From: Halomicroarcula saliterrae
GTDB taxonomy: Archaea; Halobacteriota; Halobacteria; Halobacteriales; Haloarculaceae
DNA: 64,000 nt
Assembly: GCF_031624395.1 (NCBI RefSeq)
Contig: NZ_JAMQON010000005.1
Span: forward strand, 62,001-126,000
Reading direction: 5' to 3'
The notes beneath the pieces are model-generated. The model made no database searches. It saw only the letters and a program-made list of their open reading frames with translations, and was not told the DNA's origin. Position numbers and translations under genes: made by a program. Positions 1 through 64,000 of this stretch are shown one piece after another (the stretch's first letter is position 1; every line of letters begins with the position of its first letter).

Positions 1-191
1 AGTCGGCGAGCGATAGCTACGGCAGCGACACCGACAATGGCGGTGAGGGTCGCCCCAACGACGAGCCGGCGCCCCGGTTGACCGGCAGCTGATGCAGTCT
101 CTTCGTTGGTGTCAGTATCCGTCTTGGCGTGGGTAGTCGGTGGTAGTCGTTCCTTCGCTTTCTGCAGATACGGAGTGAAAACCACTGGCAT
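1..191 (-). CDS. Hypothetical membrane-anchored protein, N-terminal part (cut by window edge)
   Basis: An open frame on the minus strand starts at ATG 191 (MPVVFTPYLQKAKERLPP) and stays open to the window edge. A polar Thr/Asp/Glu-rich stretch (about residues 20-35) is followed by a hydrophobic segment (LVVGATLTAIVGVAAVAIA, about residues 43-61) that could be one membrane helix. No family recognised. The composition is typical of a real haloarchaeal protein, whereas the overlapping frames are Arg/Ser-rich and look like shadows. The gene is incomplete here. Confidence 0.5.
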   Translation of the reverse strand, partial: MPVVFTPYLQKAKERLPPTTHAKTDTDTNEETASAAGQPGRRLVVGATLTAIVGVAAVAIARR

Positions 192-237
192 ACCCCTGAC
201 CAGACAGCCGATGCACTTAGCTCCCACACACTGCCGG

Positions 238-1113
238 TCAGTAGGTAAGGCTCATCCCACCTTCGTGAGTCATATCGCCGCCGTTGAGATGCCTGCTGTG
301 ATGAGAACAGCCCATGACGAACAGATTTGCCACCTCGTAGGGCTCCATCATCTCCTTGACGCGGGTGCGTTCGAGCATCACCTTCTCGACGACCTCGTCG
401 ACCGTCATCCCACGGCGGTCGGCGGTATCGGGAAGCTGTTTGGCAACCAGCGCGGTCTTGACGTAAGCGGTACTGACGGTGAAGGCTCGGACTTTGCCGT
501 CGCCTTCAGCGGCGGTCGACTGTGTCAGCCCGCGTAATCCGAACTTCGTCGTGTTGTACGCAACTTTGTCCTTCGTCACGATATGGCCGTGAACCGAGCA
601 CATGTTACCGATAGCGCCACGGCCGTCGTCGTTGTCCCGCATGTGCGGGAGGCAGTGTTTGGTGAGCACCAGTGGCGCTCGCTGCATGATGTCGTGCATC
701 AGGTCGTACTTCTCGATGGGGAATGATTCGATGGGAGCGACAGTCTGGATGCCGGCGTTGTTGATTAGGTAGCGGAGTGAGCCCTGTTCCGTAGCGGTTT
801 CGACGATTCGCTCGAGGTCATCGTCGTCGGTCAGATTCGCGGTAACAGTGACGATCTCTCCAGGGAGTGATAGCTCCGTAGCCTCAGCCTGGACGGCATC
901 GAGCCCGTCCTCGTCGCGGTCAGTTGCAACGACTGTGAGGCCGTTGGCGGCGAACGCCAGTGCCGTTGCACGGCCGATACCCGCGCCGCCACCCGTAACG
1001 ATGACGACGTTTTCGTCGGTGAAGTTCGGGTCGTCTATCGTCAACAGGTCATCGCGTGTCAACTCACTGGGACCGTACTTTGCCATCGCCTCGTCGCCAG
1101 TCATGTCAGCCAT
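238..1113 (-). CDS. Short-chain dehydrogenase/reductase, probably 3-hydroxybutyrate dehydrogenase-like
   Basis: Classical SDR of about 291 residues. It has the Rossmann dinucleotide motif TGGGAGIG near residue 45, an NNAG strand motif, and the catalytic YNTTK (Tyr-x3-Lys) preceded by a Ser (CSVHGH). The start is set at the ATG giving MADMTGDEAMAKYG; a longer frame reaches 1203 but its extra 30 residues look non-coding. The substrate is inferred from the divergently transcribed AtoE-type short-chain fatty acid transporter and the nearby patatin-like hydrolase, which together suggest hydroxybutyrate or PHA-derived monomer use. Oxidation of (R)-3-hydroxybutyrate to acetoacetate with NAD+ is the likely reaction, but other SDR substrates cannot be excluded. 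Confidence 0.8.
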   Translation of the reverse strand: MADMTGDEAMAKYGPSELTRDDLLTIDDPNFTDENVVIVTGGGAGIGRATALAFAANGLTVVATDRDEDGLDAVQAEATELSLPGEIVTVTANLTDDDDLERIVETATEQGSLRYLINNAGIQTVAPIESFPIEKYDLMHDIMQRAPLVLTKHCLPHMRDNDDGRGAIGNMCSVHGHIVTKDKVAYNTTKFGLRGLTQSTAAEGDGKVRAFTVSTAYVKTALVAKQLPDTADRRGMTVDEVVEKVMLERTRVKEMMEPYEVANLFVMGCSHHSRHLNGGDMTHEGGMSLTY

Positions 1114-1284
1114 ACTCCGACCGTCGGGCCATACCGGGGAATAGTTACTGGGAACACTGTCCTGCGGCCGGGAAACTGCTTCGATGGCAGTCGAAACGCA
1201 CAATGATCCCTGCTCCCTTCTCGCTGCCCTAAAACCAGTGGAGGGAGTCGGTGTCTTGATACGTAGTGATACTGTTTCACCTGC

Positions 1285-2688
1285 ATGCTCGCTCTACTCC
1301 GACGGTTCGGAGAACTGTGTTCCGACCTCTCGGAGGAGTACATCCCCGACCCGTACGTTATTGCGATTCTGCTGACGTTCATCGCCTCGGCAGCGGCGCT
1401 GCTGACCGGCGCTGGGCCACAGGAGACGCTGGTCGCGTGGAACAGGGGTGTCTGGACGTTACTTCCCTTCATGGCCTCTATCGCCGTGTTGCTGATGGCC
1501 GGGGACGCCATCGCGAAGTCACCGAAGTTCACCAGCCAACTCGAAAAATTGGCGCGTCTCCCGAACTCCCAGTTTACAGCCGTCTGGTTCGTCGGGTTCG
1601 TGGCGATGGCCGCGGCGCTCGTTTCGTGGGCTATCGGCCTCATCGTTGGGGCGATTATGGCCAAGCGTGTCGCCTACGAGTGTCGAGAGAAGGGAATCGC
1701 AGTCCACTACCCCCTGTTGGCCGCGGCAGGATACACGAGTCTGATGATTTACCACGGTGGACTCACGTCGTCGGTGAGCCTGATGATGGCTGACTCGACG
1801 CTCGTTCCGACGGCGTGGGCACCGGAGTTCCGGCAGACGATTCCCCTCTCGGAGACCATCGGCTCGACGGCTAACATCGTTACGACAGGGACACTGCTTG
1901 CGATTATTCCTGTCGTGATGGGACTGCTTCATCCCAAGGATGGGATCACACAGCTACCCCGACCGGATTTCAAAGAGATAGACCAAATCGTCCACGCGAC
2001 AGCCGAGAAGCCAGCAGCCGCAGTGACGGCCGACGGCGGTCGGGAACGGGTCGCCGACCGGCTGAACGATTCTCGGCTCATCGGCCTCTCTATCGCGCTC
2101 TTTCCCGCGTACTTCGTCATCAATGCGTGGGTTCTGACGCCGGGTGGTGTCTCCAACTTGACGCTTAACAGCATCAACGCGCTGTTCATCACTGTTGCAG
2201 TCCTCCTGTGGGTCCGACCGATGGCGTTAGTCGACCAGATGAAACAGAGCGTCAGCAATATCTCGGGGGTCATCTTCCAGTTTCCGTTCTATGCCGGTAT
2301 CGCCGGTATCCTCACGGGGACGGGACTCGCGACGCTCATCGTCGAGTTCGTCGGTGCGTTCGCGACGCCGGCTACGTGGCCAGTCATCGGAGTGCTCGTC
2401 GCCGGTTTCGTCAACATCTTCATCCCCTCGGGTGGCGGGCAATGGGTCGCGATGGGGCCGATAATGCTCGAAATAACGGCTCAGATGGGAATGGAACCGC
2501 GCGACGCCTTGCTCATCGAGATGCTGGGTGACCAGTTGACGAACATGATACAGCCGTTCTGGGCGATTCCACTGTTGGCGATTGCAAACCTGCGAGCCCG
2601 TGACATCATCGGGTACACTACCGTGGCGATGCTGGTCGGGCTAATCGTGGTCTGTGGCTGGCTGACGGTGTTTCTGGTCGTCCTCTAA
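1285..2688 (+). CDS. atoE: AtoE-family short-chain fatty acid transporter
   Basis: 467-residue integral membrane protein with about 10-12 hydrophobic segments. It matches the AtoE short-chain fatty acid:cation transporter family over its full length, including the N-terminal YIPDPYVIAILLTF region and the C-terminal NIFIPSGGGQWVAMGPI motif characteristic of the family. It probably imports acetoacetate, butyrate or hydroxybutyrate across the cytoplasmic membrane. It is divergent from the SDR gene at 238-1113 with a shared intergenic region of about 170 bases, so the two may be co-regulated. ATG at 1285 is the natural start (MLALLRRFGELCSDL). Confidence 0.9.
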   Translation: MLALLRRFGELCSDLSEEYIPDPYVIAILLTFIASAAALLTGAGPQETLVAWNRGVWTLLPFMASIAVLLMAGDAIAKSPKFTSQLEKLARLPNSQFTAVWFVGFVAMAAALVSWAIGLIVGAIMAKRVAYECREKGIAVHYPLLAAAGYTSLMIYHGGLTSSVSLMMADSTLVPTAWAPEFRQTIPLSETIGSTANIVTTGTLLAIIPVVMGLLHPKDGITQLPRPDFKEIDQIVHATAEKPAAAVTADGGRERVADRLNDSRLIGLSIALFPAYFVINAWVLTPGGVSNLTLNSINALFITVAVLLWVRPMALVDQMKQSVSNISGVIFQFPFYAGIAGILTGTGLATLIVEFVGAFATPATWPVIGVLVAGFVNIFIPSGGGQWVAMGPIMLEITAQMGMEPRDALLIEMLGDQLTNMIQPFWAIPLLAIANLRARDIIGYTTVAMLVGLIVVCGWLTVFLVVL

Positions 2689-2732
2689 TTCCGAGCGAAC
2701 GGTTTTTGCCGCTGTTCGACGAGGGAGGAACT

Positions 2733-2972
2733 ATGAGAAGATGGTTGTTTGTGGGCGCGGTCGTCATCGGCGTGGTGCTGCTCGGTGGGATAGCGAATTC
2801 GACCGCAGTGCACAGCGCCGGTGAGGCCGACTGTTCGGGCCTCGAATCGAACACGACGGTGCCCGAACACGGCGCTCACGAGAGTGATATGTACGCCGAA
2901 GAAAACGGCTCCTCCAGTGACTGTCCTATCGATGACGGGGCACAGATGGGCGGGGCCACCGTAGCTACCTGA
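2733..2972 (+). CDS. Small secreted or membrane-anchored hypothetical protein
   Basis: About 79 residues from ATG 2733 (MRRWLFVGAVVIGVVLLGG). An upstream in-frame ATG at 2706 is less likely because the signal-like segment would be displaced. The N-terminus is a basic stretch plus hydrophobic helix, a Sec-type signal or anchor. The rest is polar and acidic, rich in Asn/Ser/Glu, with two Cys (ADCSG and SDCPID) that could pair. No family recognised. It follows atoE by about 45 bases in the same orientation. Confidence 0.55.
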   Translation: MRRWLFVGAVVIGVVLLGGIANSTAVHSAGEADCSGLESNTTVPEHGAHESDMYAEENGSSSDCPIDDGAQMGGATVAT

Positions 2973-2976
2973 GTAG

Positions 2977-3939
2977 CTACAGTGCTTCGAGGAACGTCTG
3001 TGCCTGCTTCTCGCCGTCGCTGACGAGCCGGTCGAGAAATTCGGGGTCGCGGTCGAGTTTCGTCCGCCAGTCGAGCTTCCGACTCTTCGGGAATCGGATT
3101 CGTCGAATCTCGGTGTGCGTGTACCGCTCGGGGAGATATCCCTTGTCGATGAAGTCGTTGATGCGCTCGATAAACCGTATCTCGGCGGTCATCGAGAGGT
3201 TTCCGGAGAGTTCGTTCCGACGGTTGTGGATTGCTTCCATGCTCCGTGGGACTTCCGCCCGTTCCTGTGGGTTGATTTTGACGAGCCAGATTTCGTCGGG
3301 GTCCGGATTGTCCGTGGCCTCCATGAAGTCCTTCAGCGGCGGATTCTTCGAGAACAGCCCGTCCCAGTAGTGTTTGCCGTCGATTTCGACCGCTTCGAAC
3401 AGATGGGGTTCGGCGGCCGACGCGAGAATCGCGTCGCTGGAGAGGTCCTCCTCACGGAAGAGCTCGAAGGTGCCACCGCAGACGTCGATTGCACTGAGAA
3501 ACAGACCGGGCTCAGTACCATCGAGCAGCTCCGGAACTGCGTCGAAATCGACGTACGATTCGAGGAGGTCACGGAACTCGTTTTTGCCCCACTTCGAACC
3601 CGGCGAGTCGGCTGGACTTATATCAGGGAACGGGACGCCGGCCCGCTGGAGTCCGATACTCCATCGGATGATATTGTTCACAGCCCGATGGAGCGGTGAG
3701 GAAGCCGAGAGGTCCTTCCAGAACCCAGTCAGTAGGTCTCCCGGATTCTTTTCGGGATGGATGTGGCCGTACCAGGCCAGTGTTGCACAGGCAGCGCCCC
3801 CAGACGTGCCACTAAAACCAACGATATTGTACTCCTCGGGGATATCTCGAAGGAGCTCTCGAAGGACACCTGCGGTGAAGGCAGTGTGACTACCGCCCCC
3901 CTGACAGGCGATAGCGACGTTTGTCTGGTCAGTGGGCAT
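2977..3939 (-). CDS. Patatin-like phospholipase / possible PHA depolymerase
   Basis: 320-residue patatin-like hydrolase. The oxyanion/nucleophile region is visible: an N-terminal GGGSHTAF loop, then the G-x-S-x-G elbow GTSGG in GFSGTSGGAACATLAW (catalytic Ser), and the DGL catalytic Asp motif (YWDGLFSKNPP) near residue 195. Patatin-like enzymes hydrolyse acyl esters; in Haloferax mediterranei a patatin-like protein is a PHA depolymerase encoded beside a hydroxybutyrate dehydrogenase gene. The present neighbourhood (SDR and AtoE transporter) makes a similar role plausible, but that is inference. The start at ATG 3939 (MPTDQTNVAIACQGGG) fits the domain boundary. Confidence 0.85.
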   Translation of the reverse strand: MPTDQTNVAIACQGGGSHTAFTAGVLRELLRDIPEEYNIVGFSGTSGGAACATLAWYGHIHPEKNPGDLLTGFWKDLSASSPLHRAVNNIIRWSIGLQRAGVPFPDISPADSPGSKWGKNEFRDLLESYVDFDAVPELLDGTEPGLFLSAIDVCGGTFELFREEDLSSDAILASAAEPHLFEAVEIDGKHYWDGLFSKNPPLKDFMEATDNPDPDEIWLVKINPQERAEVPRSMEAIHNRRNELSGNLSMTAEIRFIERINDFIDKGYLPERYTHTEIRRIRFPKSRKLDWRTKLDRDPEFLDRLVSDGEKQAQTFLEAL

Positions 3940-4101
3940 CTACAACGGGTCGTTAGCGAACGACATTAAGCAGTCCGTCTCAGAGTTGTCCCCCAAGTCT
4001 GAAATCGAGAGTGGAGACAGGAACCCGTGTTCTTGGCGCGTTCACCTACGTCTCTTCACCAAAGAACCGTACTCGAACTGTTTCAGCGACACCGGTCAGA
4101 T

Positions 4102-4665
4102 ATGATGCTGCCGACGCACGCAGTTGTAGGGCTGGCTCTCGCGACGCCGCTTGCCCTCCTGGCACCGGAGTTCGCGACGGCAGCTCTGACCGGTGGATTC
4201 GTCGGTGGTGTGCTTCCGGATTTGGATCTCTATGCCGGCCACAGGCGGTCATTACACTACCCGACTGGATACACGCTTGCGGCCATTTTCGTGGGTCTCG
4301 GCGCTTTGCTCCTGCAAACGCAACTGCTCGTCGCGCTGGCGTTCCTGCTTGTTGGTGCGGCGGCCCACTGTCGGATGGACCGATATGGTGGCGGGCTCGA
4401 ACTCCGCCCGTGGGAGGAGACATCCGAGAGAGCCGTCTACGACCACGTCCGAGGGCGCTGGCGGACACCGAAACGGTGGATACGGTACGACGGCTCGCCC
4501 CAAGATATCGTTTTGCTGGTTGTCGTCAGCACGCCAGTGGCAGCGGTTCTGAACGGCCCATTCCAATGGGTCGTCTTGGTGGCCCTCCTCGTCGGAGGCA
4601 CGTATGGACTACTGCGCCAGCGGTTGGCGGAGCTGGCACCAACCATCTTCGAACAAGTTCCGTAG
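4102..4665 (+). CDS. Membrane-bound metal-dependent hydrolase-like protein (YdjM/DUF457 type)
   Basis: About 187 residues starting at the tandem ATGATG ([20 protein letters not shown]). The N-terminal motif PTHAVVG and the [20 protein letters not shown] segment match the YdjM/LexA-regulated membrane hydrolase family (His and Asp residues that could bind a metal). Hydrophobic helices lie at about residues 8-40, 60-90, 140-160 and 163-178. The function of this family is poorly defined. An upstream in-frame ATG at 4027 would add 25 Arg/Ser-rich residues and is rejected. Confidence 0.7.
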
Positions 4666-4695
4666 TCGGTATCGTCCTATGTCCCGGAGAGGTAC

Positions 4696-4792
4696 AAACG
4701 CTGAGAGTTCAGACTGTGGTCGTGGACGCCACGCAGACCTGAACGCGTCGGAGAATATCGCACAACGGGAGGGTGAACCATGCACGGGCTAA
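4696..4792 (+). pseudogene. tnpB: TnpB C-terminal remnant
   Basis: The frame reads [20 protein letters not shown] and ends at TAA 4792. This matches the extreme C-terminus of IS200/IS605-family TnpB (last Cys of the zinc ribbon followed by the RuvC-III D-x-N-A-x-N-I motif). Nothing upstream encodes the rest of TnpB, because the preceding gene at 4102-4665 is unrelated. It is therefore a 3' fossil of an insertion element. It is directly followed by the conserved 3' hairpin typical of these elements. Confidence 0.75.
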
Positions 4793-5036
4793 CGTTTCGG
4801 GCGTGTCGAACAGTGCTACCTCGCGGACTGAACAACCCGCCGTCGTTGACGCCTGCTGTATGCAAGGAGGAAGGCCCCATTGACAGGGCTATACGCGCTG
4901 TAACGCACACCGTTGGTCACAACTCGGTAGCGACCTTCGACGTTCCACGCGAAAGCGTACGTGAGAACCAAGGAAACGCGCAACCTGAATATCCCCTTCG
5001 AGGAATCCTCGCCCTTTAGCGCGGGGAGGATGTCAA
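4696..5036 (+). mobile_element. Right-end relic of an IS1341/IS605-type element with 3' (omega-RNA-like) hairpin
   Basis: The TnpB tail is followed by about 210 bases without a gene and then by the hairpin at 5005-5030 (AATCCTCGCCC, loop, GCGGGGAGGAT), the signature right end of haloarchaeal TnpB elements. In intact elements this end is also the 3' scaffold of the reRNA/omega RNA, and the bases just after it (5031 onward) serve as guide. One base in the stem (GCGCGG) breaks perfect pairing, consistent with decay. No left end or tnpA is visible. Confidence 0.6.
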
Positions 5037-5079
5037 TACGGGTGCTTATCTGAAACCGCGGCGGTAGGGCCAAAAGCTC

Positions 5080-5286
5080 ATGTCGTCTCTACGTAATATA
5101 CAACTGGTGCATTGGTTTCAGAAAGCACGGTATGTCGTTGCGTTGTGTGTCATCGTCTTCACCGGACTCAGCTTGGCCACCGAAGTTGGCGAGGCGCCTA
5201 TCCAAGCCCTTGCCTCTCGGTATCTACTGTTAGCAGCGATGCTGGGTCTACTGGGTCTCGTTTTCTGGTTCGATAACCGATACTAG
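5080..5286 (+). CDS. Small two-helix membrane protein
   Basis: 68 residues (MSSLRNIQLVHWFQ start) with two clear hydrophobic segments (VVALCVIVFTGLSLA at about 20-34 and YLLLAAMLGLLGLVFWF at about 48-64) separated by a short acidic loop. The gene begins right after the TnpB-element end, in the same orientation. No family recognised. The helix pattern and absence of a competing frame support a real gene. Confidence 0.45.
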   Translation: MSSLRNIQLVHWFQKARYVVALCVIVFTGLSLATEVGEAPIQALASRYLLLAAMLGLLGLVFWFDNRY

Positions 5287-5541
5287 AGTGGCTCCGCAGT
5301 TACAACTCGTACGAGGCTCATGAGACTATCTCTCGGCCAATCCGCGACCCTGCTGAACAGCTGGTCCGCCCCAATAGTTTTGAACGAAACTCAGTGAGTC
5401 TGGTCCTGTTGCTCCGTCCCTGCGTAGTCGAATCTCCCGCGGAGTGGCAGGGCTGCCGCCCGGTACCACGGGAGAGCGGCTCGGGGACGACGGCGGGGGG
5501 TGACGTGGTGGTCGGGACGGCTCGGTCATCCCTCGGCCACG

Positions 5542-5715
5542 TCAGTCCAACCAGTCAGTTCGCTCCCGTATCGTCTCGGTGATAAACTCGAACTCGTCAC
5601 CGAGGCTCACCAGCTGATACCCCTGCGCCACAGTCCGCCAGTCCGTCCGGGCCTGCAAAATTACTGTTGTGCACGTCCACAAGCGGGACGCCCCGTTCGG
5701 CGCAGGTCGCTCCCA
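5542..5715 (-). pseudogene. C-terminal relic of an unidentified enzyme (aldolase-like?)
   Basis: On the minus strand one frame ends YQLVSLGDEFEFITETIRER followed by TDWLD and a stop at 5542; the upstream piece AERGVPLVDVHNS lies in another frame. The composition is typical of a haloarchaeal enzyme C-terminus. It loosely resembles the end of HpcH/HpaI-type aldolases, but this is a weak guess. The frame is broken and has no N-terminus, so it is a decayed remnant at best. Confidence 0.25.
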
Positions 5716-6107
5716 TCGATACTGCTGTCCTCCTTCGGGTGCCAGGGCTGTGGCCTGTTCCTGCTGGCTGTGTATCCCGGAGCAGTGGTCGCGTTTACCC
5801 TCCCGATGGGACTGTTGAACGGAGCGGCGCTGTTCGGGTCTGGATTCGCCCTGGGTTTCCCGCTTCTCCGGGACGTAGCGCTCTCGATGGGGCGGCTACC
5901 TAGACCGGCAACGTCACCGCCACGCTGCTTGTCGGCATGGGAGTTGGTGTCGGAGCGGGGTCAGTACTCGCCGGGACGGCGGCGAGTGTTGTCGGCCTGT
6001 CGAGCGTGTATGCCCTCCTGCTCGTCTTTCCGGAGGCGGGAGTGGGGCTGACTACGCTGACCGCGTCTCGCCTGATGGTCGGCGGACACGATCGACGAAC
6101 TCCCTGA
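5701..6107 (+). pseudogene. Decayed membrane-protein gene (frameshifted)
   Basis: Two adjacent frames carry hydrophobic, Gly/Ala/Leu/Val-rich helices. The first reads LLAVYPGAVVAFTLPMGLLN and continues to about 5895. The second, shifted, reads LLVGMGVGVGAGSVLAGTAA then SVYALLLVFPEAG and stops at 6107. Neither frame alone gives a sensible protein, but joined across a frameshift near 5890-5910 they give about five helices. No family recognised. From 5287 to 5541 and from 6108 to 6300 I see no gene. Confidence 0.4.
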
Positions 6108-6308
6108 TAGCTCGGGACCCGCGGGGATTGTCTCACGAAAACGTTCGGTCGGCTCCCAGTCCGTCACCGGATGGCGTCCCGCAGTCGTTTCTGGGCTTCT
6201 CTGGGTTCGCCCGACCGGACCGACGATAGGGGGAACCGTCCGGCTCACCGCTAATCCAACGGCTTCGCGTGCATACCATAGCACCCGGATATTATTACAA
6301 TAAAAATA

Positions 6309-6322
6309 TTAGTTTAATCTAA
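6309..6322. promoter_or_regulatory. Candidate palindromic operator before the ZIP gene
   Basis: TTAG-TTTAAT-CTAA is an inverted repeat inside an A+T-rich promoter region, about 47 bases before the ZIP start codon. It resembles the half-sites of DtxR/MntR-type metal regulators but lacks the GG/CC core of the iron operators downstream. The assignment is tentative. Confidence 0.3.
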
Positions 6323-6368
6323 CTGGTTAGGACATGTGATTTTTTATAGTTGTATATTACCTATACCC

Positions 6369-7178
6369 ATGTCGTTACTCGCTAACGTAGTGTTGGTGTT
6401 CGTCGCGGGCTTGGTAACAGCGCTGGCGACAGGTATCGGAGTCCTCCCGTTTTTCGTGATAGGGACCGTCAGCGAACGGCTGCAGGTCGCCCTCTGGGGC
6501 CTCGCGTCGGGCATCATGGTATCGGCCTCGGTTTTCGGGTTGGTCGGCGAAGGCCTCGCCGAGGCCGATGGACAAACCGATATCTACCTGATGCTCGGTG
6601 GGCTGATAGCAGGCGCGATTCTCGTCGTCGTCGCCGACCGAATCATCTCGGACCACGAGTTCGACCCGGGCACCTACGAGGAGGCGGATTTCAGGAAGCT
6701 CGTGCTCGTACTCGGAATTCTCACGGTTCATAGCTTCCCCGAGGGGGTCGCCGTGGGCGTCTCCTTCGCCGAGTTGAATCTCGCGGGCGGCATCGAGTTC
6801 GGCCCGTTCGTCGTCCCCGTACTCGCGATATTCATGACCGTCGCGATATCGATTCACAACGTTCCGGAGGGACTCGCCATCTCCATCCCGCTACGGTCGA
6901 TGGGCGTCTCGAACTGGCGGATGGTCTGGTGGGCCGTCTTCTCGAGTCTACCCCAGCCCATCGGAGCGGTACTCGCTTTCGCCTTCGTCCGGGTCGCCAG
7001 AGAGTTCCTGCCCGCCGGCTTCGGGTTCGCCGCGGGAGCGATGATATTCCTGGTCGTCTCGGAGTTCATCCCGGAGGCGCTGGAACACGGGTCCGAACTC
7101 GCCGGACGCGGATATCGGGAACTGGCAATCGGTGTCACATCCGGGTTCTCCATCATGATTCCACTGGTGTTCGTGTAG
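6369..7178 (+). CDS. ZIP-family divalent metal transporter
   Basis: 269-residue membrane protein with about eight helices. The family's paired metal-site motifs in helices IV and V are present: HSFPEGVAVG and HNVPEGLAI. The variable loop between helices III and IV is short and acidic (DHEFDPGTYEEADF). The start is placed at ATG 6369 (MSLLANVVLVFVAG); a frame from 6336 would add residues from the promoter region. It probably imports Zn2+, Mn2+ or Fe2+. It sits just upstream of the iron locus, with its own A+T-rich promoter. Confidence 0.9.
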   Translation: MSLLANVVLVFVAGLVTALATGIGVLPFFVIGTVSERLQVALWGLASGIMVSASVFGLVGEGLAEADGQTDIYLMLGGLIAGAILVVVADRIISDHEFDPGTYEEADFRKLVLVLGILTVHSFPEGVAVGVSFAELNLAGGIEFGPFVVPVLAIFMTVAISIHNVPEGLAISIPLRSMGVSNWRMVWWAVFSSLPQPIGAVLAFAFVRVAREFLPAGFGFAAGAMIFLVVSEFIPEALEHGSELAGRGYRELAIGVTSGFSIMIPLVFV

Positions 7179-7285
7179 ATGTCCGCCGTTCAGCCGCAAT
7201 CGGGCCGAGCACAGCCAGAGGATAAATCGACTGATAGCTGTCTCGTTCCGGAACAAAATACGCCAATCAAAGTACTTATTAACTT

Positions 7286-7301
7286 TTTAGGTGAGCCTAA
7301 A
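7286..7301. promoter_or_regulatory. DtxR-type iron operator
   Basis: TTTAGG-TGAG-CCTAAA is an inverted repeat ending two bases before the ATG at 7304. It matches the consensus of three other sites in this window (10516, 10552, 16110). Its position over the transcription/translation start suggests repression by an iron-loaded DtxR-family protein. Confidence 0.75.
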
Positions 7302-7303
7302 GC

Positions 7304-7640
7304 ATGGCACAGAACAGCGACGCTCCGATGCGTCGAGACACAATCAAATACGGCGGGACGCCGGTCGCCGGGGCAGGGCTTGCGGGCTGTTCGAAGATAC
7401 TGGGTGACGGGCCGGGAACTGAGACGGCACGACGGGGCTCCTACTCCGTGACCATGGACCCGATCGGAACCGCCGAGTTCGACAGCGTTCCGGAGCGCTG
7501 GATGGCGTGGTCGACAGACTACTGCGATATCGGGTTCGTCCTCGGACACACAGATTCCGGTCGGCATCGTCACCGGCCTGATCGGTGGACCGGACTTCCT
7601 CTACCTGATGCGCAGACAGGAACAACTGGGTGAGATATAA
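7304..7640 (+). pseudogene. Deletion fusion: N-terminus of iron-binding lipoprotein joined to C-terminus of FecCD-type permease
   Basis: The first about 83 codons encode a Tat lipoprotein start (MRRDTIKYGG, AGLAGCS lipobox, then SYSVTMDPIGTAEFDSVPERW) matching the tandem binding proteins at 10574-15281. At about 7553-7560 the sequence switches to another frame encoding IPVGIVTGLIGGPDFLYLMR then RQEQLGEI and stop. That is the unmistakable C-terminus of a FecCD/BtuC-type permease. The permease stop TAATG overlaps the ATPase start at 7640. An internal deletion therefore removed most of the binding protein and nearly all of the permease. Confidence 0.8.
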
Positions 7641-8554
7641 TGACGGAAAAACAACACGAAAGTGCACGGACCAACGGGAATATGGCGTACGAACACCATC
7701 GCGACGACGCCACGCTGGTCGGTGAGGAGCTCGTCCTGTCGTATCCGAGCACCGACGGGCCGGTCATCGGTGGCGAGTCGATCAGTGTCCGTCCCGGCGC
7801 TGTAACGGCCCTCGTTGGCCCGAACGGCTCGGGCAAAAGCACGCTTCTAAAGGGACTTGCCAATCAGCTCTCGCCCGACGACGGGTCGGTCCTCGTAGAC
7901 GGGGAGGCGATTCAGTCCTACGGGAGCAAGGAGCTGGCCCGCAAGATGGGGCTGCTCTCACAGGAGAGTACCTCGCCGGACAGCATCACTGTCGAGGACC
8001 TCGTCTACCACGGTCGCTATCCGCATCGGGGATTCTTCGACAGCGTCACCGACGAGGACGAACGCGCCGTCGACAGGGCCATCGAGCTTGCGGGGTGTGA
8101 CCATCTCCGTGACAGCGAGGTCGGCCAGCTTTCGGGCGTCCAGAAACAGCTGGCGTGGATCGCGATGGTGCTGGCCCAGGAGACCGACGTGTTGTTGCTG
8201 GACGAACCGACCACCTTCCTCGACCTCCATCATCAGCTCGAAGTGATGGAGATCATCGAAACGCTCCAGCGGGACAGCGAGATTACGGTCGTCGTCGTTC
8301 TGCACGACATCCAGCAGGCGGCCCGACTGGCCGACGAGATGGTCGCGCTCGAAGACGGCGAGATTCAATCCCGGGGGACGCCCGAGGAAGTCGTCACGGA
8401 AGGACTGCTCGCTGAGGTCTTCGAGATAGAAGCCGAGGTGGACCAGACAGCCCGTGGCCCGCGAATCGAGCCACTCCGACCGCGCCACAGCGGGGACGAC
8501 GAGACGCGCTCGGAGACACCCGTCGCCCGGAGCGACGGCGGAGGCGGGGGATGA
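7640..8554 (+). CDS. ABC transporter ATP-binding protein, iron-siderophore/cobalamin (FecE/BtuD) type
   Basis: 304-residue nucleotide-binding subunit. It has Walker A GPNGSGKST near residue 58, a Q-loop (LLSQEST), a signature loop LSGVQKQ (degenerate from LSGGQ), Walker B VLLLDEP and an H-loop VVVLHDIQQAARLAD. The Tat-binding-protein/FecCD remnant upstream and the iron operators point to ferric-siderophore import. The first ATG (7640) overlaps the previous stop; an internal ATG at 7682 is an alternative start. Its cognate permease has been deleted, so it may be unpaired or borrow a partner encoded elsewhere. It overlaps the next gene by four bases (ATGA). Confidence 0.85.
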   Translation: MTEKQHESARTNGNMAYEHHRDDATLVGEELVLSYPSTDGPVIGGESISVRPGAVTALVGPNGSGKSTLLKGLANQLSPDDGSVLVDGEAIQSYGSKELARKMGLLSQESTSPDSITVEDLVYHGRYPHRGFFDSVTDEDERAVDRAIELAGCDHLRDSEVGQLSGVQKQLAWIAMVLAQETDVLLLDEPTTFLDLHHQLEVMEIIETLQRDSEITVVVVLHDIQQAARLADEMVALEDGEIQSRGTPEEVVTEGLLAEVFEIEAEVDQTARGPRIEPLRPRHSGDDETRSETPVARSDGGGGG

Positions 8555-10515
8555 GCAGCTCGGAGGGGTTCGAAACCGAACTGGACGCCTATCGCGAGCG
8601 AGTCGAGCGACCGCTGTGGCGGCTTTTCCGAGCGTACGCACCGGGAAAAGTGGGCTGGCTCACGGTGGCGCTACTGACGAGCATCCTCGCGTACGGAAGC
8701 TTGCTCGTGACCCCAATCGTGCTGGGGACGACTATCGACGCGGTGTTTACCGGCGAGAGCGCGTACGCGCTGCCGTTCGTTCCCGGCGCGTGGCTCCCCG
8801 CCGAGCCGGCGATGCAGTTCTGGTTCTCCGCGGCAGTCGTCGGCGGGGCCCTGCTGGGCGGCGCAGTGTTCCAGTACGTCCGCGGGGTCGCTATCAACGT
8901 TTTCGCCCACGGCGTGATGTACGAAGTCCGCGTCGACGCCTACGAGAAGATGCAGCGTCTCGACATGACCTTTTTCGACAACAAAGAGACCGGCGAGGTC
9001 ATGTCCATCCTCAACAACGACACCTCGAACTTGGAGACCTTTTTCGACAACGCCGTCGGCGACAGTGTACGCATCTGCGTCATCGTCGTCGGCATCACCA
9101 CGGCGTTGCTGTACACGAACTGGCAGCTCGCGCTGGTCACGCTCGGCGCGGTGCCGCTGCTGGTCGCGTTCACGTGGTGGTTCATGCGCGTCATCGAACC
9201 CAGGTACACCCGCCAGCGTGAAACGATCGGCGACCTGAACACGCGCATCGAGAACGGACTGAGCGGCATCGAGCTCGTCAAGACCAGCAGTACCGAGACG
9301 TACGAGGACGACCGCGTTCGTCGGGTGTCCAGGGATGTCTACGACGCCAACATGGACGTGCTGAAGCTGAGTTACTTTTACCGGCCGGGGATGCAGCTCA
9401 TCACCGGGGCGGCGCTGCTGGCGACGTTCGTTCTGGGTGGACTGTGGGTCTTTTCGGGCCCGCCGCTGTTTTTCACCGGCGAACTCACGACCGGTCAGTT
9501 CGTCGTGTTCATGCTGCTGACCCAGCGACTGACCGGGCCGATGGCACAGCTCTCGAACATCGTCGACTGGTACGAGAACGCGAAAGCGTCTGGCAAGCGT
9601 ATCTGTGGGCTCATCGACGTCCCCGTCCGCATCGGGGATGCCGCGAATCCCATCGCGCTGGACGATGTCGATGGCCACGTCGAGTACGACGACGTGACCT
9701 TCGCCTACGACGGCGGCGAGCTCGGAAGCACCTCGGAAGAGTCGACCAGGGAACACCGTGACTCGGGAGACGGGACTGTCCTCGAAGCCGTCGACATCGA
9801 CGTTTCGCCGGGCGAGACCGTCGCGATAGTCGGGCCGACCGGCGCGGGTAAATCGACTGTCGCGAAGCTACTTCTCAGGCTGTACGACGTCTCCGAGGGC
9901 GCACTCAGCGTCGACGGCCACGACGTTCGAGACGTCCGACTTTCCGACCTCCGCTCGTCTATCGGCTACGTCAGCCAGGATACGTTCCTCTTCGACGGAA
10001 CAATCGCCGAGAACATCCGCTACGGCTGTTTCGACGCCGACCGCGACGCCGTGGTCGCCGCCGCCGAAGCCGCCGAAGCCCACGGCTTCATCGAGGGGCT
10101 GTCGGAGGGGTACGACACCCGCGTCGGCGAGCGCGGCGTCAAGCTGTCGGGTGGCCAGCGCCAGCGCATCGCCATCGCCCGCACCGTCCTGCAAGACCCC
10201 GAAATCCTCCTGCTGGACGAGGCCACGTCGGCGGTAGACACGGAGACGGAGTACCTGATTCAGCGCTCGCTCGACCGGCTGGCGGCCGACCGGACGACGC
10301 TGGTCATCGCTCACCGACTCTCGACGGTAAAAGACGCCGACCGGATAGTCGTCCTCGACGACGGCCGGGTCGCCGAACGGGGCACCCACGAGGAATTACT
10401 GGCCGCGGACGGGCTCTACGCCAAACTCTGGGGCGTCCAGGCGGGTGAAATCGAGGACCTCCCCGAGACGTTCCTCGAACGCACCGCGAGCGGCACCGTC
10501 GGCAGTGAGCCATGA
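8551..10515 (+). CDS. ABC exporter-fold transporter (fused membrane and ATPase domains)
   Basis: 654 residues. The N-terminal type IV/exporter-fold membrane domain (residues about 40-340) includes the coupling-type segment DMTFFDNKETGEVMSILNND. It is followed by a nucleotide-binding domain with Walker A GPTGAGKST (about 435), signature LSGGQRQRIAIAR, Walker B ILLLDEATSAVD and H-loop IAHRLSTV. It works as a homodimer or with a partner half-transporter. Translationally coupled to the ATPase upstream in an iron-controlled locus, it may export a siderophore or, like IrtAB/YbtPQ, import one; the sequence does not decide. An insert rich in Ser/Glu/Thr (about 390-410) precedes Walker A. Confidence 0.88.
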   Translation: MSSSEGFETELDAYRERVERPLWRLFRAYAPGKVGWLTVALLTSILAYGSLLVTPIVLGTTIDAVFTGESAYALPFVPGAWLPAEPAMQFWFSAAVVGGALLGGAVFQYVRGVAINVFAHGVMYEVRVDAYEKMQRLDMTFFDNKETGEVMSILNNDTSNLETFFDNAVGDSVRICVIVVGITTALLYTNWQLALVTLGAVPLLVAFTWWFMRVIEPRYTRQRETIGDLNTRIENGLSGIELVKTSSTETYEDDRVRRVSRDVYDANMDVLKLSYFYRPGMQLITGAALLATFVLGGLWVFSGPPLFFTGELTTGQFVVFMLLTQRLTGPMAQLSNIVDWYENAKASGKRICGLIDVPVRIGDAANPIALDDVDGHVEYDDVTFAYDGGELGSTSEESTREHRDSGDGTVLEAVDIDVSPGETVAIVGPTGAGKSTVAKLLLRLYDVSEGALSVDGHDVRDVRLSDLRSSIGYVSQDTFLFDGTIAENIRYGCFDADRDAVVAAAEAAEAHGFIEGLSEGYDTRVGERGVKLSGGQRQRIAIARTVLQDPEILLLDEATSAVDTETEYLIQRSLDRLAADRTTLVIAHRLSTVKDADRIVVLDDGRVAERGTHEELLAADGLYAKLWGVQAGEIEDLPETFLERTASGTVGSEP

Positions 10516-10531
10516 TTTAGGCCCACCTAAG
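10516..10531. promoter_or_regulatory. DtxR-type iron operator (imperfect, first of a pair)
   Basis: TTTAGG-CCCA-CCTAAG begins immediately after the stop codon of the exporter gene and lies 36 bases centre-to-centre from the perfect palindrome at 10552. Paired sites suggest cooperative binding ahead of the binding-protein operon. Confidence 0.6.
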
Positions 10532-10551
10532 AATCGAAGTCTTTTTGTGCA

Positions 10552-10569
10552 TTTTAGGCTAGCCTAAAA
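10552..10569. promoter_or_regulatory. DtxR-type iron operator, perfect 18-bp palindrome
   Basis: TTTTAGGCTAGCCTAAAA is identical to its reverse complement and ends four bases before the ATG at 10574. It is the best example in the window of the TTTTAGG-N4-CCTAAAA motif and should control the binding-protein operon 10574-16021. Confidence 0.8.
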
Positions 10570-10573
10570 TCAG

Positions 10574-11725
10574 ATGTCTAACGAGAACACAGCACGGACG
10601 CGCAGAGACACGCTGAAATACGGCGCCACGGCGGCCGCACTCGGACTGGCGGGCTGTTCGGACCTCGCGGGACAGAACAGCACACCGACAGGCCCGGGAG
10701 AGTACTCGGTGACGATGGCACCGATGGGCGAGGTGGAGTTCGAGAAGCCACCCGAGGACTGGGTGAGCTACCTCAGCACGTACGGCGACATGGGTATCGC
10801 CCTGGGCAAGGCCGATAGGCTCCAGGGCCTGTGGGACCCCGACGGCATGCCGAACGTGTTCTACGACGCGCTGCCGGACGTCGATGTTTCCTTCGAGGAT
10901 GTCTCGCCGATATCCGGTGACAACGAGTTCGACAAGGAGATATTCTACGAACTAGACGCTGACGTCCACCTGTTCGATCCCAACTGGCTCGGCGTGCTGG
11001 CCGACGACTGGGGTGACGCCGACATCGAGGAGATTACCACCGGGGTCGCTCCGTTCCTCGGTAACTACATCCGGCGACGTGGCGACGACTGGCACGACTA
11101 CCAGTACTACTCACTGTACGAAGCCTTCGAAATCGTCGCAGACGCCTTCGATGAACGAGAGCGATACGAGGCGCTCGTCGAAGTCCACGAGGATATGCAG
11201 GCGACCATCGAGGAGCGGTTGCCGCCGTCAGCGGACCGACCGACTGTCGGCCTCGTATCTGTCAATTCCAAATTCGAGGAGGCTGCGTTCTACGTGTATC
11301 CTGTCCAGAACGGGAACAATCACAAACAGTACCGTAACCTCGGGATGCGAGGGGCCTTCGACGACCACATCGAGGGAAACTACGGGGAGTTCGACTACGA
11401 GCAACTGCTTGAGGTCGACCCCGACGCCATCGTGTTCCAGTACGGCTTCTCGCACGTCTCGACCGAGGAGTTCGAGTCCCGGATGGAGACGATGCGTGAA
11501 GATTCGGTCGGCAGCCAGCTTTCGGCCGTCCAGAACGACCGGTTGTACCGCGGTGGCACCTCCTACCAGGGGCCGGTCATCAACCTCTTCCAGACGGAGG
11601 CGGCAGCGAGGCAGTTCTATCCCGAGGCATTCGGCGAGTGGAACGGGACAGAGACACTGCGGGAGGACTCACTCACACTGTTCGACCGACAGCGGGTTGC
11701 AGATATCATCAACGGAGATAGCTAG
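10574..11725 (+). CDS. Tat-exported lipoprotein, iron/siderophore ABC substrate-binding protein (copy 1 of tandem set)
   Basis: 383 residues. Twin-arginine signal (TRRDTLKYGATAAALGLAGC) with a lipobox Cys, so the protein is folded in the cytoplasm, exported by Tat and lipid-anchored. The remainder fits the TroA/FecB-like periplasmic-binding fold: N-lobe YGDMGIALGKAD, interlobe helix with FDKEIFYELDADVHLFDP, and C-lobe ending VGSQLSAVQNDRLYRGG. First gene after the perfect iron operator, followed three bases later by copy 2. The likely ligand is a ferric siderophore, haem or another iron chelate. The motifs are shared with 11728, 12953, 14134 and the truncated copy at 7304. Confidence 0.85.
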   Translation: MSNENTARTRRDTLKYGATAAALGLAGCSDLAGQNSTPTGPGEYSVTMAPMGEVEFEKPPEDWVSYLSTYGDMGIALGKADRLQGLWDPDGMPNVFYDALPDVDVSFEDVSPISGDNEFDKEIFYELDADVHLFDPNWLGVLADDWGDADIEEITTGVAPFLGNYIRRRGDDWHDYQYYSLYEAFEIVADAFDERERYEALVEVHEDMQATIEERLPPSADRPTVGLVSVNSKFEEAAFYVYPVQNGNNHKQYRNLGMRGAFDDHIEGNYGEFDYEQLLEVDPDAIVFQYGFSHVSTEEFESRMETMREDSVGSQLSAVQNDRLYRGGTSYQGPVINLFQTEAAARQFYPEAFGEWNGTETLREDSLTLFDRQRVADIINGDS

Positions 11726-11727
11726 CC

Positions 11728-12960
11728 ATGAGCAACGACAACGACGTACGACACGACGTGCCGACTCGCAGAGACACCCTCAAGTACGGCACCACGGCAG
11801 CAGCCGCCCTCGGACTAGCGGGCTGTTCGAATCTCGCCGAGCAGTCCAGCGGCAACGGTACACCGACCGACAGCGGGAGCTACACGGCGACGATGGCGCC
11901 CGTGGGCGAACTATCGCTCGAAGAACCGCCGTCCTCGTGGGTCGGCGGGCTCGGGTTCACCGCCGACGTGTTGACGGCGCTCGGCCAGGCCGACGGCGCC
12001 GTGGGCATGGCTGATCCCCAATTCTGGTACACCGGTTTCTACGAATTCCTCGACGGGGTCTCGGCCCCAACGAGTGACGAACTGACCCAGATTACGACCG
12101 AGGAACGCGACACAGACCCCGAAGTGGTCTACGAGCTGGACCCCGATCTGATGGCCATCGACCCGAACATCCTGCTCAGTATCTACGGGCTCGACGAAGA
12201 CGAGGCCCAGGAGATACAGGACACCGTGGCACCGTGGTTCGGGAACGAGAGCCGCCGGAAACGGTTCGACGGGTGGACCTACTGGCCCGACGGTGAGGAG
12301 TACGCCTACCTCTCTGTCCCGGAGTACGTCACGGAGTACGGGGCGCTGTTCGGTGAGATGTCCCGTGCAGACGCGCTGCTCGACCTCTACGAGCCGTTCA
12401 TCGAGGACGTTCGGTCACGTGTGCCCGAAGAGAGCGAGCGCAGGTCGATGGCGCTGGTAAACGGCCGGTACAATCCGGAGAACCGCGATGGCTGGGTCGT
12501 CTACAATCCGAAGTCGGAAATCGAGAAGACCTGGGGGAAAAAACAGTACCGGGACCTGGATGTCGTCGACGCTTTCGAAGGCGCCTACGGCGGCGAATCG
12601 TCGGTCAAAGTTGATTACGAGGGGCTGCTGGAGTACGATCCCGACGTGATTATCTTCAACTTCGGAATCACCTACCGCGATTTCGAAGGTGAAAACTATA
12701 TCGACCAACAGCGGGAGCACCTCAAGGACGACCCGGTCGGCAGCCAGGTAACGGCCGTCCAGAACGACGATCTCTACGTCGGTGGGACGCCGTACCAGGG
12801 CCCCATCATCAACATGTTCCAGACAGAGATGGCCGCCAAACAGCTCTACCCCTCGGAGTTTGGCGCCTACCCGGGCTACGGTGAGCTCTCGGCGGACGAG
12901 CAGCTGTTCGACCGCGGGCGGCTGGCGGACATCGTCAACGGAGACATCGACAATGAGTGA
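11728..12960 (+). CDS. Tat-exported lipoprotein, iron/siderophore ABC substrate-binding protein (copy 2)
   Basis: 410 residues, same architecture as copy 1: twin-arginine motif PTRRDTLKYGTTAAAALG, lipobox LAGCS, a Ser/Thr/Gly linker, and a binding domain ending VGSQVTAVQNDDLYVGG and LFDRGRLADIVNGD. It is about 27 residues longer than copy 1 because of an extended linker and an extra loop (RDGWVVYNPKSEIEKTWGKK). The stop overlaps the start of copy 3 by eight bases, showing tight coupling. The divergent ligand loops suggest a different iron chelate. Confidence 0.85.
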   Translation: MSNDNDVRHDVPTRRDTLKYGTTAAAALGLAGCSNLAEQSSGNGTPTDSGSYTATMAPVGELSLEEPPSSWVGGLGFTADVLTALGQADGAVGMADPQFWYTGFYEFLDGVSAPTSDELTQITTEERDTDPEVVYELDPDLMAIDPNILLSIYGLDEDEAQEIQDTVAPWFGNESRRKRFDGWTYWPDGEEYAYLSVPEYVTEYGALFGEMSRADALLDLYEPFIEDVRSRVPEESERRSMALVNGRYNPENRDGWVVYNPKSEIEKTWGKKQYRDLDVVDAFEGAYGGESSVKVDYEGLLEYDPDVIIFNFGITYRDFEGENYIDQQREHLKDDPVGSQVTAVQNDDLYVGGTPYQGPIINMFQTEMAAKQLYPSEFGAYPGYGELSADEQLFDRGRLADIVNGDIDNE

Positions 12961-14131
12961 CGACAGCACGACGTCAACACGCAGAGAGACGCTCAAGTAC
13001 GGCGGCGCGGCTGCTGCGACACTTGGACTCGCCGGCTGTTCGGACTTCGCTGGACAGGGCCGCACATCCGGCACACCAACGGCCAGGTCATACGAAGCCT
13101 GCATCGAGCCCGTCGGCTGCCAGACCTTCCAGACGGTGCCCGAGACGTACATGGTCAACAACGGGGAGTGGGCGGACATGGCCTTCGCGCTGGGCCAGCG
13201 CGACGGGTTCTTGACCGCGACCAACATGATTCCGGGGTTCCTCTTCGAGCCGTTCGGCCTCGACGTGGGGACCCGCTCGGAGACCGAGTCGCTGTCGGCC
13301 GGGGACTGGGACAAGGAGCTGTTCTACGAACTCGACCCCGACATCATCCTGATGGACCCCAACTACATGCACGAGACGGGATGGGACGAGTCCTGGGACG
13401 AATCCGACACCGGGGAGATATCCGAGAACGTCGCACCGTTCTTCGGGAACAACATCCTCCGTCGGCGCGAGTTCCACGACTACACGCTCTACTCGCTGTA
13501 CGAGGCACTCGATAGGCTCGCCGACCTCTTCCAAGAACGGGAGCGATACGAGGCACTCGCCTCAGTCCACGACGGGCTCCAGTCCGAACTCCAATCCCGG
13601 CTCCCGCCGGCAGAGGAACGTCCCGACATCGCCCTGCTCAACAGCGCGTCGGCGCCCGGCGAGGGGACGTTCTACCCGACGGACACCGAGGCCGAAGGCG
13701 TCGAGATGAAGCCTTACCGGGACCTGCAAATCGGGAGCGCGTTCCCGGACGAGATGGTCGTAGAAGGGACCATCGACTACGAGCAGCTGCTGGACGTCGA
13801 CCCCGAAATCATCGTCATCCACTGGGGTATCGCTACGACCGGCGACAGTGATAGTTTCTCGCGAGCGGCGTTCCGCGAGCAGTACGTCGAGCCGATGGAG
13901 CAAGACTCCGTGGGCAGCCAGCTCACGGCCGTCCAGGAGGGCAACGTCTATCCGGGCGCGTTCGGCTCGCAGGGGCCGCTCGTGAACCTGCTCCAGACCG
14001 AGATGGTCGCCCAGCAGTTCTTCCCCGAGGAGTTCGGTGCCTTCGACCCCGAGTCGTTCCCAGAGGTGCCAGCGGCGCAGCGACTGTTCGACCGACAGCG
14101 AGTCACCGATATCGTCAACGGAGACATCTAA
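12953..14131 (+). CDS. Tat-exported lipoprotein, iron/siderophore ABC substrate-binding protein (copy 3)
   Basis: 392 residues from ATG 12953 (MSDDSTTSTRRETLKYGG). A longer frame to 12782 lies in the out-of-frame body of copy 2 and is rejected. Twin-arginine signal, AGCSD lipobox, then the binding fold with WDKELFYELDPDIILMDPN and the conserved end VGSQLTAVQEGNVYPG and LFDRQRVTDIVNGDI. It is acidic throughout. It overlaps copy 2 by eight bases and is followed two bases later by copy 4. Confidence 0.85.
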   Translation: MSDDSTTSTRRETLKYGGAAAATLGLAGCSDFAGQGRTSGTPTARSYEACIEPVGCQTFQTVPETYMVNNGEWADMAFALGQRDGFLTATNMIPGFLFEPFGLDVGTRSETESLSAGDWDKELFYELDPDIILMDPNYMHETGWDESWDESDTGEISENVAPFFGNNILRRREFHDYTLYSLYEALDRLADLFQERERYEALASVHDGLQSELQSRLPPAEERPDIALLNSASAPGEGTFYPTDTEAEGVEMKPYRDLQIGSAFPDEMVVEGTIDYEQLLDVDPEIIVIHWGIATTGDSDSFSRAAFREQYVEPMEQDSVGSQLTAVQEGNVYPGAFGSQGPLVNLLQTEMVAQQFFPEEFGAFDPESFPEVPAAQRLFDRQRVTDIVNGDI

Positions 14132-14133
14132 CG

Positions 14134-15281
14134 ATGAGTAACAACGACAGCGGTACGACCGACACAACGCGCAGAGAGACACTGAAGTACGGCAGCGCAA
14201 TCGCCGCGAGCCTGGGGCTCGCTGGCTGTTCCAATCTCACCGACGACCCCGAGAGGACACCCACGGAGACGCCGACCGGTTACTCGGTCGAGATGGCGCC
14301 GGAGGGGCGGGTCAGCTTCGACGCCGTCCCCGTGCGCTGGGTTCCCTACGGCGGTGACTACGCCGACATGGGCGTCGCACTCGGCCAGGTATCGGGCAAC
14401 CCGGCGAGTACTACACCTACGTCTACGACGAGATCCCCGGCGTGAGCGTTGACGAGGACCGCATCGAGCAAAACGACCTCGTCGAGGCGGAGATGGACAA
14501 GGAGCTGTTCTACGAGATGGAGAACGACGTCCACGTCATCGACACCTGGATGCTCCGCAACTGGTTCGACTGGACGGACGAAGACGTCACGGAAATACGG
14601 GACAACGTCGCACCCTTCGTCGGGAACATGATATTCCGGCGGTCGGACAGCTGGCACGACTACCGGTACTACACGCTGTATCAGGCCTTCGAGAAGATGG
14701 CCACGCTGTTCGACGAACGCGAGCGCTACGAGGCGTTCCGTGACCTCCACGAGGAGTACATCGCCGACATCCAGTCGCGGCTGCCGCCGGCGACGGAGCG
14801 ACCGACAGTCATGCTCACCTACGAGGGGACGAACGAGCCCGAGACGTTTTCGCCGTACCGACTCAACGACCAAGGGACGAGCAAGAAACAGTGGAACGAC
14901 CTGGGTGTGAGCGACGCGCTGGCCGGCACCGGCGTCGAGAACCTGAGCACGGAGAACCGAACTGAACTGGACTACGAGAACCTGCTGGAGGTCGACCCGG
15001 ACGTGTTGCTCGTTCGCGGTCACGAGGACAAGTCCGCCTCGGAGTTCCGCGACACGGTGCTTGGCTACATGCAGGAACACCCCGTCGGGAGCGAGCTGAC
15101 CGCCGTCCAGAACGAGCGCGTGTATCGGGGCGGCTACCTGCGCCAGGGGCCGATTCACAACCTCTTCCTGACCGAGCGAGGGGCGAAACAGTTGTATCCC
15201 GACGAGTTCGGGGCGGTGACCGGCGACGAGGAGCTATTCGACCGCGGGCGGGTCGCGGACATCGTCAACGGAGACATCTAA
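14134..15281 (+). pseudogene. Tat lipoprotein iron-binding protein, copy 4, with a single frameshift
   Basis: The first frame (14134 to about 14390) encodes the twin-arginine signal (TRRETLKYGSAIAASLGLAG) and the N-lobe through YADMGVALGQ. From about 14394 the homology continues in another frame: GQPGEYYTYVYDEIPGVSVD, then DKELFYEMENDVHVID, and so on to VGSELTAVQNERVYRGG and the stop at 15281. Apart from this one-base phase change the gene is full length and well conserved, so the lesion is recent, a sequencing error, or a site of frameshifting. ATG 14442 could start only a leaderless, non-functional C-terminal part. Confidence 0.8.
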
Positions 15282-15283
15282 CG

Positions 15284-16021
15284 ATGAGTACGACCGCCCC
15301 GTACGAGGTCGTCGTGGTCGGTGGGGGCGTCGCCGGCCTTTCGGCGGCCGTCTTCACGGCTCGCCACGGGCTGGACACGCTCGTGGTCGATTCGGGCGAG
15401 TCGATTCTCCGGCGGAACGCCCACCTGGAGAACTTCCCCGGCTTCCCAGCGGGCGTTAACGGCCGGCAACTGCTGGATTTGCTCGAAGACCAGGCAGCCG
15501 AAGCCGGCTGCGAGCAGGTGACCGAGATGGTCAGCCACGTCGAGCAGACTGCCGACGGGTTCGCCGTCGAGACTGACGACGAAGAGCGCTACCGGTCGGA
15601 GTACGTCGTCGCGGCGACGAAGAACACTACCGACTACCTCAGGGGTATCGACGGCGTGGGTATCATCGACCGCGGGAAGGCGTTCGTCGACACCGACGAA
15701 CGCGGACGCACCAGCGTGGATGGCCTGTACGCCGCCGGCCGTCTCGCCGAGAAACCCCACCAGGCCGCCGTCTGTGCCGGCCACGGCGCGGAGGTCGCGG
15801 TGACGATTCTGGAAGACGACGACCGGCCGTTCTACCACGACTGGGTCGCGCCCGAGGGCTACTTCACCGACCGTGATCGAGACCTTCCACCGGGGTGTGA
15901 GGAAATCGGCGACGAAGAGCGTCGCAAGCGTGAACGCCGCTCACTCGAACGGGTGCAAGAGCAGTTTGCCGAGCCACATCCCGACGAGCAGGTCACGCAT
16001 CCGAGCCTCCGAGACGACTGA
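15284..16021 (+). CDS. FAD-dependent oxidoreductase, thioredoxin-reductase-like, short form
   Basis: 245 residues. The FAD Rossmann motif VVVGGGVAGLSAAV is at residues 9-22. A C-terminal FAD-binding motif sits at GLYAAGRLAEKPHQAAVCAGHGA. The protein is some 60-80 residues shorter than typical thioredoxin reductases: the central NADPH domain and the CxxC redox pair are missing. It is the last gene of the iron-controlled operon (two bases after copy 4), so a ferric-siderophore reductase or a siderophore-modifying flavoenzyme is plausible but unproven. The Lys/Arg/Glu-rich tail (GDEERRKRERRSLERVQEQF) is probably helical. Confidence 0.75.
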   Translation: MSTTAPYEVVVVGGGVAGLSAAVFTARHGLDTLVVDSGESILRRNAHLENFPGFPAGVNGRQLLDLLEDQAAEAGCEQVTEMVSHVEQTADGFAVETDDEERYRSEYVVAATKNTTDYLRGIDGVGIIDRGKAFVDTDERGRTSVDGLYAAGRLAEKPHQAAVCAGHGAEVAVTILEDDDRPFYHDWVAPEGYFTDRDRDLPPGCEEIGDEERRKRERRSLERVQEQFAEPHPDEQVTHPSLRDD

Positions 16022-16109
16022 TCCTTGGCTAACTGTTTAGTCACCGATTCGTTTCGAAGATCTGTCTTCGTAGTCCTCGTCGGCCGCCGTGAGGACAAAG
16101 ACTAAGATG

Positions 16110-16127
16110 TTTTAGGCCAACCTAAAA
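16110..16127. promoter_or_regulatory. DtxR-type iron operator
   Basis: TTTTAGG-CCAA-CCTAAAA ends two bases before the ATG at 16130. Such a position would directly block initiation of a leaderless transcript. The arms are identical to those of the perfect site at 10552. Confidence 0.75.
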
Positions 16128-16129
16128 AC

Positions 16130-16564
16130 ATGGTCGCGGATGAATCCTCCACCGACAAACGACTCGCTCAGCGCATTCCCGAAGAGATAGCCAGCGAAGG
16201 TGCGATTGACGTCGTGGACGAGTTATTTGCCGAGGATGTCGTCGCCCATATCAATCCGCTCGGTGGGGTAGAAGGTCGGGACGAGTTCCAAGAGTTGCCA
16301 CAGCGGATGCGCGCCGCGTTCCCAAATCTTCAGGCGACGGTCGACCAGATAGTCGCGGAGGGCGACCACGTAGCGATGCATGTGACCCTCTCTGGCACGC
16401 ATCGAGGGCCGTTCATGGGCATCAACCCGACCGAAGAGTCCTTCGAAATCGAACACGCAATCTTCGTCCGGTTCGCGGACGACGAGATCGTCGAGTTGTG
16501 GGGCCAGCTAGATGCATTTGGCCTGCTTCGACAACTCGGAGTGATCGAGGCACCGATGGAATGA
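16130..16564 (+). CDS. SnoaL-like / ester cyclase family protein (NTF2-like fold)
   Basis: 144 residues, the usual size of SnoaL-like polyketide-cyclase or ester-cyclase proteins. The typical pattern is visible: an N-terminal helix with LFAEDVVAHINPLGGVEGRD, FPNLQATVDQIVAEGDHVAM in the middle, then GTHRGPFMGINPTEESFE and the C-terminal strand VELWGQLDAFGLLRQLG. The substrate is unknown. It has its own iron operator directly at the start codon, so it is probably induced by iron starvation. Confidence 0.8.
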   Translation: MVADESSTDKRLAQRIPEEIASEGAIDVVDELFAEDVVAHINPLGGVEGRDEFQELPQRMRAAFPNLQATVDQIVAEGDHVAMHVTLSGTHRGPFMGINPTEESFEIEHAIFVRFADDEIVELWGQLDAFGLLRQLGVIEAPME

Positions 16565-16653
16565 TTTCGGACCCCATGACCGACTTACACGCGAGGAAAA
16601 GCGCGAGAACACATCGGCAGGCTTGGTCGGGCGGTCAGTCCGGGAACTAAACT

Positions 16654-17574
16654 ATGGTAGGCACGACGTTGGTCGAGATCAGAACGCACATCGAGGCGTT
16701 AGCCAGCGATGACGGTGCGTACATCGTCCGCTGTGGTCGCACAGGGGAGCGGCCGGTGCCGGTATCGGGACTCCGTTTCGACAGCCGAACGACCGCCCAC
16801 AGCGCTGCCAGAGCCACGGCCCAGTATCGAGCGGCCCTCCGCCGATACGACCCACAGGTGCCGTATTACGACCTGATCGTGTGTGAAAACACGAGTGAGC
16901 TGGGTTCGGCCGCCAAATCGGAAGTGCACTCAGTGCCCACTTCGCGGGAACCTTCCACCGAGCGTCGCCTCGACCCCATTGCCGACAGGGGCGAGCCAGC
17001 GCAACGACGGCTCGTCGAGTTCTGTCACAGCACAGCGGCAGCCGTCTTCGAGACACTATCCGACGACGGGTACGACGAAACCGAGACCGCAGTCATGGAC
17101 ACGTACTTCGACCACGCAGAGACAATCGCTGACCCCGACGACCTCTGTCTCCGCTTACTGGAGAGTATGGCGATGGAACTCGATAGCCGGTTACACCCGG
17201 AGGAGCAGGCGGCGGTTCTCGAATCGGCCGCTACCCGGCAGTCGCCCGTAGAGACGACGAACCGACCAGTTGCAGCCACGCTGTCGGTGCTCGAAGAGAA
17301 CGGTCTTCTAGGAGGTTATTCGCAGTCTCCGTGGTCAGTTGCACTTCGGGATGGGACACGGTCGATTGTCGCACAGCTATCGGCGTACGCGCTGTCCCCA
17401 CAGGACGGTCGGCTCCCGGTGTTACCGATTGCGCTCGAACTGTATCGGCACCGAGCTGAGTGGCAACCGATGTCGGTTCGAGTCGGCGATGTCGACGACG
17501 GCTGGCAACTCACGCTCACGATGGCGACGGAGGCGACGCCGAGCGGGCTCGCAACTGTACGAATCGAATCATAA
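16654..17574 (+). CDS. Haloarchaeal protein of unknown function (DUF7551/DUF7552-like two-part protein)
   Basis: 306 residues in two parts. The N-terminal about 90 residues (TLVEIRTHIEALASDDGAYI through VPYYDLIVCENTSEL) look like a small alpha/beta domain that could read a short motif. A linker is followed by an acidic helical domain from about 120 containing HPEEQAAVLESAATRQS, ending in a basic-acidic strand region. I recall this arrangement from haloarchaeal families of unknown function, but cannot verify the family name. It is followed two bases after its stop by the coiled protein at 17577 and then by a DtxR regulator, suggesting an operon tied to iron control. Confidence 0.6.
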   Translation: MVGTTLVEIRTHIEALASDDGAYIVRCGRTGERPVPVSGLRFDSRTTAHSAARATAQYRAALRRYDPQVPYYDLIVCENTSELGSAAKSEVHSVPTSREPSTERRLDPIADRGEPAQRRLVEFCHSTAAAVFETLSDDGYDETETAVMDTYFDHAETIADPDDLCLRLLESMAMELDSRLHPEEQAAVLESAATRQSPVETTNRPVAATLSVLEENGLLGGYSQSPWSVALRDGTRSIVAQLSAYALSPQDGRLPVLPIALELYRHRAEWQPMSVRVGDVDDGWQLTLTMATEATPSGLATVRIES

Positions 17575-17576
17575 CG

Positions 17577-18365
17577 ATGCCCTCACACACCCGTATTCAC
17601 GACGCGCTCACACGCGTCCAGACAGAACAGGACGCAGTCGACGCAAAACGCGACGCTATCGACCAGTTCACCGAACGCGTCGAAGCCTGCTCACCAGCGC
17701 CGAGTCCGGCGGCTGCAACGGGTGCCACCGCGACGGTGGGCCTCACGCCACAGCGGAGTCAGGGGAGCGCCGACAAGTGCCAGGCCGTTCGGCAGGCCTT
17801 CGCGGAGACGATCCGACCACACAGTCTCGACGATGTCGATGACTCGGAGTCACTACACGAGACCATCCAGGCCGAGCTGTCGGAATCCATCGCAATCGCA
17901 CTGGCTCCGACGACGGAAGCGACGTTTTCACCCGAGCTGAAACAGGCAGTGCTCTCGAAGAGCCACGTTCGTCGAGCAGCGACGGACACCCTCCGTCGAG
18001 CTCTCGACCGAGAAGTCTCGGAACTGGGTGATGCCCGTGACACTGTCGACGAGATTACCGAGTGGATTAGCACGGCCGACGAGACGGCGTTGACCCAGCT
18101 TGGTTTCAACGAGCTAAGAACCAGACACGAGACACTGGCGGTATATCGGTCACGGTGTGAAGAGCTTGCCAGTCACCGGCAGGATTTCCTAGATGGGGCC
18201 ACGAGCCACGGCGAAACGATCGACGTCAGCCATCGTAATTTAGTCGACTACGCGTATCAGGACTTCCCGGTCGATCGGCCCGTGTTGACCACGATTACAA
18301 GACTCGACGAGACCTGCGACGAGTGTCAGCGAATCGTCCGACAGCATCTGGTCCGGAGGGTCTGA
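17577..18365 (+). CDS. Haloarchaeal coiled-coil protein (DUF7260-like)
   Basis: 262 residues from ATG 17577 (MPSHTRIHDALTRVQTEQDA); a frame from 17460 reads through the previous gene and is rejected. The N-terminal helix DAVDAKRDAIDQFTERV and long charged helices in the middle and C-terminus predict a mostly coiled-coil protein. Two Cys pairs occur (CSP in the N-part and CDECQRIV near the end). It looks like the DUF7260 proteins of haloarchaea, whose function is unknown. It starts two bases after the preceding stop and is followed three bases later by the next start, so it is clearly part of the operon ending in a DtxR regulator. Confidence 0.6.
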   Translation: MPSHTRIHDALTRVQTEQDAVDAKRDAIDQFTERVEACSPAPSPAAATGATATVGLTPQRSQGSADKCQAVRQAFAETIRPHSLDDVDDSESLHETIQAELSESIAIALAPTTEATFSPELKQAVLSKSHVRRAATDTLRRALDREVSELGDARDTVDEITEWISTADETALTQLGFNELRTRHETLAVYRSRCEELASHRQDFLDGATSHGETIDVSHRNLVDYAYQDFPVDRPVLTTITRLDETCDECQRIVRQHLVRRV

Positions 18366-18368
18366 ACG

Positions 18369-18737
18369 ATGGCAGATGGTCCTCGGCGAAAACGCGCTCA
18401 TCTGTGGGTGCGGGTGTACGCGGCGATATTCGATGTTGACGACACGCGTCTTCAGGAAGCGATGGAGAACCAATCGGAGAGCGACGAATCGGACACACCG
18501 GGCGACATGGACGGGAGAGACGACACGTCGAGCCACAATGAGAGGGGCGCCACAGTATCTGTTGGCCATCTATATCACACAGCACCGCCAGGACCCGCCC
18601 ATCCCGTCCGGCGCCATCGCGGAGATGCTAGACCGGTCTCCGGCGGCAGTGACGGAGATGTGCCAGCGACTCGGGGAGAAGGGTCTCGTCACCTACGAAC
18701 CATACGAGGGCGTGACCCTGACCGAATCGGGACGTGA
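18369..18737 (+). CDS. Small basic-then-acidic hypothetical protein overlapping the DtxR gene (frame decay or overlap)
   Basis: ATG 18369 lies three bases after the previous stop, the same spacing seen between the two upstream genes. The first about 58 codons (MADGPRRKRAHLWVRVYAAI, then FDVDDTRLQEAMENQ and an acidic tail) have normal haloarchaeal composition. After about 18540 the frame becomes Arg/His/Pro-rich and overlaps the DtxR gene for 200 bases, which looks like read-through in the wrong frame. Either the original stop was lost, or a frameshift separated an N-terminal extension from the DtxR protein. Only the first part is likely functional. Confidence 0.4.
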   Translation: MADGPRRKRAHLWVRVYAAIFDVDDTRLQEAMENQSESDESDTPGDMDGRDDTSSHNERGATVSVGHLYHTAPPGPAHPVRRHRGDARPVSGGSDGDVPATRGEGSRHLRTIRGRDPDRIGT

Positions 18738-18957
18738 ACGAGCCATGACGCTACACGAAACGTACGTGACCGTCTCGTGGTTCTTTCGCGGTGTGCTCGA
18801 ACTAGATGACTACGAGTCAGAAGCGATGGAAGTGGCTGGGCTAGTCAGCCCAGCGGTCGCCGAGCGGCTCGCAGACACGCTGCCACACCCAGACTCAGGT
18901 GCCAGGCTCGAAATCGACGGGACAGACGACGCACCCACCGATAACGACCCGACGTGA
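18538..18957 (+). CDS. DtxR-family metal-dependent transcriptional regulator
   Basis: 139 residues from ATG 18538 (MRGAPQYLLAIYITQ). The N-terminal winged helix is complete: PSGAIAEMLDRSPAAVTEMCQRLGEKGLVTYEPYEGVTLTESG. It is followed by the dimerisation/metal-binding helices ETYVTVSWFFRGVLELDDYE and GLVSPAVAERLADTLPHP. The C-terminal SH3-like domain of longer DtxR proteins is absent, as in many haloarchaeal members. It lies at the end of the iron block and is the obvious candidate to bind the TTTTAGG-N4-CCTAAAA operators. Its metal (Fe2+ or Mn2+) cannot be told from sequence. Confidence 0.85.
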   Translation: MRGAPQYLLAIYITQHRQDPPIPSGAIAEMLDRSPAAVTEMCQRLGEKGLVTYEPYEGVTLTESGRERAMTLHETYVTVSWFFRGVLELDDYESEAMEVAGLVSPAVAERLADTLPHPDSGARLEIDGTDDAPTDNDPT

Positions 18958-18988
18958 TAGATGGCAGTATCAACCAGCGGCTGGGTGA

Positions 18989-19008
18989 TTTTTAGGCGGT
19001 GCGAAAAA
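18989..19008. promoter_or_regulatory. Weak half-site resembling the iron operator
   Basis: TTTTTAGGCGGTGCGAAAAA keeps the left arm TTTTAGG, but the right arm is degenerate (GCGAAAA instead of CCTAAAA). It lies downstream of the DtxR gene and about 130 bases before the NifU gene. It may be a decayed operator or chance. Confidence 0.2.
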
Positions 19009-19135
19009 TTACCAGATTCAGTAGATATTGTCTGCCATAAGTGAAGATTATCGTAATAGGGGCCTCTAGAAGCGAATATTTAGACATCCCCAAAAGCTAA
19101 GATTTATGATACTATGGGTGAGATAGGTAGTTGTC

Positions 19136-19462
19136 ATGAGCGCAGAAGGACTCGAACGACAGACGCGTAACTACATGAGCAACAACGTCCCGCAGATTCA
19201 GCAACACGGAGGCAACTTCGAGGTCCGGGATGTCGATGAGGCGGCCGGTACTGCTACCGTCGCCATCGGCGGTGCCTGTTCCGGGTGTGGCATTGCACCG
19301 ATGACGATGAAGGCCATCGAACGCCAACTCCCGGAGAGCGTGGACGGGCTCGACGACGTCGAAGTCGTCCGGTCGAGCGGCCCACGTGCGGCGGTGATGC
19401 CATCGAAGACTGACGAGATGGAAGATATGGACGAGTACGAGGATTACAGTCCACCGTTCTAG
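19136..19462 (+). CDS. NifU-like Fe-S cluster scaffold/carrier (C-terminal NifU domain)
   Basis: 108 residues. The NifU C-terminal domain fold contains the cluster-binding CxxC as CSGCGIAP at residues 49-56, preceded by the strand GTATVAIGGA and followed by the helix MTMKAIERQLPESV. It is a stand-alone Nfu-type carrier that receives or delivers 4Fe-4S clusters. The C-terminus is an acidic tail (EMEDMDEYEDY) typical of haloarchaea. Its position beside iron acquisition genes fits a role in iron use. Confidence 0.85.
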   Translation: MSAEGLERQTRNYMSNNVPQIQQHGGNFEVRDVDEAAGTATVAIGGACSGCGIAPMTMKAIERQLPESVDGLDDVEVVRSSGPRAAVMPSKTDEMEDMDEYEDYSPPF

Positions 19463-19663
19463 ACGACTGAACTGTGCGACTTAAAATGTCAAGTGATTGA
19501 ATAGAATATTCAGAAAGCGACTTCGGCTAATCTAGTTTTAGAAACTTTCCGTTGGAGACGTAAGAACAGATGGCACGCATCGATTCCATTCTCCGAGATT
19601 GTGGAGTCAGAAACAGAACACTCAAAACTGAATCATTATTAGAGTGGTAGATATTGCTAAGGC

Positions 19664-19673
19664 TAGTTAACTA
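19664..19673. promoter_or_regulatory. Palindrome upstream of the cupin gene
   Basis: TAGTTAACTA, flanked by AAGGC and AACCT that extend the symmetry imperfectly, is 40 bases before the cupin start. It may be an operator; the regulator is unknown. The rest of 19463-19712 holds no convincing gene. Confidence 0.25.
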
Positions 19674-19712
19674 AACCTAGATTATTATTACTCTTCGCCG
19701 GGAACTGTCCGT

Positions 19713-20090
19713 ATGAGCTATCGCACTGTAAATTATGAAGACGTCGAACAGGTTTCAGACGCGATGCACTTCCTGAGTGAGCCACTGGGCTGTCGACAGG
19801 TGGGCGTGACGTTCTCGCGGTGTCCCCCGGACTGGAACAGTAAACCACACGACCACGCCGACGACGAACACGAGGAAGTCTACGTCTTGGTACAGGGGAG
19901 TGCTGAGGTCCGAATTGATGACGAGTCAGTAGGCATGGAGACGGGCGATGCTGTCTGGATCGCCCCTGATGCGACGCGCCAGATTCGGAACGGTGAGGAC
20001 GAAAGCGCGTTCGTCCTCATTAGCGCCCCCGAGTTCGATTCCGATGGTACGGGGGCAGACGCATGGATGATCAACGCGTTTCAGGGGTAG
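19713..20090 (+). CDS. Cupin-domain protein
   Basis: 125-residue single cupin. Motif 1 is visible as KPHDHADDEHEEVYVLVQG (two His and a Glu as metal ligands) and motif 2 as GDAVWIAPDATRQIRNGED (a His is replaced, so the metal site may be incomplete). Such small cupins range from enzymes to ligand sensors; no specific function can be assigned. It stands alone with an A+T-rich promoter. Confidence 0.7.
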   Translation: MSYRTVNYEDVEQVSDAMHFLSEPLGCRQVGVTFSRCPPDWNSKPHDHADDEHEEVYVLVQGSAEVRIDDESVGMETGDAVWIAPDATRQIRNGEDESAFVLISAPEFDSDGTGADAWMINAFQG

Positions 20091-20232
20091 TCCCAGTCGG
20101 TTACTGGCAGTTCTGAAGCTGACTACGTCGCGTTGGTGTGACGCTGGGCGTCTGCGGAGCGAGGCGAGTCGGTCAGTCATACTTCTCGAACCTCGTTTTC
20201 CGCGAAAGCTCACGGAGCGACTGGCGGCAGAG

Positions 20233-20430
20233 TCAGATGTCGTATTTTCCCACCAGCCCGTCTTCGCGGCCGGTCATCCGATAGACTCGCCGGTCGTCTG
20301 CACTGTCGGTCGAGCTCTCAATGTCTTCCTCGTACGGTCGCGTCGCTGGATTCGAACTTCCATCGCAGTTCAGCGGTGCCGATTCGCTCTACTCATCGAT
20401 GATGCAGGCTCGGCGTTCAGCGTCGACCGC
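20233..20430 (-). pseudogene. Possible relic on the minus strand
   Basis: A minus-strand frame reads MVAVDAERRACIIDE, then an in-frame TAG near 20395, then SESAPLNCDGSSNPATRPYE and DRRVYRMTGREDGLVGKYDI, and a stop at 20233. The composition is that of a haloarchaeal protein on both sides of the stop. It could be the decayed end of a gene, or a short gene starting at a non-ATG codon after the TAG. No family recognised. Confidence 0.3.
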
Positions 20431-20478
20431 AACCATCGTGCCGAAAAATCCACTGAGTACAACCGAAACAGATGTCCC

Positions 20479-22026
20479 TTATCGCGAGATGTCCTGCAGA
20501 CCCTGATCGAAGGTTATCGGGTTCGGGTCGTATCCCGTCACGGACGACTGGGTCCCGTTGACTTTGGTCTGGCGCGTGAGAAAGCCGACTGGGACATCGG
20601 TCATGACGATTTCCTGGACCTCGTTGTACATCTCGGCTCGTTCGGACTCGTCGAACGTCGTGCGTCCAGATTCGAGGAGTTCGTCGACCTCCGCGTTCTG
20701 GTACGGGCTGTCCAGGATGTTCTGTTCGGAGTGATAGAAGTTCGTCAGCGTGTCCGGGTCGGGTGGGCTCCTGTAGAACGTCCAGAAACCAGCGAAGACG
20801 TCGAAGTCGCCGTTCTGTTTCGCTTCGTTGAGCGCGCCCCACTCCGTAACCCGGACCTCGATATCGAATCCGACAGTACCGAGCTGTGACTGTAGCACGG
20901 TGACGACGTCGGAGAGTGTCGGCCGGTCGTTGTACGTCCAGAGCGTGATCTGGAGGTCCTGTCCGTCTTTCCGACGAACGTCACCGTCTTGCTCCCAGCC
21001 AGCTTCGGAGAGAAGCGTGGCCGCTTGTTCGGCGTCGTGCTCGTAGGTCTGCAAGTCATCAGCTGACCAGTCGATGCGTTCGGAGTCCCATGGCGCGTGT
21101 GCGGGCGACCCGATTCCTTCGAGAACGGAGTCGACTATGGCGTTTCTGTCGATTGCGTACAGCATCGCCTGTCGGACGCGCCGGTCGGAGAGCGGTTGCC
21201 GGTCCGTATTGAACACCAGAATCTGCGTACCGGGGCCCTCGTTGCGGTGGAGCGTGAGACCGGACTCATGCCCAAGCGTACTGGCTTCTGAACTCGGGAG
21301 ATTGGTCGCAAGCGCGAGTTCGTCGTTCTGCAGTTTTAGCATCCGAGTCTGTGGGTCTTGGACCCGTTCGAGGACGGCACGTTCGAGAGTCGGAACCGTG
21401 CCGTGGTAGCCGTCGTGCTTCGTAACTGCGAGCTGGGAGTCCGGCTGCCAAGAGTCAACCTGGAACGGTCCTGTGGCGATGGCCGACTCGACTTCTCCGT
21501 CGCCGTTGGCCGAGTCCGGGCTGATAATCCCCGCGGGTGGACGCGTCAACTGTCCGGGCAGCGAGGCCAGTGGCTCGCTAGTCGTGACGGCGACAGTTCT
21601 GTCGTCGGCAGCCTCGACAGCGTCTATCGGAAGCCCGGAGAGTCTCGACCCGCTCGTCGAGAACGCTCGTTCCAGTGAGAACACGACTGCGTCTGCTCCC
21701 AAGGCACTCCCGTCGTGGAGCGTGACATCGTCGCGGAGCGTAAACTCCCAGCGCGTGTCACCGTCCGACCGTGACCAGTCGCTGACAAGTTTCGGTTGGA
21801 CCGCACCGTTACTATCGACACCGAACAGGCCTTCGAGGACACCCACTTCACGTAGACGCCACCCACCGTCCAGGTCGATCGGATCGAGTGAGGGTGGAAA
21901 GAACGGAACGCTCAATCTGAACGCGTCCCCGCTGTCCTCGCTGCCTCCGAGACAGCCGGCGACACCGGCTATACCACCTGCAGCAACGCCTCGTAGCAGG
22001 TCGCGTCGTCGTATTGTCGGTCGCAT
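20479..22026 (-). CDS. Tat-exported ABC substrate-binding lipoprotein, peptide/nickel family (SBP_bac_5)
   Basis: 515 residues from ATG 22026 (MRPTIRRRDLLRGVAAGG); an ATG four codons upstream is possible. Twin-arginine signal followed by the lipobox VAGCLGG. The mature protein shows the family-5 binding fold: WRLREVGVLEGLF, then the hallmark DVTLHDGSALGADAVVFSLE region, RQAMLYAIDRNAIVD and LWTYNDRPTLSDV. Family 5 binds peptides, nickel chelates or sugars. It is divergent from the permease/ATPase genes at 22243-26028, with which it forms one transporter. The nickel/cobalt genes downstream favour a metal or metal-chelate ligand, but dipeptides cannot be excluded. Confidence 0.88.
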   Translation of the reverse strand: MRPTIRRRDLLRGVAAGGIAGVAGCLGGSEDSGDAFRLSVPFFPPSLDPIDLDGGWRLREVGVLEGLFGVDSNGAVQPKLVSDWSRSDGDTRWEFTLRDDVTLHDGSALGADAVVFSLERAFSTSGSRLSGLPIDAVEAADDRTVAVTTSEPLASLPGQLTRPPAGIISPDSANGDGEVESAIATGPFQVDSWQPDSQLAVTKHDGYHGTVPTLERAVLERVQDPQTRMLKLQNDELALATNLPSSEASTLGHESGLTLHRNEGPGTQILVFNTDRQPLSDRRVRQAMLYAIDRNAIVDSVLEGIGSPAHAPWDSERIDWSADDLQTYEHDAEQAATLLSEAGWEQDGDVRRKDGQDLQITLWTYNDRPTLSDVVTVLQSQLGTVGFDIEVRVTEWGALNEAKQNGDFDVFAGFWTFYRSPPDPDTLTNFYHSEQNILDSPYQNAEVDELLESGRTTFDESERAEMYNEVQEIVMTDVPVGFLTRQTKVNGTQSSVTGYDPNPITFDQGLQDISR

Positions 22027-22080
22027 CAGTGTTAACAAAACTACTAACGAGTATAATAAAAGTTGCTAACTAGAGCGGCA
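22027..22080. promoter_or_regulatory. A+T-rich control region with GTTAAC/CTAAC repeats, divergent promoter
   Basis: Directly before the binding-protein ATG are GTGTTAAC (22029-22036), CTACTAAC and TTGCTAACTAG, four-to-six-base repeats in an A+T-rich stretch. The GTTAAC element next to the start codon recurs before the CbiM and TauA-like genes (36315, 39592). A shared NikR-type operator is possible. Confidence 0.35.
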
Positions 22081-22242
22081 GTTTTAACATATTTCGCGAG
22101 GTAGTAGTCAATATGTCGCAGTACGTGCTCCGGTGCGTTCTAACCGAATCCCGGAGATTGCAGCCCTCTGTTAACCGTCGACGCCAGGACCGGGTGGCGA
22201 CCAGAGCTATCCAAGCTATCGGACAGATGAGGTGGTGGTGCC

Positions 22243-23193
22243 GTGGTATCTAGCGGGTACGCGATCTATCGTACCCTGACCACGCTCGTGGTCCTCGCGG
22301 GCGTCTCGGTACTGACGTTCGTCTTCGTTCACCTGACACCGGGCGACGCGGCGGCGACGATACTCCGGGCTCGTTCGGGCCGAACCCCACCGGACCACGT
22401 TGTACAGTCTTTCCGGCGGCAACATGGCCTTGACGAACCACTGCACGTCCAGTACGGACACTGGTTACTCGATGTCCTCCAGGGTGACCTGAGCACGTCT
22501 TACTACAGCGACAGGGCCGTCACAGAACTGTTGCTAGCTCATCTCCCGACCACCGTCGAACTCGCCGTCGCGTCGATACTCGTCGCGCTACTCGTCTCTA
22601 TCCCGGTCGGGGTCCTCAGTGCCGTCCATCAGGGCGAGTGGGTCGATATGGTCGGCCAGCTCGGTGCGTTACTGGGGGTGTCGATACCGAACTTCTGGCT
22701 GGGGTACGTACTCATACTCGTCTTCTCGCTGAGATTCGGGCTGTTTCCGGTCGCAGGCACGGGCGATTTCTCGCATCTGGTGCTGCCAGCCGTGACCCTT
22801 GGCAGCGGGATGACTGCGATTATCACACGCGTCGTTCGGACATCGATGCTGGACGTACTCGACGACGAGTACGTGGACGTGGCTCGGTCCAAAGGGTTGC
22901 GTGAGCGCGTCGTAATCTACAAGCACGCCTTGCGAAACGCGCTCATCCCGGTGGTGACCGTCGTCGGACTCCAGTTCGGGTTTGTCATGAACGGCGCCGT
23001 AGTCGTCGAGGTCGTCTTCCAGCGACCTGGGCTTGGAACACTCCTCGTCGACTCAGTGTTCGCCCGTGACTACCCCGTCGTCCAGGGTGTCGTCCTTGTC
23101 ATCGCTGTCCTGTTCGTGTTGACCAACCTCGCCGTCGACCTGACGTACCACTATCTCGACCCACGGATTCGCTCACAGGGGGTCCGACCATGA
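22243..23193 (+). CDS. ABC transporter permease, NikB/DppB type
   Basis: 316 residues with six hydrophobic helices and the N-terminal segment VLTFVFVHLTPGDAA typical of DppB/NikB. The coupling EAA-like loop is EYVDVARSKGLRERVVIYKH with following NALIPVVTVVG. GTG 22243 is the start, preceded by a purine-rich GATGAGGTGG. It overlaps the next permease by four bases (ATGA). It forms the membrane channel with the 23190 protein. Confidence 0.9.
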   Translation: MVSSGYAIYRTLTTLVVLAGVSVLTFVFVHLTPGDAAATILRARSGRTPPDHVVQSFRRQHGLDEPLHVQYGHWLLDVLQGDLSTSYYSDRAVTELLLAHLPTTVELAVASILVALLVSIPVGVLSAVHQGEWVDMVGQLGALLGVSIPNFWLGYVLILVFSLRFGLFPVAGTGDFSHLVLPAVTLGSGMTAIITRVVRTSMLDVLDDEYVDVARSKGLRERVVIYKHALRNALIPVVTVVGLQFGFVMNGAVVVEVVFQRPGLGTLLVDSVFARDYPVVQGVVLVIAVLFVLTNLAVDLTYHYLDPRIRSQGVRP

Positions 23194-24080
23194 ACGACTG
23201 TAGCCACGAGTTGCGGTCGTGGGCGAGACGTTCCCGTAGCTATCTCGTCCGTGGAATGCGCGGGCAACCGATCACGTCTGTCGGGGCGCTTATCGTCGTC
23301 TCGTTGGGCTGTGTCGCCGTCTTCGGCCCTATCCTGACGCCGTACGATCCGGCGGCACAGAATCTAGCGAAGCGGCTCCAGCCGCCATCGTTGGTCCATC
23401 CGCTGGGGACCGATCAGTTCGGTCGAGATATCCTGACCCGCCTCGTCTATGGGGCGCGAATATCGCTTGGTATCGCTGTGACAGTTACCGCGGTCCGTGT
23501 CCTCATCGGGACCGCTGTCGGGCTGGTCGCGGGCTATGCGGACGGGTGGGTAGACGAGTTCCTGATGCGACTCGTCGACCTTCAGTTAGCCTTCCCGGGA
23601 CTGGTCCTGGCCCTCGTGGTCGCTGGCATCCTCGGTCCCAGTCTGGGAAACGTGATGGTCGCACTGGCTGCCGTCGGGTGGGGGACGTACGCCCGTGTCG
23701 TCCGCGGGAGTGTGCTCTCGGTCAAACAGCGCCGGTATGTCGACGCTGCCAGGCTCGCTGGCGCACCGCGGCGACGCATCGTTCGCCGGCACCTCTTGCC
23801 GGCCGTCGTCAGTCCGGTTGTCGTCATCGCGACACTCAATCTCGGGACCGTCGTGGTCGCCACCGCCGGTCTCTCTTTTATCGGATTGGGTGCGCAGCCG
23901 CCGACAGCCGAGTGGGGAACGATGCTCGAAAGCGGCCGGGAACACCTCAGACAGGCGTGGTGGGTCGTGAACGCGCCGGGCGGTGCCATCGCGGTGACGG
24001 TCCTCGGATTCAATCTGCTCGGGGATGGCCTCCGTGACAGGCTGGATCCACGCCAGGAAACGCGAATCGAGGAGGTGTGA
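23190..24080 (+). CDS. ABC transporter permease, NikC/DppC type
   Basis: 296 residues. The N-terminal OppC-like segment (GALIVVSLGCVAVFGPILTP) is followed by HPLGTDQFGRDILTRLVYGA, the family hallmark, and the EAA-like loop YVDAARLAGAPRRRIVRRHL. It pairs with the upstream permease. The start overlaps the upstream stop, and the stop precedes the ATPase ATG by one base, so all three are one operon. Confidence 0.9.
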   Translation: MNDCSHELRSWARRSRSYLVRGMRGQPITSVGALIVVSLGCVAVFGPILTPYDPAAQNLAKRLQPPSLVHPLGTDQFGRDILTRLVYGARISLGIAVTVTAVRVLIGTAVGLVAGYADGWVDEFLMRLVDLQLAFPGLVLALVVAGILGPSLGNVMVALAAVGWGTYARVVRGSVLSVKQRRYVDAARLAGAPRRRIVRRHLLPAVVSPVVVIATLNLGTVVVATAGLSFIGLGAQPPTAEWGTMLESGREHLRQAWWVVNAPGGAIAVTVLGFNLLGDGLRDRLDPRQETRIEEV

Positions 24081-24081
24081 G

Positions 24082-26028
24082 ATGACGGAACTGCTCACTC
24101 TCTCCGACCTCCGCGTCCAGTTCGACACAGCCGACGGCGTCGTCGACGCGGTCGACGGTGCGTCTTTTTCGGTCAGTGATGGCCAGGTCGTCGGGCTGGT
24201 CGGTGAGAGTGGTTCCGGAAAATCAGTCACCGCAGCGTCCGTTCTCGGGTTGCAGTCCCCCGGGAAGATACGGGACGGGCGAATCGTCTACAGGGGCACC
24301 GACCTCACGGCGATATCCGAAGCCGCTCACAGGGACTACCGAGGCACCGAGATAGGGTTGGTGCCACAGGACGTGATGTCGACGCTCAACCCGGCCTACG
24401 ACGTGGGAGAACAGATAGCCGAGGCGCTCCGGGTCGACGAGGTGGGCGACCGCCAGCGGCTTACGGACTTTCTTCAGCTCTCGCCGTTCAGAGGCAAAGC
24501 GTGGCGAGGCTACCGTCGGCGAGCAGTCGACCTACTCGCACAGGTCGGTATTTCCGACCCGGCGGAGCGGGTCGACGCCTATCCGCACGAACTGTCCGGC
24601 GGGATGCGACAACGGGTGCTCCTCGCGATGGCCCTGGCGGGCGATCCGGCTCTCCTGATCGCCGACGAGCCGACGACTGGACTGGACACGACGACCCAGG
24701 CCAACATCCTCGACCGCCTCCGGACGCTGGCCGACGAGCGGGACACCTCGTTGTTGGTCATCACACACGATCTGAACGTCGTCGCAGAGATATGTGACCG
24801 TACCGTCGTGATGAACGACGGGGAAACGGTGGAAGCGGGCCCCACCGAGCGTGTCTTGCAAGCTCCCGACCACCCCTACACTGCGGAACTGCTGTCGTGT
24901 CGTCTCGGGAACGTCGAGAGCCAGCCGTCACCGACGACTCGTGAAGCCGCTGCTGACGGGGGTACCAGCAGTGACTCTCCGTGCACGCCCCGATACCGAG
25001 ACGCGACGGACAGATGTGCGGATCGAACACCAGTCATCGAGACTGCCGGTCTCTCGAAGGCGTTCGACCTCTCCGAGTCACTACTCGAACGACTGCGTAG
25101 CGGCCGTCGGACGCTCCGAGCAGTCGACAACATCGACCTCGCTGTCTACCAGGGTGAGACACTGGGAATCGTCGGCGAGAGCGGGAGCGGAAAATCGACG
25201 GTGGCGAAACTGCTCGCTGGACTCTCTCGGCCGACCGATGGCGCAGTGCGATTCGATGGCGACAGCGTTGGAACCGTCACAGAGCGCACCGACGACTGCC
25301 GTTCTGACATCGGGTTCGTGTTCCAGGACGCCGGAGAGAGTATCAACCCACGACAGACGGTGCGTGAGACTATCGCCGAACCGCTACTCGAACAGGGATG
25401 GGAGAAAGAGCGTCGCGAGGCTCGAGTACAAACGCTCCTCGACCGCCTCGACCTGCCGACGGCGGTCGCGTCCCGTCGATCACATCAGCTTTCCGGGGGA
25501 CAGCGCCAGCGTGTCGCGCTCGCCAGAGCTCTCGCACTGGAACCGCGGGTACTGATACTGGACGAGCCGACCACCGGACTGGATGCATCGACCCGTAGTC
25601 GACTACTTGACGTCCTCGACTCCCTCCAGCGACGGCTCGATTTGACCTACGTCGTTATCTCACACGACCTCGACGTCGTCCGCCATCTCGCCGACAGGGT
25701 ACTCGTGATGTATCTGGGTCGTGTCGTGGAGCGTGGGCCCGCGGAACTGTTGTTCGACCGACCGAGTCACCCCTACACGGCGGCGCTCGTTGAATCGATA
25801 CCACCGCTGGACGGTACCATGCCGCTCGAAGGGGAGGTGCCCAGCGCCGTTGACCCGCCAAGTGGCTGTGCGTTTCATACGCGCTGCCCGAAGGCCGAAC
25901 CGGAGTGTGTAAACACGGTTCCTGAATCGAGAGCTGTCGGACGGGCAGAGACACGCTGTCACTTTGCCGACGCTGTCGCGGACGGTAACCGGACATCCAA
26001 ACATCCAGGTTGTGACCGAAAAAAGTGA
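24082..26028 (+). CDS. ABC transporter fused ATPase (NikD-NikE / OppD-OppF fusion)
   Basis: 648 residues with two nucleotide-binding domains. The first (1-270) has Walker A GESGSGKSV, signature LSGGMRQRVLLAMALA and LLIADEPTTGLD. The second (about 320-600) has GESGSGKST, LSGGQRQRVALARALA and LILDEPTTGLDAS. Each ends in the oligopeptide/nickel family extension; the second contains CAFHTRCPKAEPECVN, whose Cys residues in this family can bind a 4Fe-4S cluster or zinc. The start at ATG 24082 is one base after the permease stop. A fused ATPase replaces the usual two subunits. Confidence 0.9.
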   Translation: MTELLTLSDLRVQFDTADGVVDAVDGASFSVSDGQVVGLVGESGSGKSVTAASVLGLQSPGKIRDGRIVYRGTDLTAISEAAHRDYRGTEIGLVPQDVMSTLNPAYDVGEQIAEALRVDEVGDRQRLTDFLQLSPFRGKAWRGYRRRAVDLLAQVGISDPAERVDAYPHELSGGMRQRVLLAMALAGDPALLIADEPTTGLDTTTQANILDRLRTLADERDTSLLVITHDLNVVAEICDRTVVMNDGETVEAGPTERVLQAPDHPYTAELLSCRLGNVESQPSPTTREAAADGGTSSDSPCTPRYRDATDRCADRTPVIETAGLSKAFDLSESLLERLRSGRRTLRAVDNIDLAVYQGETLGIVGESGSGKSTVAKLLAGLSRPTDGAVRFDGDSVGTVTERTDDCRSDIGFVFQDAGESINPRQTVRETIAEPLLEQGWEKERREARVQTLLDRLDLPTAVASRRSHQLSGGQRQRVALARALALEPRVLILDEPTTGLDASTRSRLLDVLDSLQRRLDLTYVVISHDLDVVRHLADRVLVMYLGRVVERGPAELLFDRPSHPYTAALVESIPPLDGTMPLEGEVPSAVDPPSGCAFHTRCPKAEPECVNTVPESRAVGRAETRCHFADAVADGNRTSKHPGCDRKK

Positions 26029-26175
26029 GTGGGTAACTCTTCGGGAGTTCGCATCGCTACTGCGTCGGTCGGCTTGCTTAGTTACGCCGCGGACCAGATT
26101 ACTAGATTGAACTAACTGTGGCCACCCGATTTTTAATAACTCTTTTTATGCTATCTCTCTTGAGTTGCTAATGTA

Positions 26176-26328
26176 ATGGCATACCCCTGCTCCACCTGCG
26201 ATGCACAGTTCCAGAGCGCCGCCGGCGTCACCCAGCACGTCGCGCTCCACCACAACACGTGTGCGGAGTGTAACGAAGAGTTCGAGGAGACCGACGCGCT
26301 GCGCAACCACATCCACGAGAACCACTGA
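26176..26328 (+). CDS. Two-finger C2H2 zinc finger miniprotein
   Basis: A 50-residue protein from ATG 26176. Two fingers are visible: CSTCDAQFQSAAGVTQHVALHH and CAECNEEFEETDALRNHIHENH, each C-x2-C-x12-H-x4-H. Such miniproteins are a known haloarchaeal class and may act as DNA- or protein-binding regulators. An A+T-rich promoter (TTTTTAATAACTC) lies about 40 bases upstream. Confidence 0.75.
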   Translation: MAYPCSTCDAQFQSAAGVTQHVALHHNTCAECNEEFEETDALRNHIHENH

Positions 26329-26680
26329 ACTGTATCTTTTCGACACCGTAATTTCTCTGTTAAGGTCTCTTACCTCGACAGCGGCGTGTCACGATGTCCC
26401 GGCTAGAGCGCGGGATGGCTCGTCCGGAATCGGTCTGCTCCGGCGGGCCCAATAACCGGTCGGCAATATAACGCGCAGACGATGTTCCGGATGAAGGTAC
26501 CGACCGGTGGTTCGTCGATTGCGAGCAGGACGGCTTCGCGTTCACTGAACCAAATCAGACGAGAGTAACTAATCCGGCCCCCTAAATTGCCAAACGTTGC
26601 TATCACCGGATCCGTATTACATAAGCGCGAGAAGGGTGCTAACAGGTGTTTAGTAGCTATGGCCCCGAGATACGGTTGCA
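26329..26680. other. Intergenic stretch with no convincing gene
   Basis: About 350 bases between two miniprotein genes. A minus-strand frame (26403-26681) is open but has an unusual composition, no promoter and no recognisable family. I see no repeat, hairpin terminator or RNA gene. Confidence 0.4.
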
Positions 26681-26815
26681 ATGTGTCACTGTTTCAGCGA
26701 CCTGAGCGAGATGAGCGAGGCAGAGCGAACCGAACTAGTCGAGGAACACTCGACGGACGAACTTCGAGCGGAGTACTCCCCTGAAGAACTAGAGACGCTG
26801 GGTGTCACTGCCTGA
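26681..26815 (+). CDS. Small acidic hypothetical protein
   Basis: 44 residues from ATG 26681 (MCHCFSDLSEMSEAERTELV), ending at TGA 26815. The N-terminus has a CHC motif; the rest is acidic and helical. The composition strongly fits a haloarchaeal gene. It sits tail-to-tail with the cbiL gene. Start at the internal ATG (residue 11) would drop the CHC motif. Function unknown. Confidence 0.45.
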   Translation: MCHCFSDLSEMSEAERTELVEEHSTDELRAEYSPEELETLGVTA

Positions 26816-26828
26816 GACGGACTGTTCC

Positions 26829-27494
26829 TCACTCGGATTTCGATACGGACCGTTTCTCGGCGTACGCCAGCGTGTAGTAGTCCCGATCAGCTACGTCCTC
26901 GGGGTCACTGGTGACGAGCGGCGCTTCTTCGTCCATGAACAGGCGCCGACCGAACGTCACGTCGTATCCTGCTGTCGTTAGTTTCTCGTGAGTCGTGGGC
27001 GCGTCGGTGACTTTGAACAGAATCAACCGGTCGGGCCCGACTGGCGCCGCGCCGTCCGTCGCTTCCCGCAGCGTCAGTTCCGCGCCGGCCTCGATATCGA
27101 CACCGAGGACAGCGGCGAACGCCGTCACGCTGCTGACGCCGGGGACAACCTCGATGTCGACGCCGGGATGGTTGTTGCGAAGGGTCCGGCGCAGGTGGCC
27201 GAACGTCGAGTAGATGCAGGGGTCACCGAGCGTGACGAAGGCCACGTCGCCGTCACGCGCTCGTGGCGCCACCTCCGCAGCGGCCGTCTTCCAGGCCGCT
27301 TTCAGTTCTTCCGGGTCAGTCGTCATCGGGAAGTCCAGATCACCCAGCTTCGATTCGGGGACGTACTCGGCGGCGACGCGCCGCGAGAGCCGACCCGGCG
27401 AGTAGACGACGTCGACCGATTCGAGCCGGCGCCGACCGCGAACCGTGAGCAGGTCGGTCGCACCCGGTCCCAGCCCGATTCCGTAGAGTGTCAT
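26829..27494 (-). CDS. cbiL: Cobalt-factor II (precorrin-2) C20-methyltransferase
   Basis: 221 residues, a SAM-dependent tetrapyrrole methylase. The start is set at MTLYGIGLGPGATDLLTVRG, whose GLGPG loop is the family signature; a longer frame is rejected. Other family motifs are VTLGDPCIYSTFGHL and VVPGVSSVTAFAAVLG. It methylates C20 of cobalt-factor II in anaerobic cobalamin synthesis (CbiL). It is the last gene of an operon with SufU, MoaB and two COG0523 proteins, which links metal handling with cofactor assembly. It overlaps the upstream gene by four bases. Confidence 0.88.
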   Translation of the reverse strand: MTLYGIGLGPGATDLLTVRGRRRLESVDVVYSPGRLSRRVAAEYVPESKLGDLDFPMTTDPEELKAAWKTAAAEVAPRARDGDVAFVTLGDPCIYSTFGHLRRTLRNNHPGVDIEVVPGVSSVTAFAAVLGVDIEAGAELTLREATDGAAPVGPDRLILFKVTDAPTTHEKLTTAGYDVTFGRRLFMDEEAPLVTSDPEDVADRDYYTLAYAEKRSVSKSE

Positions 27495-27880
27495 TCGTCG
27501 TCCTCGTAGCTCTCGACGCCGTCCTGAACCACTTTTTCCGCGAGCACGGCACACGGGACGCGCATCGGCGTCGGCTCGATTCCCAGAAGGTCGAGGGCGT
27601 CCTCCCGGTCGAGGTCACGAACCTTCGAGAGCGTCATTCCCGGGAGTTCCTCCGCAAGCAGGCTCGCGCTCGCAATGCTGATAGCACAGCCCTCTCCGGT
27701 AAATGCGACCTCGTCGATCGTTTCACCGTCCTCGGCGAGTCTGAGGTCGAACGTGAGTTCGTCGCCACAGGAACTGTTCTCGCCAGTGTGCGAGAAGGTA
27801 ACCGACGAGAGACGGCCCCACCTTCGAGGATTGCGGTAGTGATCCAGGATTACCTCCTGGTACATACTGGAACCCTGCAT
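27491..27880 (-). CDS. sufU: SufU/IscU-like iron-sulfur cluster scaffold
   Basis: 129 residues. The three cluster-ligand Cys of the IscU fold are present: SSCGDELTF, GEGCAISIASAS and RVPCAVLAEK. The Asp after the first Cys is conserved. The N-terminus MYQEVILDHYRNPRRWG is the family's opening. It builds or carries Fe-S clusters (or zinc-modulated SufU chemistry). It lies between moaB and cbiL, an uncommon neighbourhood for sufU. ATG 27880 or the internal ATG six residues later may start. Confidence 0.88.
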   Translation of the reverse strand: MQGSSMYQEVILDHYRNPRRWGRLSSVTFSHTGENSSCGDELTFDLRLAEDGETIDEVAFTGEGCAISIASASLLAEELPGMTLSKVRDLDREDALDLLGIEPTPMRVPCAVLAEKVVQDGVESYEDDE

Positions 27881-28453
27881 CTACGCCACCTCGTGTCGCG
27901 TTGCAAGTCCAGCGAGGTGGGGTGCCTCCTCGGTTATCAGCTCGGTTGTCGCGAGTGACACGGCGTTCTCACTCCCTGGCAGGACGAACACCGGAATGTC
28001 ACGGGCAATGCCTGCCGTCGCACGCGTCGAGACAATCCGACTCCCCACTTCGTCCCAGGAAAGCCAGCGAAAGGCTTCGCCAAAGCCGGGTAGTTCCCGG
28101 TCGAAGAGTTCCCCAACCGCGTCGGGGGTTACGTCGTCGGCGGTCACGCCCGTCCCGCCGGTTGTCACGACGACGTCCACGTCCGGCCGGTCCAGACAAT
28201 CGCTAACGGCGGTCTTGATGCCGACGTAGTCGTCTGGGACCAGCGTCCGAGCCGTAACGACGTGGCCCGCCTCGACGAGGATACGGGCAATAGCGTCGCC
28301 GCTGGGGTCCGGCGGTGCCATTTCGACTGTCCCACCACGAGAGGAGGAGACGGTTACGATGGCGACACCGAGCGGGTCCAGCACGTCGTGCCCGTCGGCA
28401 TCGCTCGCGCGTCGGTCCTCGAGCGGCGGCAGTTCCCGACGGTTTGCAATCAT
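27881..28453 (-). CDS. moaB: MoaB/Mog-family molybdopterin biosynthesis protein
   Basis: 190 residues. The MoaB/Mog domain motifs are visible: VAIVTVSSSRG, VTTGGTGVTADDVTPDAV (substrate-binding GGTG) and the C-terminal FVLPGSENAVSLATTELITEE. It adenylylates molybdopterin before metal insertion (MoaB acts as Mog in archaea). An N-terminal about 28-residue charged extension precedes the domain. The stop is adjacent to the next gene's start, in the operon 30971-26829. Confidence 0.85.
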   Translation of the reverse strand: MIANRRELPPLEDRRASDADGHDVLDPLGVAIVTVSSSRGGTVEMAPPDPSGDAIARILVEAGHVVTARTLVPDDYVGIKTAVSDCLDRPDVDVVVTTGGTGVTADDVTPDAVGELFDRELPGFGEAFRWLSWDEVGSRIVSTRATAGIARDIPVFVLPGSENAVSLATTELITEEAPHLAGLATRHEVA

Positions 28454-29754
28454 TGGGCATCACCAACCACGAGCCGCTGTTGCATGGGGGGTTTCGACCA
28501 GTCCATCGTCCCCGGGAACGGATTGTCGAACACCTCCCAGTCCTCGTCCATCGCGTCAGCGTCGACGAGACAGTCGTCGAGCCCGTCGACAATGGCGGAT
28601 TCGTCCATTCCGGCACCGATGAAGACGAGTTTCGTTTCGCGGTCGCCCCACTCGTCGTCCCACTGGATATCGGACCGCGATTCGCGGTAGGAGGCCTGTC
28701 GAGGCTCCGGGAGCGTCGCTGCCCATCGGCCGTTGACGTCGACGTGAATCTCCGTCCCGGCCTGGCTCATGTCCAGTGCGAACCGCTCGCGACCGGCGAC
28801 CCACATGTGGCCTTTCGACCGGACGACGGTCTCGGGGAACGAGTCGAGCCAAGCGCGAAACCGCTCGGGATGGAGCGGTCGCCGGCGCTCGTAGATGAAC
28901 GAATCGACACCGAACTCCTCGGGCGGGTGTAGATGGTCGTGTTCGTCGTCGTGGTCGTGGCCGTGTTCGTCGTGGTCGTGACCGTGACTGTCGGCGTCAT
29001 GCTGATGTGACTCATGGTCCCCACCAGTCTCGTGGTCGGGCGAGAGGGCCTGCTTCCATCGGGAGGCGTAGCTTGCCTCGTTCCGGTCGAACAGACCGGT
29101 TCCGAGGACCCGCTCCGGGTCGACAGCGCTGTTGGCAGTGCCGACGATGTCGATGTCGGGATGCAGCGTCCGGAGGACGCGTTCGACGGCCCGTCGTTCC
29201 TCATCGGAGACGAGGTCACACTTGTTGAGCACGAGCACGTCACAGAACTCGACCTGTTCGGCGAGGAGATCGGAGAGTGGACGTGCGTCGTCGTCAGTCG
29301 ACTTTATCGGGTCGCCGCGGACGAACGCCCGGTGGAACTGCGCGGCATCGACGACGGTGACGGTCGTGTCGAGGTCGTACAGCGTGGAGGCACGCGCCGG
29401 TTCGAGGAACCGCTGTGCGATCGGGACGGGGTCGCTGATTCCCGACGCTTCGATGACCAGGTGGTCGAACTCGGCGTCGAAGGCGAGCCGGCGCAGCTCC
29501 TGGTCGAGCTCGTTCTGGAGCCCACAGCAGATGCAGCCGTTCGAGAGCTCCGTGATGCCGTCGTCGTCCATCGAGAGTTCGGAGCCGTTCTCGATGAGCT
29601 CGGCGTCGACGTTCATCTCGCCGACGTCGTTGACGAGCACCGCGATATCGTATCTGTCGCCGCCCACAGTCAGGAGGTGGTTCAACAGTGTCGTCTTGCC
29701 GGCACCGAGCCCACCGCTCAGGATGGTGACCGGCGGCTGGTCGTCGATGCTCAT
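28450..29754 (-). CDS. COG0523/CobW-family GTPase, metal chaperone with His-rich linker
   Basis: 434 residues. The GTPase motifs are G1 GGLGAGKTTLL, the family metal site GCICCGL (CxCC), and G4 NKCDLV. Between the G domain and CobW C-terminal domain is a His/Asp-rich linker (GGDHESHQHDADSHGHDHD and following), an obvious metal-buffering segment. The C-terminal domain contains FIYERRRPLHPERFRAWLDS. It should deliver a divalent metal (Ni, Co or Zn) to a target enzyme, driven by GTP. Adjacent genes for SufU, MoaB and CbiL and NikR favour Ni/Co. It overlaps its neighbour by one base. Confidence 0.9.
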   Translation of the reverse strand: MSIDDQPPVTILSGGLGAGKTTLLNHLLTVGGDRYDIAVLVNDVGEMNVDAELIENGSELSMDDDGITELSNGCICCGLQNELDQELRRLAFDAEFDHLVIEASGISDPVPIAQRFLEPARASTLYDLDTTVTVVDAAQFHRAFVRGDPIKSTDDDARPLSDLLAEQVEFCDVLVLNKCDLVSDEERRAVERVLRTLHPDIDIVGTANSAVDPERVLGTGLFDRNEASYASRWKQALSPDHETGGDHESHQHDADSHGHDHDEHGHDHDDEHDHLHPPEEFGVDSFIYERRRPLHPERFRAWLDSFPETVVRSKGHMWVAGRERFALDMSQAGTEIHVDVNGRWAATLPEPRQASYRESRSDIQWDDEWGDRETKLVFIGAGMDESAIVDGLDDCLVDADAMDEDWEVFDNPFPGTMDWSKPPMQQRLVVGDAQ

Positions 29755-30971
29755 CAGTCGTCGGCCAGGGCCAGTTCGCGCTGGTCGTCCGGGCTGAACG
29801 GGTCGGGATACGCGTCCCAGTCCTCGTCCATCTCCGCCTCCGACAGGACACAGTCGTCCAGCCGGTCGGTCAGCGTCTCCTGGTCGAACTCACGGCCGAT
29901 GAAGACGAGTTCGGTCCCGCGGTCGCCCCACTGGTCGTCCCAGTCCTCTTTGATTCCGGGTCGAGCAGCGAAGTATCGCTCCTGCTCGGCTTCCGGAAGC
30001 GTCGCGAGCCACGTTCCCTTCGGCCCGGCACGGACGGACTGGCCCGCTTTGTCGAGGCCCATCGCGACGTCCTCGCGACCAGCCGACCAGAAGAAGCCTT
30101 TGGCGCGAACGACACCGTCCGGGAGGTCGGCGAACAATCGGGCGATTCGCTCCGGGTGGAACGGTCGGTCGGCGTCGAAAATGAACGAGGTGACGCCGTG
30201 TTCGTCGGCGGCCGACTCGTGGTGGTGACCGTGCTGGAGTTCTCGCTTCCAGCCGGCCGACTGACTGGCCTCGTCGAAATCGAACCGACCCGTGGCCAGT
30301 ATCTCCGTCGGGTCGACTGCGCCGTGTTTCGTCCGGAGTATCTTCGCCCGGGGCTGGAGCGCCTGTAGGACTGCCTCCATCTCGTCCAGTTCCTCGTCGG
30401 GAACGAGGTCGCACTTGTTGAGCAGGAGAACGTCACAGAACTCGATCTGGTCCATCAACGCCTCCTCGGGGACACGATTGCCCTGCGGTTCGATGTCGTC
30501 GTCGGTGAGCGCCTGGCCCGAGTCGAAGCCCTGCCAGAAACTGTGTGCGTCGACGACGCTGACCATCGTGTCGAGTTCGTAGACGCCCGTTGGGTCGAAC
30601 TCCGCGTCCTCGAACCCGCGAGCGAACGTCTGGGCCACCGGGATGGGTTCGCTGATACCCGAAGACTCGACGAGCAGATAGTCGAAGTCCCGCTGGTCGG
30701 CCAGCCGGCCCACCTCGTCCAGCATGTCGCCCCGCAGGCGACAGCAGATGCAGCCGTTCGACATCTCGATTATCTCCTCGTCGCTCTGAGAGAGTTCGGA
30801 CTCGCGCTCGACGAACTCCGCGTCGACGTTCACCTCACCCATATCGTTGACCAGGACGGCGGCGTTCAGTTCCTGTTCGGTGGTGAGTACGTGGTTGAGC
30901 GTCGTCGTCTTGCCAGCACCGAGACTGCCGCTCAGAATCGTCACCGGAATCGGGGTGTTGCTCGAAGCCAT
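29754..30971 (-). CDS. COG0523/CobW-family GTPase, second copy without the long His linker
   Basis: 405 residues, paralogous to 28450-29754. It has G1 GSLGAGKTTTL, the GCICCRL metal motif, G4 NKCDLVPDEE and the C-terminal domain with FIFDADRPFHPERIARLFAD. Only a short HGHHHES linker remains, so the copies probably differ in metal affinity or client. It is first in the minus-strand operon and starts 99 bases from the divergent NikR gene at 31070, with an A+T-rich shared region. Confidence 0.9.
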   Translation of the reverse strand: MASSNTPIPVTILSGSLGAGKTTTLNHVLTTEQELNAAVLVNDMGEVNVDAEFVERESELSQSDEEIIEMSNGCICCRLRGDMLDEVGRLADQRDFDYLLVESSGISEPIPVAQTFARGFEDAEFDPTGVYELDTMVSVVDAHSFWQGFDSGQALTDDDIEPQGNRVPEEALMDQIEFCDVLLLNKCDLVPDEELDEMEAVLQALQPRAKILRTKHGAVDPTEILATGRFDFDEASQSAGWKRELQHGHHHESAADEHGVTSFIFDADRPFHPERIARLFADLPDGVVRAKGFFWSAGREDVAMGLDKAGQSVRAGPKGTWLATLPEAEQERYFAARPGIKEDWDDQWGDRGTELVFIGREFDQETLTDRLDDCVLSEAEMDEDWDAYPDPFSPDDQRELALADD

Positions 30972-31069
30972 ATCCGAGTTATGAATCTACTAGACTAAAA
31001 TACTAATTATTATGCTAAACCCGTTTCAGACATAATAGCAATTATCAAAATAGGGTTCTTATTTAGTGT

Positions 31070-31498
31070 ATGAGCATTGTGAGCATCTCGATGCCCGAGG
31101 CGCTACTTGACCGCCTCGACACGTTCGCCGACGAGCACGGATACAGCGGTCGCAGTGAAGTCTTCCGAGAAGCCTCACGGACACTGCTCGGAGAGTTTCA
31201 GCAGGGAGCTACCGACGGCAGTACCCACTCCTGCACGGTGACAGCAGTGTTCGACTACGGCCAGTCAGCAGTGCAACAGCAGCTGACTGGGATACGACAC
31301 GAGAACGGCGACATCGTCTCTGGAACGACGCACGCGCACGTCAGTGACGAGTACTGTGTCGAGTTGTTCGTGCTCAGGGGAACTACTGAGGAGATAGCCG
31401 GGTTCGTCAATTCGGTTCGCGCGGTGCCCGACGTGCGGACGGTCGAGTACTCGATACTCCCGCTCGGTGTCGAGCTCTCCGAGCAAGCCCTTCAGTAG
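31070..31498 (+). CDS. nikR: NikR-family nickel-responsive regulator (copy A)
   Basis: 142 residues. The N-terminal ribbon-helix-helix is MSIVSISMPEALLDRLD then GYSGRSEVFREASRTLL. The ACT-like C-domain carries the canonical nickel ligands: His77, His88, His90 and Cys96 (IRHENG, THAHVSDEYC). It is divergent from the COG0523 operon and closest to it, so it may control that operon and itself. Start ATG at 31070. Confidence 0.9.
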   Translation: MSIVSISMPEALLDRLDTFADEHGYSGRSEVFREASRTLLGEFQQGATDGSTHSCTVTAVFDYGQSAVQQQLTGIRHENGDIVSGTTHAHVSDEYCVELFVLRGTTEEIAGFVNSVRAVPDVRTVEYSILPLGVELSEQALQ

Positions 31499-31655
31499 AG
31501 TACGGTCAGCGTGCCATAGAGAGGTTCCGAATCCTGAACCTTACGGCCAAACGGGTCAATACTGGCGTGCCCGATACAGACGAGTGGAGTCAGCACCGGA
31601 GATTTATATCTCATATGACGGGTGATTTAAACTTCCGTCATGTACCGGCCACACG

Positions 31656-32159
31656 ATGAGAATCCGCGAGACAGTGCTCGGATACATTCCCATTGTACTC
31701 ATGCTTGGTGGGGCGATACTGTACTTCGTTCCAGCCACCTGGGTCGAACTACCCATAGAAACAAGCACCCTCGGAATGGCCCTGTTTGCACTCGGTGGGG
31801 TGCTGTTGTACGCCGGTTGGTACGACAGGTTCGACATCGAACCAGACACGAGTGCGGATGAAACCACATACAGGTTCGACGCCGAGTCAGACACGATTGG
31901 GGATGACACCACATCTCCTGCTCAAACGACTGGATATCTGGCTACGGTAGGCAATTACGGCTCTTGGATACTCGTCTCGATCGGCGCTGCACTAAGTTGG
32001 GGACAAATACGTAACCCAGATAAAGTGGGTCTGGTGGACAGGGCACCGCTCGAACTACCCTGGGGGGAACAACCGGTGGTTGGGTTTGTATTTATACTAG
32101 CCGGATTAGCGCTGTTCGTTCTCATCCATATAGCAATCCCATTTTTCCAGGGCGATTAG
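31656..32159 (+). CDS. Hypothetical membrane protein with internal tandem repeat
   Basis: 167 residues with four hydrophobic segments (about 7-25, 33-50, 92-112, 138-160). Between the second and third lies a cytoplasmic or external loop formed by a 15-residue tandem repeat (RFDIEPDTSADETTY and RFDAESDTIGDDTTS). No family recognised; it has haloarchaeal DUF-like character. It has an A+T-rich promoter and lies alone between two NikR-type genes. Confidence 0.65.
   Translation: MRIRETVLGYIPIVLMLGGAILYFVPATWVELPIETSTLGMALFALGGVLLYAGWYDRFDIEPDTSADETTYRFDAESDTIGDDTTSPAQTTGYLATVGNYGSWILVSIGAALSWGQIRNPDKVGLVDRAPLELPWGEQPVVGFVFILAGLALFVLIHIAIPFFQGD
31826..31915 (+). repeat. 45-bp tandem duplication within a coding region
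   Basis: CAGGTTCGACATCGAACCAG... at 31826-31870 and CAGGTTCGACGCCGAGTCAG... at 31871-31915 are two 45-bp units with about 80% identity. They are in phase, so the loop of the membrane protein at 31656 is expanded by 15 residues. Confidence 0.7.
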
Positions 32160-32399
32160 TACGCGATACCGCGTTGACTGTTCAGACTGGCTGCCACAGA
32201 GCGCGCGAACGGTTCTATGATAGGCTGCCTCCGTTTCACGGGTTCTGTGCGAGATACGCGCTGTGTATCTTGGACGGATATCGAAACATCCCTCTGAATT
32301 GGTAGAAACTCTGTTGGTCAATACGTAGGCCTATCGAGCAACCAACTCAATCAGCTATCGACGAAAGAATCCCGTGAGCCTACGATACGGTGTACGGCG

Positions 32400-32789
32400 T
32401 CAGTGTTCGGCGAGCAGCATCAGTTTGACCCGACTCACGGCATCGAAATCGCGGAGACGATAGGTGAGCCGCCGAACACGCTCGGCTGGACCACGACAGA
32501 ACACCGTCTCGAGGCACCACTCGCCCTCGTGAATGTGGTTAGTCGTCGTGATGACGTCCTGGAACTGGTGTTGCACGTCGTGGACGTCCTCGATGACGGC
32601 CTCGTGGGTGTAATCGAACGCGATGACGACCACGACGTCGCCCTCGATATCTTCGAGTCGTGTGTGGGCCTCGATGTATTCCTGCATCGCTTCACGAACG
32701 CCACGTGAGCGGGAGTCGAGCCCTTCGGACTGCCACGTGTCGTCGAATTCGTCGAGAAGCCCATCGGGGATGTTGAGACTAGTGCGCAT
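32400..32789 (-). CDS. NikR-like ribbon-helix-helix regulator (divergent copy B)
   Basis: 129 residues. The RHH region is MRTSLNIPDGLLDEFDD and SRSRGVREAMQEYIE. The ACT-like part retains potential ligands His74, His85, His87 and Cys92 (VQHQF, NHIHEGEWC), but the distance from the HxH motif to the Cys is one residue shorter than in copies A and D, and the fold is about 12 residues shorter overall. It may sense another metal. It is transcribed away from the CbiMNQO operon, separated from it by the DUF1405-like gene. Confidence 0.75.
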   Translation of the reverse strand: MRTSLNIPDGLLDEFDDTWQSEGLDSRSRGVREAMQEYIEAHTRLEDIEGDVVVVIAFDYTHEAVIEDVHDVQHQFQDVITTTNHIHEGEWCLETVFCRGPAERVRRLTYRLRDFDAVSRVKLMLLAEH

Positions 32790-32927
32790 CAGATGCTAAT
32801 ATGTTTTGTAGATATGTGAATCATTGGTAATCACATCAAATAATTTGTTTCATAGAGCGTAACTACTGTCCCACAGAATCCACGTCTGGCGGTCGACGGG
32901 GCGGTCCGTCGTCGATTAGAAACTCAG

Positions 32928-33650
32928 TTAGCCGTTAGCACGGCCCTTCTGTCGGCTAATAGCCACTGTCAGCGCTGTTGCGACAATCGTGAGCGTCACC
33001 GCGCCGGCGGCGGCGATCTCGTGTTCAGGCGAGACGTGTCGCACCGTTCCGTTCACAATCGGTTCGACTGGCAACAGGGTGTGATGTGGGGTCCCGACAA
33101 TCGGGACGAAGTAGTCGACGAGGTCGTTGAACCCGTACCACAGCAGGGCAACGAGAATCGCCCGACCGGGAAAGTCGCTGTAGCGATAGATAACGAACGC
33201 CTGGACGGCCATGCCCAGATGCGAGACGAACAGGAAGGCGTACATCGCGCCCGAGGCGAGCTGTGGCCCGAGTAGCAGTGCTACCGGCGGTGGTGCTGCG
33301 ACTGTCGCCAGAAACGCGTCGTGAAACACCGTGAGAACGTACGGCGTCCAGAGGCCGAGTTTGATGCAGCCCAAAAACGCCAGCACGTTCAGATATTCGT
33401 TCGGCCGCCCGAGTTTGTACAATGCCAGAGAGCAGGCGATGAACAACGTCGCTGTGGGGCTATCGGGGACGACGGGCCATGCGACGACTGGTTCGAGTCG
33501 GAACTGCGGGAGATAGTACCAGAAGCCAAACGCCGTCCCCACGAGATTGATCGCGACGATTACCCACGCGTACCGAAGTGCGACCGTCTCGACCCGCTCG
33601 GGAAGCGGTGCGAGATAGCGCGGCAGTCCCTTAGTCGTCTCCGCTGCCAT
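32928..33650 (-). CDS. DUF1405-like membrane protein
   Basis: 240 residues with six or seven hydrophobic helices and conserved-looking His/Trp positions (FGFWYYLPQF, FLFVSHLGMAVQAF and YGFNDLVDYFVPIVG). I recognise it as DUF1405 type, a family of unknown function found near cobalt/nickel transport genes in haloarchaea. Its start ATG at 33650 overlaps the end of the CbiO gene by 20 bases. It is the last gene of the ECF operon and might be an accessory transporter subunit. Confidence 0.7.
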   Translation of the reverse strand: MAAETTKGLPRYLAPLPERVETVALRYAWVIVAINLVGTAFGFWYYLPQFRLEPVVAWPVVPDSPTATLFIACSLALYKLGRPNEYLNVLAFLGCIKLGLWTPYVLTVFHDAFLATVAAPPPVALLLGPQLASGAMYAFLFVSHLGMAVQAFVIYRYSDFPGRAILVALLWYGFNDLVDYFVPIVGTPHHTLLPVEPIVNGTVRHVSPEHEIAAAGAVTLTIVATALTVAISRQKGRANG

Positions 33651-34503
33651 CGATAGATTGTATCGGTTCCGAATCAGCAGTGCCGTCCGTGAGCAGTGCG
33701 ACGAGTTCCGATTCGGTCACTGGCCGGGCGCTCCCGTCGAGCCCGACATCCCGAGCGACACGGACTGGACTCGGCGGGTGGAGGTTCGCGCTCGTCAACA
33801 GCGCGTCGTCGTAGAACACCTCCTGAGGTGTGCCGCTCCCGACGACGTTGCCGTCGGCCATCACACAGACACGGTCGGCGACTTCGGCGGCGAAGTCGAG
33901 GTCGTGGGTCGACAGGACGACGCTGATACCGTCCTGGTGGATTTGTCGAACACGGTCGGCGACCAGTCGCGACCGTTCGGGGTCGAGTCCGGCGAGTGGC
34001 TCGTCCAGCACGATGACGCTGGGTTCGAGGACGAGCACGCCGGCGAGGCCGATGAGTCGTTTCTCGCCGCCGCTCAGGTAGTGTGGGATGCGCTCTTCGA
34101 GGTGTGTCGCGTCGACAGTGGCCAGTGCCTCACGGGCGCGCTGTTTCGCTTCGTCACCGGAAACACCGTAGTTCTGCAGGCCGAACATGACGTCGTCGAG
34201 CACGGTGGGCGCGACGAGTTGGGTGTCGGCGTCCTGAAAGACGAAGCCGACTTCCTTGCGGGCGTGTCCCTTGTTGTCCTCGGTAATCGGCGTGCCGTCG
34301 ACGACCAGTTCGCCGTCGTCGGGGACCAGCGTCGCGTTCAAATGTTCGAGCAGCGTGGACTTCCCTGCGCCGTTGCCGCCGACCAGCGCAACGACTTCGT
34401 CGGCATAGACGCTGAACTCGACATCGTGCATCCCGACGGTTCCGTCGGGGTAGGTGTGGGCCTCACACTGGAGGTCCACGAGCGGGGTGTCCTCTCGGCT
34501 CAC
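33631..34503 (-). CDS. cbiO: ECF cobalt/nickel transporter ATPase CbiO
   Basis: 290 residues. ABC motifs: Walker A GGNGAGKSTLL, signature LSGGEKRLIGLAGVL, Walker B VIVLDEPLAGLD and H-loop STHDLDFAAE. The extended C-terminal tail (about residues 235-290) is specific. It energises CbiMNQ. The order in the minus direction is cbiM, cbiN, cbiQ, cbiO, then the DUF1405-like gene, all overlapping or 0-2 bases apart. Confidence 0.92.
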   Translation of the reverse strand: MSREDTPLVDLQCEAHTYPDGTVGMHDVEFSVYADEVVALVGGNGAGKSTLLEHLNATLVPDDGELVVDGTPITEDNKGHARKEVGFVFQDADTQLVAPTVLDDVMFGLQNYGVSGDEAKQRAREALATVDATHLEERIPHYLSGGEKRLIGLAGVLVLEPSVIVLDEPLAGLDPERSRLVADRVRQIHQDGISVVLSTHDLDFAAEVADRVCVMADGNVVGSGTPQEVFYDDALLTSANLHPPSPVRVARDVGLDGSARPVTESELVALLTDGTADSEPIQSIDGSGDD

Positions 34504-35312
34504 ACTGTCACCCCGTAGACGGCGACTGCACCGTATCCGACTACGGCGACGTAGGCCCCGACGACGACCGCGAGTTCCGACAACGGCGGCCGCGGCACGT
34601 CGCCGTACAGCGTGATGTCACCGTTGTATCCCCGGGATTCCATCGACTTGACGAGCCGTTCGGAGCCCTCGATGGCTGACAGCATCGTCATGCCGAGGAT
34701 GCGCCCGTATAGCCGTTTGTTCGACCAGAACTCAGAGAGGTTCGCCCCGCGGGAGAGGGCGGCTTTCACCAGGTCTTCGAGCGTCTCGATCATGACGAAC
34801 GTGAACCGGTAGGTCAGCAGTGCGATCTGGTCGATAGGTCGGGGAAGCAGCCGTCCGAGCATGTACGCCACGTCGGTGTACTTCGTCGTCATCGACGCCG
34901 TCAGCGTGAACGTGACGACGGTGAGCGACCGGAAGGTGAGCTCCCCGAACAGCGCGAGCCCGGCCCACGTCACCGAGAGTTCGCTGACCGGGGTCGCGAG
35001 CGCACCGCCGACCGGTGTGCCCGGTTCGAGAAAGGCCAGTGGCCCCGCGACGGAGACGATGAACAGCAGCGGCAGGGTGTACCAGCCGACCAGTCGGCCG
35101 AAGGGTAGTCCCGAAATCCCGTAGACGAGGAGAACGGCGCCGTAGAGGCCGGCCAGCAATACAAGTCGGTCAGCCACCGTGACGGCGAGTACGAGCGCGC
35201 CGACGATGCCGACTTTCGTCCACGGGTTGACCCTGTGCAGTGGCCCCTCACGACGCTCGGCGAAAGCCGTGATGAGCCGTGGGTCTGGGACGTGATTCGA
35301 GAGCGTCGTCAC
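34500..35312 (-). CDS. cbiQ: ECF transporter T component CbiQ
   Basis: 270 residues with five or six hydrophobic segments. The two cytoplasmic coupling motifs of ECF T proteins are visible: AALSRGAN and SMESRGYNGD (A/E-S-R-G). The N-terminus (HVPDPRLITAFAERREGPLHRVNPWTK) is typical. It couples CbiO to CbiM/N. Confidence 0.9.
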   Translation of the reverse strand: MTTLSNHVPDPRLITAFAERREGPLHRVNPWTKVGIVGALVLAVTVADRLVLLAGLYGAVLLVYGISGLPFGRLVGWYTLPLLFIVSVAGPLAFLEPGTPVGGALATPVSELSVTWAGLALFGELTFRSLTVVTFTLTASMTTKYTDVAYMLGRLLPRPIDQIALLTYRFTFVMIETLEDLVKAALSRGANLSEFWSNKRLYGRILGMTMLSAIEGSERLVKSMESRGYNGDITLYGDVPRPPLSELAVVVGAYVAVVGYGAVAVYGVTV

Positions 35313-35314
35313 GG

Positions 35315-35629
35315 TTAGCGGGCCGTCTGGTCCCCGTCACCGAGACGGTCGGCATAGACGTATAGCCCGACAGCGACGATAGCGAGCAGGGCGACGAGTC
35401 CACCGAATTCGAGCATCAGCCCGCCCTTTCGGATGGGACCGGCGACGACGATACCGCGGCCGAAGTTGACGAGGTCACCGCCGCTCTGTTGGACACCGCG
35501 CTGAAGCGCTTGCGCGGACCGCTTGGCCCATGGCAGTGCGCCGCCAGTGGAGCGAAAACCCCAGAGTCCTGCCGCGAAACACACCGCGAGCAGGCCGGCC
35601 ATGCTGCCGTACTGCTTCCAGCGCTGCAT
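35315..35629 (-). CDS. cbiN: CbiN-like small accessory subunit
   Basis: 104 residues with two hydrophobic helices (MAGLLAVCFAAGLWGF and GLVALLAIVAVGLYVYA) and a loop rich in Gly/Arg/Lys. The size and position between CbiM and CbiQ match CbiN (or the PDGLE-domain NikN). CbiN helps load metal onto CbiM. The start overlaps the CbiM stop by one base (ATGA-like junction). Confidence 0.8.
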   Translation of the reverse strand: MQRWKQYGSMAGLLAVCFAAGLWGFRSTGGALPWAKRSAQALQRGVQQSGGDLVNFGRGIVVAGPIRKGGLMLEFGGLVALLAIVAVGLYVYADRLGDGDQTAR

Positions 35630-36309
35630 CAGGCGGTCACCCCTGCGGCGTCCTCGCGGCCGTCGCGGTCGACGAGACCCACGAGGTCGGGGCGGACAGA
35701 CGCGAGGAACTGGACGATGAGGCCGGTCAGCAGACCTTCGACGACGGCGACCCCGAGGTTGAGCCCGACGAGGCCGGCGACGGCGATGGTCAGGTCACCA
35801 CGCGGGAGTGCACTCCCGTTGACGCCGCTGACGACGATAATCGCGCCCATGATGAAGGCCCCTGCGGAGAGCCCGAGCGTCGCGGCGCTCGAAGCGGACG
35901 GGAAGACGTCCCAGTCCATCCCTTGCAGCGCTTTGAACGCGTAGTAGGCGACGATAGCTTCGCTCGCGTTGACGATCGTGTTCGCGCCGAGCAGGCCGAC
36001 GGCGCCGTGACCGAGCGCCGCCGAGAAGATGTTCACCACCAGCGCGATGAGCGCACCAAGCAGCGGCCCGGCAAGGATACCGACGAGACCGGTGAGGTTC
36101 ATGTGGATACCGCCCCAGATGGGGATGTTCAACTGGAAGACTGCGAAACTCGCCGCCGCACCGATGCCGGCGAGCGCGATCTGATGTGTCTCGATACCGC
36201 CTTTTCGGACCCGATAGACGACAGCGCTAATGAGCCCTGTCCCCAGCAGTGTCCAGAGGACCAGCGCCCACACCGGGAACGTGCCTTCTCCGAGGTGAAT
36301 GTGTGCCAT
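35629..36309 (-). CDS. cbiM: ECF transporter S component CbiM/NikM
   Basis: 226 residues with seven hydrophobic segments. The N-terminus is MAHIHLGEGTFPVWAL. In characterised CbiM/NikM the N-terminal Met-His pair ligates the metal; here Ala is at position 2 and two His follow at 3 and 5, so the metal site is arranged differently or the initiator Met is removed. Other core motifs are GGIHMNLTGLVGILAGPLLG. First gene of the ECF operon, with A+T-rich promoter 36310-36345. Confidence 0.88.
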   Translation of the reverse strand: MAHIHLGEGTFPVWALVLWTLLGTGLISAVVYRVRKGGIETHQIALAGIGAAASFAVFQLNIPIWGGIHMNLTGLVGILAGPLLGALIALVVNIFSAALGHGAVGLLGANTIVNASEAIVAYYAFKALQGMDWDVFPSASSAATLGLSAGAFIMGAIIVVSGVNGSALPRGDLTIAVAGLVGLNLGVAVVEGLLTGLIVQFLASVRPDLVGLVDRDGREDAAGVTA

Positions 36310-36314
36310 AGCTG

Positions 36315-36322
36315 GTTGTTAA
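36315..36322. promoter_or_regulatory. GTTGTTAA element before cbiM
   Basis: On the minus strand TTAACAAC occurs six bases before the cbiM ATG, in a TATA-rich region also containing TATATACGAAGTATA (imperfect palindrome). The same element precedes the TauA-like gene (39592-39600) and, shortened to GTTAAC, the peptide/nickel binding protein (22031). Confidence 0.35.
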
Positions 36323-36435
36323 TCTATACTTCGTATATAATAATCTTGCCTTGCTAGCTCGTGGGAGATAACAAATATGGGCTAACAGTAGCTGGTGTAT
36401 TGTTATTCGGTGCCGCGATATCCCCGGAAATACGG

Positions 36436-36867
36436 TTACGCCTCAGCGATTTCCTCGCGTATCAGGTCAACCGGGACAGCGGTGTACTCGACTGAAACGG
36501 ATTCGTCTGCACCGCGGACTGTGCCGATGAATCGCAGGACTTCGGCGTAGGAAGCCTCGACGACGAACGACTCGACACAGCCCTCGTTGTCGGCCAGACA
36601 GTTGTGCGAATTCGACCGAATCGAGCCTTCGAACTCGTGGCGGATATCCATCATCCGCCGCTCGATTGCCGGTTCGTCGTACCCGAACACCGCCGTGACA
36701 GTCCCGACCACACGGCGTTCGGCCTCCTCTGTCTCCCGGTACTCTTCGAGCAGTGACTGACACGCCTCACGAATGACCTCGCTACGGCCCGTGTAGCCGT
36801 GTTCGTCCGCGAATCTGTCGAGGTCATCCCGGAGGAGCTCCGTCATCGAGGAGCTGACGATGGGCAT
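36436..36867 (-). CDS. NikR-like regulator with altered metal site (copy C)
   Basis: 143 residues. RHH part: MPIVSSSMTELLRDDLDRFA and [17 protein letters not shown]. In the C-domain His77 and His88 are kept, but the second His of the HxH motif is Cys90, and the next Cys is at 97, one residue later than canonical (NSHNCLADNEGC). The His/Cys mixture suggests a different metal preference (e.g. Co2+ or Zn2+) or redox state sensing. It lies between the ECF and Tau-type operons. Confidence 0.8.
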   Translation of the reverse strand: MPIVSSSMTELLRDDLDRFADEHGYTGRSEVIREACQSLLEEYRETEEAERRVVGTVTAVFGYDEPAIERRMMDIRHEFEGSIRSNSHNCLADNEGCVESFVVEASYAEVLRFIGTVRGADESVSVEYTAVPVDLIREEIAEA

Positions 36868-36946
36868 ATATTAAAATATAACTCGAGGATAATAGTCATA
36901 GTGGTTTCAAAGCAAGAAGTTAACAATATCTGTCTTTCGTGCTGCC

Positions 36947-37732
36947 TTAGCTAGTATCGGTTGGCTGACCGAGTTCGGACCGGATGCGTGCGACGTGGTC
37001 GACGAACTCGTGGGACGTACGCTCGCGGGGGCGGTCCACATCGACGGTGAGCGTCGATTGGACCGTTCCAGGGTCGTCGTCCAACACCACGATTCTGTCG
37101 GCTAGTTTCACCGCCTCGTCGATGTCGTGAGTGACGAAGACGACCGTTTGTTGGGTTTCAGCCCAGATATCGAGCAGTTCCTCGTGCAGTCTGTCCCGGG
37201 TTCGGGCGTCCACACTGCCGAATGGCTCGTCCAGCAACAGTATCTCCGGGTCGACAGCGAGCGCGCGAGCGATACCGACGCGCTGTTTCATCCCACCGGA
37301 GAGCTCCTTGGGATAGGCGTCCTCGGACTCCGACAGGCCGACGAGGTCGACCAGCTCCTGTATCCGCTGTTCGCAATCGGGACAGTCACACGCGGGCCGG
37401 TCGAGGCCAAAGCGGATGTTTCCCCGGACCGTCCGCCACGGGAACAACGCATACTCTTGGAAGACCATCCCCCGGTCCAGTCCCGGCTCTGTGATCCGGT
37501 CTCCGTCGACCAGAATCGAGCCGCTATCGGCGTCTTCGAGGCCCGCTATCGTCCGCAACAGCGTCGTCTTGCCACAGCCCGACGGGCCGACGATACAGCA
37601 GAACTCGCCCTCCCGAACGGAGAGCGAGACGTCTGAGAGTGCCTGGACGGAGTCGTAGGCCTTACTGACGCCGTCGACGACGATTTTCCGACCGGAATCG
37701 GCGGCGTTCGGTGACTGGTCACTCAGCGCCAC
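36947..37732 (-). CDS. ABC transporter ATPase, nitrate/taurine (TauB/SsuB) type
   Basis: 261 residues. Walker A GPSGCGKTTLL, signature LSGGMKQRVGIARALA, Walker B ILLLDEPFGSVDA and VTHDIDEAVKLADRI. A Cys-rich stretch between the Q-loop and signature (RPACDCPDCEQRIQ: four Cys within seven residues, CDCPDC) is unusual for this family and could bind a metal. It is the last gene of the operon 39587-36947 with the permease and binding protein. Confidence 0.88.
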   Translation of the reverse strand: MALSDQSPNAADSGRKIVVDGVSKAYDSVQALSDVSLSVREGEFCCIVGPSGCGKTTLLRTIAGLEDADSGSILVDGDRITEPGLDRGMVFQEYALFPWRTVRGNIRFGLDRPACDCPDCEQRIQELVDLVGLSESEDAYPKELSGGMKQRVGIARALAVDPEILLLDEPFGSVDARTRDRLHEELLDIWAETQQTVVFVTHDIDEAVKLADRIVVLDDDPGTVQSTLTVDVDRPRERTSHEFVDHVARIRSELGQPTDTS

Positions 37733-38565
37733 GCGAGAGCCCTCCGTTCGAATAGCCGAAAACCAACGTCCATCGTGAGGAAGGCGAGGCTGATGAGGAA
37801 CATATACGCGACGCTGGTCGCCATCGCGAGGTTGTTGGCGGCGTTGATTATCTCGTAGCCGACACCCGGTGCCCCGAACAGTTCGGCCCCGACGACGATC
37901 ATCCAGCAGCGGCCGATACTAGTCCGGAAGCCCGTCAGCAACTGTGGAGCGGCGCTCGGTAACGCGACCAGCTTCAGCATCGAGAGGTCCCGTTCGACGC
38001 CCAGCGTCGAGGCAGCGTCGGTCAGTTCGTCGGAGACGCCCTCGACACCGCCGTAGGCGGCGTAGAAGTTGATCCAGAACGCGCCGACGAAGACGATGAA
38101 GGCTGCTCCGGTGTGGTGGATACCGAACCAGACGATAGCGAAGACGACCCAGGCCAGCGGCGGAATCGGCCGCAGTACCCGGACGAGTGGGCGAAGCCAG
38201 TCGTCCAGCACGCCGTGCCAGCCCATCGCCAGCCCGAGGCTACTACCACAGACGGCACCCAGCAGCAGGCCCGGGATGTAATGAAACAGTGTCTGTGTGA
38301 GATGTGCGAGTCCCGTCGGCAAGACGAGTTCTGCTCCGGCGAGCGGGGCGACGATTCGTGTCGAGGTCGTGAACAACTCGACGAAGGCGCGTGCGGAGTC
38401 GACAGGTCCCGGGACCAGGTACGACGGCTGCGTCGTCAGCGCTCCGACCCACCAGACGAGCAGGAAAATCGTGAGGCCGCCAAGACCACGGAGATACCGC
38501 CGCACGTCTCCCTCGACGCCCGCGTCCAGCAGCCTCTCGAAACCGGTGTCGGTCGGCGTGCTCAT
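37723..38565 (-). CDS. ABC transporter permease, TauC/SsuC type
   Basis: 280 residues with about six helices and a coupling EAA-like loop (DAASTLGVERDLSMLKLVALPSAAPQLLTG). The N-terminal basic/acidic segment precedes LTIFLLVWWVGALTTQPSYLVPGP. It overlaps the ATPase start by ten bases and the binding protein stop by four, so it is one operon. Confidence 0.9.
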   Translation of the reverse strand: MSTPTDTGFERLLDAGVEGDVRRYLRGLGGLTIFLLVWWVGALTTQPSYLVPGPVDSARAFVELFTTSTRIVAPLAGAELVLPTGLAHLTQTLFHYIPGLLLGAVCGSSLGLAMGWHGVLDDWLRPLVRVLRPIPPLAWVVFAIVWFGIHHTGAAFIVFVGAFWINFYAAYGGVEGVSDELTDAASTLGVERDLSMLKLVALPSAAPQLLTGFRTSIGRCWMIVVGAELFGAPGVGYEIINAANNLAMATSVAYMFLISLAFLTMDVGFRLFERRALAWR

Positions 38566-39587
38566 GCGTTGATGGCGTCGTAGGGCTCGAAGGCGAACAG
38601 CTCCTCAGTCGGAACCGGTTCGTCGATGTTTCCGACGTTCGCAACGAACTCACCCATCGTCGCGGTCTGGTCGGTGATAGTATACGGGTCCGAGATGAAA
38701 TCGGAGGCCTGTGACTCCATGGCGGCTTCGGCGAGGTCCTCGCTCACGCCCGACCCGATGACCGATGCGGCGTGACTTGCGGCCGCGTCCGGCGAGTTCG
38801 CTGTGAACTCGGTGGCCGCGGTGTGTTGTTCGACCAGTGCTTGTGCGATATCGCTCGCGTCGATGACCTGCTGGTTCGCAAAGAGCACCGTCACCGGATG
38901 GTTCTCTAGAACGTTCCCCGACCATGCGAGTTCGCCGTAGCCATCTTCGCGGCCGATTATCGTCGCGAACGGTTCCTGAATTATCGTCGCGTCGATATCG
39001 CCCGATTGTATCGTCTGGACCGCATTGGCCGGTGGGACCGTCGACTTGTCGATGACGGTGTCCATCTCCCCTGCATCGAGGGCTTCCTGAATCCAATAAC
39101 GGAGGACGATATCGGGGACGCTCCCGTCAGGAGGTGTACCGAATCGGATTTTCCGACCGTTCTCTTCCTCGAAGCCCTCGAAGACGCCCGCGCCTTCTTG
39201 TTCGTACAGGTCGACGACTTCGTCCGTCCCCATGATCCTGAACCCGTTTCGTGAATTCGCAGCGAGAACACCTGCCTGGGTCCCTCTGTCGGCGAGTACC
39301 ATCGCTGGAGTAATACCAAAGAGCGCGACATCGACGTCACCACTGGCAAATGCCGTGACGACGCTCGGGCCGGAACTGAATCGCTCGACAGTGACGTCCG
39401 CCGGGACGTCGTCGTAGTAGCCCTCCCGTTCCATCACGTAGTGTTGCATGTTCGGGTAAATCGGGACGTACGCGACAGTCAGCGAATCGAGCGAGCTCGC
39501 ACCCCGCCCGAGACAGCCGGAAACTATCGTCGCAATCGTACTAGCGCCGGCCGTCTGCAGTAGTCGTCGCCGCGTGATAGGTGCCAT
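38562..39587 (-). CDS. ABC substrate-binding lipoprotein, NitT/TauT family
   Basis: 341 residues from ATG 39587 (MAPITRRRLLQTAGASTIAT); a longer frame from 39608 is less likely. Twin-arginine signal and lipobox SGCLG. The fold fits family NitT/TauT: LTVAYVPIYPNMQHYVMEREGYY, SGPSVVTAFASGDVDVALFG and IQSGDIDATIIQEPFATI. Ligands of this family range from taurine and nitrate to thiamine precursors and metals. The location between NikR-type genes and the CDCPDC-containing ATPase make a metal or metal-chelate ligand possible; this is speculative. Confidence 0.85.
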   Translation of the reverse strand: MAPITRRRLLQTAGASTIATIVSGCLGRGASSLDSLTVAYVPIYPNMQHYVMEREGYYDDVPADVTVERFSSGPSVVTAFASGDVDVALFGITPAMVLADRGTQAGVLAANSRNGFRIMGTDEVVDLYEQEGAGVFEGFEEENGRKIRFGTPPDGSVPDIVLRYWIQEALDAGEMDTVIDKSTVPPANAVQTIQSGDIDATIIQEPFATIIGREDGYGELAWSGNVLENHPVTVLFANQQVIDASDIAQALVEQHTAATEFTANSPDAAASHAASVIGSGVSEDLAEAAMESQASDFISDPYTITDQTATMGEFVANVGNIDEPVPTEELFAFEPYDAINA

Positions 39588-39591
39588 CAGT

Positions 39592-39600
39592 GTTGTTAAC
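39592..39600. promoter_or_regulatory. GTTGTTAAC element before the TauA-like gene
   Basis: On the minus strand GTTAACAAC lies five bases before the ATG (39587). It is the longest of the three copies of this element next to metal-transport start codons and partly palindromic (GTTAAC). Confidence 0.4.
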
Positions 39601-39822
39601 TCTAACACTCATTCTAATAATACCTGTGATTCTAAACTCTATGTTTAATACAATGGGTGTCATAGATGGCTCGCTCGTTTTCTCTCTATATGGACGGCAC
39701 ACGATGCGGAGAGGACAGCCGCTTTGCCGTTCACTACGGGACTCGTTCACCTGTAGCTGGCAGCGAAGCTACCGCTTAGATATAAGGGCAACTGTAAACG
39801 GTCAGTAGCTGCGGCCGGAAAA

Positions 39823-40251
39823 TCAGTTCATGTCGGCGAGCGGGCCGAAGTCGTCGACGGGCAGCACCGAGTAGTCGATAGTCAGCGTATCTTTGGTCGC
39901 GCGGATCTTCCCGACAAACGTGGATATCTCTTCGAGCGAGCCTTCGAGGACGAACAGCTCCATGCAGTGGTGGCCACCGACGTGACTGTGGAAGTTCGAA
40001 GCGACGATGCCCTCGTGTTCGTGGCGAAGATGCATCATCTTCTCTTCGACGCTCGTCGTCTCGTAGTCGAAGACGACAGTGACGACACCCATGAGGTCTC
40101 TGTCTTCGAGTTTTTTGTCCTCGAACTCCCCGAGCAGATTACGGCTCGCCTCCCGAAGGACTTCACTGCGGCCCGTGTATCCGTGGTCCTCGGCGAACTG
40201 GTCGATGCGGTTGAGCAGTTCCTCCGGCATCGAGACGCTTACAACACTCAT
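39823..40251 (-). CDS. nikR: NikR-family nickel-responsive regulator (copy D, canonical)
   Basis: 142 residues. [40 protein letters not shown]. The C-domain has all four canonical nickel ligands, His77, His88, His90 and Cys96 ([19 protein letters not shown]), plus two extra His (94, 95). Of the four paralogues this one is closest to bacterial NikR. It ends 235 bases from the TauA-like start and is likely its regulator. Confidence 0.92.
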
Positions 40252-40455
40252 GTAACAACACAGGGCCGCTCAAATATTAAAAGTTATTATAGGCCGCGCA
40301 GTGGTTGCGATAATTGCAGGTAAGTCACTTGTCGCGGCTATGAGTTAGCAGTACCCACAAAAACCTCAGGTGTTGCAAGGTTGTATACTATCTTCATCTC
40401 CACTGAGTCGCATGTCCACTGGAGTAAAAAGGGTAGTGCCCGTGTTGGGAGATAG

Positions 40456-40478
40456 CCCAACAGACTTGGGCTGTTGGG
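40456..40478. repeat. Inverted repeat CCCAACAG / CTGTTGGG upstream of a toxin-antitoxin pair
   Basis: CCCAACAG-ACTTGGG-CTGTTGGG forms an 8-bp stem with a 7-base loop. Additional GTTGGG (40444), CCAAC (40488) copies overlap it, so alternative pairings exist. It lies 22-44 bases before the TumE-like start, where a TA autorepressor would bind, and may be the operator. Confidence 0.55.
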
Positions 40479-40499
40479 AAACAGACCAACAGGTAGTGG

Positions 40500-40817
40500 A
40501 TGCTCACAGAGCAACCCTTCCAGTATACCCATGTTGAATCCCGACTTGTTGAGAACGTCGTTGTACGACGGACTGACGATATCGAGACCTACCCATCAGG
40601 GTGGAAGTACACGCTCCATCCGGGCACGCTGGAAGATCTGACGCTCGTCAGATACACCAACACACACGAAGATACGAAAGGCCACGAACACCACATCGCC
40701 GCTGGTGATGTTGACGGGATCGAATTCCCGGGAATGGAGGAACGCCTCTTCGAGTTCTGGGCAAGCGCGGACGAATATTGGGAAGCCGTAGACGGCGGGC
40801 CTGAACGACCATACTGA
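40500..40817 (+). CDS. TumE/DUF6516-type toxin
   Basis: 105 residues. The core WKYTLHPGTLEDLTLVRYTNTHEDTKGHEHH matches the DUF6516 (TumE) family, small toxins paired with HVO_A0114-type antitoxins. The conserved Tyr/His/Lys positions in RYTNTHEDTKGHEHH are probably catalytic. Its stop TGA overlaps the CTG codon that seems to start the antitoxin, as expected for translationally coupled TA genes. Confidence 0.75.
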   Translation: MLTEQPFQYTHVESRLVENVVVRRTDDIETYPSGWKYTLHPGTLEDLTLVRYTNTHEDTKGHEHHIAAGDVDGIEFPGMEERLFEFWASADEYWEAVDGGPERPY

Positions 40818-41233
40818 CAATCACGACCACACTCCACATCACCGTCGACGACCGGGAACAGCTACGAGCAGAGACGGTACAGTTCGTGCAGGATGCTGAG
40901 GCCGGTGAACAAAGTGCCCACGACGAGAAGCCTGTGATCCAGTTCGGGAGCTACAACGACCTCGTCGACAGTCTCACACCACTGCGCTTGGAACTCATCC
41001 AAGCAATTGCCGAAGGGAACCCAGAAAGTATGCGCGAGGCTGCCCGCCTCGTCGACCGAGATGTCTCCGATGTCCACTCAGATCTCAAGCATCTGGAGGC
41101 CCTCGGGATCCTCCAGCTCGAAGACGGCGGCCCCAGCGGAGCGATGCAGCCCGTTGTTCCCTTTGACCGCATCGAGATGCACATCGATTACCCGTTCATC
41201 GCTAGTATCGATACGACACCAGCCAGTGCGTGA
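40814..41233 (+). CDS. HVO_A0114-family DNA-binding antitoxin, apparent CTG start
   Basis: 139 residues if it starts at CTG 40814 (CTGACAATC...), giving TITTTLHITVDDREQLRAET, the usual N-terminus of this antitoxin family. No ATG or GTG occurs upstream in this frame after the TGA at 40802; the next possible start is GTG 40886, which would remove the N-terminal dimer/strand region. The C-terminal winged helix (ESMREAARLVDRDVSDVHSDLKHLEALGILQLE) is intact. The usual ATGA junction appears mutated to CTGA. Confidence 0.7.
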   Translation: MTITTTLHITVDDREQLRAETVQFVQDAEAGEQSAHDEKPVIQFGSYNDLVDSLTPLRLELIQAIAEGNPESMREAARLVDRDVSDVHSDLKHLEALGILQLEDGGPSGAMQPVVPFDRIEMHIDYPFIASIDTTPASA

Positions 41234-41286
41234 AATGGATCTTGTAAGCAGGACATCAGTAGGGCTGTCCATTTCTCTACCGGCAT

Positions 41287-42456
41287 TCATGGAGATTCGA
41301 CGAGAGCAAGGATATCTGGCGCTCTGTATACTCTGTTGCGCTCTTTGTCAGTCAATTCCACAATGATTCCTTCGTCGCTGAGCTTCTCAATCGCGTCGTA
41401 GACTCCCTGTCGTGAGCGCCCGGTCGCGTCGATGGCCCGTGGGGCCTGCAGATACGGCTCCTCGAACAGGTGGTCGATGACATCGCGGACTGCCGGACTG
41501 TTCGGGAAACGGCCTCGGTAGTCCGTACGGAGCGCTACGAGCTCGATGCCACACTGGTAGGCATCGATAGCCTGTTCGGCAATCGCGTTCAGGACGAACG
41601 TAATCCATGATTCCCACTCGCCGTGCTGGCTCACGGCGAGAAGGCGATCGAAATACTCTGTCCGATAATGGTTGAAGTACGCCGACAAGTAGAGATACGG
41701 TTCTGAGAGCAGGTTCGCCTGGTACAGTTGTAGCATGATGAGGAGGCGTCCTAGTCGGCCATTCCCATCGCGGAACGGGTGAATCGTCTCGAACTGATAG
41801 TGTGTAATCGCGATATCGATTAGCGGAGGGTAGCTTCCGTTTCTGATGTACGACACCAACTGATCGAGGAGGAGTGCGACGCTGTTTGGATTTGCCGGAA
41901 CGAATCGCGCGTTTTCAATGTGGTTGTCTGGGCCGATCATGACCGGAATATCATCGCGAATGTGTCCCGGACGTTTGTTCTCGCCACGGACATCAACTAG
42001 TAATGATGCATGGAGATCACAGAGGAGTTCTTGATCGATCTGTCTGCCATCATCCAAGGCATGGAAGCCTGTCCGGATCGCCTCGACGTAGTTATACGCC
42101 TCCCGGATGTCCCTCAGATTGGCGGCTGAGCGCTCTGGATCGTCCTCGAGATTATGAAGAACGATATCTGAGACAGTGACGTCAGTTCCTTCGATTTGCG
42201 AGCTCATCGCCGCTTCTCGAACGACAAACGGTGCGATAAGAAGATTCTCGTTCTCGATGTCGTCGTGGAGTGTCGAGAGCTGTCCGAGGGCATAGCGCGC
42301 ATCCCCGTAGGCACGGAGGATATCATCGCTGTATGTGAGCTCTGGTGGGAGTCCGGCAGGCTGGTAGCACGGAATGTCCTCGTAAGGGTCGATCCATCCC
42401 GGTCCCTCCTCGAAATCTTCCGGATCCATTTGACTAAGCAACTGTGCCTGACTCAC
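41287..42456 (-). CDS. Fic-family AMP/UMP-transferase
   Basis: 389 residues. Complete Fic active site HPFRDGNGRLGRL (residues about 223-235). The N-terminal inhibitory helix motif SSQIEGT is present, so activity is probably self-restrained. The C-terminal winged helix (ATGRSRQGVYDAIEKLSDEGIIVEL) suggests autoregulation. The start is GTG 42456 or ATG 42429; the latter gives MDPEDFEEGPGWID. Fic proteins modify host proteins with nucleotides and often act as toxins or regulators. It stands alone in an accessory region next to a TA pair and a TnpB relic. Confidence 0.9.
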   Translation of the reverse strand: MSQAQLLSQMDPEDFEEGPGWIDPYEDIPCYQPAGLPPELTYSDDILRAYGDARYALGQLSTLHDDIENENLLIAPFVVREAAMSSQIEGTDVTVSDIVLHNLEDDPERSAANLRDIREAYNYVEAIRTGFHALDDGRQIDQELLCDLHASLLVDVRGENKRPGHIRDDIPVMIGPDNHIENARFVPANPNSVALLLDQLVSYIRNGSYPPLIDIAITHYQFETIHPFRDGNGRLGRLLIMLQLYQANLLSEPYLYLSAYFNHYRTEYFDRLLAVSQHGEWESWITFVLNAIAEQAIDAYQCGIELVALRTDYRGRFPNSPAVRDVIDHLFEEPYLQAPRAIDATGRSRQGVYDAIEKLSDEGIIVELTDKERNRVYRAPDILALVESP

Positions 42457-42709
42457 CTTAATCTGTTGAAAAGCATTAAAGAAGATTAGTGAGTTGAAAA
42501 TAGGGTATTTAGTCAGTCAGGTGGGGTTAGTATTGACTAGTCGGCACAGATCGTGGTCAGTATTCAACTGAAGGGGTAGCGCGGAGTCCCCTTCCTCAAG
42601 GAGCGACCGCAGGGAGCGAGTAGGGAGGGGAAGAGCGCGTTCGGAAAGAGTGCGACCATCATCTTATAAATAGCCACATATCTACATTGAAGATGTAGCA
42701 GACGACTAC

Positions 42710-43069
42710 GTGCGTCGGACAGCAATCACCCGCCTCTCGGTAGACAGTGAGCAACGCAAGTTGCTTGAAGAGACGATCTCCGAGTGGAAGCGTGGTTGTC
42801 AAATCGCCACCGACATGGCGTGGGGCAAATGCAACGTTAAGAGCGACGTACAGCCCCTGGCCTACGACGACGTGCGCGAGCAAACCGGCCTCGGTAGTCA
42901 GCACGCGATTCTCGCCACTCACCAAGCCGCACAAGCAATCACCGGTTGTATCGAACGCCGGTCTAACGGCACGAAGGTTAGCAAGCCCACCTTCACCGCG
43001 CCCACGGTGAAATACGACACCCGGACGATGACGCTGTTTGACGACGACACAGTGTCGCTTACCACCCAG
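42710..43069 (+). pseudogene. tnpB: TnpB N-terminal fragment
   Basis: From GTG 42710 the frame encodes VRRTAITRLSVDSEQRKLLE, then GCQIATDMAWGKCNVK, through FTAPTVKYDTRTMTLFDDDT, the N-terminal wedge/REC-like part of haloarchaeal TnpB. At about 43065 the homology stops and sequence switches to another source. The catalytic RuvC and zinc-ribbon parts are absent. It is a truncated element, independent of the C-terminal relic at 4696. Confidence 0.75.
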
Positions 43070-43173
43070 TTGAGGCAGCTGTCTCTCGTGTGGCAGAGAT
43101 TTTGGAACAGGAATCACTCACTGGGGAGGGAATTTCTGTTGGACAAGGCGTCGGCAATCTTGCGGAGATAGAC

Positions 43174-43416
43174 ATGACAGACACAGATCAGTCCACGGAG
43201 ACCGAATTCCATCGAGCGACGAAACGTAGCCCCATCGTATTCCATCAGCACCACTATTCAGGTGACGGTGATGTCATTACGTATCCGGCTGTTGCATTCG
43301 AGTCTGTGGTCAACGAAACACCACGATCAGTCTCTGTGACGGTCACAGATTTGAATCGGGAGTGTATCGCTGTTCTACCGGTAATGTGTGACCACAGCCG
43401 GATCCAAAATAGCTGA
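43174..43416 (+). CDS. Small hypothetical protein (HalOD1-like N-terminus?)
   Basis: 80 residues (MTDTDQSTETEFHRATKRSP), ending NS at 43416. The opening resembles short haloarchaeal HalOD1 proteins, but the C-terminus (SVSVTVTDLNRECIAVLPVM) does not fit that domain well. The frame continues upstream in phase through EAAVSRVAEILEQESLTGE to the TnpB break point, so it might be a chimaera or the tail of a larger displaced gene. Low support. Confidence 0.35.
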   Translation: MTDTDQSTETEFHRATKRSPIVFHQHHYSGDGDVITYPAVAFESVVNETPRSVSVTVTDLNRECIAVLPVMCDHSRIQNS

Positions 43417-44034
43417 TTCACTGTCGAAACACGTTGTGAGGTGGATACTCTCAGATTCGGTCACTATGCACGAGCCATCTAGCGCCGGTTTCGTCTCAAT
43501 CAGCATCTAATAAATCGGATACCGACAGAACCGATCGAAACCGTATGCAGTAGCATCACTGCTGGGGTGCTCTACAGACGAGGGGACTGAGACGGTGTCG
43601 TTGGCGATACCAAGCAAAGACACGTGGAAGACAACGCTATTCTCTCCGTCCGGAGAGCGAACCGACCGCGTCGAAGTAGACAGAAGCGGGTCGTCGATGT
43701 CGATGGAGAGTTCCCCGATAACACGGACGCTCGAGCCTGCTGAGATAGGCAACAGGCGATACGAACACAGCGGTGACGCAGTTCCAGAGAGGAGCATGTA
43801 CTGTCTCGTCGAACGATTCGAGAGACAAGCGTCACAGTGTGCGACTGGCGACGACTGGAACAATAGGTTAGCAATAGTATCGGAGAGAAACGGCGGCGGC
43901 TGGTTTGATTCGCCGAAAGACAATCCTGATGATAGCCGAGCGCCACACTTTCCGTCGGTTCCAGAACAGCGCAAGACCACGGGGCCAGCGCGGTCAGAGC
44001 AAGTATTATCCGGGGCGACTACGCTAAATCAAAT
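43417..44034. other. Stretch without a convincing gene
   Basis: 618 bases of slightly lower G+C. A minus-strand frame at 43507-43980 (157 codons, ending VSVPSSVEHPSSDATAYGFD and so on) is open but has atypical composition and no family. A plus-strand frame opposite is also open, but reads into the next gene out of phase. No promoter, repeat or RNA gene could be supported. Confidence 0.4.
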
Positions 44035-44865
44035 ATGTCCGGGAAGTTCAGTCGTGGACTCGCCGTTGCTGACGGGAGCCTCGACATGTTCCGGGCGAAT
44101 CCCCACCTCGCAGTCCTCCCGCTGTGCAGCCTCCTGCTCGTCGGGAGTGGCTTCGCGGTTGCCGCTGGGATTGCCTTCCATTACGGTCTGGTCGCATCGC
44201 TGCTCACAAACGACTTCCTGCAGTACACCGCCCTGTTCGTCAGCATCGCGCTCACCTCAAGTCTCGGGACGTTCTTCAACGCCGCCGTGGCTCACTGTGC
44301 GTTCCGGTACTTCGACGGTGAGGACCCGACAGTTGAGGAGGGTCTGCGAGCGGCCTGGGAGGCGCGCCGTGCTATCGCTGTCTGGGCGCTCACCTCCGCG
44401 ACGCTGGGTACCGTCCTGTACATCCTCGACGACAAATTCGGCTTCCTTGGAAGCGCGGCCCGCCTCGTCTTTGACCTCGCGTGGTCGCTGCTGACCTTCT
44501 TCGTCGTGCCTGTTATCATCGTCGAAGACACGACGAACATCCGGTCGATCCTTCAAGAGAGCGGTGCCACGTTCAAAGAGACGTGGGGCGAGAGTGTCAC
44601 CGCATCTCTCAGTGTCTCTCTGGTCACGCTTCCAGTCGTGCTCGTCGGTGTCGCCTGTCTCGCCGGCGCTTATTTTACCACCAACGGCCCGACCGCGTGG
44701 CTCTTGGGTACTATCGGCCTGCTCGCTGTCGTCGCCGGAATCGTCGCGAGCCAGGTTCTCGGGATGGTTGCTCGCGTTGCCCTCTATGAATACGCGACCA
44801 AAGACCACCGTGTGGGTCCGTTCGACCGGCGAGATCCGAGCGAAATATTCCCTGATTCGCCGTGA
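44035..44865 (+). CDS. DUF6159-like membrane protein
   Basis: 276 residues with six hydrophobic segments. The N-terminus MSGKFSRGLAVADGSLDMFRANPHLAVLPL and the central YFDGEDPTVEEGLRAAWEARRAI loop match haloarchaeal DUF6159 proteins. VVPVIIVEDTTNIRSILQES is also characteristic. Function unknown. ATG 44035 starts. From 44866 to 45127 downstream I see no gene. Confidence 0.8.
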   Translation: MSGKFSRGLAVADGSLDMFRANPHLAVLPLCSLLLVGSGFAVAAGIAFHYGLVASLLTNDFLQYTALFVSIALTSSLGTFFNAAVAHCAFRYFDGEDPTVEEGLRAAWEARRAIAVWALTSATLGTVLYILDDKFGFLGSAARLVFDLAWSLLTFFVVPVIIVEDTTNIRSILQESGATFKETWGESVTASLSVSLVTLPVVLVGVACLAGAYFTTNGPTAWLLGTIGLLAVVAGIVASQVLGMVARVALYEYATKDHRVGPFDRRDPSEIFPDSP

Positions 44866-45127
44866 CAGATATAGCACAACTCTTCTACTGTCGTCCTCAT
44901 CACGACAGTCCGCGAAACTGTGGTCGTCTTCAACGTCCTCTATCGTGTCATCGCGTGTCTATACAGCCGGTGAGACTACCGTTCAGACTGTCGGTTACGT
45001 GTCTCTGATCGAGTGTCTCAACGCTGTGAGCCACATTCCCAGTTCGACGTTGCGGGTCATCATCAAAGCCCCCTGGCGCCGGCCACCAATGGAGTGGTGA
45101 CACCTCCAGAGAAGACCGATAATCAGA

Positions 45128-45205
45128 GGTGGCAGGTCTCTACAGGAAACTGGTCGGGATTATCGCCGGATGTCCGACCGAGGTATCCAACAATCAGTAC
45201 AGAGA
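45128..45205. repeat. 78-nt dispersed repeat, copy A
   Basis: GGTGGCAGGTCTCTACAGGA... ending CAATCAGTACAGAGA. About 75-80% identical over its full length to copy B (45617-45694) and partly to copy C (47331-47399). No coding frame is shared, which points to a non-coding element or MITE remnant. Confidence 0.65.
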
Positions 45206-45207
45206 TT

Positions 45208-45462
45208 CTACTTTTCAGATTCCGACGAAGTAAGCCCATAGTCTTCCGGATCATACTCATCGGTTACTGATAGGACGAATAGCAGTCCGAACAAAACGAT
45301 CGAGGCGTAAAATATGTCCAACTGTAGTGGACCGATGGAAATGAAATGTTCTCCCGGGCTGGCGTAGATGACTGTTGCCACAATGCCGGCGATTCCAATA
45401 ACCGCATAGTGATAGGTATGTATCTTAGTGTATCGCCGGAACCACTTCCCCATACCCATCAA
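45208..45462 (-). CDS. Small two-helix membrane protein
   Basis: 84 residues (MMGMGKWFRRYTKIHTYHYA). Two hydrophobic helices (VIGIAGIVATVIYA and ASIVLFGLLFVLSVT) and an acidic C-tail (DEYDPEDYG). Start may be the ATG at residue 1, 2 or 4. No family recognised. Its 3' end abuts repeat copy A. Confidence 0.5.
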   Translation of the reverse strand: MMGMGKWFRRYTKIHTYHYAVIGIAGIVATVIYASPGEHFISIGPLQLDIFYASIVLFGLLFVLSVTDEYDPEDYGLTSSESEK

Positions 45463-45616
45463 ACGGCTACCAGCAGTAAGGCTTCTTCGGCGTTAAGTTC
45501 GCACACCTACTGAGCAGCTGTCTCGTCCCAGAAGTGCTGAAATCAACTCTATGAGAACGGTCTATTGACTCCGTCTCTGTGTATTCGATTTGCCCTCGTG
45601 TGACTCCCGTATTCAC

Positions 45617-45694
45617 GGTGGCAGCTCTCTCCAGGAAACTGGTCGTGATTATCGCCGCATGCTCAATCGAGTTGTCTAACGATCAGTACAGAGA
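45617..45694. repeat. 78-nt dispersed repeat, copy B
   Basis: GGTGGCAGCTCTCTCCAGGA... GATCAGTACAGAGA, same length and orientation as copy A, 490 bases away. It lies in the intergenic region 45463-45733, which has no gene. Confidence 0.65.
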
Positions 45695-45733
45695 GTGGAC
45701 TGTCCGGTGGTCAAACGCCGCGGGTCAGGTCGC

Positions 45734-46522
45734 TCAGTCGGCTTCCGGGTCTCCGTCGCAGACCTGAAGATACGCCTCGGTAATCGTCGCGATGGTGAAC
45801 GTGCTCAGGGCCGCAAACAGGACACGGCTGAGCAGTTCGTTGAGCAGCCAGAGCGTGGCGCCGACCTGTAGCGGGGAGAGCAGTACGCTCGGGAGTGACG
45901 TAAGCAGGGCCAGTACGGTAAGCAACAGGAGGAGTCCGAAAATCGGAACGGGGGCCTTGCGGAACCGGGCGAGGCTGTTCCGGACCGTTTCGGTGGGTCC
46001 GGCCGCCGTCAGTGCGACCTCCTGCCGAAGATAGACGGTAACGAGGAGTATCGGCGCGACCGCGACCGAGACGAACAGCGGGGACCGTATCCCCATCTCG
46101 AACCCCGGACCGTACCAGAACATCAGGAGGGCCTGCCTGACACCGTAGACGAACAGCGCGACCCCGCCCCCGACTGCCAGGAGGACACGCGCCCGTTTTT
46201 GTAGTGTCGGGGCCGGGCTCTCGGCGAACTGCTGGATGGCCCAGAACCGAACCGCCTCGTGGGAGACGACGGCGGCCACAGTCAGCGCGACGAGCACCGA
46301 CAACGGCAACTCGAACGCGAGCATGTCGATGTCGAACGGCGGCGTGAAACCCGGAGAGGGCTGGATGCCCGGGACCGTCGCCAGTAACTGCTGGCGAAAC
46401 GACTGACTCACGGCGTCGTAGGCGACGTAGAAGACCAGTAGCACCGAGAATACGTTGTACCCGGCCGTACTCGTGAGGCCGTCGTAGCCGGCCTGGAGGG
46501 CCCTACGGATGTCGAGAGACAT
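45734..46522 (-). CDS. Hypothetical membrane protein, six helices
   Basis: 262 residues from ATG 46522 (MSLDIRRALQAGYDGLTSTA); the frame continues upstream to 46684 with Arg/Pro-rich residues that look non-coding. Hydrophobic helices at about 20-40, 77-95, 115-132, 150-165, 190-213 and 218-240. The composition is like DUF6159-type proteins (compare 44035) but no motif is shared clearly. Function unknown. Confidence 0.7.
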   Translation of the reverse strand: MSLDIRRALQAGYDGLTSTAGYNVFSVLLVFYVAYDAVSQSFRQQLLATVPGIQPSPGFTPPFDIDMLAFELPLSVLVALTVAAVVSHEAVRFWAIQQFAESPAPTLQKRARVLLAVGGGVALFVYGVRQALLMFWYGPGFEMGIRSPLFVSVAVAPILLVTVYLRQEVALTAAGPTETVRNSLARFRKAPVPIFGLLLLLTVLALLTSLPSVLLSPLQVGATLWLLNELLSRVLFAALSTFTIATITEAYLQVCDGDPEAD

Positions 46523-46719
46523 ACTTGCATTCGGACTCGGGCAGATGTTAAAAACAATCGGTCGCCCGTTGCGACGCTTGGTACGGTGCGGATTTCCCAT
46601 AGTGCTCGGGCGTGAACCAACGAGCCGATTCTGCTTGACTGGTCGTGCTTCTTGCTGCAATCGGGGACGCCCTCCAACCTGCATCTGTCCACGAAGTCAT
46701 TTAATGTGCTCTCAGAGAA

Positions 46720-47188
46720 TTGTCCGATAGCAAGATGGGGCACGTCTACTACCACCACCCTGCAGACAAGCAATTCTCTCTCGATTTCGTCAATCCAGAC
46801 CCCGAAAATCTTGTGTCACAACTGGTTGACTACGACGGGAATGTAGCCGTGAAAGTCACGGAATACGAGCTGGACACAGAGTTCTACGGTGTCTACACAT
46901 CTCGGATCGGCGGCGGTGCAGTGAGCGAGATCGAACTTGACCTCAGTGACGCTCTTGGGGACATGACTGAGGACAACGGGACGATTGTCGCACGTCTCCT
47001 AGAGATATATCGGGCGCTCCTCTCGCAGAATGAGGAAGAAGAGGGATGCCTGTGGAGGCCTACAAGAACATCGATATTGACAACCCCAACGGTCAGTACA
47101 GAGCTTGGCTCTCACGACTGGCGTCAAATACGCATCTGTCCGCGCTATTATCAATCTTCCCGATGTTCTTCCCAGAACAGTGTAAGTA
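46720..47188 (+). pseudogene. Hypothetical protein with probable frameshift
   Basis: From TTG 46720 (or ATG 46735, MGHVYYHHPADKQFSLDFVN) the frame is acidic and well formed through IVARLLEIYRALLSQNEEEE. At the purine run near 47035-47045 composition changes to Arg/Ser/Thr-rich, whereas the frame one base back continues with MPVEAYKNIDIDNPNGQYRA to TAG at 47188. A -1 phase change in GAGGAAGAAGAGGG best explains this. A 16-base word (CCAACGGTCAGTACAG, 47086-47101) recurs at 47384-47399 in repeat copy C. No family recognised. Confidence 0.4.
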
Positions 47189-47330
47189 GATGAACCTCTT
47201 TTGATCTCGGGCGCGCTGCGTATATCACTCGACGAAAATCCGTTCATACAGAAAGCCGGTCCCACTCCGTTTAACCGGGAGATCGTCCTCACTACCAGGT
47301 CCTTCGGACCGGTCGTTAGCGAGAAAGCTC

Positions 47331-47399
47331 GTGGCTCTCCAAGAAGCTGGTCGTGCTGCTCGCCTCATGCTTGACCGAGCAGACCAACGGTCAGTACAG
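47331..47399. repeat. 78-nt dispersed repeat, degenerate copy C
   Basis: GTGGCTCTCCAAGAAGCTGG... ACCAACGGTCAGTACAG aligns with copies A and B, with several substitutions and deletions. It lies just before a small membrane-protein gene in a region otherwise without genes (47197-47437). Confidence 0.5.
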
Positions 47400-47437
47400 T
47401 GTAGCTATTTACCGTGACGAACCAAGCGGTTGAATAG

Positions 47438-47596
47438 ATGAATAAGTTGGAATCCGTTGGTGCCCTTCTTATCGGAGTTGGAGGTATTGGCGGCTCAGTA
47501 GCGACAACTCAGTCGTTCTCCGTAGCGGTATTTCCGTCTGTTTCTATCATTGCTCTCGGGATTGCTGTAGCCCTAGTCGGAAGATACAGAGAGTAA
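47438..47596 (+). CDS. Small membrane protein, two helices
   Basis: 52 residues (MNKLESVGALLIGVGGIGGS), with helices at about 7-21 and 29-46 and a basic end (GRYRE). Initiation at ATG 47438 and stop TAA 47596. Function unknown. Confidence 0.5.
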   Translation: MNKLESVGALLIGVGGIGGSVATTQSFSVAVFPSVSIIALGIAVALVGRYRE

Positions 47597-47712
47597 ACGC
47601 TCCGCCAGTACAGAGTGTGTAGTCAACACGTGGTCTCATTTCTTTCAGACACTTCTCCTTGGGTTGAGCATTTAGCGTCTGTGCCAATGTATCTTTGATT
47701 CCGCGACCAGAA

Positions 47713-47886
47713 TCACGTGGTAGAGTCATAAACATACAGAAATAGCAGACTGACGATACCGAGAACCCCTAAACCTATGCTGCCAGACTGTGGGACAATT
47801 TGAGCGTAAATAAAGACCCCAGTTGCTAAGATTACTATCAATAGGAATTCTATTAACACCAAATGCTTGCGCATTCCGGAGTCCAT
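47713..47886 (-). CDS. Small membrane protein, two helices
   Basis: 57 residues from ATG 47886 (MDSGMRKHLVLIEFLLIVIL). Helices at about 9-28 and 37-53, low G+C for the region. It is convergent with the small protein at 47438. Function unknown. Confidence 0.5.
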   Translation of the reverse strand: MDSGMRKHLVLIEFLLIVILATGVFIYAQIVPQSGSIGLGVLGIVSLLFLYVYDSTT

Positions 47887-48023
47887 TAGTTTCCTTAGTG
47901 GGATGAATCTCTTTATCGTTTAATATTCCGACTGGAGCGCGTAGTCAGCTCTAGAGAAACGACTTGAAGTGGAGACCACATACGACACGTTCGCCCCGTC
48001 TTGATGGGGGATGCCACGATGAC

Positions 48024-48509
48024 TCAGCGCAGGTAGTGGTAGCTCGCGCCGAGGACCAGCCCGAACACGAGGTGCGTGAGCAGGCCCATCAGGCCGAGGT
48101 TCGGGAGCGGCGGTGGGCTGGGGAATCCGACGACCGACAGCCACAGCGGCATGACGACACCAGCGGCGACGACCGAGAGGATCACGCCGTACGCGAGACC
48201 AAGGCCGACGACGCCGCCCGCCGACTCCGCGACGGCTGCTAGCCTGGGTTGTGTCAACGCCGCGACGAAGACGACGCCGAACACAGCGCTGATCGACATG
48301 TGGACGACCCAACCGGCGAGCCCACCGGATAGGCCGACCAGTGCCGGGATTGCGCTCTCGAGGAGAGGCGGCATCAGCAGTGAGAACAATACGCCCATTA
48401 CGAGCCCGCCGATGAGTCCCGCTTCCACGCCATATTGCCACGACTGGCCGTCTCGTACCGCCTGAGTTCGTTGGAGGCCCCGCGCCTCCTGCTGTGTTTC
48501 TTGTACCAT
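48024..48509 (-). CDS. Haloarchaeal membrane protein, four helices
   Basis: 161 residues from ATG 48509 (MVQETQQEARGLQRTQAVRD); an ATG three codons earlier is possible. After a charged N-terminus come helices at about 28-47, 55-85, 100-125 and 140-158, rich in Gly/Val. The pattern GLIGGLVMGVLFSLLMPPLLES and HMSISAVFGVVFVAALTQP is common in haloarchaeal proteins annotated as histidine-kinase-like or DUF6789; no kinase motif is present. Function unknown. Confidence 0.7.
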   Translation of the reverse strand: MVQETQQEARGLQRTQAVRDGQSWQYGVEAGLIGGLVMGVLFSLLMPPLLESAIPALVGLSGGLAGWVVHMSISAVFGVVFVAALTQPRLAAVAESAGGVVGLGLAYGVILSVVAAGVVMPLWLSVVGFPSPPPLPNLGLMGLLTHLVFGLVLGASYHYLR

Positions 48510-48788
48510 TAGAATCACTAAGTCCTAGAGGCGGTAAACCAACATAAGGCGTGTAGATCGTTCAATAAAATTTATCGTGGTGTCGGTCAGCTTACTGAGT
48601 CTGGTCTCGACAACGCGGTACCGGAATATCCAATTACCACACCTGTCACGGATATCGAAACGCACCCCTTCAAAAGAGTAAGTTCAGCATCCAGTAGTTG
48701 ACCCTGCAGTGACGGCTGTATTCTGTACCGAGGGGAGGATCTTGTACTAGAGATTACTACCGTTCTCTAACCGTGGCCGGGCTTTGCT

Positions 48789-49192
48789 GACTATGCGCTG
48801 TGTATTCACCACGACGTCGACGATATCGTATCGCTACTTGAACAGATTCGCCAGCGAGGACATAGTGCTCACACTGTATTCAGCGACTGGGTAGACCTGA
48901 TGTTGTTCGCATTGCAGCGTCAGGACGAGCCGTGCTTGGGGATCATCGACGACTACTGCGAACCAGCCGATATGGATCGAGGTCAGGGGGAGCGCTCCAT
49001 TGACTCTTCGCAACGGCGTTTGGGCGACTCCAGGCACAGATGGCTGAGACCAACACTGACGTCGTTAGTGCCGTCTACGAGGAATACGGCCTTTCCAGTG
49101 ACGCCTTTGGGCAGCACTTCACATCCACTCGGTTTGTGATATGCTGATCGAAATCTCTGGTGCCGCCGGTGACGACCCAGACTGCACTCGAT
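48789..49192 (+). pseudogene. Relic of a DNA methylase-like protein
   Basis: Three frame segments join into one protein: DYALCIHHDVDDIVSLLEQI... ending in ADMDRGQGERSIDSS; shifted LFATAFGRLQAQMAETNTDVVSAVYEEYGLSSDAFGQHFT; shifted again VCDMLIEISGAAGDDPD. The QHFTP-like and VCDML segments match the region before motif I of N6-adenine methylases (compare HsdM/Eco57I type). Two frameshifts and no catalytic NPPF motif remain. It is a dead fragment of an accessory methylase. Confidence 0.5.
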
Positions 49193-49291
49193 ATCAGCGA
49201 TCCCATTCAGTGCCTCCTGTAGCTCACCGCGTATCGATTCAAGACCTGCGTCCCGATAGATAAACTCAATCTGGATACTATCTTCAGTCAC
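49181..49291 (-). pseudogene. N-terminal fragment of a small minus-strand protein
   Basis: GTG 49291 starts MTEDSIQIEFIYRDAGLESI then RGELQEALNGIADIEC; beyond 49181 the sequence is that of the methylase relic read backwards. The short piece has typical haloarchaeal composition. A matching minus-strand gene end lies just upstream (49298). Confidence 0.35.
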
Positions 49292-49297
49292 ACGCTC

Positions 49298-49405
49298 TCA
49301 GTTCTGTATGTCCCAACTTGCGCCTCGAGTGTCTTCAATTAGCTGACCCACTTTGTTCGGGTCACCGGTATCACTATTAATGAACTCATCCCGATCCTTC
49401 GCCAC
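49298..49405 (-). pseudogene. C-terminal fragment of a minus-strand protein
   Basis: The frame VTVVAKDRDEFINSDTGDPN then KVGQLIEDTRGASWDIQN stops just before the GTG at 49291, so the two minus-strand fragments once formed an operon. Its upstream part is replaced by other sequence. No family recognised. Confidence 0.35.
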
Positions 49406-49428
49406 AACAGTCACACCCGGACTGGCAG

Positions 49429-49779
49429 GTGACCGGTCTGGCGAGGATGCAGAATCACGGCCTGCAGTTCTTCCTCGCCGACGAACCTGCCTTCTGGTAC
49501 GGGCCTGAGGCAACACTCACGCCAGCGGAGGTGGTGTGCCATACACTCGTCCTCGGCAGTGATAGCCGTCGCGTCAGCTACGCGATGTTGCTTATCGAAC
49601 AGCTCGGCATCGACTAGGAGTTACTCACAGCTACTGCGTCGTGGTACGATCTTGTAGCGACGGTCGAAGTCCTGTATCAGACGCTTGATGGCGAGACCGC
49701 CAGCACGGCCGACGCCGCCGTCTCGCTGCCGAGCGAGATTGAATTTATGCGACTCAAGCAGCAGTACGGGGTCCCATGA
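49429..49779 (+). pseudogene. Relic of a regulator/antitoxin preceding the nucleotidyltransferase pseudogene
   Basis: The frame reads MQNHGLQFFLADEPAFWYGP, continues to LLIEQLGID, then an in-frame TAG (49615-49617), then ELLTATASWYDLVATVEVLY through QYGVP and TGA 49779, which overlaps the next ATG (ATGA). In other haloarchaea an antitoxin-like partner lies in this position. The N-terminus is missing and one stop interrupts it. Confidence 0.5.
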
Positions 49780-50643
49780 CTACGTTCACAGGGAGTGAGG
49801 CGATTAAAGCCTTCCTCGAGAAGTTCGACAGTTGGCTTGCCCAGCCACTGACGGTGTCCCTCATCGGCGGGTCAGCGATGACAGTGTAGGGGCTGAAAGA
49901 CCAGACCGAAGATATCGACCTGGCACTGGGTATTGTCTCGGAGTTCGAGCATGTGTGAGACACTCCAAGTACAGGGGTTCACCGTGGTGGGCGAGCCGAT
50001 AACAGCCTTCAACGACGTCGGGACCACCGTCGAGTTAGAACACACCGAGCGCGGCATCCAGATCGATCTCTTCGAGCGGCAAATCGTCGGCAAAGTGTGG
50101 TTCACCGATCGGATGCGCAACCGGGCCGACGTGTTCTGGACTGGGACACACGCGACAGCGTTGCTTCCTGCTGATGAGGATCTATTCCTATTGAAAGCCG
50201 TGTCTGGTGGTGATCTGGCGAGCGGTCGACTACGTGACCTTGAGGATATGCGGACGTATGCGCAGCGTGGACCCGACTTCGAGGTAATTCTGAGCGAGAT
50301 CGGTGAGCAGCGCCCCTTCAACACCGGCGCTACTGAAGCACGACAGATCCGTGACCGATCTCATCCGCTGTTCACTATCGAGATTGCGGTGGAATCGCTC
50401 TCGGGCCTGCCGAAATCATTCACGTCCCAAATCGAAGAGTTCGGCACAGAATTCGAAATCGAGTATACTGTCCTCGCCGCTGCCGACGATGGCCTCCGAG
50501 ACGTGCAGGCGATTCGAGACCGAGTCGCTACAGATGTACGAACAGTGTCAGCCGACCAGACAGCTGCAGTCGACGCTGCTATCGACCGCCTGGCCGACAA
50601 GCGAATTTTGCAGCGCGACGGCGACACTGTCGAACTAGTATAA
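49776..50643 (+). pseudogene. Nucleotidyltransferase-like toxin (AbiEii/DUF6036-like), disabled
   Basis: ATG 49776 begins MTTFTGSEAIKAFLEKFDSW, then LTVSLIGGSAMTV, an in-frame TAG at codon 38 and LKDQTEDIDLALG, where GGSAM and the D-x-D pair are the nucleotidyltransferase active-site region. A 2-base loss near 49950 shifts the frame to VQGFTVVGEPITAF, and the rest (ELEHTERGIQIDLFERQIVG ... RLADKRILQRDGDTVELV) is intact to 50643. Two lesions in the conserved domain make it inactive. The family is typically half of a TA or abortive-infection pair. Confidence 0.6.
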
Positions 50644-50659
50644 CCGGTTCCTGCTGGCG

Positions 50660-50763
50660 AACCTCACAGTTACCCCGGTCGAGTTTGGCTTCGAGCATTT
50701 CGAGCAGTTCGTCTCCCTCCTCTTCCAGCTCGGTAGCCCGTACCAGCGAGACGTCACTGAATT
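50660..50763 (-). pseudogene. XseB-like relic
   Basis: A minus-strand segment encodes DVSLVRATELEEEGDELLEM then LEAKLDRGNCEV. It aligns with GEVSLERATELKAEGDELLEKL of the intact XseB-type gene at 53331-53516. No start codon or N-terminal part remains. It probably marks duplicated DNA 2.7 kb apart. Confidence 0.5.
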
Positions 50764-50791
50764 CTTTGTGCCACCCACTGTGAGTAGCGAT

Positions 50792-51631
50792 ATGACACTC
50801 GCTCCGGCTGTGGTCATTCTGCCAGCATTCACGAATGCGGAGTACACTGGCGACGCATCGGAGGTCGCCCACTGGCACGATCGATACGACTTCGACCGGG
50901 AGGTAGAGATTCCGGGTTGCAAGCACGAACTACTGTATGCCAGCGAGTCCGACATCGCCCTCGTCCCGACTGGAATCGGCAAAAGTGAAGCTGCCACGAC
51001 GGTCGCCGCGCTTGCAGCTAGCGACAGGGTCGCACTCAACGAGGCGACGACACTGACCGTCGGGATTGCCGGCTGTAATCCGGCTGCCGGGACACTGGGC
51101 AGTGTCTTCATCACAGACCGGGTTATCGACGGTGATATCAAACTCCGTATCGGCGACACGACGCGTCGGATGCAGTGGCTTGTCGATGAGTACGTCTGGG
51201 ACCTCGACACCGACCTCGTCGACCGGGCGATTGGGGCCGCCCAAGACGTGGCCCTGGCCGATAGTGAACGTGCCCAAGCGATCCGCGACGACTACGACGA
51301 CAGCCGGTCACCGAGTGTCGACACGGGAGTGACTGTTTGTGGGGACGAGGTCTACCACGGGACAACCGCAGCCACACAGGTTTCGCAACTGTGTGACTGG
51401 TATGGCATCACCGAGTTCGCCACGACAGAGATGGAAGACGCTGGAACGGTGACCGCACTGGAGCGGTTCGGACTCCTCGATCAGTACGTCTCCATCAGAG
51501 CGGCGGCGAACTTCGACCGCGAACCATCGGGTGGTGATCCCAGCGAGAGTATCGAGCGCGACGTTTTCGAGTTGGGGACCGAGAACGCAGTTCGCGTGGG
51601 CCATGCTGTCGTCCAGGAGTTAATCGCGTGA
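50792..51631 (+). CDS. NUP-family purine nucleoside permease/phosphorylase-like protein
   Basis: 279 residues from ATG 50792 (MTLAPAVVILPAFTNAEYTG). It matches the NUP family: VVILPAF at the N-terminus, VPTGIGKSEAATTVAAL, GIAGCNPAAGTLGSVFI, then TTEMEDAGTVTALERFG and SIRAAANFDREPSGGD. The family has a nucleoside-phosphorylase fold and was named for purine nucleoside uptake. Next to an exported amidohydrolase it suggests use of nucleosides or bases. A frame from 50768 adds eight residues and is less likely. Confidence 0.75.
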   Translation: MTLAPAVVILPAFTNAEYTGDASEVAHWHDRYDFDREVEIPGCKHELLYASESDIALVPTGIGKSEAATTVAALAASDRVALNEATTLTVGIAGCNPAAGTLGSVFITDRVIDGDIKLRIGDTTRRMQWLVDEYVWDLDTDLVDRAIGAAQDVALADSERAQAIRDDYDDSRSPSVDTGVTVCGDEVYHGTTAATQVSQLCDWYGITEFATTEMEDAGTVTALERFGLLDQYVSIRAAANFDREPSGGDPSESIERDVFELGTENAVRVGHAVVQELIA

Positions 51632-51678
51632 CTCACACCGCCTGACACAGCCTGCATCAGTATTACCAGTCGCGAGCC

Positions 51679-51855
51679 TTAGCCCGGCAATTGAAAGTCG
51701 ATAGCAAGGCCTTGGTCACGAAAGGTAGGTTTTGAGGCGACTTCGAACGTCCGGTTGGCCGCTGCGTCGGTGCCGGGCTCACAATCAGTAGCCAAGCAAC
51801 GTGGGCACGTGCAACAGCCCCCCCATAGGTTCGCGCTAGGTTCAGCGACAGTCAC
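51679..51855 (-). CDS. Small Cys-rich protein, in phase after the amidohydrolase stop
   Basis: GTG 51855 starts a 58-codon frame, MTVAEPSANLWGGCCTCPRC, with further Cys at 25, ending IDFQLPG and TAA. It lies in the same frame as the amidohydrolase and begins nine codons after its TGA (the in-between codons are also open). Five Cys in twelve residues suggest a metal site. Either a separate miniprotein or the former C-terminus of a neighbour. No family recognised. Confidence 0.35.
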   Translation of the reverse strand: MTVAEPSANLWGGCCTCPRCLATDCEPGTDAAANRTFEVASKPTFRDQGLAIDFQLPG

Positions 51856-51882
51856 GTTGATATTGAGGTCTACTCCACTCTC

Positions 51883-53196
51883 TCAGCGTAGGATAGTACG
51901 TCTGACATCTCGCGCTGTTGCCCGGCGGACGATTCCAGCAATTGGATCGACGACGTTCTGTAATTCACGGTCGGTTCGGAAGACCGTGAGCCGGGCCCGC
52001 TTTCCCTCATCGAGTGAGCCGATCTCATCGCCGCGTTTCGAGAGACGAGCACCATTGATCGTCGCCATCTGCAGCACCTCCGTCGGGGTAAAGTCGAATA
52101 GTTTGCTCGTGAACTCCATCTCGCGCAGCATAGATGCAGCGTTGAGCATCACGTTGTCAGTCCCAAGTGCGACAGTGGTAGCTTCATGGAGCCGTTCGAG
52201 CGGGGGCAGTTCATCGAGAATGACGAGGTTCGAGCGGGGAAGCGCGGCCACACCGATATCATTGTCCGCGAGGGTCTGGTAGTCCTGTTCTCTGGCTTGG
52301 ACCATGTGAGAGGTGTAGTCAGGATTCAACGCGAGGCTCGCATCGATATCATCAGGGCTGGGTTCGCCTGAGTGGAGCGCGAACACCTTTCCGAGGTCGG
52401 CGCAGATGTCACGTGCCCGTTCAGCTTGTTCACCGTATGGTGCGTAGGTGTTGTAACCATCTGCGTTCTCTATTTCGGCTTCGAGATCAGCCTCCTCATC
52501 GATTGGGCCGGTGAGAAGTCCCACCGCATCGACTGGCTCCTGTTGATCGACGGTATTGAGATCGTCGATTCCCTGAATCCCCTCCTCTTTGAAATCGACG
52601 AACGTTCCGGTTCCAGAGGCGGCCATGAACTCCATCGTTGCTGCCATCGCGGCTCGCTTCTCTTCGCGAGTGGCCGAACTGTTGATCTCGCTTTTCAACC
52701 CCGGATCGATGAACAGTTCGTACCACGAGTAGTTGCGAGCGCGCTCGCCGTCCTTTGCGGTCGCGTCGGTGATGTGCGTGTGGGGATTGACGAACGCCGG
52801 AACGATGATGTCGTTGGACTCGACACCCTCCTCGGTAATCGACTCGATTCGTCCATCGACGATTTCGAGAGTGCCTTCAATAGTTTCCATCGATGGACCG
52901 ACAGCGATGGTCCCTGACACCGTCGTCGGTTGATCAGCTTGAGACTGATCGACTGACGCCGTCTCCGTTCCGGGTTCAGTTGCGGTCGACACCGCAGTGG
53001 GTGAACTCGTATCCGACGGTCCGGAACAGCCGGCAAACGCTCCGGCAGCCGCGACTCCGCCCAGTGCTTTGAGAAACTGTCGCCTATCCGGGAGCTCCTC
53101 AGGGGCATACACTCGCTGCAAACGCCGCTGCATGTCCTCATCGAGATTCCTACCATGGACCCGACGGCAGCCACATCGGGAAGCCTCGTCACTCAT
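51883..53196 (-). CDS. Tat-exported amidohydrolase (cytosine/guanine-deaminase-like superfamily)
   Basis: 437 residues. After an unusual N-terminal about 37 residues (CGCRRVHG) comes RRQFLKALGGVAAAGAFAGC, a twin-arginine signal and lipobox, then the mature amidohydrolase: VPAFVNPHTHITDATAK (metal-binding HxH), FVDFKEEGI, FALHSGEPS (His), LPRSNLVI and VALGTDNVMLNAASMLREM (Asp). The end GSLDEGKRARLTVF is the usual C-terminal small domain. The superfamily includes deaminases of bases and nucleosides. Its export is unusual for this family, and the NUP protein is adjacent, so extracellular nucleobase metabolism is possible. Confidence 0.85.
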   Translation of the reverse strand: MSDEASRCGCRRVHGRNLDEDMQRRLQRVYAPEELPDRRQFLKALGGVAAAGAFAGCSGPSDTSSPTAVSTATEPGTETASVDQSQADQPTTVSGTIAVGPSMETIEGTLEIVDGRIESITEEGVESNDIIVPAFVNPHTHITDATAKDGERARNYSWYELFIDPGLKSEINSSATREEKRAAMAATMEFMAASGTGTFVDFKEEGIQGIDDLNTVDQQEPVDAVGLLTGPIDEEADLEAEIENADGYNTYAPYGEQAERARDICADLGKVFALHSGEPSPDDIDASLALNPDYTSHMVQAREQDYQTLADNDIGVAALPRSNLVILDELPPLERLHEATTVALGTDNVMLNAASMLREMEFTSKLFDFTPTEVLQMATINGARLSKRGDEIGSLDEGKRARLTVFRTDRELQNVVDPIAGIVRRATARDVRRTILR

Positions 53197-53330
53197 TGGT
53201 TACTGGCCTCGACTTAAAGTTACGAATCGTCAGAATTATTGCGATTTGTTTAAATTTCTTCGCCATATTATGGACGAATAGAAAAAGTAACGGGAGTCAT
53301 TTACCACTTTCTGCGCAGGTGTTAATATTA

Positions 53331-53516
53331 TCAATACGCTATCTGCGAGTGGCCCTCACCGTCACCGAGGCCGAGTACGGCCACCAACTTTTCAAGCAGT
53401 TCGTCCCCTTCTGCTTTCAGCTCGGTCGCCCGTTCCAGGGAGACTTCACCGGCTTCGAGTTGTTCGGTGATCGATTCGATGCGGTCCGTCTTATCGGCGG
53501 TGTCGGTGTCGGGCAT
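53331..53516 (-). CDS. xseB: Exodeoxyribonuclease VII small subunit-like protein
   Basis: 61 residues from ATG 53516 (MPDTDTADKTDRIESITEQL). The XseB core ESITEQLEAGEVSLERATEL then KAEGDELLEKL is clear; a longer frame to 53618 is rejected. In haloarchaea XseB pairs with the large subunit XseA encoded elsewhere; none is adjacent here. The stop at 53331 leaves a short QIAY tail. Confidence 0.75.
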   Translation of the reverse strand: MPDTDTADKTDRIESITEQLEAGEVSLERATELKAEGDELLEKLVAVLGLGDGEGHSQIAY

Positions 53517-53604
53517 AGGACGATGGAGGCGGCCGGGCGAGGGGAGGCATTGCAGCGGGCGAGTCCAGCACAACAGTTGTGCCGGTCCTGTGTGTAGGGT
53601 CTGT

Positions 53605-53778
53605 ATGGAGGCCGACACGCTCTGTCAGCTGTGTGAGTCCCGCCCGACACACCGTGACTGCGGGCGCTGTGGAACAGCCGTCTGTCGGCTCCACTATGAC
53701 GGCGAGATGGGGTTCTGTGCGGACTGTGCAGCCAAGGCAAAGCCCGACGGACGACGAGGGGATACTTTCCGATTGTAG
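53605..53778 (+). CDS. Small zinc-finger protein with four Cys pairs
   Basis: 57 residues from ATG 53605 (MEADTLCQLCESRPTHRDCG). CQLC, CGRC, CRLH and CADC give an eight-ligand Cys/His pattern for two zinc atoms (CQLC...DCGRCG...VCRLH...CADC). Such small zinc-finger proteins are common in haloarchaea and may act in RNA or protein binding. ATG choice puts the first ligand at residue 7. Confidence 0.65.
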   Translation: MEADTLCQLCESRPTHRDCGRCGTAVCRLHYDGEMGFCADCAAKAKPDGRRGDTFRL

Positions 53779-53868
53779 CACTGACCCGACCGAGACGAGT
53801 CGGACACTCTCCACTGGCTGCGACCGGCGATTTTGTGTGCCCCGTGAGAGGTGCGGGGAATCCCGAAC

Positions 53869-54003
53869 ATGAGCTCCGATTCACAGCCCGTCGGCGAGCG
53901 ATTCGTGCCAGAACCGACCGATAACCGCGATATCGACGCCGAACACCGGCACGTCCAGGAATCCGGTGAAAACTTCGAGGGTCGCCGATACGGAGGGCGG
54001 TAA
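53869..54003 (+). CDS. 44-residue conserved miniprotein (copy 1)
   Basis: MSSDSQPVGERFVPEPTDNR then DIDAEHRHVQESGENFEGRR and YGGR. A near-identical protein (36 of 44 residues) is encoded at 55256-55390, and about 40 upstream bases (GCGATTTTGTG..GGTGCGGGG) are also alike. Such conservation over a duplication indicates a real gene. No family recognised; basic C-terminal tail. Confidence 0.6.
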   Translation: MSSDSQPVGERFVPEPTDNRDIDAEHRHVQESGENFEGRRYGGR

Positions 54004-54138
54004 CGAGAACTACCGGCCCCGCACAGTGTAACAGCGTCACGAGGCTGGCGCGGAACAAATGCTCTAATCGATGTGCGAGGCCGGAAAAGAATAATTATTT
54101 GAGGAAGTTATTTCTGTTTCCAATGCGTACCCTCCCCT

Positions 54139-54651
54139 ATGACTGAGACATGGGACGACGTCAACGAGCAAGTCAAAACGGACTGGAAAGAAGATACCAC
54201 GCCGTTCGAGCGGGTGTACGAAATCGTTGAGCAAACCCACGATGGGCAGTCGGCAGCCGAGATAGCCGACCGGGCGCTCGTGAGCGAGCCGACGGCCCGT
54301 CAACACTGCAAGTCGCTCGTGAACACGGGTTTCGCCGAGACGGAACAGGACGGCCAAACAACGCTGTACAAGCGACACAGCGACCGGGTTCTGATGTCCC
54401 GGATCCGCGAGCTTCGTGAGGAAGTCACTCGGCCAGAACTGCTCGACAGCATAAAGGAAATGAAGACTGAGATACGGCGTTATGAGGACCGCTACGACGT
54501 CGTCTCACCCGAAGAGCTCAGCCAGCAACTTGATGCCGACGAGACGGAGGGTTGGGACGACCTCACCGCGTGGCGAACGACGCGGCAGAATCTCGCCGTC
54601 GCTCAAGCTGCACTCGCCTATGACGAGGCCAGCCACCAGTTTGCGGTATGA
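54139..54651 (+). CDS. Helix-turn-helix regulator/antitoxin (DUF7342-like)
   Basis: 170 residues. HTH: YEIVEQTHDGQSAAEIADRA then LVSEPTARQHCKSLVNTGFAE. A long C-terminal helix (MSRIRELREEVTRPELLDSI) follows. It overlaps the next gene by four bases (ATGA), the arrangement of a TA pair, with the regulator first. Confidence 0.75.
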   Translation: MTETWDDVNEQVKTDWKEDTTPFERVYEIVEQTHDGQSAAEIADRALVSEPTARQHCKSLVNTGFAETEQDGQTTLYKRHSDRVLMSRIRELREEVTRPELLDSIKEMKTEIRRYEDRYDVVSPEELSQQLDADETEGWDDLTAWRTTRQNLAVAQAALAYDEASHQFAV

Positions 54652-55100
54652 ATGAGGACGACCGTGCCGGCGAGTTCGGGCCGATATATCTTCCGGCACT
54701 CCAGCGGATTCGCGATCTCTGGCTCGAACTTGAGCCGATCGTCGAAGCAACCTCGTACGATGATGTCGTCGCACCCACGGAACTGCAGGTCAGTCTCAGC
54801 GACGGGCTTGGAGACGCTGAGAGCGCTCGGTTCGATATACAATGGAGCGAACTGGGGATGTATTCGTTTCATTACGTCGATAGCGACGACGTCAATTGGC
54901 GATTCGACCGGCACCCGAATACACACTCTCCCGAGACACATTTTCATCCCCCGCCCGAGGCCGCCACGACAGCGGCCGAACCGTCCTGTATCGACGTGAC
55001 GGAGGTCTCACTTGTGACTCGTGCAGTCCACGCGATGTGGCGAGCAGCGTACGAGGGCGATGATGTCGACCAGCTGAATAGCGCATCAAACCCGCCGTGA
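54648..55100 (+). CDS. Putative toxin partner of the preceding HTH protein
   Basis: 150 residues (MNEDDRAGEFGPIYLPALQR). Acidic; a conserved-looking core FDIQWSELGMYSFHYVDSDDVNWRFDRHPN is followed by HFHPPPEA, and Cys in EPSCIDVTE. This protein follows HTH genes in other haloarchaea, suggesting toxin or effector; no catalytic motif identified. ATG overlaps the upstream stop. Confidence 0.6.
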   Translation: MNEDDRAGEFGPIYLPALQRIRDLWLELEPIVEATSYDDVVAPTELQVSLSDGLGDAESARFDIQWSELGMYSFHYVDSDDVNWRFDRHPNTHSPETHFHPPPEAATTAAEPSCIDVTEVSLVTRAVHAMWRAAYEGDDVDQLNSASNPP

Positions 55101-55255
55101 CACGCAACTCACCGGCATTCATCGAAGTCGGGACACTGGTGACGGCCGGCGGTGGCTTCCACCTTCACATCGACGTAGTCGAGTCCGACAAGCAAGCTTG
55201 ACGTCGCCGCCAGCGGCGATTTTGTGATCCCCCGGACGGGTGCGGGGACACGAAC

Positions 55256-55390
55256 ATGAGTGCAGAACCACAGCCCGTCGACGAGCGATTCGTGCCAGCA
55301 CCGACTGACAACCGCGATGTCGATGCTAAACACCGGCACGCCCAGGAATCTGGGGAGAACTTCGAGGGTCGCCGATACGGAAGGCGGTAA
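55256..55390 (+). CDS. 44-residue conserved miniprotein (copy 2)
   Basis: MSAEPQPVDERFVPAPTDNR then DVDAKHRHAQESGENFEGRR and YGRR. It is a paralogue of 53869-54003. The copies flank the HTH/toxin pair 54139-55100 as direct repeats with related upstream sequence. Confidence 0.6.
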   Translation: MSAEPQPVDERFVPAPTDNRDVDAKHRHAQESGENFEGRRYGRR

Positions 55391-55506
55391 CGACGGTTGG
55401 CGGACCAACACAGCGTCACAACCCCATGCGCTGCATAACCCTCTTGCCTGGTATTGCATCGTACGAAAGCTATACCTGTGACAGGTAGCTACTCCCGAGT
55501 ACGAAA

Positions 55507-55629
55507 ATGCCGCTGGAGAACATCCCATCGGTCGAAGAACTGGTCGAAACGACCGGCCAGTCGACTGAGCAGCTCCTGAAAGACCGTGCGGCAGCGTCAG
55601 AGATGGCGTGCGGTTCGACTGACGAGTAG
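55507..55629 (+). CDS. Small hypothetical protein
   Basis: 40 residues (MPLENIPSVEELVETTGQST) ending GSTDE at TAG 55629. Acidic, helical, composition fitting a haloarchaeal gene. A TA-type antitoxin fragment or miniprotein; no family recognised. Confidence 0.35.
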   Translation: MPLENIPSVEELVETTGQSTEQLLKDRAAASEMACGSTDE

Positions 55630-55791
55630 AACGGTGTTTTGTTGTCGGATTCCAGCTGGTCTTCCACTGTTGCCCAGGTCGTCTAGCCACCTGCTGGATG
55701 CACGACTTCGGTAAGCACCTCGTCGCGGCAGCGTCGGAGCAGTTCAAACACTCTTTACTGTTTCGTTGTAAACTGTAATCAAGAACGAATC

Positions 55792-56388
55792 GTGTCACGT
55801 ACCTCAAACCATACCGACGGCGACATTGTCCGCGACTTCCTCTCGATAGCGGATCTCCTCGAGGAGCCACAGCTGGCCCAGCTGTATGCCTACCTCGCTC
55901 GTGCAGACGAGGCGACCGTTCAGCATGTGATGGATGAACTCGGTCTTGCCCAGGGAACGGCCTACAACTATGTTAACCGGCTCATCGACGCCGGCGTCGT
56001 TACAGTTACCCACGATGAGCAACCACGACGGTACGCCGCCCAAGAAATCGATCTGACCGTGTCGACGGCAGCCGGGGACCGCGAGTACACTATCACGCCG
56101 GCGCTAATCGACGCGGTGGGCCGACGCCAGACAAACGCTGACATCGATACCTACATCGACCGTCACGGCGTCGCCGAGCTCGCGACGGCGCTCACCTACG
56201 CCGTCGCTCGTGAACGCGGCGAGGTGACCCACCGACTGATGGCTGAGGACCTCGATATCTCGCCGCTGGCTGCGGAGATGATTCTCCAAGCGCTCCGCCC
56301 CGTCGTCCACGAGTACTACGATATCGAGGACACAGGAGCGGGGCTTGAGGAGTTGGACGTCGGCAGTGGCGCCGCTGACGACGCGTGA
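55792..56388 (+). CDS. Winged-helix regulator/antitoxin (DUF7437-like)
   Basis: 198 residues from GTG 55792 (VSRTSNHTDGDIVRDFLSIA). The HTH reads ATVQHVMDELGLAQGTAYNY then VNRLIDAGVVTVTHDEQPRR. A helical C-domain follows (DIDTYIDRHGVAELATALTY). It overlaps the next start by four bases (GTGA). In similar pairs the second gene is a PIN-like toxin, as here. Confidence 0.8.
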   Translation: MSRTSNHTDGDIVRDFLSIADLLEEPQLAQLYAYLARADEATVQHVMDELGLAQGTAYNYVNRLIDAGVVTVTHDEQPRRYAAQEIDLTVSTAAGDREYTITPALIDAVGRRQTNADIDTYIDRHGVAELATALTYAVARERGEVTHRLMAEDLDISPLAAEMILQALRPVVHEYYDIEDTGAGLEELDVGSGAADDA

Positions 56389-56701
56389 GCCGATTTCAAA
56401 TCGCCGACACTGGCCTGTTCGTCGCGATGGGTCAGCCGTCGAACAGTCGCTACCAGACCGTTCGCCGATTCGCTCGCCAGAACCACATCACCTTCGTCCT
56501 CCCTGAACGGGTATATGACGAGTTGACTGTCGAAGATACCAATGTCGAGACACCGCCCGTCAATGTCGCCATCGACGACGGATGGACGAGATTGCGTCGC
56601 CGCTCAAGTTTTCCGAACCCATCGTCTCGCGAGCGATGGACTGGGTCCGGCGGTACATCGCAAACGGTGACGACCGGCCCGGCGCAGCGCCGTCGGTTTG
56701 A
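56385..56701 (+). pseudogene. PIN-domain-like toxin, frameshifted and truncated
   Basis: GTG 56385 begins VSRFQIADTGLFVAMGQPSN then RYQTVRRFARQNHITFVLPE, a PIN-like N-terminus (D and E positions). Near 56580 the frame changes: the true continuation is MDEIASPLKFSEPIVSRAMD then WVRRYIANGDDRPGAAPSV and TGA 56701, ending well before the last catalytic Asp. The remaining open frame to 56837 is Arg/Pro-rich noise. The toxin is dead while its regulator 55792-56388 is intact. Confidence 0.7.
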
Positions 56702-56892
56702 CGCCGTTTGGCACCCGGTCGGGCACCCCCGAGTCCGCCGCGTCGACCAGCCGCCTGAGCTTCGAGGAGGGACTCAGCCCCTTCTGGAGCGTACTCAACC
56801 CGAGATGTACGCGAGCGTGACTACAACGTGCAGTTGACGGTAGCTTTGAATCTCAATTTGGGTGACTGAGCCCGTGAAAGGGGAACAGCGAT

Positions 56893-57003
56893 ATGACCCA
56901 GCAAGCTGGCTATTCGACCATCACACTGACTGAGAATGAGCTACTGATTAGAACCCTCGATCTCTCACCGCTCGGGATTACACGGTCCGATGAACCTAGC
57001 TGA
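56893..57003 (+). CDS. Short hypothetical protein at the toxin-array boundary
   Basis: 36 residues, MTQQAGYSTITLTENELLIR then TLDLSPLGITRSDEPS, ending TGA 57003, two bases from the convergent immunity gene stop. It may be a remnant of a larger gene. Weak support. Confidence 0.25.
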   Translation: MTQQAGYSTITLTENELLIRTLDLSPLGITRSDEPS

Positions 57004-57005
57004 GG

Positions 57006-57557
57006 TCAAAGCAGGTTCTGTTGGATATATTGTTCGATACCCTCGACATCTTCGAGACCGGCCAGATTGTCGAGTGCGGACTCGATCATCGCGATGTCGA
57101 TCCCTTCTTGATTCTGAACGGCTTTTCCCAGCGACACCAGCATATCGATCTTATTTGTCTCGATATCGAGAGTCATAATTCGTGTGACAACGTTCTTGCC
57201 GCTGGGTCCGTCAAGTCGCACGAATGACGAGGGAATCGCACCGTGGAAAAGTGCCGACGCCATAAGGGTGTCTTCGGTAGCGTCCGAAGGGATGTCGACG
57301 AGCATCCGCTTGATGAATGCAGCGTCGTCAGGGGCGTCGACTACCACGTTCCGGACGAACGAATCGTCGGACACACGCCGTAAATCTTGATGTTCGTCGA
57401 CATAAGCTCGAACGAGTTCGATATCCTCGTTGTGGAACTCGGCGGCAATGTCATCGCGACGGACACATACATCGGTACCGTAGTCGCCGGGTTCGAGGGC
57501 GGCAAATGGGTCCGAGAGGTCAGGCTCACCCAGACTACCACTGTCGTTCTCATTCAT
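57006..57557 (-). CDS. Immunity protein, C-terminal half homologue (split form)
   Basis: 183 residues from ATG 57557 (MNENDSGSLGEPDLSDPFAA). It aligns with residues about 210-389 of the fused immunity protein 61490-62659: DLSDPFAALEPGDYGTDVCV, ELVRAYVDEHQDLRRV, PSSFVRLDGP and a C-terminus EQYIQQNLL against DQYIEQKLL. Its start overlaps the previous stop (ATGAATGA), so the fused protein has been split, with probable re-initiation coupling. Specific for the toxin 58172-59113 by position. Confidence 0.75.
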   Translation of the reverse strand: MNENDSGSLGEPDLSDPFAALEPGDYGTDVCVRRDDIAAEFHNEDIELVRAYVDEHQDLRRVSDDSFVRNVVVDAPDDAAFIKRMLVDIPSDATEDTLMASALFHGAIPSSFVRLDGPSGKNVVTRIMTLDIETNKIDMLVSLGKAVQNQEGIDIAMIESALDNLAGLEDVEGIEQYIQQNLL

Positions 57558-58170
57558 CGTCGCTGAGGAGGAATCTGGTTGCGTTCGCGGTACCTCCACC
57601 GTGATACCATGGCGGCTCTTCGGTGATGATCAAAATCTGACCGTTATCCAACTCCTCAACCCGCCAGGCTGGAGTTTCCAAGACCCGGTCCCTGCCGCCC
57701 AACACATCTACCATATCCCGCGAGTAGATCCCGAGAGTTGGGAGCCGGTCGATGTCGTCGAGGATCGGGCGCGTCGTCGGAATGACGGGATCACTGTCGG
57801 TCGACACGGCGTTGTGTGCAGCGACGTACTCAGGGTCATTTGATTCGGCTAACGAACAGACGAGATCGATAACACTGTCCACGAACTCGTCAGGATGTTC
57901 CAACCCTGAGGACTGGAGCGCCCCGGAGAATAAGGTCACGGTGAGCGCTCGCTCCAGTTCGTCCCAGTCGTTGTCGTAGTGTATCGCCACGTCGACTTCT
58001 TTGAATGGCCAGCTGAGAGTGACACCAGGTTTTCCCTGATCACTGGCGTCGATCGATTCCAGTTCTGGCGTCTCGAATCCTGCATCGTCCCCGGCGCGAA
58101 TAACTTCGTTGAGGATATCATCCCGAAGTTCAGAGGTGAAAAAATCCACCAGTATGATCCCATCGGTCAT
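57550..58170 (-). CDS. Immunity protein, N-terminal half homologue (split form)
   Basis: 206 residues from ATG 58170, one base after the toxin stop (the same one-base gap is seen at 62659); GTG 58179 is an alternative. Shared segments with the fused protein: PTLGIYSRDMVDVLGGRDRV against PILGVYSDDVLAQFGGLNAM, and ILIITEEPPWY against VVVESEEPWGG. It overlaps the second half by eight bases. It is presumed to neutralise the adjacent toxin. Confidence 0.75.
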   Translation of the reverse strand: MTDGIILVDFFTSELRDDILNEVIRAGDDAGFETPELESIDASDQGKPGVTLSWPFKEVDVAIHYDNDWDELERALTVTLFSGALQSSGLEHPDEFVDSVIDLVCSLAESNDPEYVAAHNAVSTDSDPVIPTTRPILDDIDRLPTLGIYSRDMVDVLGGRDRVLETPAWRVEELDNGQILIITEEPPWYHGGGTANATRFLLSDDE

Positions 58171-58171
58171 G

Positions 58172-59113
58172 TCAATCACTCAGCTCATCGTACGAGACGA
58201 ACTTGACCGTAATATCTCTATCGTCAAACTTCGACTCAACAACATCCCCGATGTCAGAGAGCTTGTCGTAATCGTTGACATTGTCTCGGAACTTCTCGCG
58301 GGCCTCGTTGCTGAACTCGAAGTCTGGATCGTTCGTAGCCACTATGATCTCGTCCTCTCCGGCTGCGGCCTGGGTCTCAAGTTTCCGACGGAGGTCCCTG
58401 GCCCGCTGTCCCTGGACAAATCCACTATCGTCAGCGAGGTCGCCGTAGTTTTTCGATTCGATTGCCGGCGATTCGAAAGTCTCTCCGTCGATCTCGATAC
58501 TCGTTTCCAGTTTGGTGTCAATCTCGGAGCCATCCTTTAGATTCAAGTTGGGATCGTCCTGATATCGTGATGGAACGCGGCTGCGCGGCACGTCCTTACT
58601 CATGGTGACTTGATTTACACTGACATCACTCCGAGCGATGAGTTTGTCGGCCGTCCGGACTTCGCCGGTCACAGCCTTGTAGCCCTTGAGATTACCTTGC
58701 ACAGTCATCGCGTCTTCGAGTCCCTCAAGCTCATTCTTGTCGTCGAGGTTGCGGAGTCCCTCGATAAATTCCCCGCGGTCGCTTCCCGGCCCAGTGTCGA
58801 TGCTCTCTCCGTTTCTGGTCGCCTGGAGGAGCCGTTTCACATCTGTATTGTCTAGTTCGCTCCGGTCGCGACTGATCTCGAAGACAGCATCGACCGGATC
58901 GTCACACGGACTGTTACAGACATCGACGTTGAGCAGTTCGACAGCATCGTCGTCCGAGCGCGCCAGTGACTGCTTGAAGAACGCCCGCTCTTGAGCGTCC
59001 AACTCATCGTACCGATTGAGCGCCGTCCCCAGTTCCTCACTGTCGACCGCATTACTCTCGTACGCTCTGGTAAAGCGCCACTGGGTTGTGGCGTCGTCCA
59101 TCTGCAACAGCAC
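58172..59113 (-). CDS. Orphan toxin cassette 2, PAIESK-type (PD-(D/E)xK-like) tip
   Basis: 313 residues from GTG 59113. It begins inside the conserved pre-toxin segment (MLLQMDDATTQWRFTRAYES), so the signal and trafficking parts are absent. The middle has VDVCNSPCDDPVDAVFEI (two Cys, shared with the long toxin). The C-terminal tip contains IDTKLETSIEIDGETFESPA with PAIESKNYGDL, D then E-x-K as in PD-(D/E)xK nucleases, and EDEIIVATNDPDFEF, KFVSYDELSD. Conserved frame upstream starts right after a TAG at about 59138. As it has no secretion leader it is probably a donor for recombination into the long toxin. Confidence 0.75.
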   Translation of the reverse strand: MLLQMDDATTQWRFTRAYESNAVDSEELGTALNRYDELDAQERAFFKQSLARSDDDAVELLNVDVCNSPCDDPVDAVFEISRDRSELDNTDVKRLLQATRNGESIDTGPGSDRGEFIEGLRNLDDKNELEGLEDAMTVQGNLKGYKAVTGEVRTADKLIARSDVSVNQVTMSKDVPRSRVPSRYQDDPNLNLKDGSEIDTKLETSIEIDGETFESPAIESKNYGDLADDSGFVQGQRARDLRRKLETQAAAGEDEIIVATNDPDFEFSNEAREKFRDNVNDYDKLSDIGDVVESKFDDRDITVKFVSYDELSD

Positions 59114-59130
59114 GTCGGCGGCGTCTTGAT
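58985..59130 (-). repeat. Conserved pre-toxin segment, short copy in orphan cassette 2
   Basis: Only the last about 145 bases of the segment remain (AADVLLQMDDATTQWRFTRA...). They start a few codons after TAG (near 59138). Confidence 0.7.
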
Positions 59131-59142
59131 TGGCCCACTAAA

Positions 59143-59883
59143 TCAGTAGATGGACTCCATGTCAAAACCAATCTCATCCGGTGTACCGAGCGAAAGATCG
59201 TACCAGAAATCAGAATAGTCGTATCTTTCACGAGAGACGGCCTCTGCGGAGATCGCTGATGCAACCTGTTCGAGGAACTCGCCGAGGTAGGCTCTGTTAA
59301 CCTTTCCAGCCTCTGTGTTCTTCACCCAAACATCACTTCTGAGATGGATCGCGACGCTCCGGGCATAGTCTGTATCGACATCAGAACCATCTGGCACTTC
59401 CCGAAGGCTAACCACAATCGAGAGCGGGTCCAGTGTCTTGGGTTCACCACGTGGTTTCCCCTTGTGATACCTCACACAGTTAGTCCGCTTAACCAACACA
59501 TCATCTTCGTCAATTCGAATAACGTATCTATTGTTGTCAAATCGTATCTGCGGAATTAGCACTACACCGGATCCGTCGGTTTCCGTCGATTCGAGGAAGT
59601 CGGCGGCGGTGAGCCCCTGCTCGTTACCAATGTTGAATTCGTGACTCGATGATGGCTCACTTCCGTACTCTATCGATTCCAGTGGACGATCCGTTTTGTA
59701 TACGCGTTTCTCGTAGGTCAGTTCGATTGGTGTCACGAACTCTCCAAAGACACCAAACAACTGTTGGCATGTCTCGACGATATCCGCTGTCTTATCCGAT
59801 ATCGTGTTCGCTTCAGACGGTGCCTGCAACTCCCAGCAGGCACAGCTGTCGGAAGAGACACGGACGGCTCGTTCTCGAGTCAT
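59143..59883 (-). CDS. Immunity protein for orphan cassette 1
   Basis: 246 residues (MTRERAVRVSSDSCACWELQ) unlike the other immunity proteins. Acidic, mixed alpha/beta; EDDVLVKRTNCVRYHKGKPR and DYARSVAIHLRSDVWVKN in the middle. Start overlaps the toxin stop by four bases. The end (IGFDMESIY) is five bases from the start of the next cassette. Expected to inhibit the toxin at 59880-61370; family not recognised. Confidence 0.7.
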   Translation of the reverse strand: MTRERAVRVSSDSCACWELQAPSEANTISDKTADIVETCQQLFGVFGEFVTPIELTYEKRVYKTDRPLESIEYGSEPSSSHEFNIGNEQGLTAADFLESTETDGSGVVLIPQIRFDNNRYVIRIDEDDVLVKRTNCVRYHKGKPRGEPKTLDPLSIVVSLREVPDGSDVDTDYARSVAIHLRSDVWVKNTEAGKVNRAYLGEFLEQVASAISAEAVSRERYDYSDFWYDLSLGTPDEIGFDMESIY

Positions 59884-61370
59884 TGGTTCGGATTGGTGAT
59901 TATCTCTGTAGCTCCGCTTTCGGTCACGATGCGTATCTCGTCGGCATGCACTGTATTACGGTCCTCTATCGCATTTTGAACAGTTGAGCGCACATCGTCA
60001 AGGTCGCTACTGTCACCCGGGACACGCAGTTCCAATACACTATCACCGTCACTGGGGCGGTCACCGATATCAAGACCGTTTTCTTGTGCACTCTCGAACT
60101 TCTCATTGATATCAGTTATTTTTCCCCTGACCCAGTTTTCGGTCACATCGTCACGCGTTCGTGTTTTCACTTCAACATACTCGGTGTCGCCACCACGAGT
60201 AACAGCGAGGTCGTATTCGCCGTTCCCCGGTTCCATCTTGACGCGGTTCGTATTATCTGCGTAACGAAGTGCACTGGCCGCTTCACCGCTCTGTCCAGGC
60301 ACCTGAGTCGGATTGTCCGCAACTTCTTTCACTAGTTCCTCTGCACCGTCGATATTCTCGTGGTCGCCTGCGCGATCGACTCGTTCAGTGTATCTCCGTG
60401 CTTCGGCGGTATCAACACCTGACTTTGCGACGTTACTCCGCCAATCGTCAAATCGATTGAATGTACCGAATTGGTTGTCTGTTCCGAGATCGAGGAACGC
60501 CTCCTTGGTACCCGAATCCATATCCCGGGCGAGTCGAATCCCGTCCTCGCCAGAGTCAGCGAACAGTTGCTTCAGCGTTCTTCGTCGGTCGGCATCGCTG
60601 ACATCCTCGACTTGATCGAATATCTCACTCGCACTGATGTCGCTGTTTTCGCTCGCTGCGTCGGCGATGTTGTTGTAGTACCGCTGTTTCGCTAGTGCAG
60701 AAAGGTCATCCGCACAGCCACCGGCGGTCAGCGCCAGTGTGTCGTGCTGTGCCACGGAGTGTAGCCGATCACTCCGGAATCTCGGCGGGGCGGCTACCGA
60801 CGGTGCTCGACGACACGCCGATCCGAAGAAATCGCTCACCTGGTCGGAATTCAGATCGGTGACAAATCCAACGCCGTCATTACCGGTTGTTTCGGTGAAT
60901 CGACGATACTCCGCTTTGCCATCGCTGTCCAGTCCGTCGTATCGTCGCAGCGCCGTCCCCAGTTCGTCACTGTCGACCGCATCACTCTCGTACGCTTTGG
61001 TGAACCGCCACTGGGTAGCGGCGTCGTCCATCCGCAACAGCACGTCGGCGGCCTCGCCGTCGCTGTCGGTGGGTTCGTTCAGCGCTCTCCGGCCACTGGG
61101 GCCAGTGTTCTCGAAGAGATCGGTCGCTTCGCTGGCGGGATTGTAGCGCCCGTCGACGTTCTTGAAATGGTTTTTCGTCGAGCCGTCGAGTTGGTCGAAC
61201 TGGTTCGAGACGCGCTCCCGTCGTGCACCGGGCATCTCGTCAAGTTTGCCAGCAATCTGGCCGGTCTTGACGTTGGTGTCAGGGAGTCGTCGGTCGATTT
61301 TTCCAGCCCGCCGGACGGTGCTCGGACTTGTTCCGGTCGGAACGTCGGCTCCCTTGCGAGCGTTCAGCAT
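59880..61370 (-). CDS. Orphan toxin cassette 1, EVK-type (PD-(D/E)xK-like) tip
   Basis: 496 residues from ATG 61370. Residues 1-150 repeat the conserved segment of the long toxin (DTNVKTGQIAGKLDEMPGAR, ATDLFENTGPSGRRAL, DDAATQWRFTKAYES). From about 185 it is unique: FFGSACRRAPSVAAPPRF and further helices. The tip has EYDLAVTRGGDTEYVEVKTR, a D-x(n)-E-x-K nuclease pattern. Homology to the long toxin continues upstream to about 61400 (SGLSKFLKRMLN), just after a TAG. It lacks a secretion leader. Confidence 0.78.
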   Translation of the reverse strand: MLNARKGADVPTGTSPSTVRRAGKIDRRLPDTNVKTGQIAGKLDEMPGARRERVSNQFDQLDGSTKNHFKNVDGRYNPASEATDLFENTGPSGRRALNEPTDSDGEAADVLLRMDDAATQWRFTKAYESDAVDSDELGTALRRYDGLDSDGKAEYRRFTETTGNDGVGFVTDLNSDQVSDFFGSACRRAPSVAAPPRFRSDRLHSVAQHDTLALTAGGCADDLSALAKQRYYNNIADAASENSDISASEIFDQVEDVSDADRRRTLKQLFADSGEDGIRLARDMDSGTKEAFLDLGTDNQFGTFNRFDDWRSNVAKSGVDTAEARRYTERVDRAGDHENIDGAEELVKEVADNPTQVPGQSGEAASALRYADNTNRVKMEPGNGEYDLAVTRGGDTEYVEVKTRTRDDVTENWVRGKITDINEKFESAQENGLDIGDRPSDGDSVLELRVPGDSSDLDDVRSTVQNAIEDRNTVHADEIRIVTESGATEIITNPNQ

Positions 61371-61400
61371 GCGCTTCAGGAACTTGCTGAGCCCACTCTA
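60935..61400 (-). repeat. Conserved pre-toxin segment, copy in orphan cassette 1
   Basis: About 465 bases that code for the same pre-toxin region as 63419-63905. They begin immediately after a TAG codon, so the copy has no own N-terminal leader. The repeats could support unequal exchange of toxin tips. Confidence 0.75.
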
Positions 61401-61489
61401 GAGGAGACCCGAGGACCCGTCTAGGAATCGTCAGTGCGGCAGTTCCGTTGTACAGAGCCGACTACGAGTCGCTTGCAGAGTCTATGCCG

Positions 61490-62659
61490 TCACAGAAGCT
61501 TCTGTTCGATGTACTGATCGACATTTTCGTCGTCGAGTTCGTTGAGTGTGTCCAGTGTGCCCTCCATCGATTCGAGGTCCTCGGCCGTAAAGTCGTCCTG
61601 CTGGGTCACGCGGCCGAGACTAAGCAGGAGTTCGAACTTGCTCACCGTCGTGCCGAGGTCCATAACTCTCGTCACGACGTTTTGAGCGTCCGCGTCGTCG
61701 AGTCGGACGAACGACGGTGGAATCCGTCCGTCGAGGAGCGCACTCACCATCGGGTCGTGCTCGGTCGCGTCGGCCGGAATGTCCGCGAGCATCGCTTTGA
61801 TGAACGTCATATCGTTACCCGGGTCCTCGTCGACGATGTTCCGGACGAACCGGTCTGAGCCGATCCGTCGGAGGTCACGGTTCTCGTCGACACGAACGTG
61901 GATGAGTTCGATATCTTCGTTCGGGAACGCCTGGGAGATGTCATCGCGGGGAACACACACGTCGGCCCCGATATCACCGACATCGAAGGCTGCGAACGGG
62001 TCGGACAGTCCGTGTCGCCCCGACTCCGACGTATCCCTCCCATGGTGAAACGACGCGCTCTCGATGAATTCGGCATCCGTCGGAGGTCGCCAGCCGCCCC
62101 ACGGTTCCTCGGATTCGACGACGACGGTCTTCCCACCGGAAAGCTCCGCCGTGTACCACGGCGGCGAGTCGAACATCGCGTTGAGACCGCCGAACTGGGC
62201 CAGGACGTCGTCTGAATACACGCCGAGTATCGGCGGGGACTCAACAGCATCACCGATTGGACGGTCGCGTGGAACGACAGACATAGAACGTCCCTCAGAA
62301 TCGAAAACTGGCGTATACGCCGCGTCAAGCTTCGTCGCAAGTCTGCAGACAAGTTCGAACAATACACTCATCGCGCGGTGATATGCCGCAGCGTCGTTCC
62401 ATACACTCGGATAAATTTTCTCTCCGAGGCCCATATGAACCGCTGGTTCGTCGGGCCCGGTAGTCCCATCCATTTTTATATCAACCAAAATGGTCCAATT
62501 TTCATACGGTACCTCAAAAGTAACGTACCCTTCGGATACTGTCTCCTCCACTTCGGTGACATCGAATCCTGCTATTTCGAACGCATTGATTGTCGAATCG
62601 ACGAGATGCTCGGATGGGGCCGGCTCGTATAATCCGAGAATCACCTCTCCATCGGACAT
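61490..62659 (-). CDS. Immunity protein (fused, two-part) for the long toxin
   Basis: 389 residues (MSDGEVILGLYEPAPSEHLV). The N-half ends near GGWRPPTDAEF, the C-half begins near HGLSDPFAAFDVGDIGADVC; both halves have homologues encoded by two separate genes at 57006-58170. ATG 62659 is one base after the toxin stop. It is very acidic. Enzymatic motifs are absent, fitting a binding inhibitor. Confidence 0.78.
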   Translation of the reverse strand: MSDGEVILGLYEPAPSEHLVDSTINAFEIAGFDVTEVEETVSEGYVTFEVPYENWTILVDIKMDGTTGPDEPAVHMGLGEKIYPSVWNDAAAYHRAMSVLFELVCRLATKLDAAYTPVFDSEGRSMSVVPRDRPIGDAVESPPILGVYSDDVLAQFGGLNAMFDSPPWYTAELSGGKTVVVESEEPWGGWRPPTDAEFIESASFHHGRDTSESGRHGLSDPFAAFDVGDIGADVCVPRDDISQAFPNEDIELIHVRVDENRDLRRIGSDRFVRNIVDEDPGNDMTFIKAMLADIPADATEHDPMVSALLDGRIPPSFVRLDDADAQNVVTRVMDLGTTVSKFELLLSLGRVTQQDDFTAEDLESMEGTLDTLNELDDENVDQYIEQKLL

Positions 62660-62660
62660 A

Positions 62661-64000
62661 CTATCCCTCTAAATCATTGTAGCTAGTAAAATCTACCGTC
62701 ACTTCGCTGTCGGAACTTGACGACTTCACTTCGTCTTTTATTTCGCTTATTTTACCCATATCGCGAAGTCGGTCGCGATACTCATCAGTCGTCACAACCA
62801 CGAGCGTATCTTCTCCTTCTGAGACCTGTGATTTGAGTTTCTTTTTAAGTGGGTTTACTTCTCGCCTATTGATAATGAAATCACTTTTATCTCCAACTTT
62901 GAGATGTTTAGACTCAATAGCTGGTGAATCCAGATTTTTTCCATTGACCTCTAGCTCACCATCTACTTTAACGTCAATATCTGTATTACTGTTTGGTGCG
63001 TTTTCAATATCTCGGAGTGACTTTTGCATATGAATATTGTCAGCTTGGATACCGTTGTTGTCGTCAAGCACCTTCTTTGCGACATCTGTTTCACCAGCTA
63101 TCTCTTTGTATCCCTTGGTGTTCCCCTGTGCATGGCGGAGCATATCTTTGACCCCCGTTACACCGTTTTTGTTGAGTGAGTCAACTGTTTCCTGAACGCT
63201 TCCGGCGCCTTTGGTTGCCGGACCGTACGATACCTCGTCAGCTTGGTCATACGCTTTCAGGACGTCCTGCGCTTGGGAGTCACTCAATCCATCGGCCTCG
63301 TCCGTGTACTCGTAGACCGCTCGTATCGTCCCGTGGCACGGGCTGTTACATACATCGGTCGACATCAGCTCCGGCCCGTCAGTGCCGGTCTGCTCAATGA
63401 CCTCGTCGGCGAACTGCTTCCCGTCAGCATCCAACTCATCGTACCGGTTGAGTGCCGTCCCCAGTTCGTCACTGTCGACCTCGCCGCTGTCGTACGCTCT
63501 GGTAAAGCGCCACTGGGTCGCGGCGTCGTCCATCTGCAGCAGCACGTCGGCGGCCTCGCCGTCGCTGTCGGTGAGGTCGTTCAGCGCTCTCCGGCCACTG
63601 GGGCCGGTGTTCTCGAAGAGGTCGGTCGCTTCGCTGGCGGGATTATACTCTCCGTCAACCGAGTCGAAGTGGTTTTTCGTCGAGCTGTCGAGTTGGTCGA
63701 ACTGATTGGAGACGCGCTCCCGCCGCGCGCCCGGCATGTCGTCGAGTTTGTCCGCGACCCGGCCTGTCTTGACGTTAGTGTCGGGAAGTCGTCGCTCGAT
63801 TTGCCCGGCCCGGCGGACGGTACTCAGGCTCGTTCCCGAGGGCACGTCAGCCCCATCGAGCGTGCTCAGCACCCGCTTCAGTTTCGGGAATTTGCTCAAC
63901 CCTTGCTGGAGCACGCTCGATGAACCGCCCGTAACTGCCCCGGGCCCGACCGTCCCGGCGGCGTAGCCCAGCGACCAGCCCCCACCGAAGGACGTGTAGT
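62661..64000 (-). CDS. C-terminal part of a large polymorphic toxin (runs off window edge)
   Basis: About 446 codons remain; the frame is open at 64000. The edge portion is Gly-rich (GGGWSLGYAAGTVGPGAVTG), then the conserved pre-toxin region (RRAGQIERRLPDTNVKTGRV, ARRERVSNQFDQLDSSTKNH, GPSGRRALNDLTDSDGEAAD, DAATQWRFTRAYDSG), the VCNSPC segment and the tip IDVKVDGELEVNGKNLDSPA with PAIESKHLK (PD-(D/E)xK-like). The secretion part must lie beyond the window. The type is that of archaeal polymorphic toxins. Confidence 0.78.
   Translation of the reverse strand, partial: YTSFGGGWSLGYAAGTVGPGAVTGGSSSVLQQGLSKFPKLKRVLSTLDGADVPSGTSLSTVRRAGQIERRLPDTNVKTGRVADKLDDMPGARRERVSNQFDQLDSSTKNHFDSVDGEYNPASEATDLFENTGPSGRRALNDLTDSDGEAADVLLQMDDAATQWRFTRAYDSGEVDSDELGTALNRYDELDADGKQFADEVIEQTGTDGPELMSTDVCNSPCHGTIRAVYEYTDEADGLSDSQAQDVLKAYDQADEVSYGPATKGAGSVQETVDSLNKNGVTGVKDMLRHAQGNTKGYKEIAGETDVAKKVLDDNNGIQADNIHMQKSLRDIENAPNSNTDIDVKVDGELEVNGKNLDSPAIESKHLKVGDKSDFIINRREVNPLKKKLKSQVSEGEDTLVVVTTDEYRDRLRDMGKISEIKDEVKSSSSDSEVTVDFTSYNDLEG
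63419..63905 (-). repeat. Conserved pre-toxin segment, copy in the long toxin
   Basis: This copy lies upstream of the PAIESK tip. Strong nucleotide similarity to the copies at about 60935-61400 and 58985-59130, e.g. GCGCTCTCCGGCCACTGGGG is identical in the first two. Confidence 0.75.

Follow-up and report, generated by a model that had tools for sequence, protein, structure and literature searches.

Siderophore-type binding proteins, a permease remnant and an exporter-fold ABC protein at a haloarchaeal locus

How can a row of solute-binding proteins (SBPs) take part in uptake at a locus that holds no complete permease? The question is raised by a 64,000-nucleotide stretch of the Halomicroarcula saliterrae genome (here the window), for which a preliminary description had proposed that tandem lipoproteins supply several ligands either to an unlinked permease or to an exporter-fold ABC protein beside them.

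Gene order and the nature of the binding proteins

All the window genes given here with coordinates lie on the forward strand. The locus, which we call copy A, begins with a ZIP-family metal transporter (Pfam Zip, 6336..7178; the start may be 6369), followed by the 5′ fragment of a binding-protein gene, SBP5, which retains the signal, the lipobox, and about 50 further codons (7304..7551), and by a C-terminal scrap of a FecCD permease, its last 30-odd codons (7542..7640). An intact FecE-type ATPase gene (7640..8554) starts within the stop codon of the scrap and overlaps by 4 nt the gene for EXP, an exporter-fold (type IV) ABC protein identified by PF00664, PF00005, and trees (8551..10515). There follow three Tat lipoprotein genes, SBP1 (10574..11725), SBP2 (11728..12960), and SBP3 (12953..14131; the ATG at 12953 is the most likely start), all intact ORFs, and a broken fourth, SBP4 (14134..15281). 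Next comes a thioredoxin-reductase-like FAD protein that lacks a CxxC pair (15284..16021), a possible candidate, by inference, for a ferri-siderophore reductase; 3′ of it are a SnoaL-like gene, two DUF proteins, a DtxR-family regulator (Fe_dep_repress, PF01325; 18376..18957, though translation probably begins further in), and a NifU domain protein.

The preliminary description had placed copies 1–3 and the frameshifted copy 4 correctly: SBP4 consists of two ORFs in different frames (14134–14445 and 14442–15281). Compared with its relatives, the gene has lost about five codons in addition to the change of frame, so a one-base sequencing slip looks unlikely, and SBP4 is dead.

PF01497 (Peripla_BP_2) scores above its cut-off in SBP1–3 and in the 3′ ORF of SBP4. 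When SBP3 was modelled with AlphaFold2 (mean pLDDT 88), residues 40–388 aligned with siderophore binding proteins of solved structure, with a best Z of 20.5 over 290 residues (rmsd 3.6); the fold matches include HtsA, CeuE, VatD, and YiuA. Searched singly against the PDB, the SBP2 sequence had no match at E 0.1; a 46-row SBP profile gave 17 PDB matches, iron and siderophore binding proteins among them. Twin arginines and a lipobox cysteine are present in 86 of 91 SBP rows, including all three intact window copies. All 46 SBPs have glutamate at two columns, E118 and E273; such Glu residues dock on arginines of FecCD/BtuC. On this sequence and model evidence SBP1–3 are class III (siderophore-type) binding proteins, for which we predict ferri-siderophore ligands. 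That they bind something else, such as haem, a corrinoid, or a bare iron-citrate complex, seems very improbable. Haem, molybdate, and iron-citrate binding proteins do occur among the fold matches of SBP3, and a fold cannot give the ligand; against this, the top sequence and fold matches are mostly iron and siderophore proteins, relatives of SBP3 sit in NIS siderophore operons, and Haloferax relatives are assigned to ferri-siderophores by their regulon in the available text of PMC11349517.

By counting, dN/dS of SBP1–3, EXP, and FecE against their relatives is roughly 0.08–0.24, with dN well below dS. This points to purifying selection on all five, on branches that may be older than the loss of the permease.

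The lost permease and a second cassette

The only FecCD sequence at the window locus is the scrap at 7542–7640; no complete permease was found there. As the preliminary description had it, a fifth binding protein is cut short: SBP5, which resembles SBP1 (42% over 103 aa, E 5e-14), starts at 7304, and at ~7542 the DNA switches to the 3′ end of FecCD. The permease trace reported earlier is likewise real, since 136 bases covering the scrap and the FecE start are 87% identical to the FecCD–FecE junction of another genome (G010), and 109 bases match that of a second cassette in the same genome, copy B, at 83% identity. The nearest relative of the scrap is the 3′ end of the G010 permease, which still stands before a FecE like that of copy A, and the scrap ends in a TAA that overlaps the FecE start. 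SBP5 and the scrap share a short GACAC-type stretch at their join, as would be left by a deletion between short repeats.

A search of the whole genome for FecCD permeases, the check that had been proposed, found three proteins over the cut-off: two of the same class (C5:345159–346283 and C1:798005 onward) and one BtuC-like (C2:69661). The first, of 375 aa, belongs to copy B (L050; C5:338000–357900), which lies on the same contig as copy A, 0.27 Mb apart. Its gene order is ZIP, HEAT protein, SBP, FAD protein, FecCD, FecE, EXP remnant, six SBPs, DUF7551, DtxR, and NifU. In copy B an internal deletion has reduced EXP to a few dozen codons at either end. Both deletion scars, in copies A and B, were read from a 20-contig draft assembly and not from reads. 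By their sequences the two copies thus show opposite losses: copy A lacks FecCD but has kept EXP, whereas copy B lacks EXP but has kept FecCD and FecE.

The ZIP gene marks the left end of the duplicated segment, with 91% protein identity between the window ZIP and that beside copy B, and a DtxR-family gene like that at 18376–18957 also adjoins copy B. DNA identity between the copies is 75–89% (ZIP 84.9, FecE 79.7, DUF7551 75.0, DtxR 79.0, NifU 88.7). FecE of copy A is nearer to that of G010 (89%) than to that of copy B; its best NCBIfam match is FecE at 260 bits, below the cut-off of 375, which assigns a class only. A recent duplication, as such, is therefore rejected, and A and B are, on sequence, two diverged copies, left undated. 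The genome as a whole holds about 12 SBPs and two permeases of this class. An excess of SBPs over permeases is already in print for haloarchaea, in Haloferax volcanii (PMC11349517, in the part of that study available).

Loss of parts is frequent in these cassettes. Of 15 retrieved loci whose FecCD match is ≥74% (L050–052, 054, 055, 058, 070–076, 090, 093), four have an intact EXP in the operon (L051, L052, L058, L093) and five a partial one (L050, L054, L055, L070, L071); in five no EXP was seen (L072–L075, L090), and one, which reaches a contig end, is undecidable (L076). L054 and L055 additionally carry, about 2.3 kb away on the other strand, an intact EXP with SBP3. FecE is missing from three (L070, L071, L090), and in a Natrialba locus FecCD, FecE, and EXP are followed by at least 11 SBPs up to the end of the stretch examined. 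The missing permease of the window is thus one case in a spectrum. We read the locus as an iron-repressed siderophore cassette of a Haloarcula-group archaeon, whose full layout would be: HEAT protein (in some), SBP, FAD reductase-like protein, FecCD, FecE, EXP, SBP row; copy A has lost its FecCD in the deletion that joined SBP5 to the permease 3′ end.

Divergence of the row and its predicted operators

The binding proteins of copy A are 37–47% identical to one another, and in a tree of 91 SBPs a copy B protein is nearest to none of the window copies. The closest relatives are found in other species. SBP1 is about 86–88% identical to an SBP of Halosimplex pelagicum, and at one locus of that species (L090), which has FecCD but no EXP, SBP1, 2, 3, and 4 all have relatives, at 88, 73, 71, and 74% (tblastn). 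Relatives of SBP2 in Halosimplex and in G029 reach 73–76%, and relatives of SBP3 occur in Haloarcula salina, Haloarcula mannanilytica, Salinarchaeum laminariae, Natrialba aegyptia, and others. The low identity within the row, set against up to 86% to other species, rules out recent tandem duplicates. The preliminary description had held that a complete cassette elsewhere might make the window copies redundant. Such a cassette exists in copy B, but redundancy is not supported: the SBPs of copy A share 34–52% identity with its seven, and judged by sequence they are not redundant with them.

The signal peptides tell a different story from the mature proteins. Members of the window row share 79% identity in their signal peptides and 42% in their mature parts, whereas against the best mature match elsewhere the signals are 57% and the mature parts 80% identical. 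At the DNA level the signals show 82% identity within the row versus 60–75% to Halosimplex relatives, and the mature parts 67% versus 80–88%. Across all loci the effect is weaker: of 56 signals compared, 38 resemble those of array-mates more than those of relatives with a similar mature part, and 18 show the opposite (sign test 0.010, on rows that are not independent); by locus, the pattern is seen in 3/3 cases in the window, 5/5 in copy B, and 0/3 in L083. Five SBP rows without a recognised signal were dropped from this comparison, L055 and L061 were left out of the 56 cases, and L091 and L094 were dropped because they lie on the same contigs as L054 and L051. Recombination, or swapping, at shared SBP gene ends is a fair guess that these identities partly support, although a genome-specific constraint on signals could also give the pattern.

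Four exact DtxR-type palindromes (TTAGGN4CCTAA) are found in the window; 100 shuffles with one mismatch allowed gave at most two, so that none reached four. One (TTAGGTGAGCCTAA, 7287..7300) lies directly 5′ of the SBP5 start codon, and one (16112..16125) precedes the SnoaL-like gene. The other two bracket the promoter of the SBP row: the first at 10517..10530 and the second, 37 bp on, at 10554..10567, directly 5′ of SBP1. Between them runs a T-rich, TATA-like stretch, and a few bases separate the end of the second site from the start codon. Such a pair also occurs in copy B and L052, and at 36–37 bp spacing in L070 and L093; it suggests that the SBP row can be switched apart from FecE and EXP. 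Copy B has five exact and two near sites (0/200 shuffles reach seven). Genome-wide there are 16 palindromes versus one for the reversed pattern, with four in copy A, five in copy B, four near a third Fec locus, and one before a siderophore operon. All fhu operons of Haloferax volcanii reportedly carry a FerR signal, in the text available from PMC11349517. The locus bears the mark of a FerR/DtxR-type regulon, palindromic operators at iron-gene promoters, to which we predict that the regulator binds; the row would be made only once a DtxR-type repressor leaves the operator pair.

These observations also bear on whether copy A is simply a redundant, decaying copy, its permease and SBP4 gone and the remainder on the way out. 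Two lesions in one locus would fit, as would the frequency of part loss among the 15 FecCD loci (three without FecE, five with only a partial EXP). We nevertheless think decay unlikely: SBP1–3, FecE, and EXP are intact, their dN lies well below dS (on branches that for the most part may be older than the loss), the TATA-like stretch and its flanking operators are preserved, and SBP1–3 have no close copy in B.

The exporter-fold protein and siderophore synthesis

EXP joins ABC_membrane and ABC_tran in one chain (TMD and NBD) with no extra domain; it is flanked by FecE and SBP1, with no second exporter-fold gene beside it. It falls in a clade of 10 sequences (bootstrap and SH-aLRT 100/100). Members from the window, G023, G009, and Natrialba sit in Fec cassettes, and those from G005, G004, G015, G011, G006, and G019 lie near IucA/IucC genes. 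All 10 genomes of the clade hold IucA/IucC, and in five EXP is beside or between these genes: an SBP3–EXP pair lies between them in G005, G004, and G015 (in G005, on one strand, IucA, SBP3, EXP, IucC), and IucA is directly 5′ of EXP in G011 and G006. Within the genus, IucA/IucC occur in 9/9 genomes with a clade EXP and in 6/23 without (Fisher's test, P = 1.8e-4, uncorrected for kinship); for the 23, nine best matches were placed by tree and 14 by identity alone, and G007, G010, and G024 are incomplete genomes. Halosimplex and Salinarchaeum, where SBP3 relatives are present, have no IucA/IucC, and their best EXP homologues lie outside the clade.

Two observations complicate this association. 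The six genus genomes with IucA/IucC but without a clade EXP imply that other exporters exist. In G014, a relative of EXP just outside the clade sits in a FecCD–FecE–EXP–SBP cassette in a genome without IucA/IucC, a misfit to an exporter of the cell's own siderophore that leaves room for import or other cargo.

The window genome has its own six-gene siderophore operon on another contig (L120); two of the genes are IucA/IucC, none encodes a transporter, and the operon has an operator at C7:126220. In Haloferax volcanii an RND protein, HVO_A0467, is the proposed siderophore exporter (PMC11349517, as far as its available text goes). None of the 16 operator palindromes occurs on the contig that carries the RND (MMPL) genes of the window genome (C2:382–387 kb), whereas EXP adjoins operators. 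That the EXP clade follows siderophore biosynthesis genes makes export the likelier function, by gene content, and fits import less well.

The second destination in the preliminary description, the exporter-fold protein itself, is accordingly the part that our data do not support. On that view EXP would be an SBP-fed importer that brings ferri-siderophores inward like IrtAB or YbtPQ, which are indeed type IV ABC proteins tied to siderophores and show that exporter-fold importers exist (PMC10246721, PMC10967856, both available in part). The adjacency of EXP and SBPs in copy A, the SBP3 relative paired with EXP with no FecCD beside it in G005, and the G014 cassette EXP without siderophore synthesis speak for import. 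Yet Halosimplex keeps all four SBP relatives beside FecCD in a cassette that lacks EXP, its best EXP homologue being outside the clade; copy B keeps seven SBPs though its EXP was dropped; and the clade tracks IucA/IucC. IrtAB and YbtPQ have two exporter-fold halves encoded together, whereas EXP is a single gene beside SBPs, with no extra domain and no such partner at the window locus. We therefore regard import by EXP as highly unlikely.

We favour instead, with a probability of roughly 0.6, a reading drawn from gene content and sequence in which the SBPs deliver different ferri-siderophores to the permease of copy B in trans and EXP exports the cell's own NIS siderophore. SBP1–3 would capture their respective ligands outside the membrane and hand them to FecCD of copy B or of the C1 copy, with FecE of A or B powering uptake; EXP would export the NIS hydroxamate siderophore made by the six-gene IucA/IucC operon. 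Delivery to an unlinked permease is the better-supported half of the earlier proposal, given a same-class FecCD 0.27 Mb off, divergent SBPs, and common operators. A more elaborate version is put forward only tentatively: a shuffling locus, where binding domains are swapped between conserved signal and C-terminal ends to give a genome-specific set for the trans permease, with EXP as the missing NIS exporter.

The Opp binding proteins of Borrelia burgdorferi belong to a different SBP class, and we know of no exporter gene in that system. The likeness lies in five binding proteins that have few permeases in common, there for peptides and in bacteria (PMC5736914, available in part). Another known system is Fhu (FhuCGD) of Haloferax volcanii, a ferri-siderophore ABC system with an SBP excess of its own, according to its partly available description; the window SBPs differ in forming long tandem rows with their own paired-operator promoter and an EXP in the cassette, and the genome in having two copies with opposite losses. 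In the literature searched, mostly without subscription papers, we found no description of haloarchaeal SBP rows with an exporter-fold protein or of opposite-loss copies.

Because permease and receptor rows come apart, seeking a permease only beside its binding protein misleads annotation. For export, import of the ferric form, and reduction, a 2020 paper on the siderophore operon of Haloferax volcanii stated, in the part available, that the genes were then unknown (PMC7407949). The cassette offers a candidate for each step: EXP would export the siderophore, the SBP row with FecCD–FecE would import its ferric form, and the FAD protein would reduce it. The six-gene iuc operon of Haloferax volcanii resembles that of the window genome, which also has six genes, two of them IucA/IucC, and the same kind of operator.

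Genes flanking the cassettes

In the window, a predicted DtxR-type operator (TTAGGN4CCTAA) is immediately followed by a SnoaL-like gene (operator and gene together, 16112-16564), for which tblastn found no relatives in the other fetched cassettes. Many cassettes are preceded by a protein of ~330-340 aa, as seen in the sister cassette on the same contig (locus L050, 3893-4909) and in loci L052 (4527-5537), L054 (2021-3031), L058 (3049-4038), and L071 (14172-15182). Both copies of this protein that we scanned contain HEAT repeats; the window cassette (copy A) is not accompanied by it. Adjoining the window's iron cassette is an apparent dipeptide/nickel-type ABC transporter (20479-26028), which, as judged by eye, comprises a binding protein, two permeases, and a double ATPase.

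Loci elsewhere in the same genome

The third FecCD permease ORF of this genome (G000:C1:798005-799289; L087 7994-9289; ~431 aa) carries ~60 additional residues immediately N-terminal to the conserved C-terminal end. An operator palindrome at G000:C1:1049847-1049860 (L124 9848) directly precedes a 545-aa oxidoreductase-like ORF, which is possibly an additional member of the iron regulon.

Related genomes

The longest row of siderophore-type binding protein genes among the loci examined is found in Natrialba aegyptia (L093 6330-19022), where at least 11 tandem genes follow FecCD, FecE, and the exporter-fold ABC protein; this count is a lower bound, since the row runs into the end of the stretch. 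In related genome G005, a glutamine-synthetase-family gene (L053 4133-5488) adjoins the NIS siderophore genes (IucA/IucC), which suggests a glutamylated precursor. ORFs resembling this gene occur in G004 and G015.
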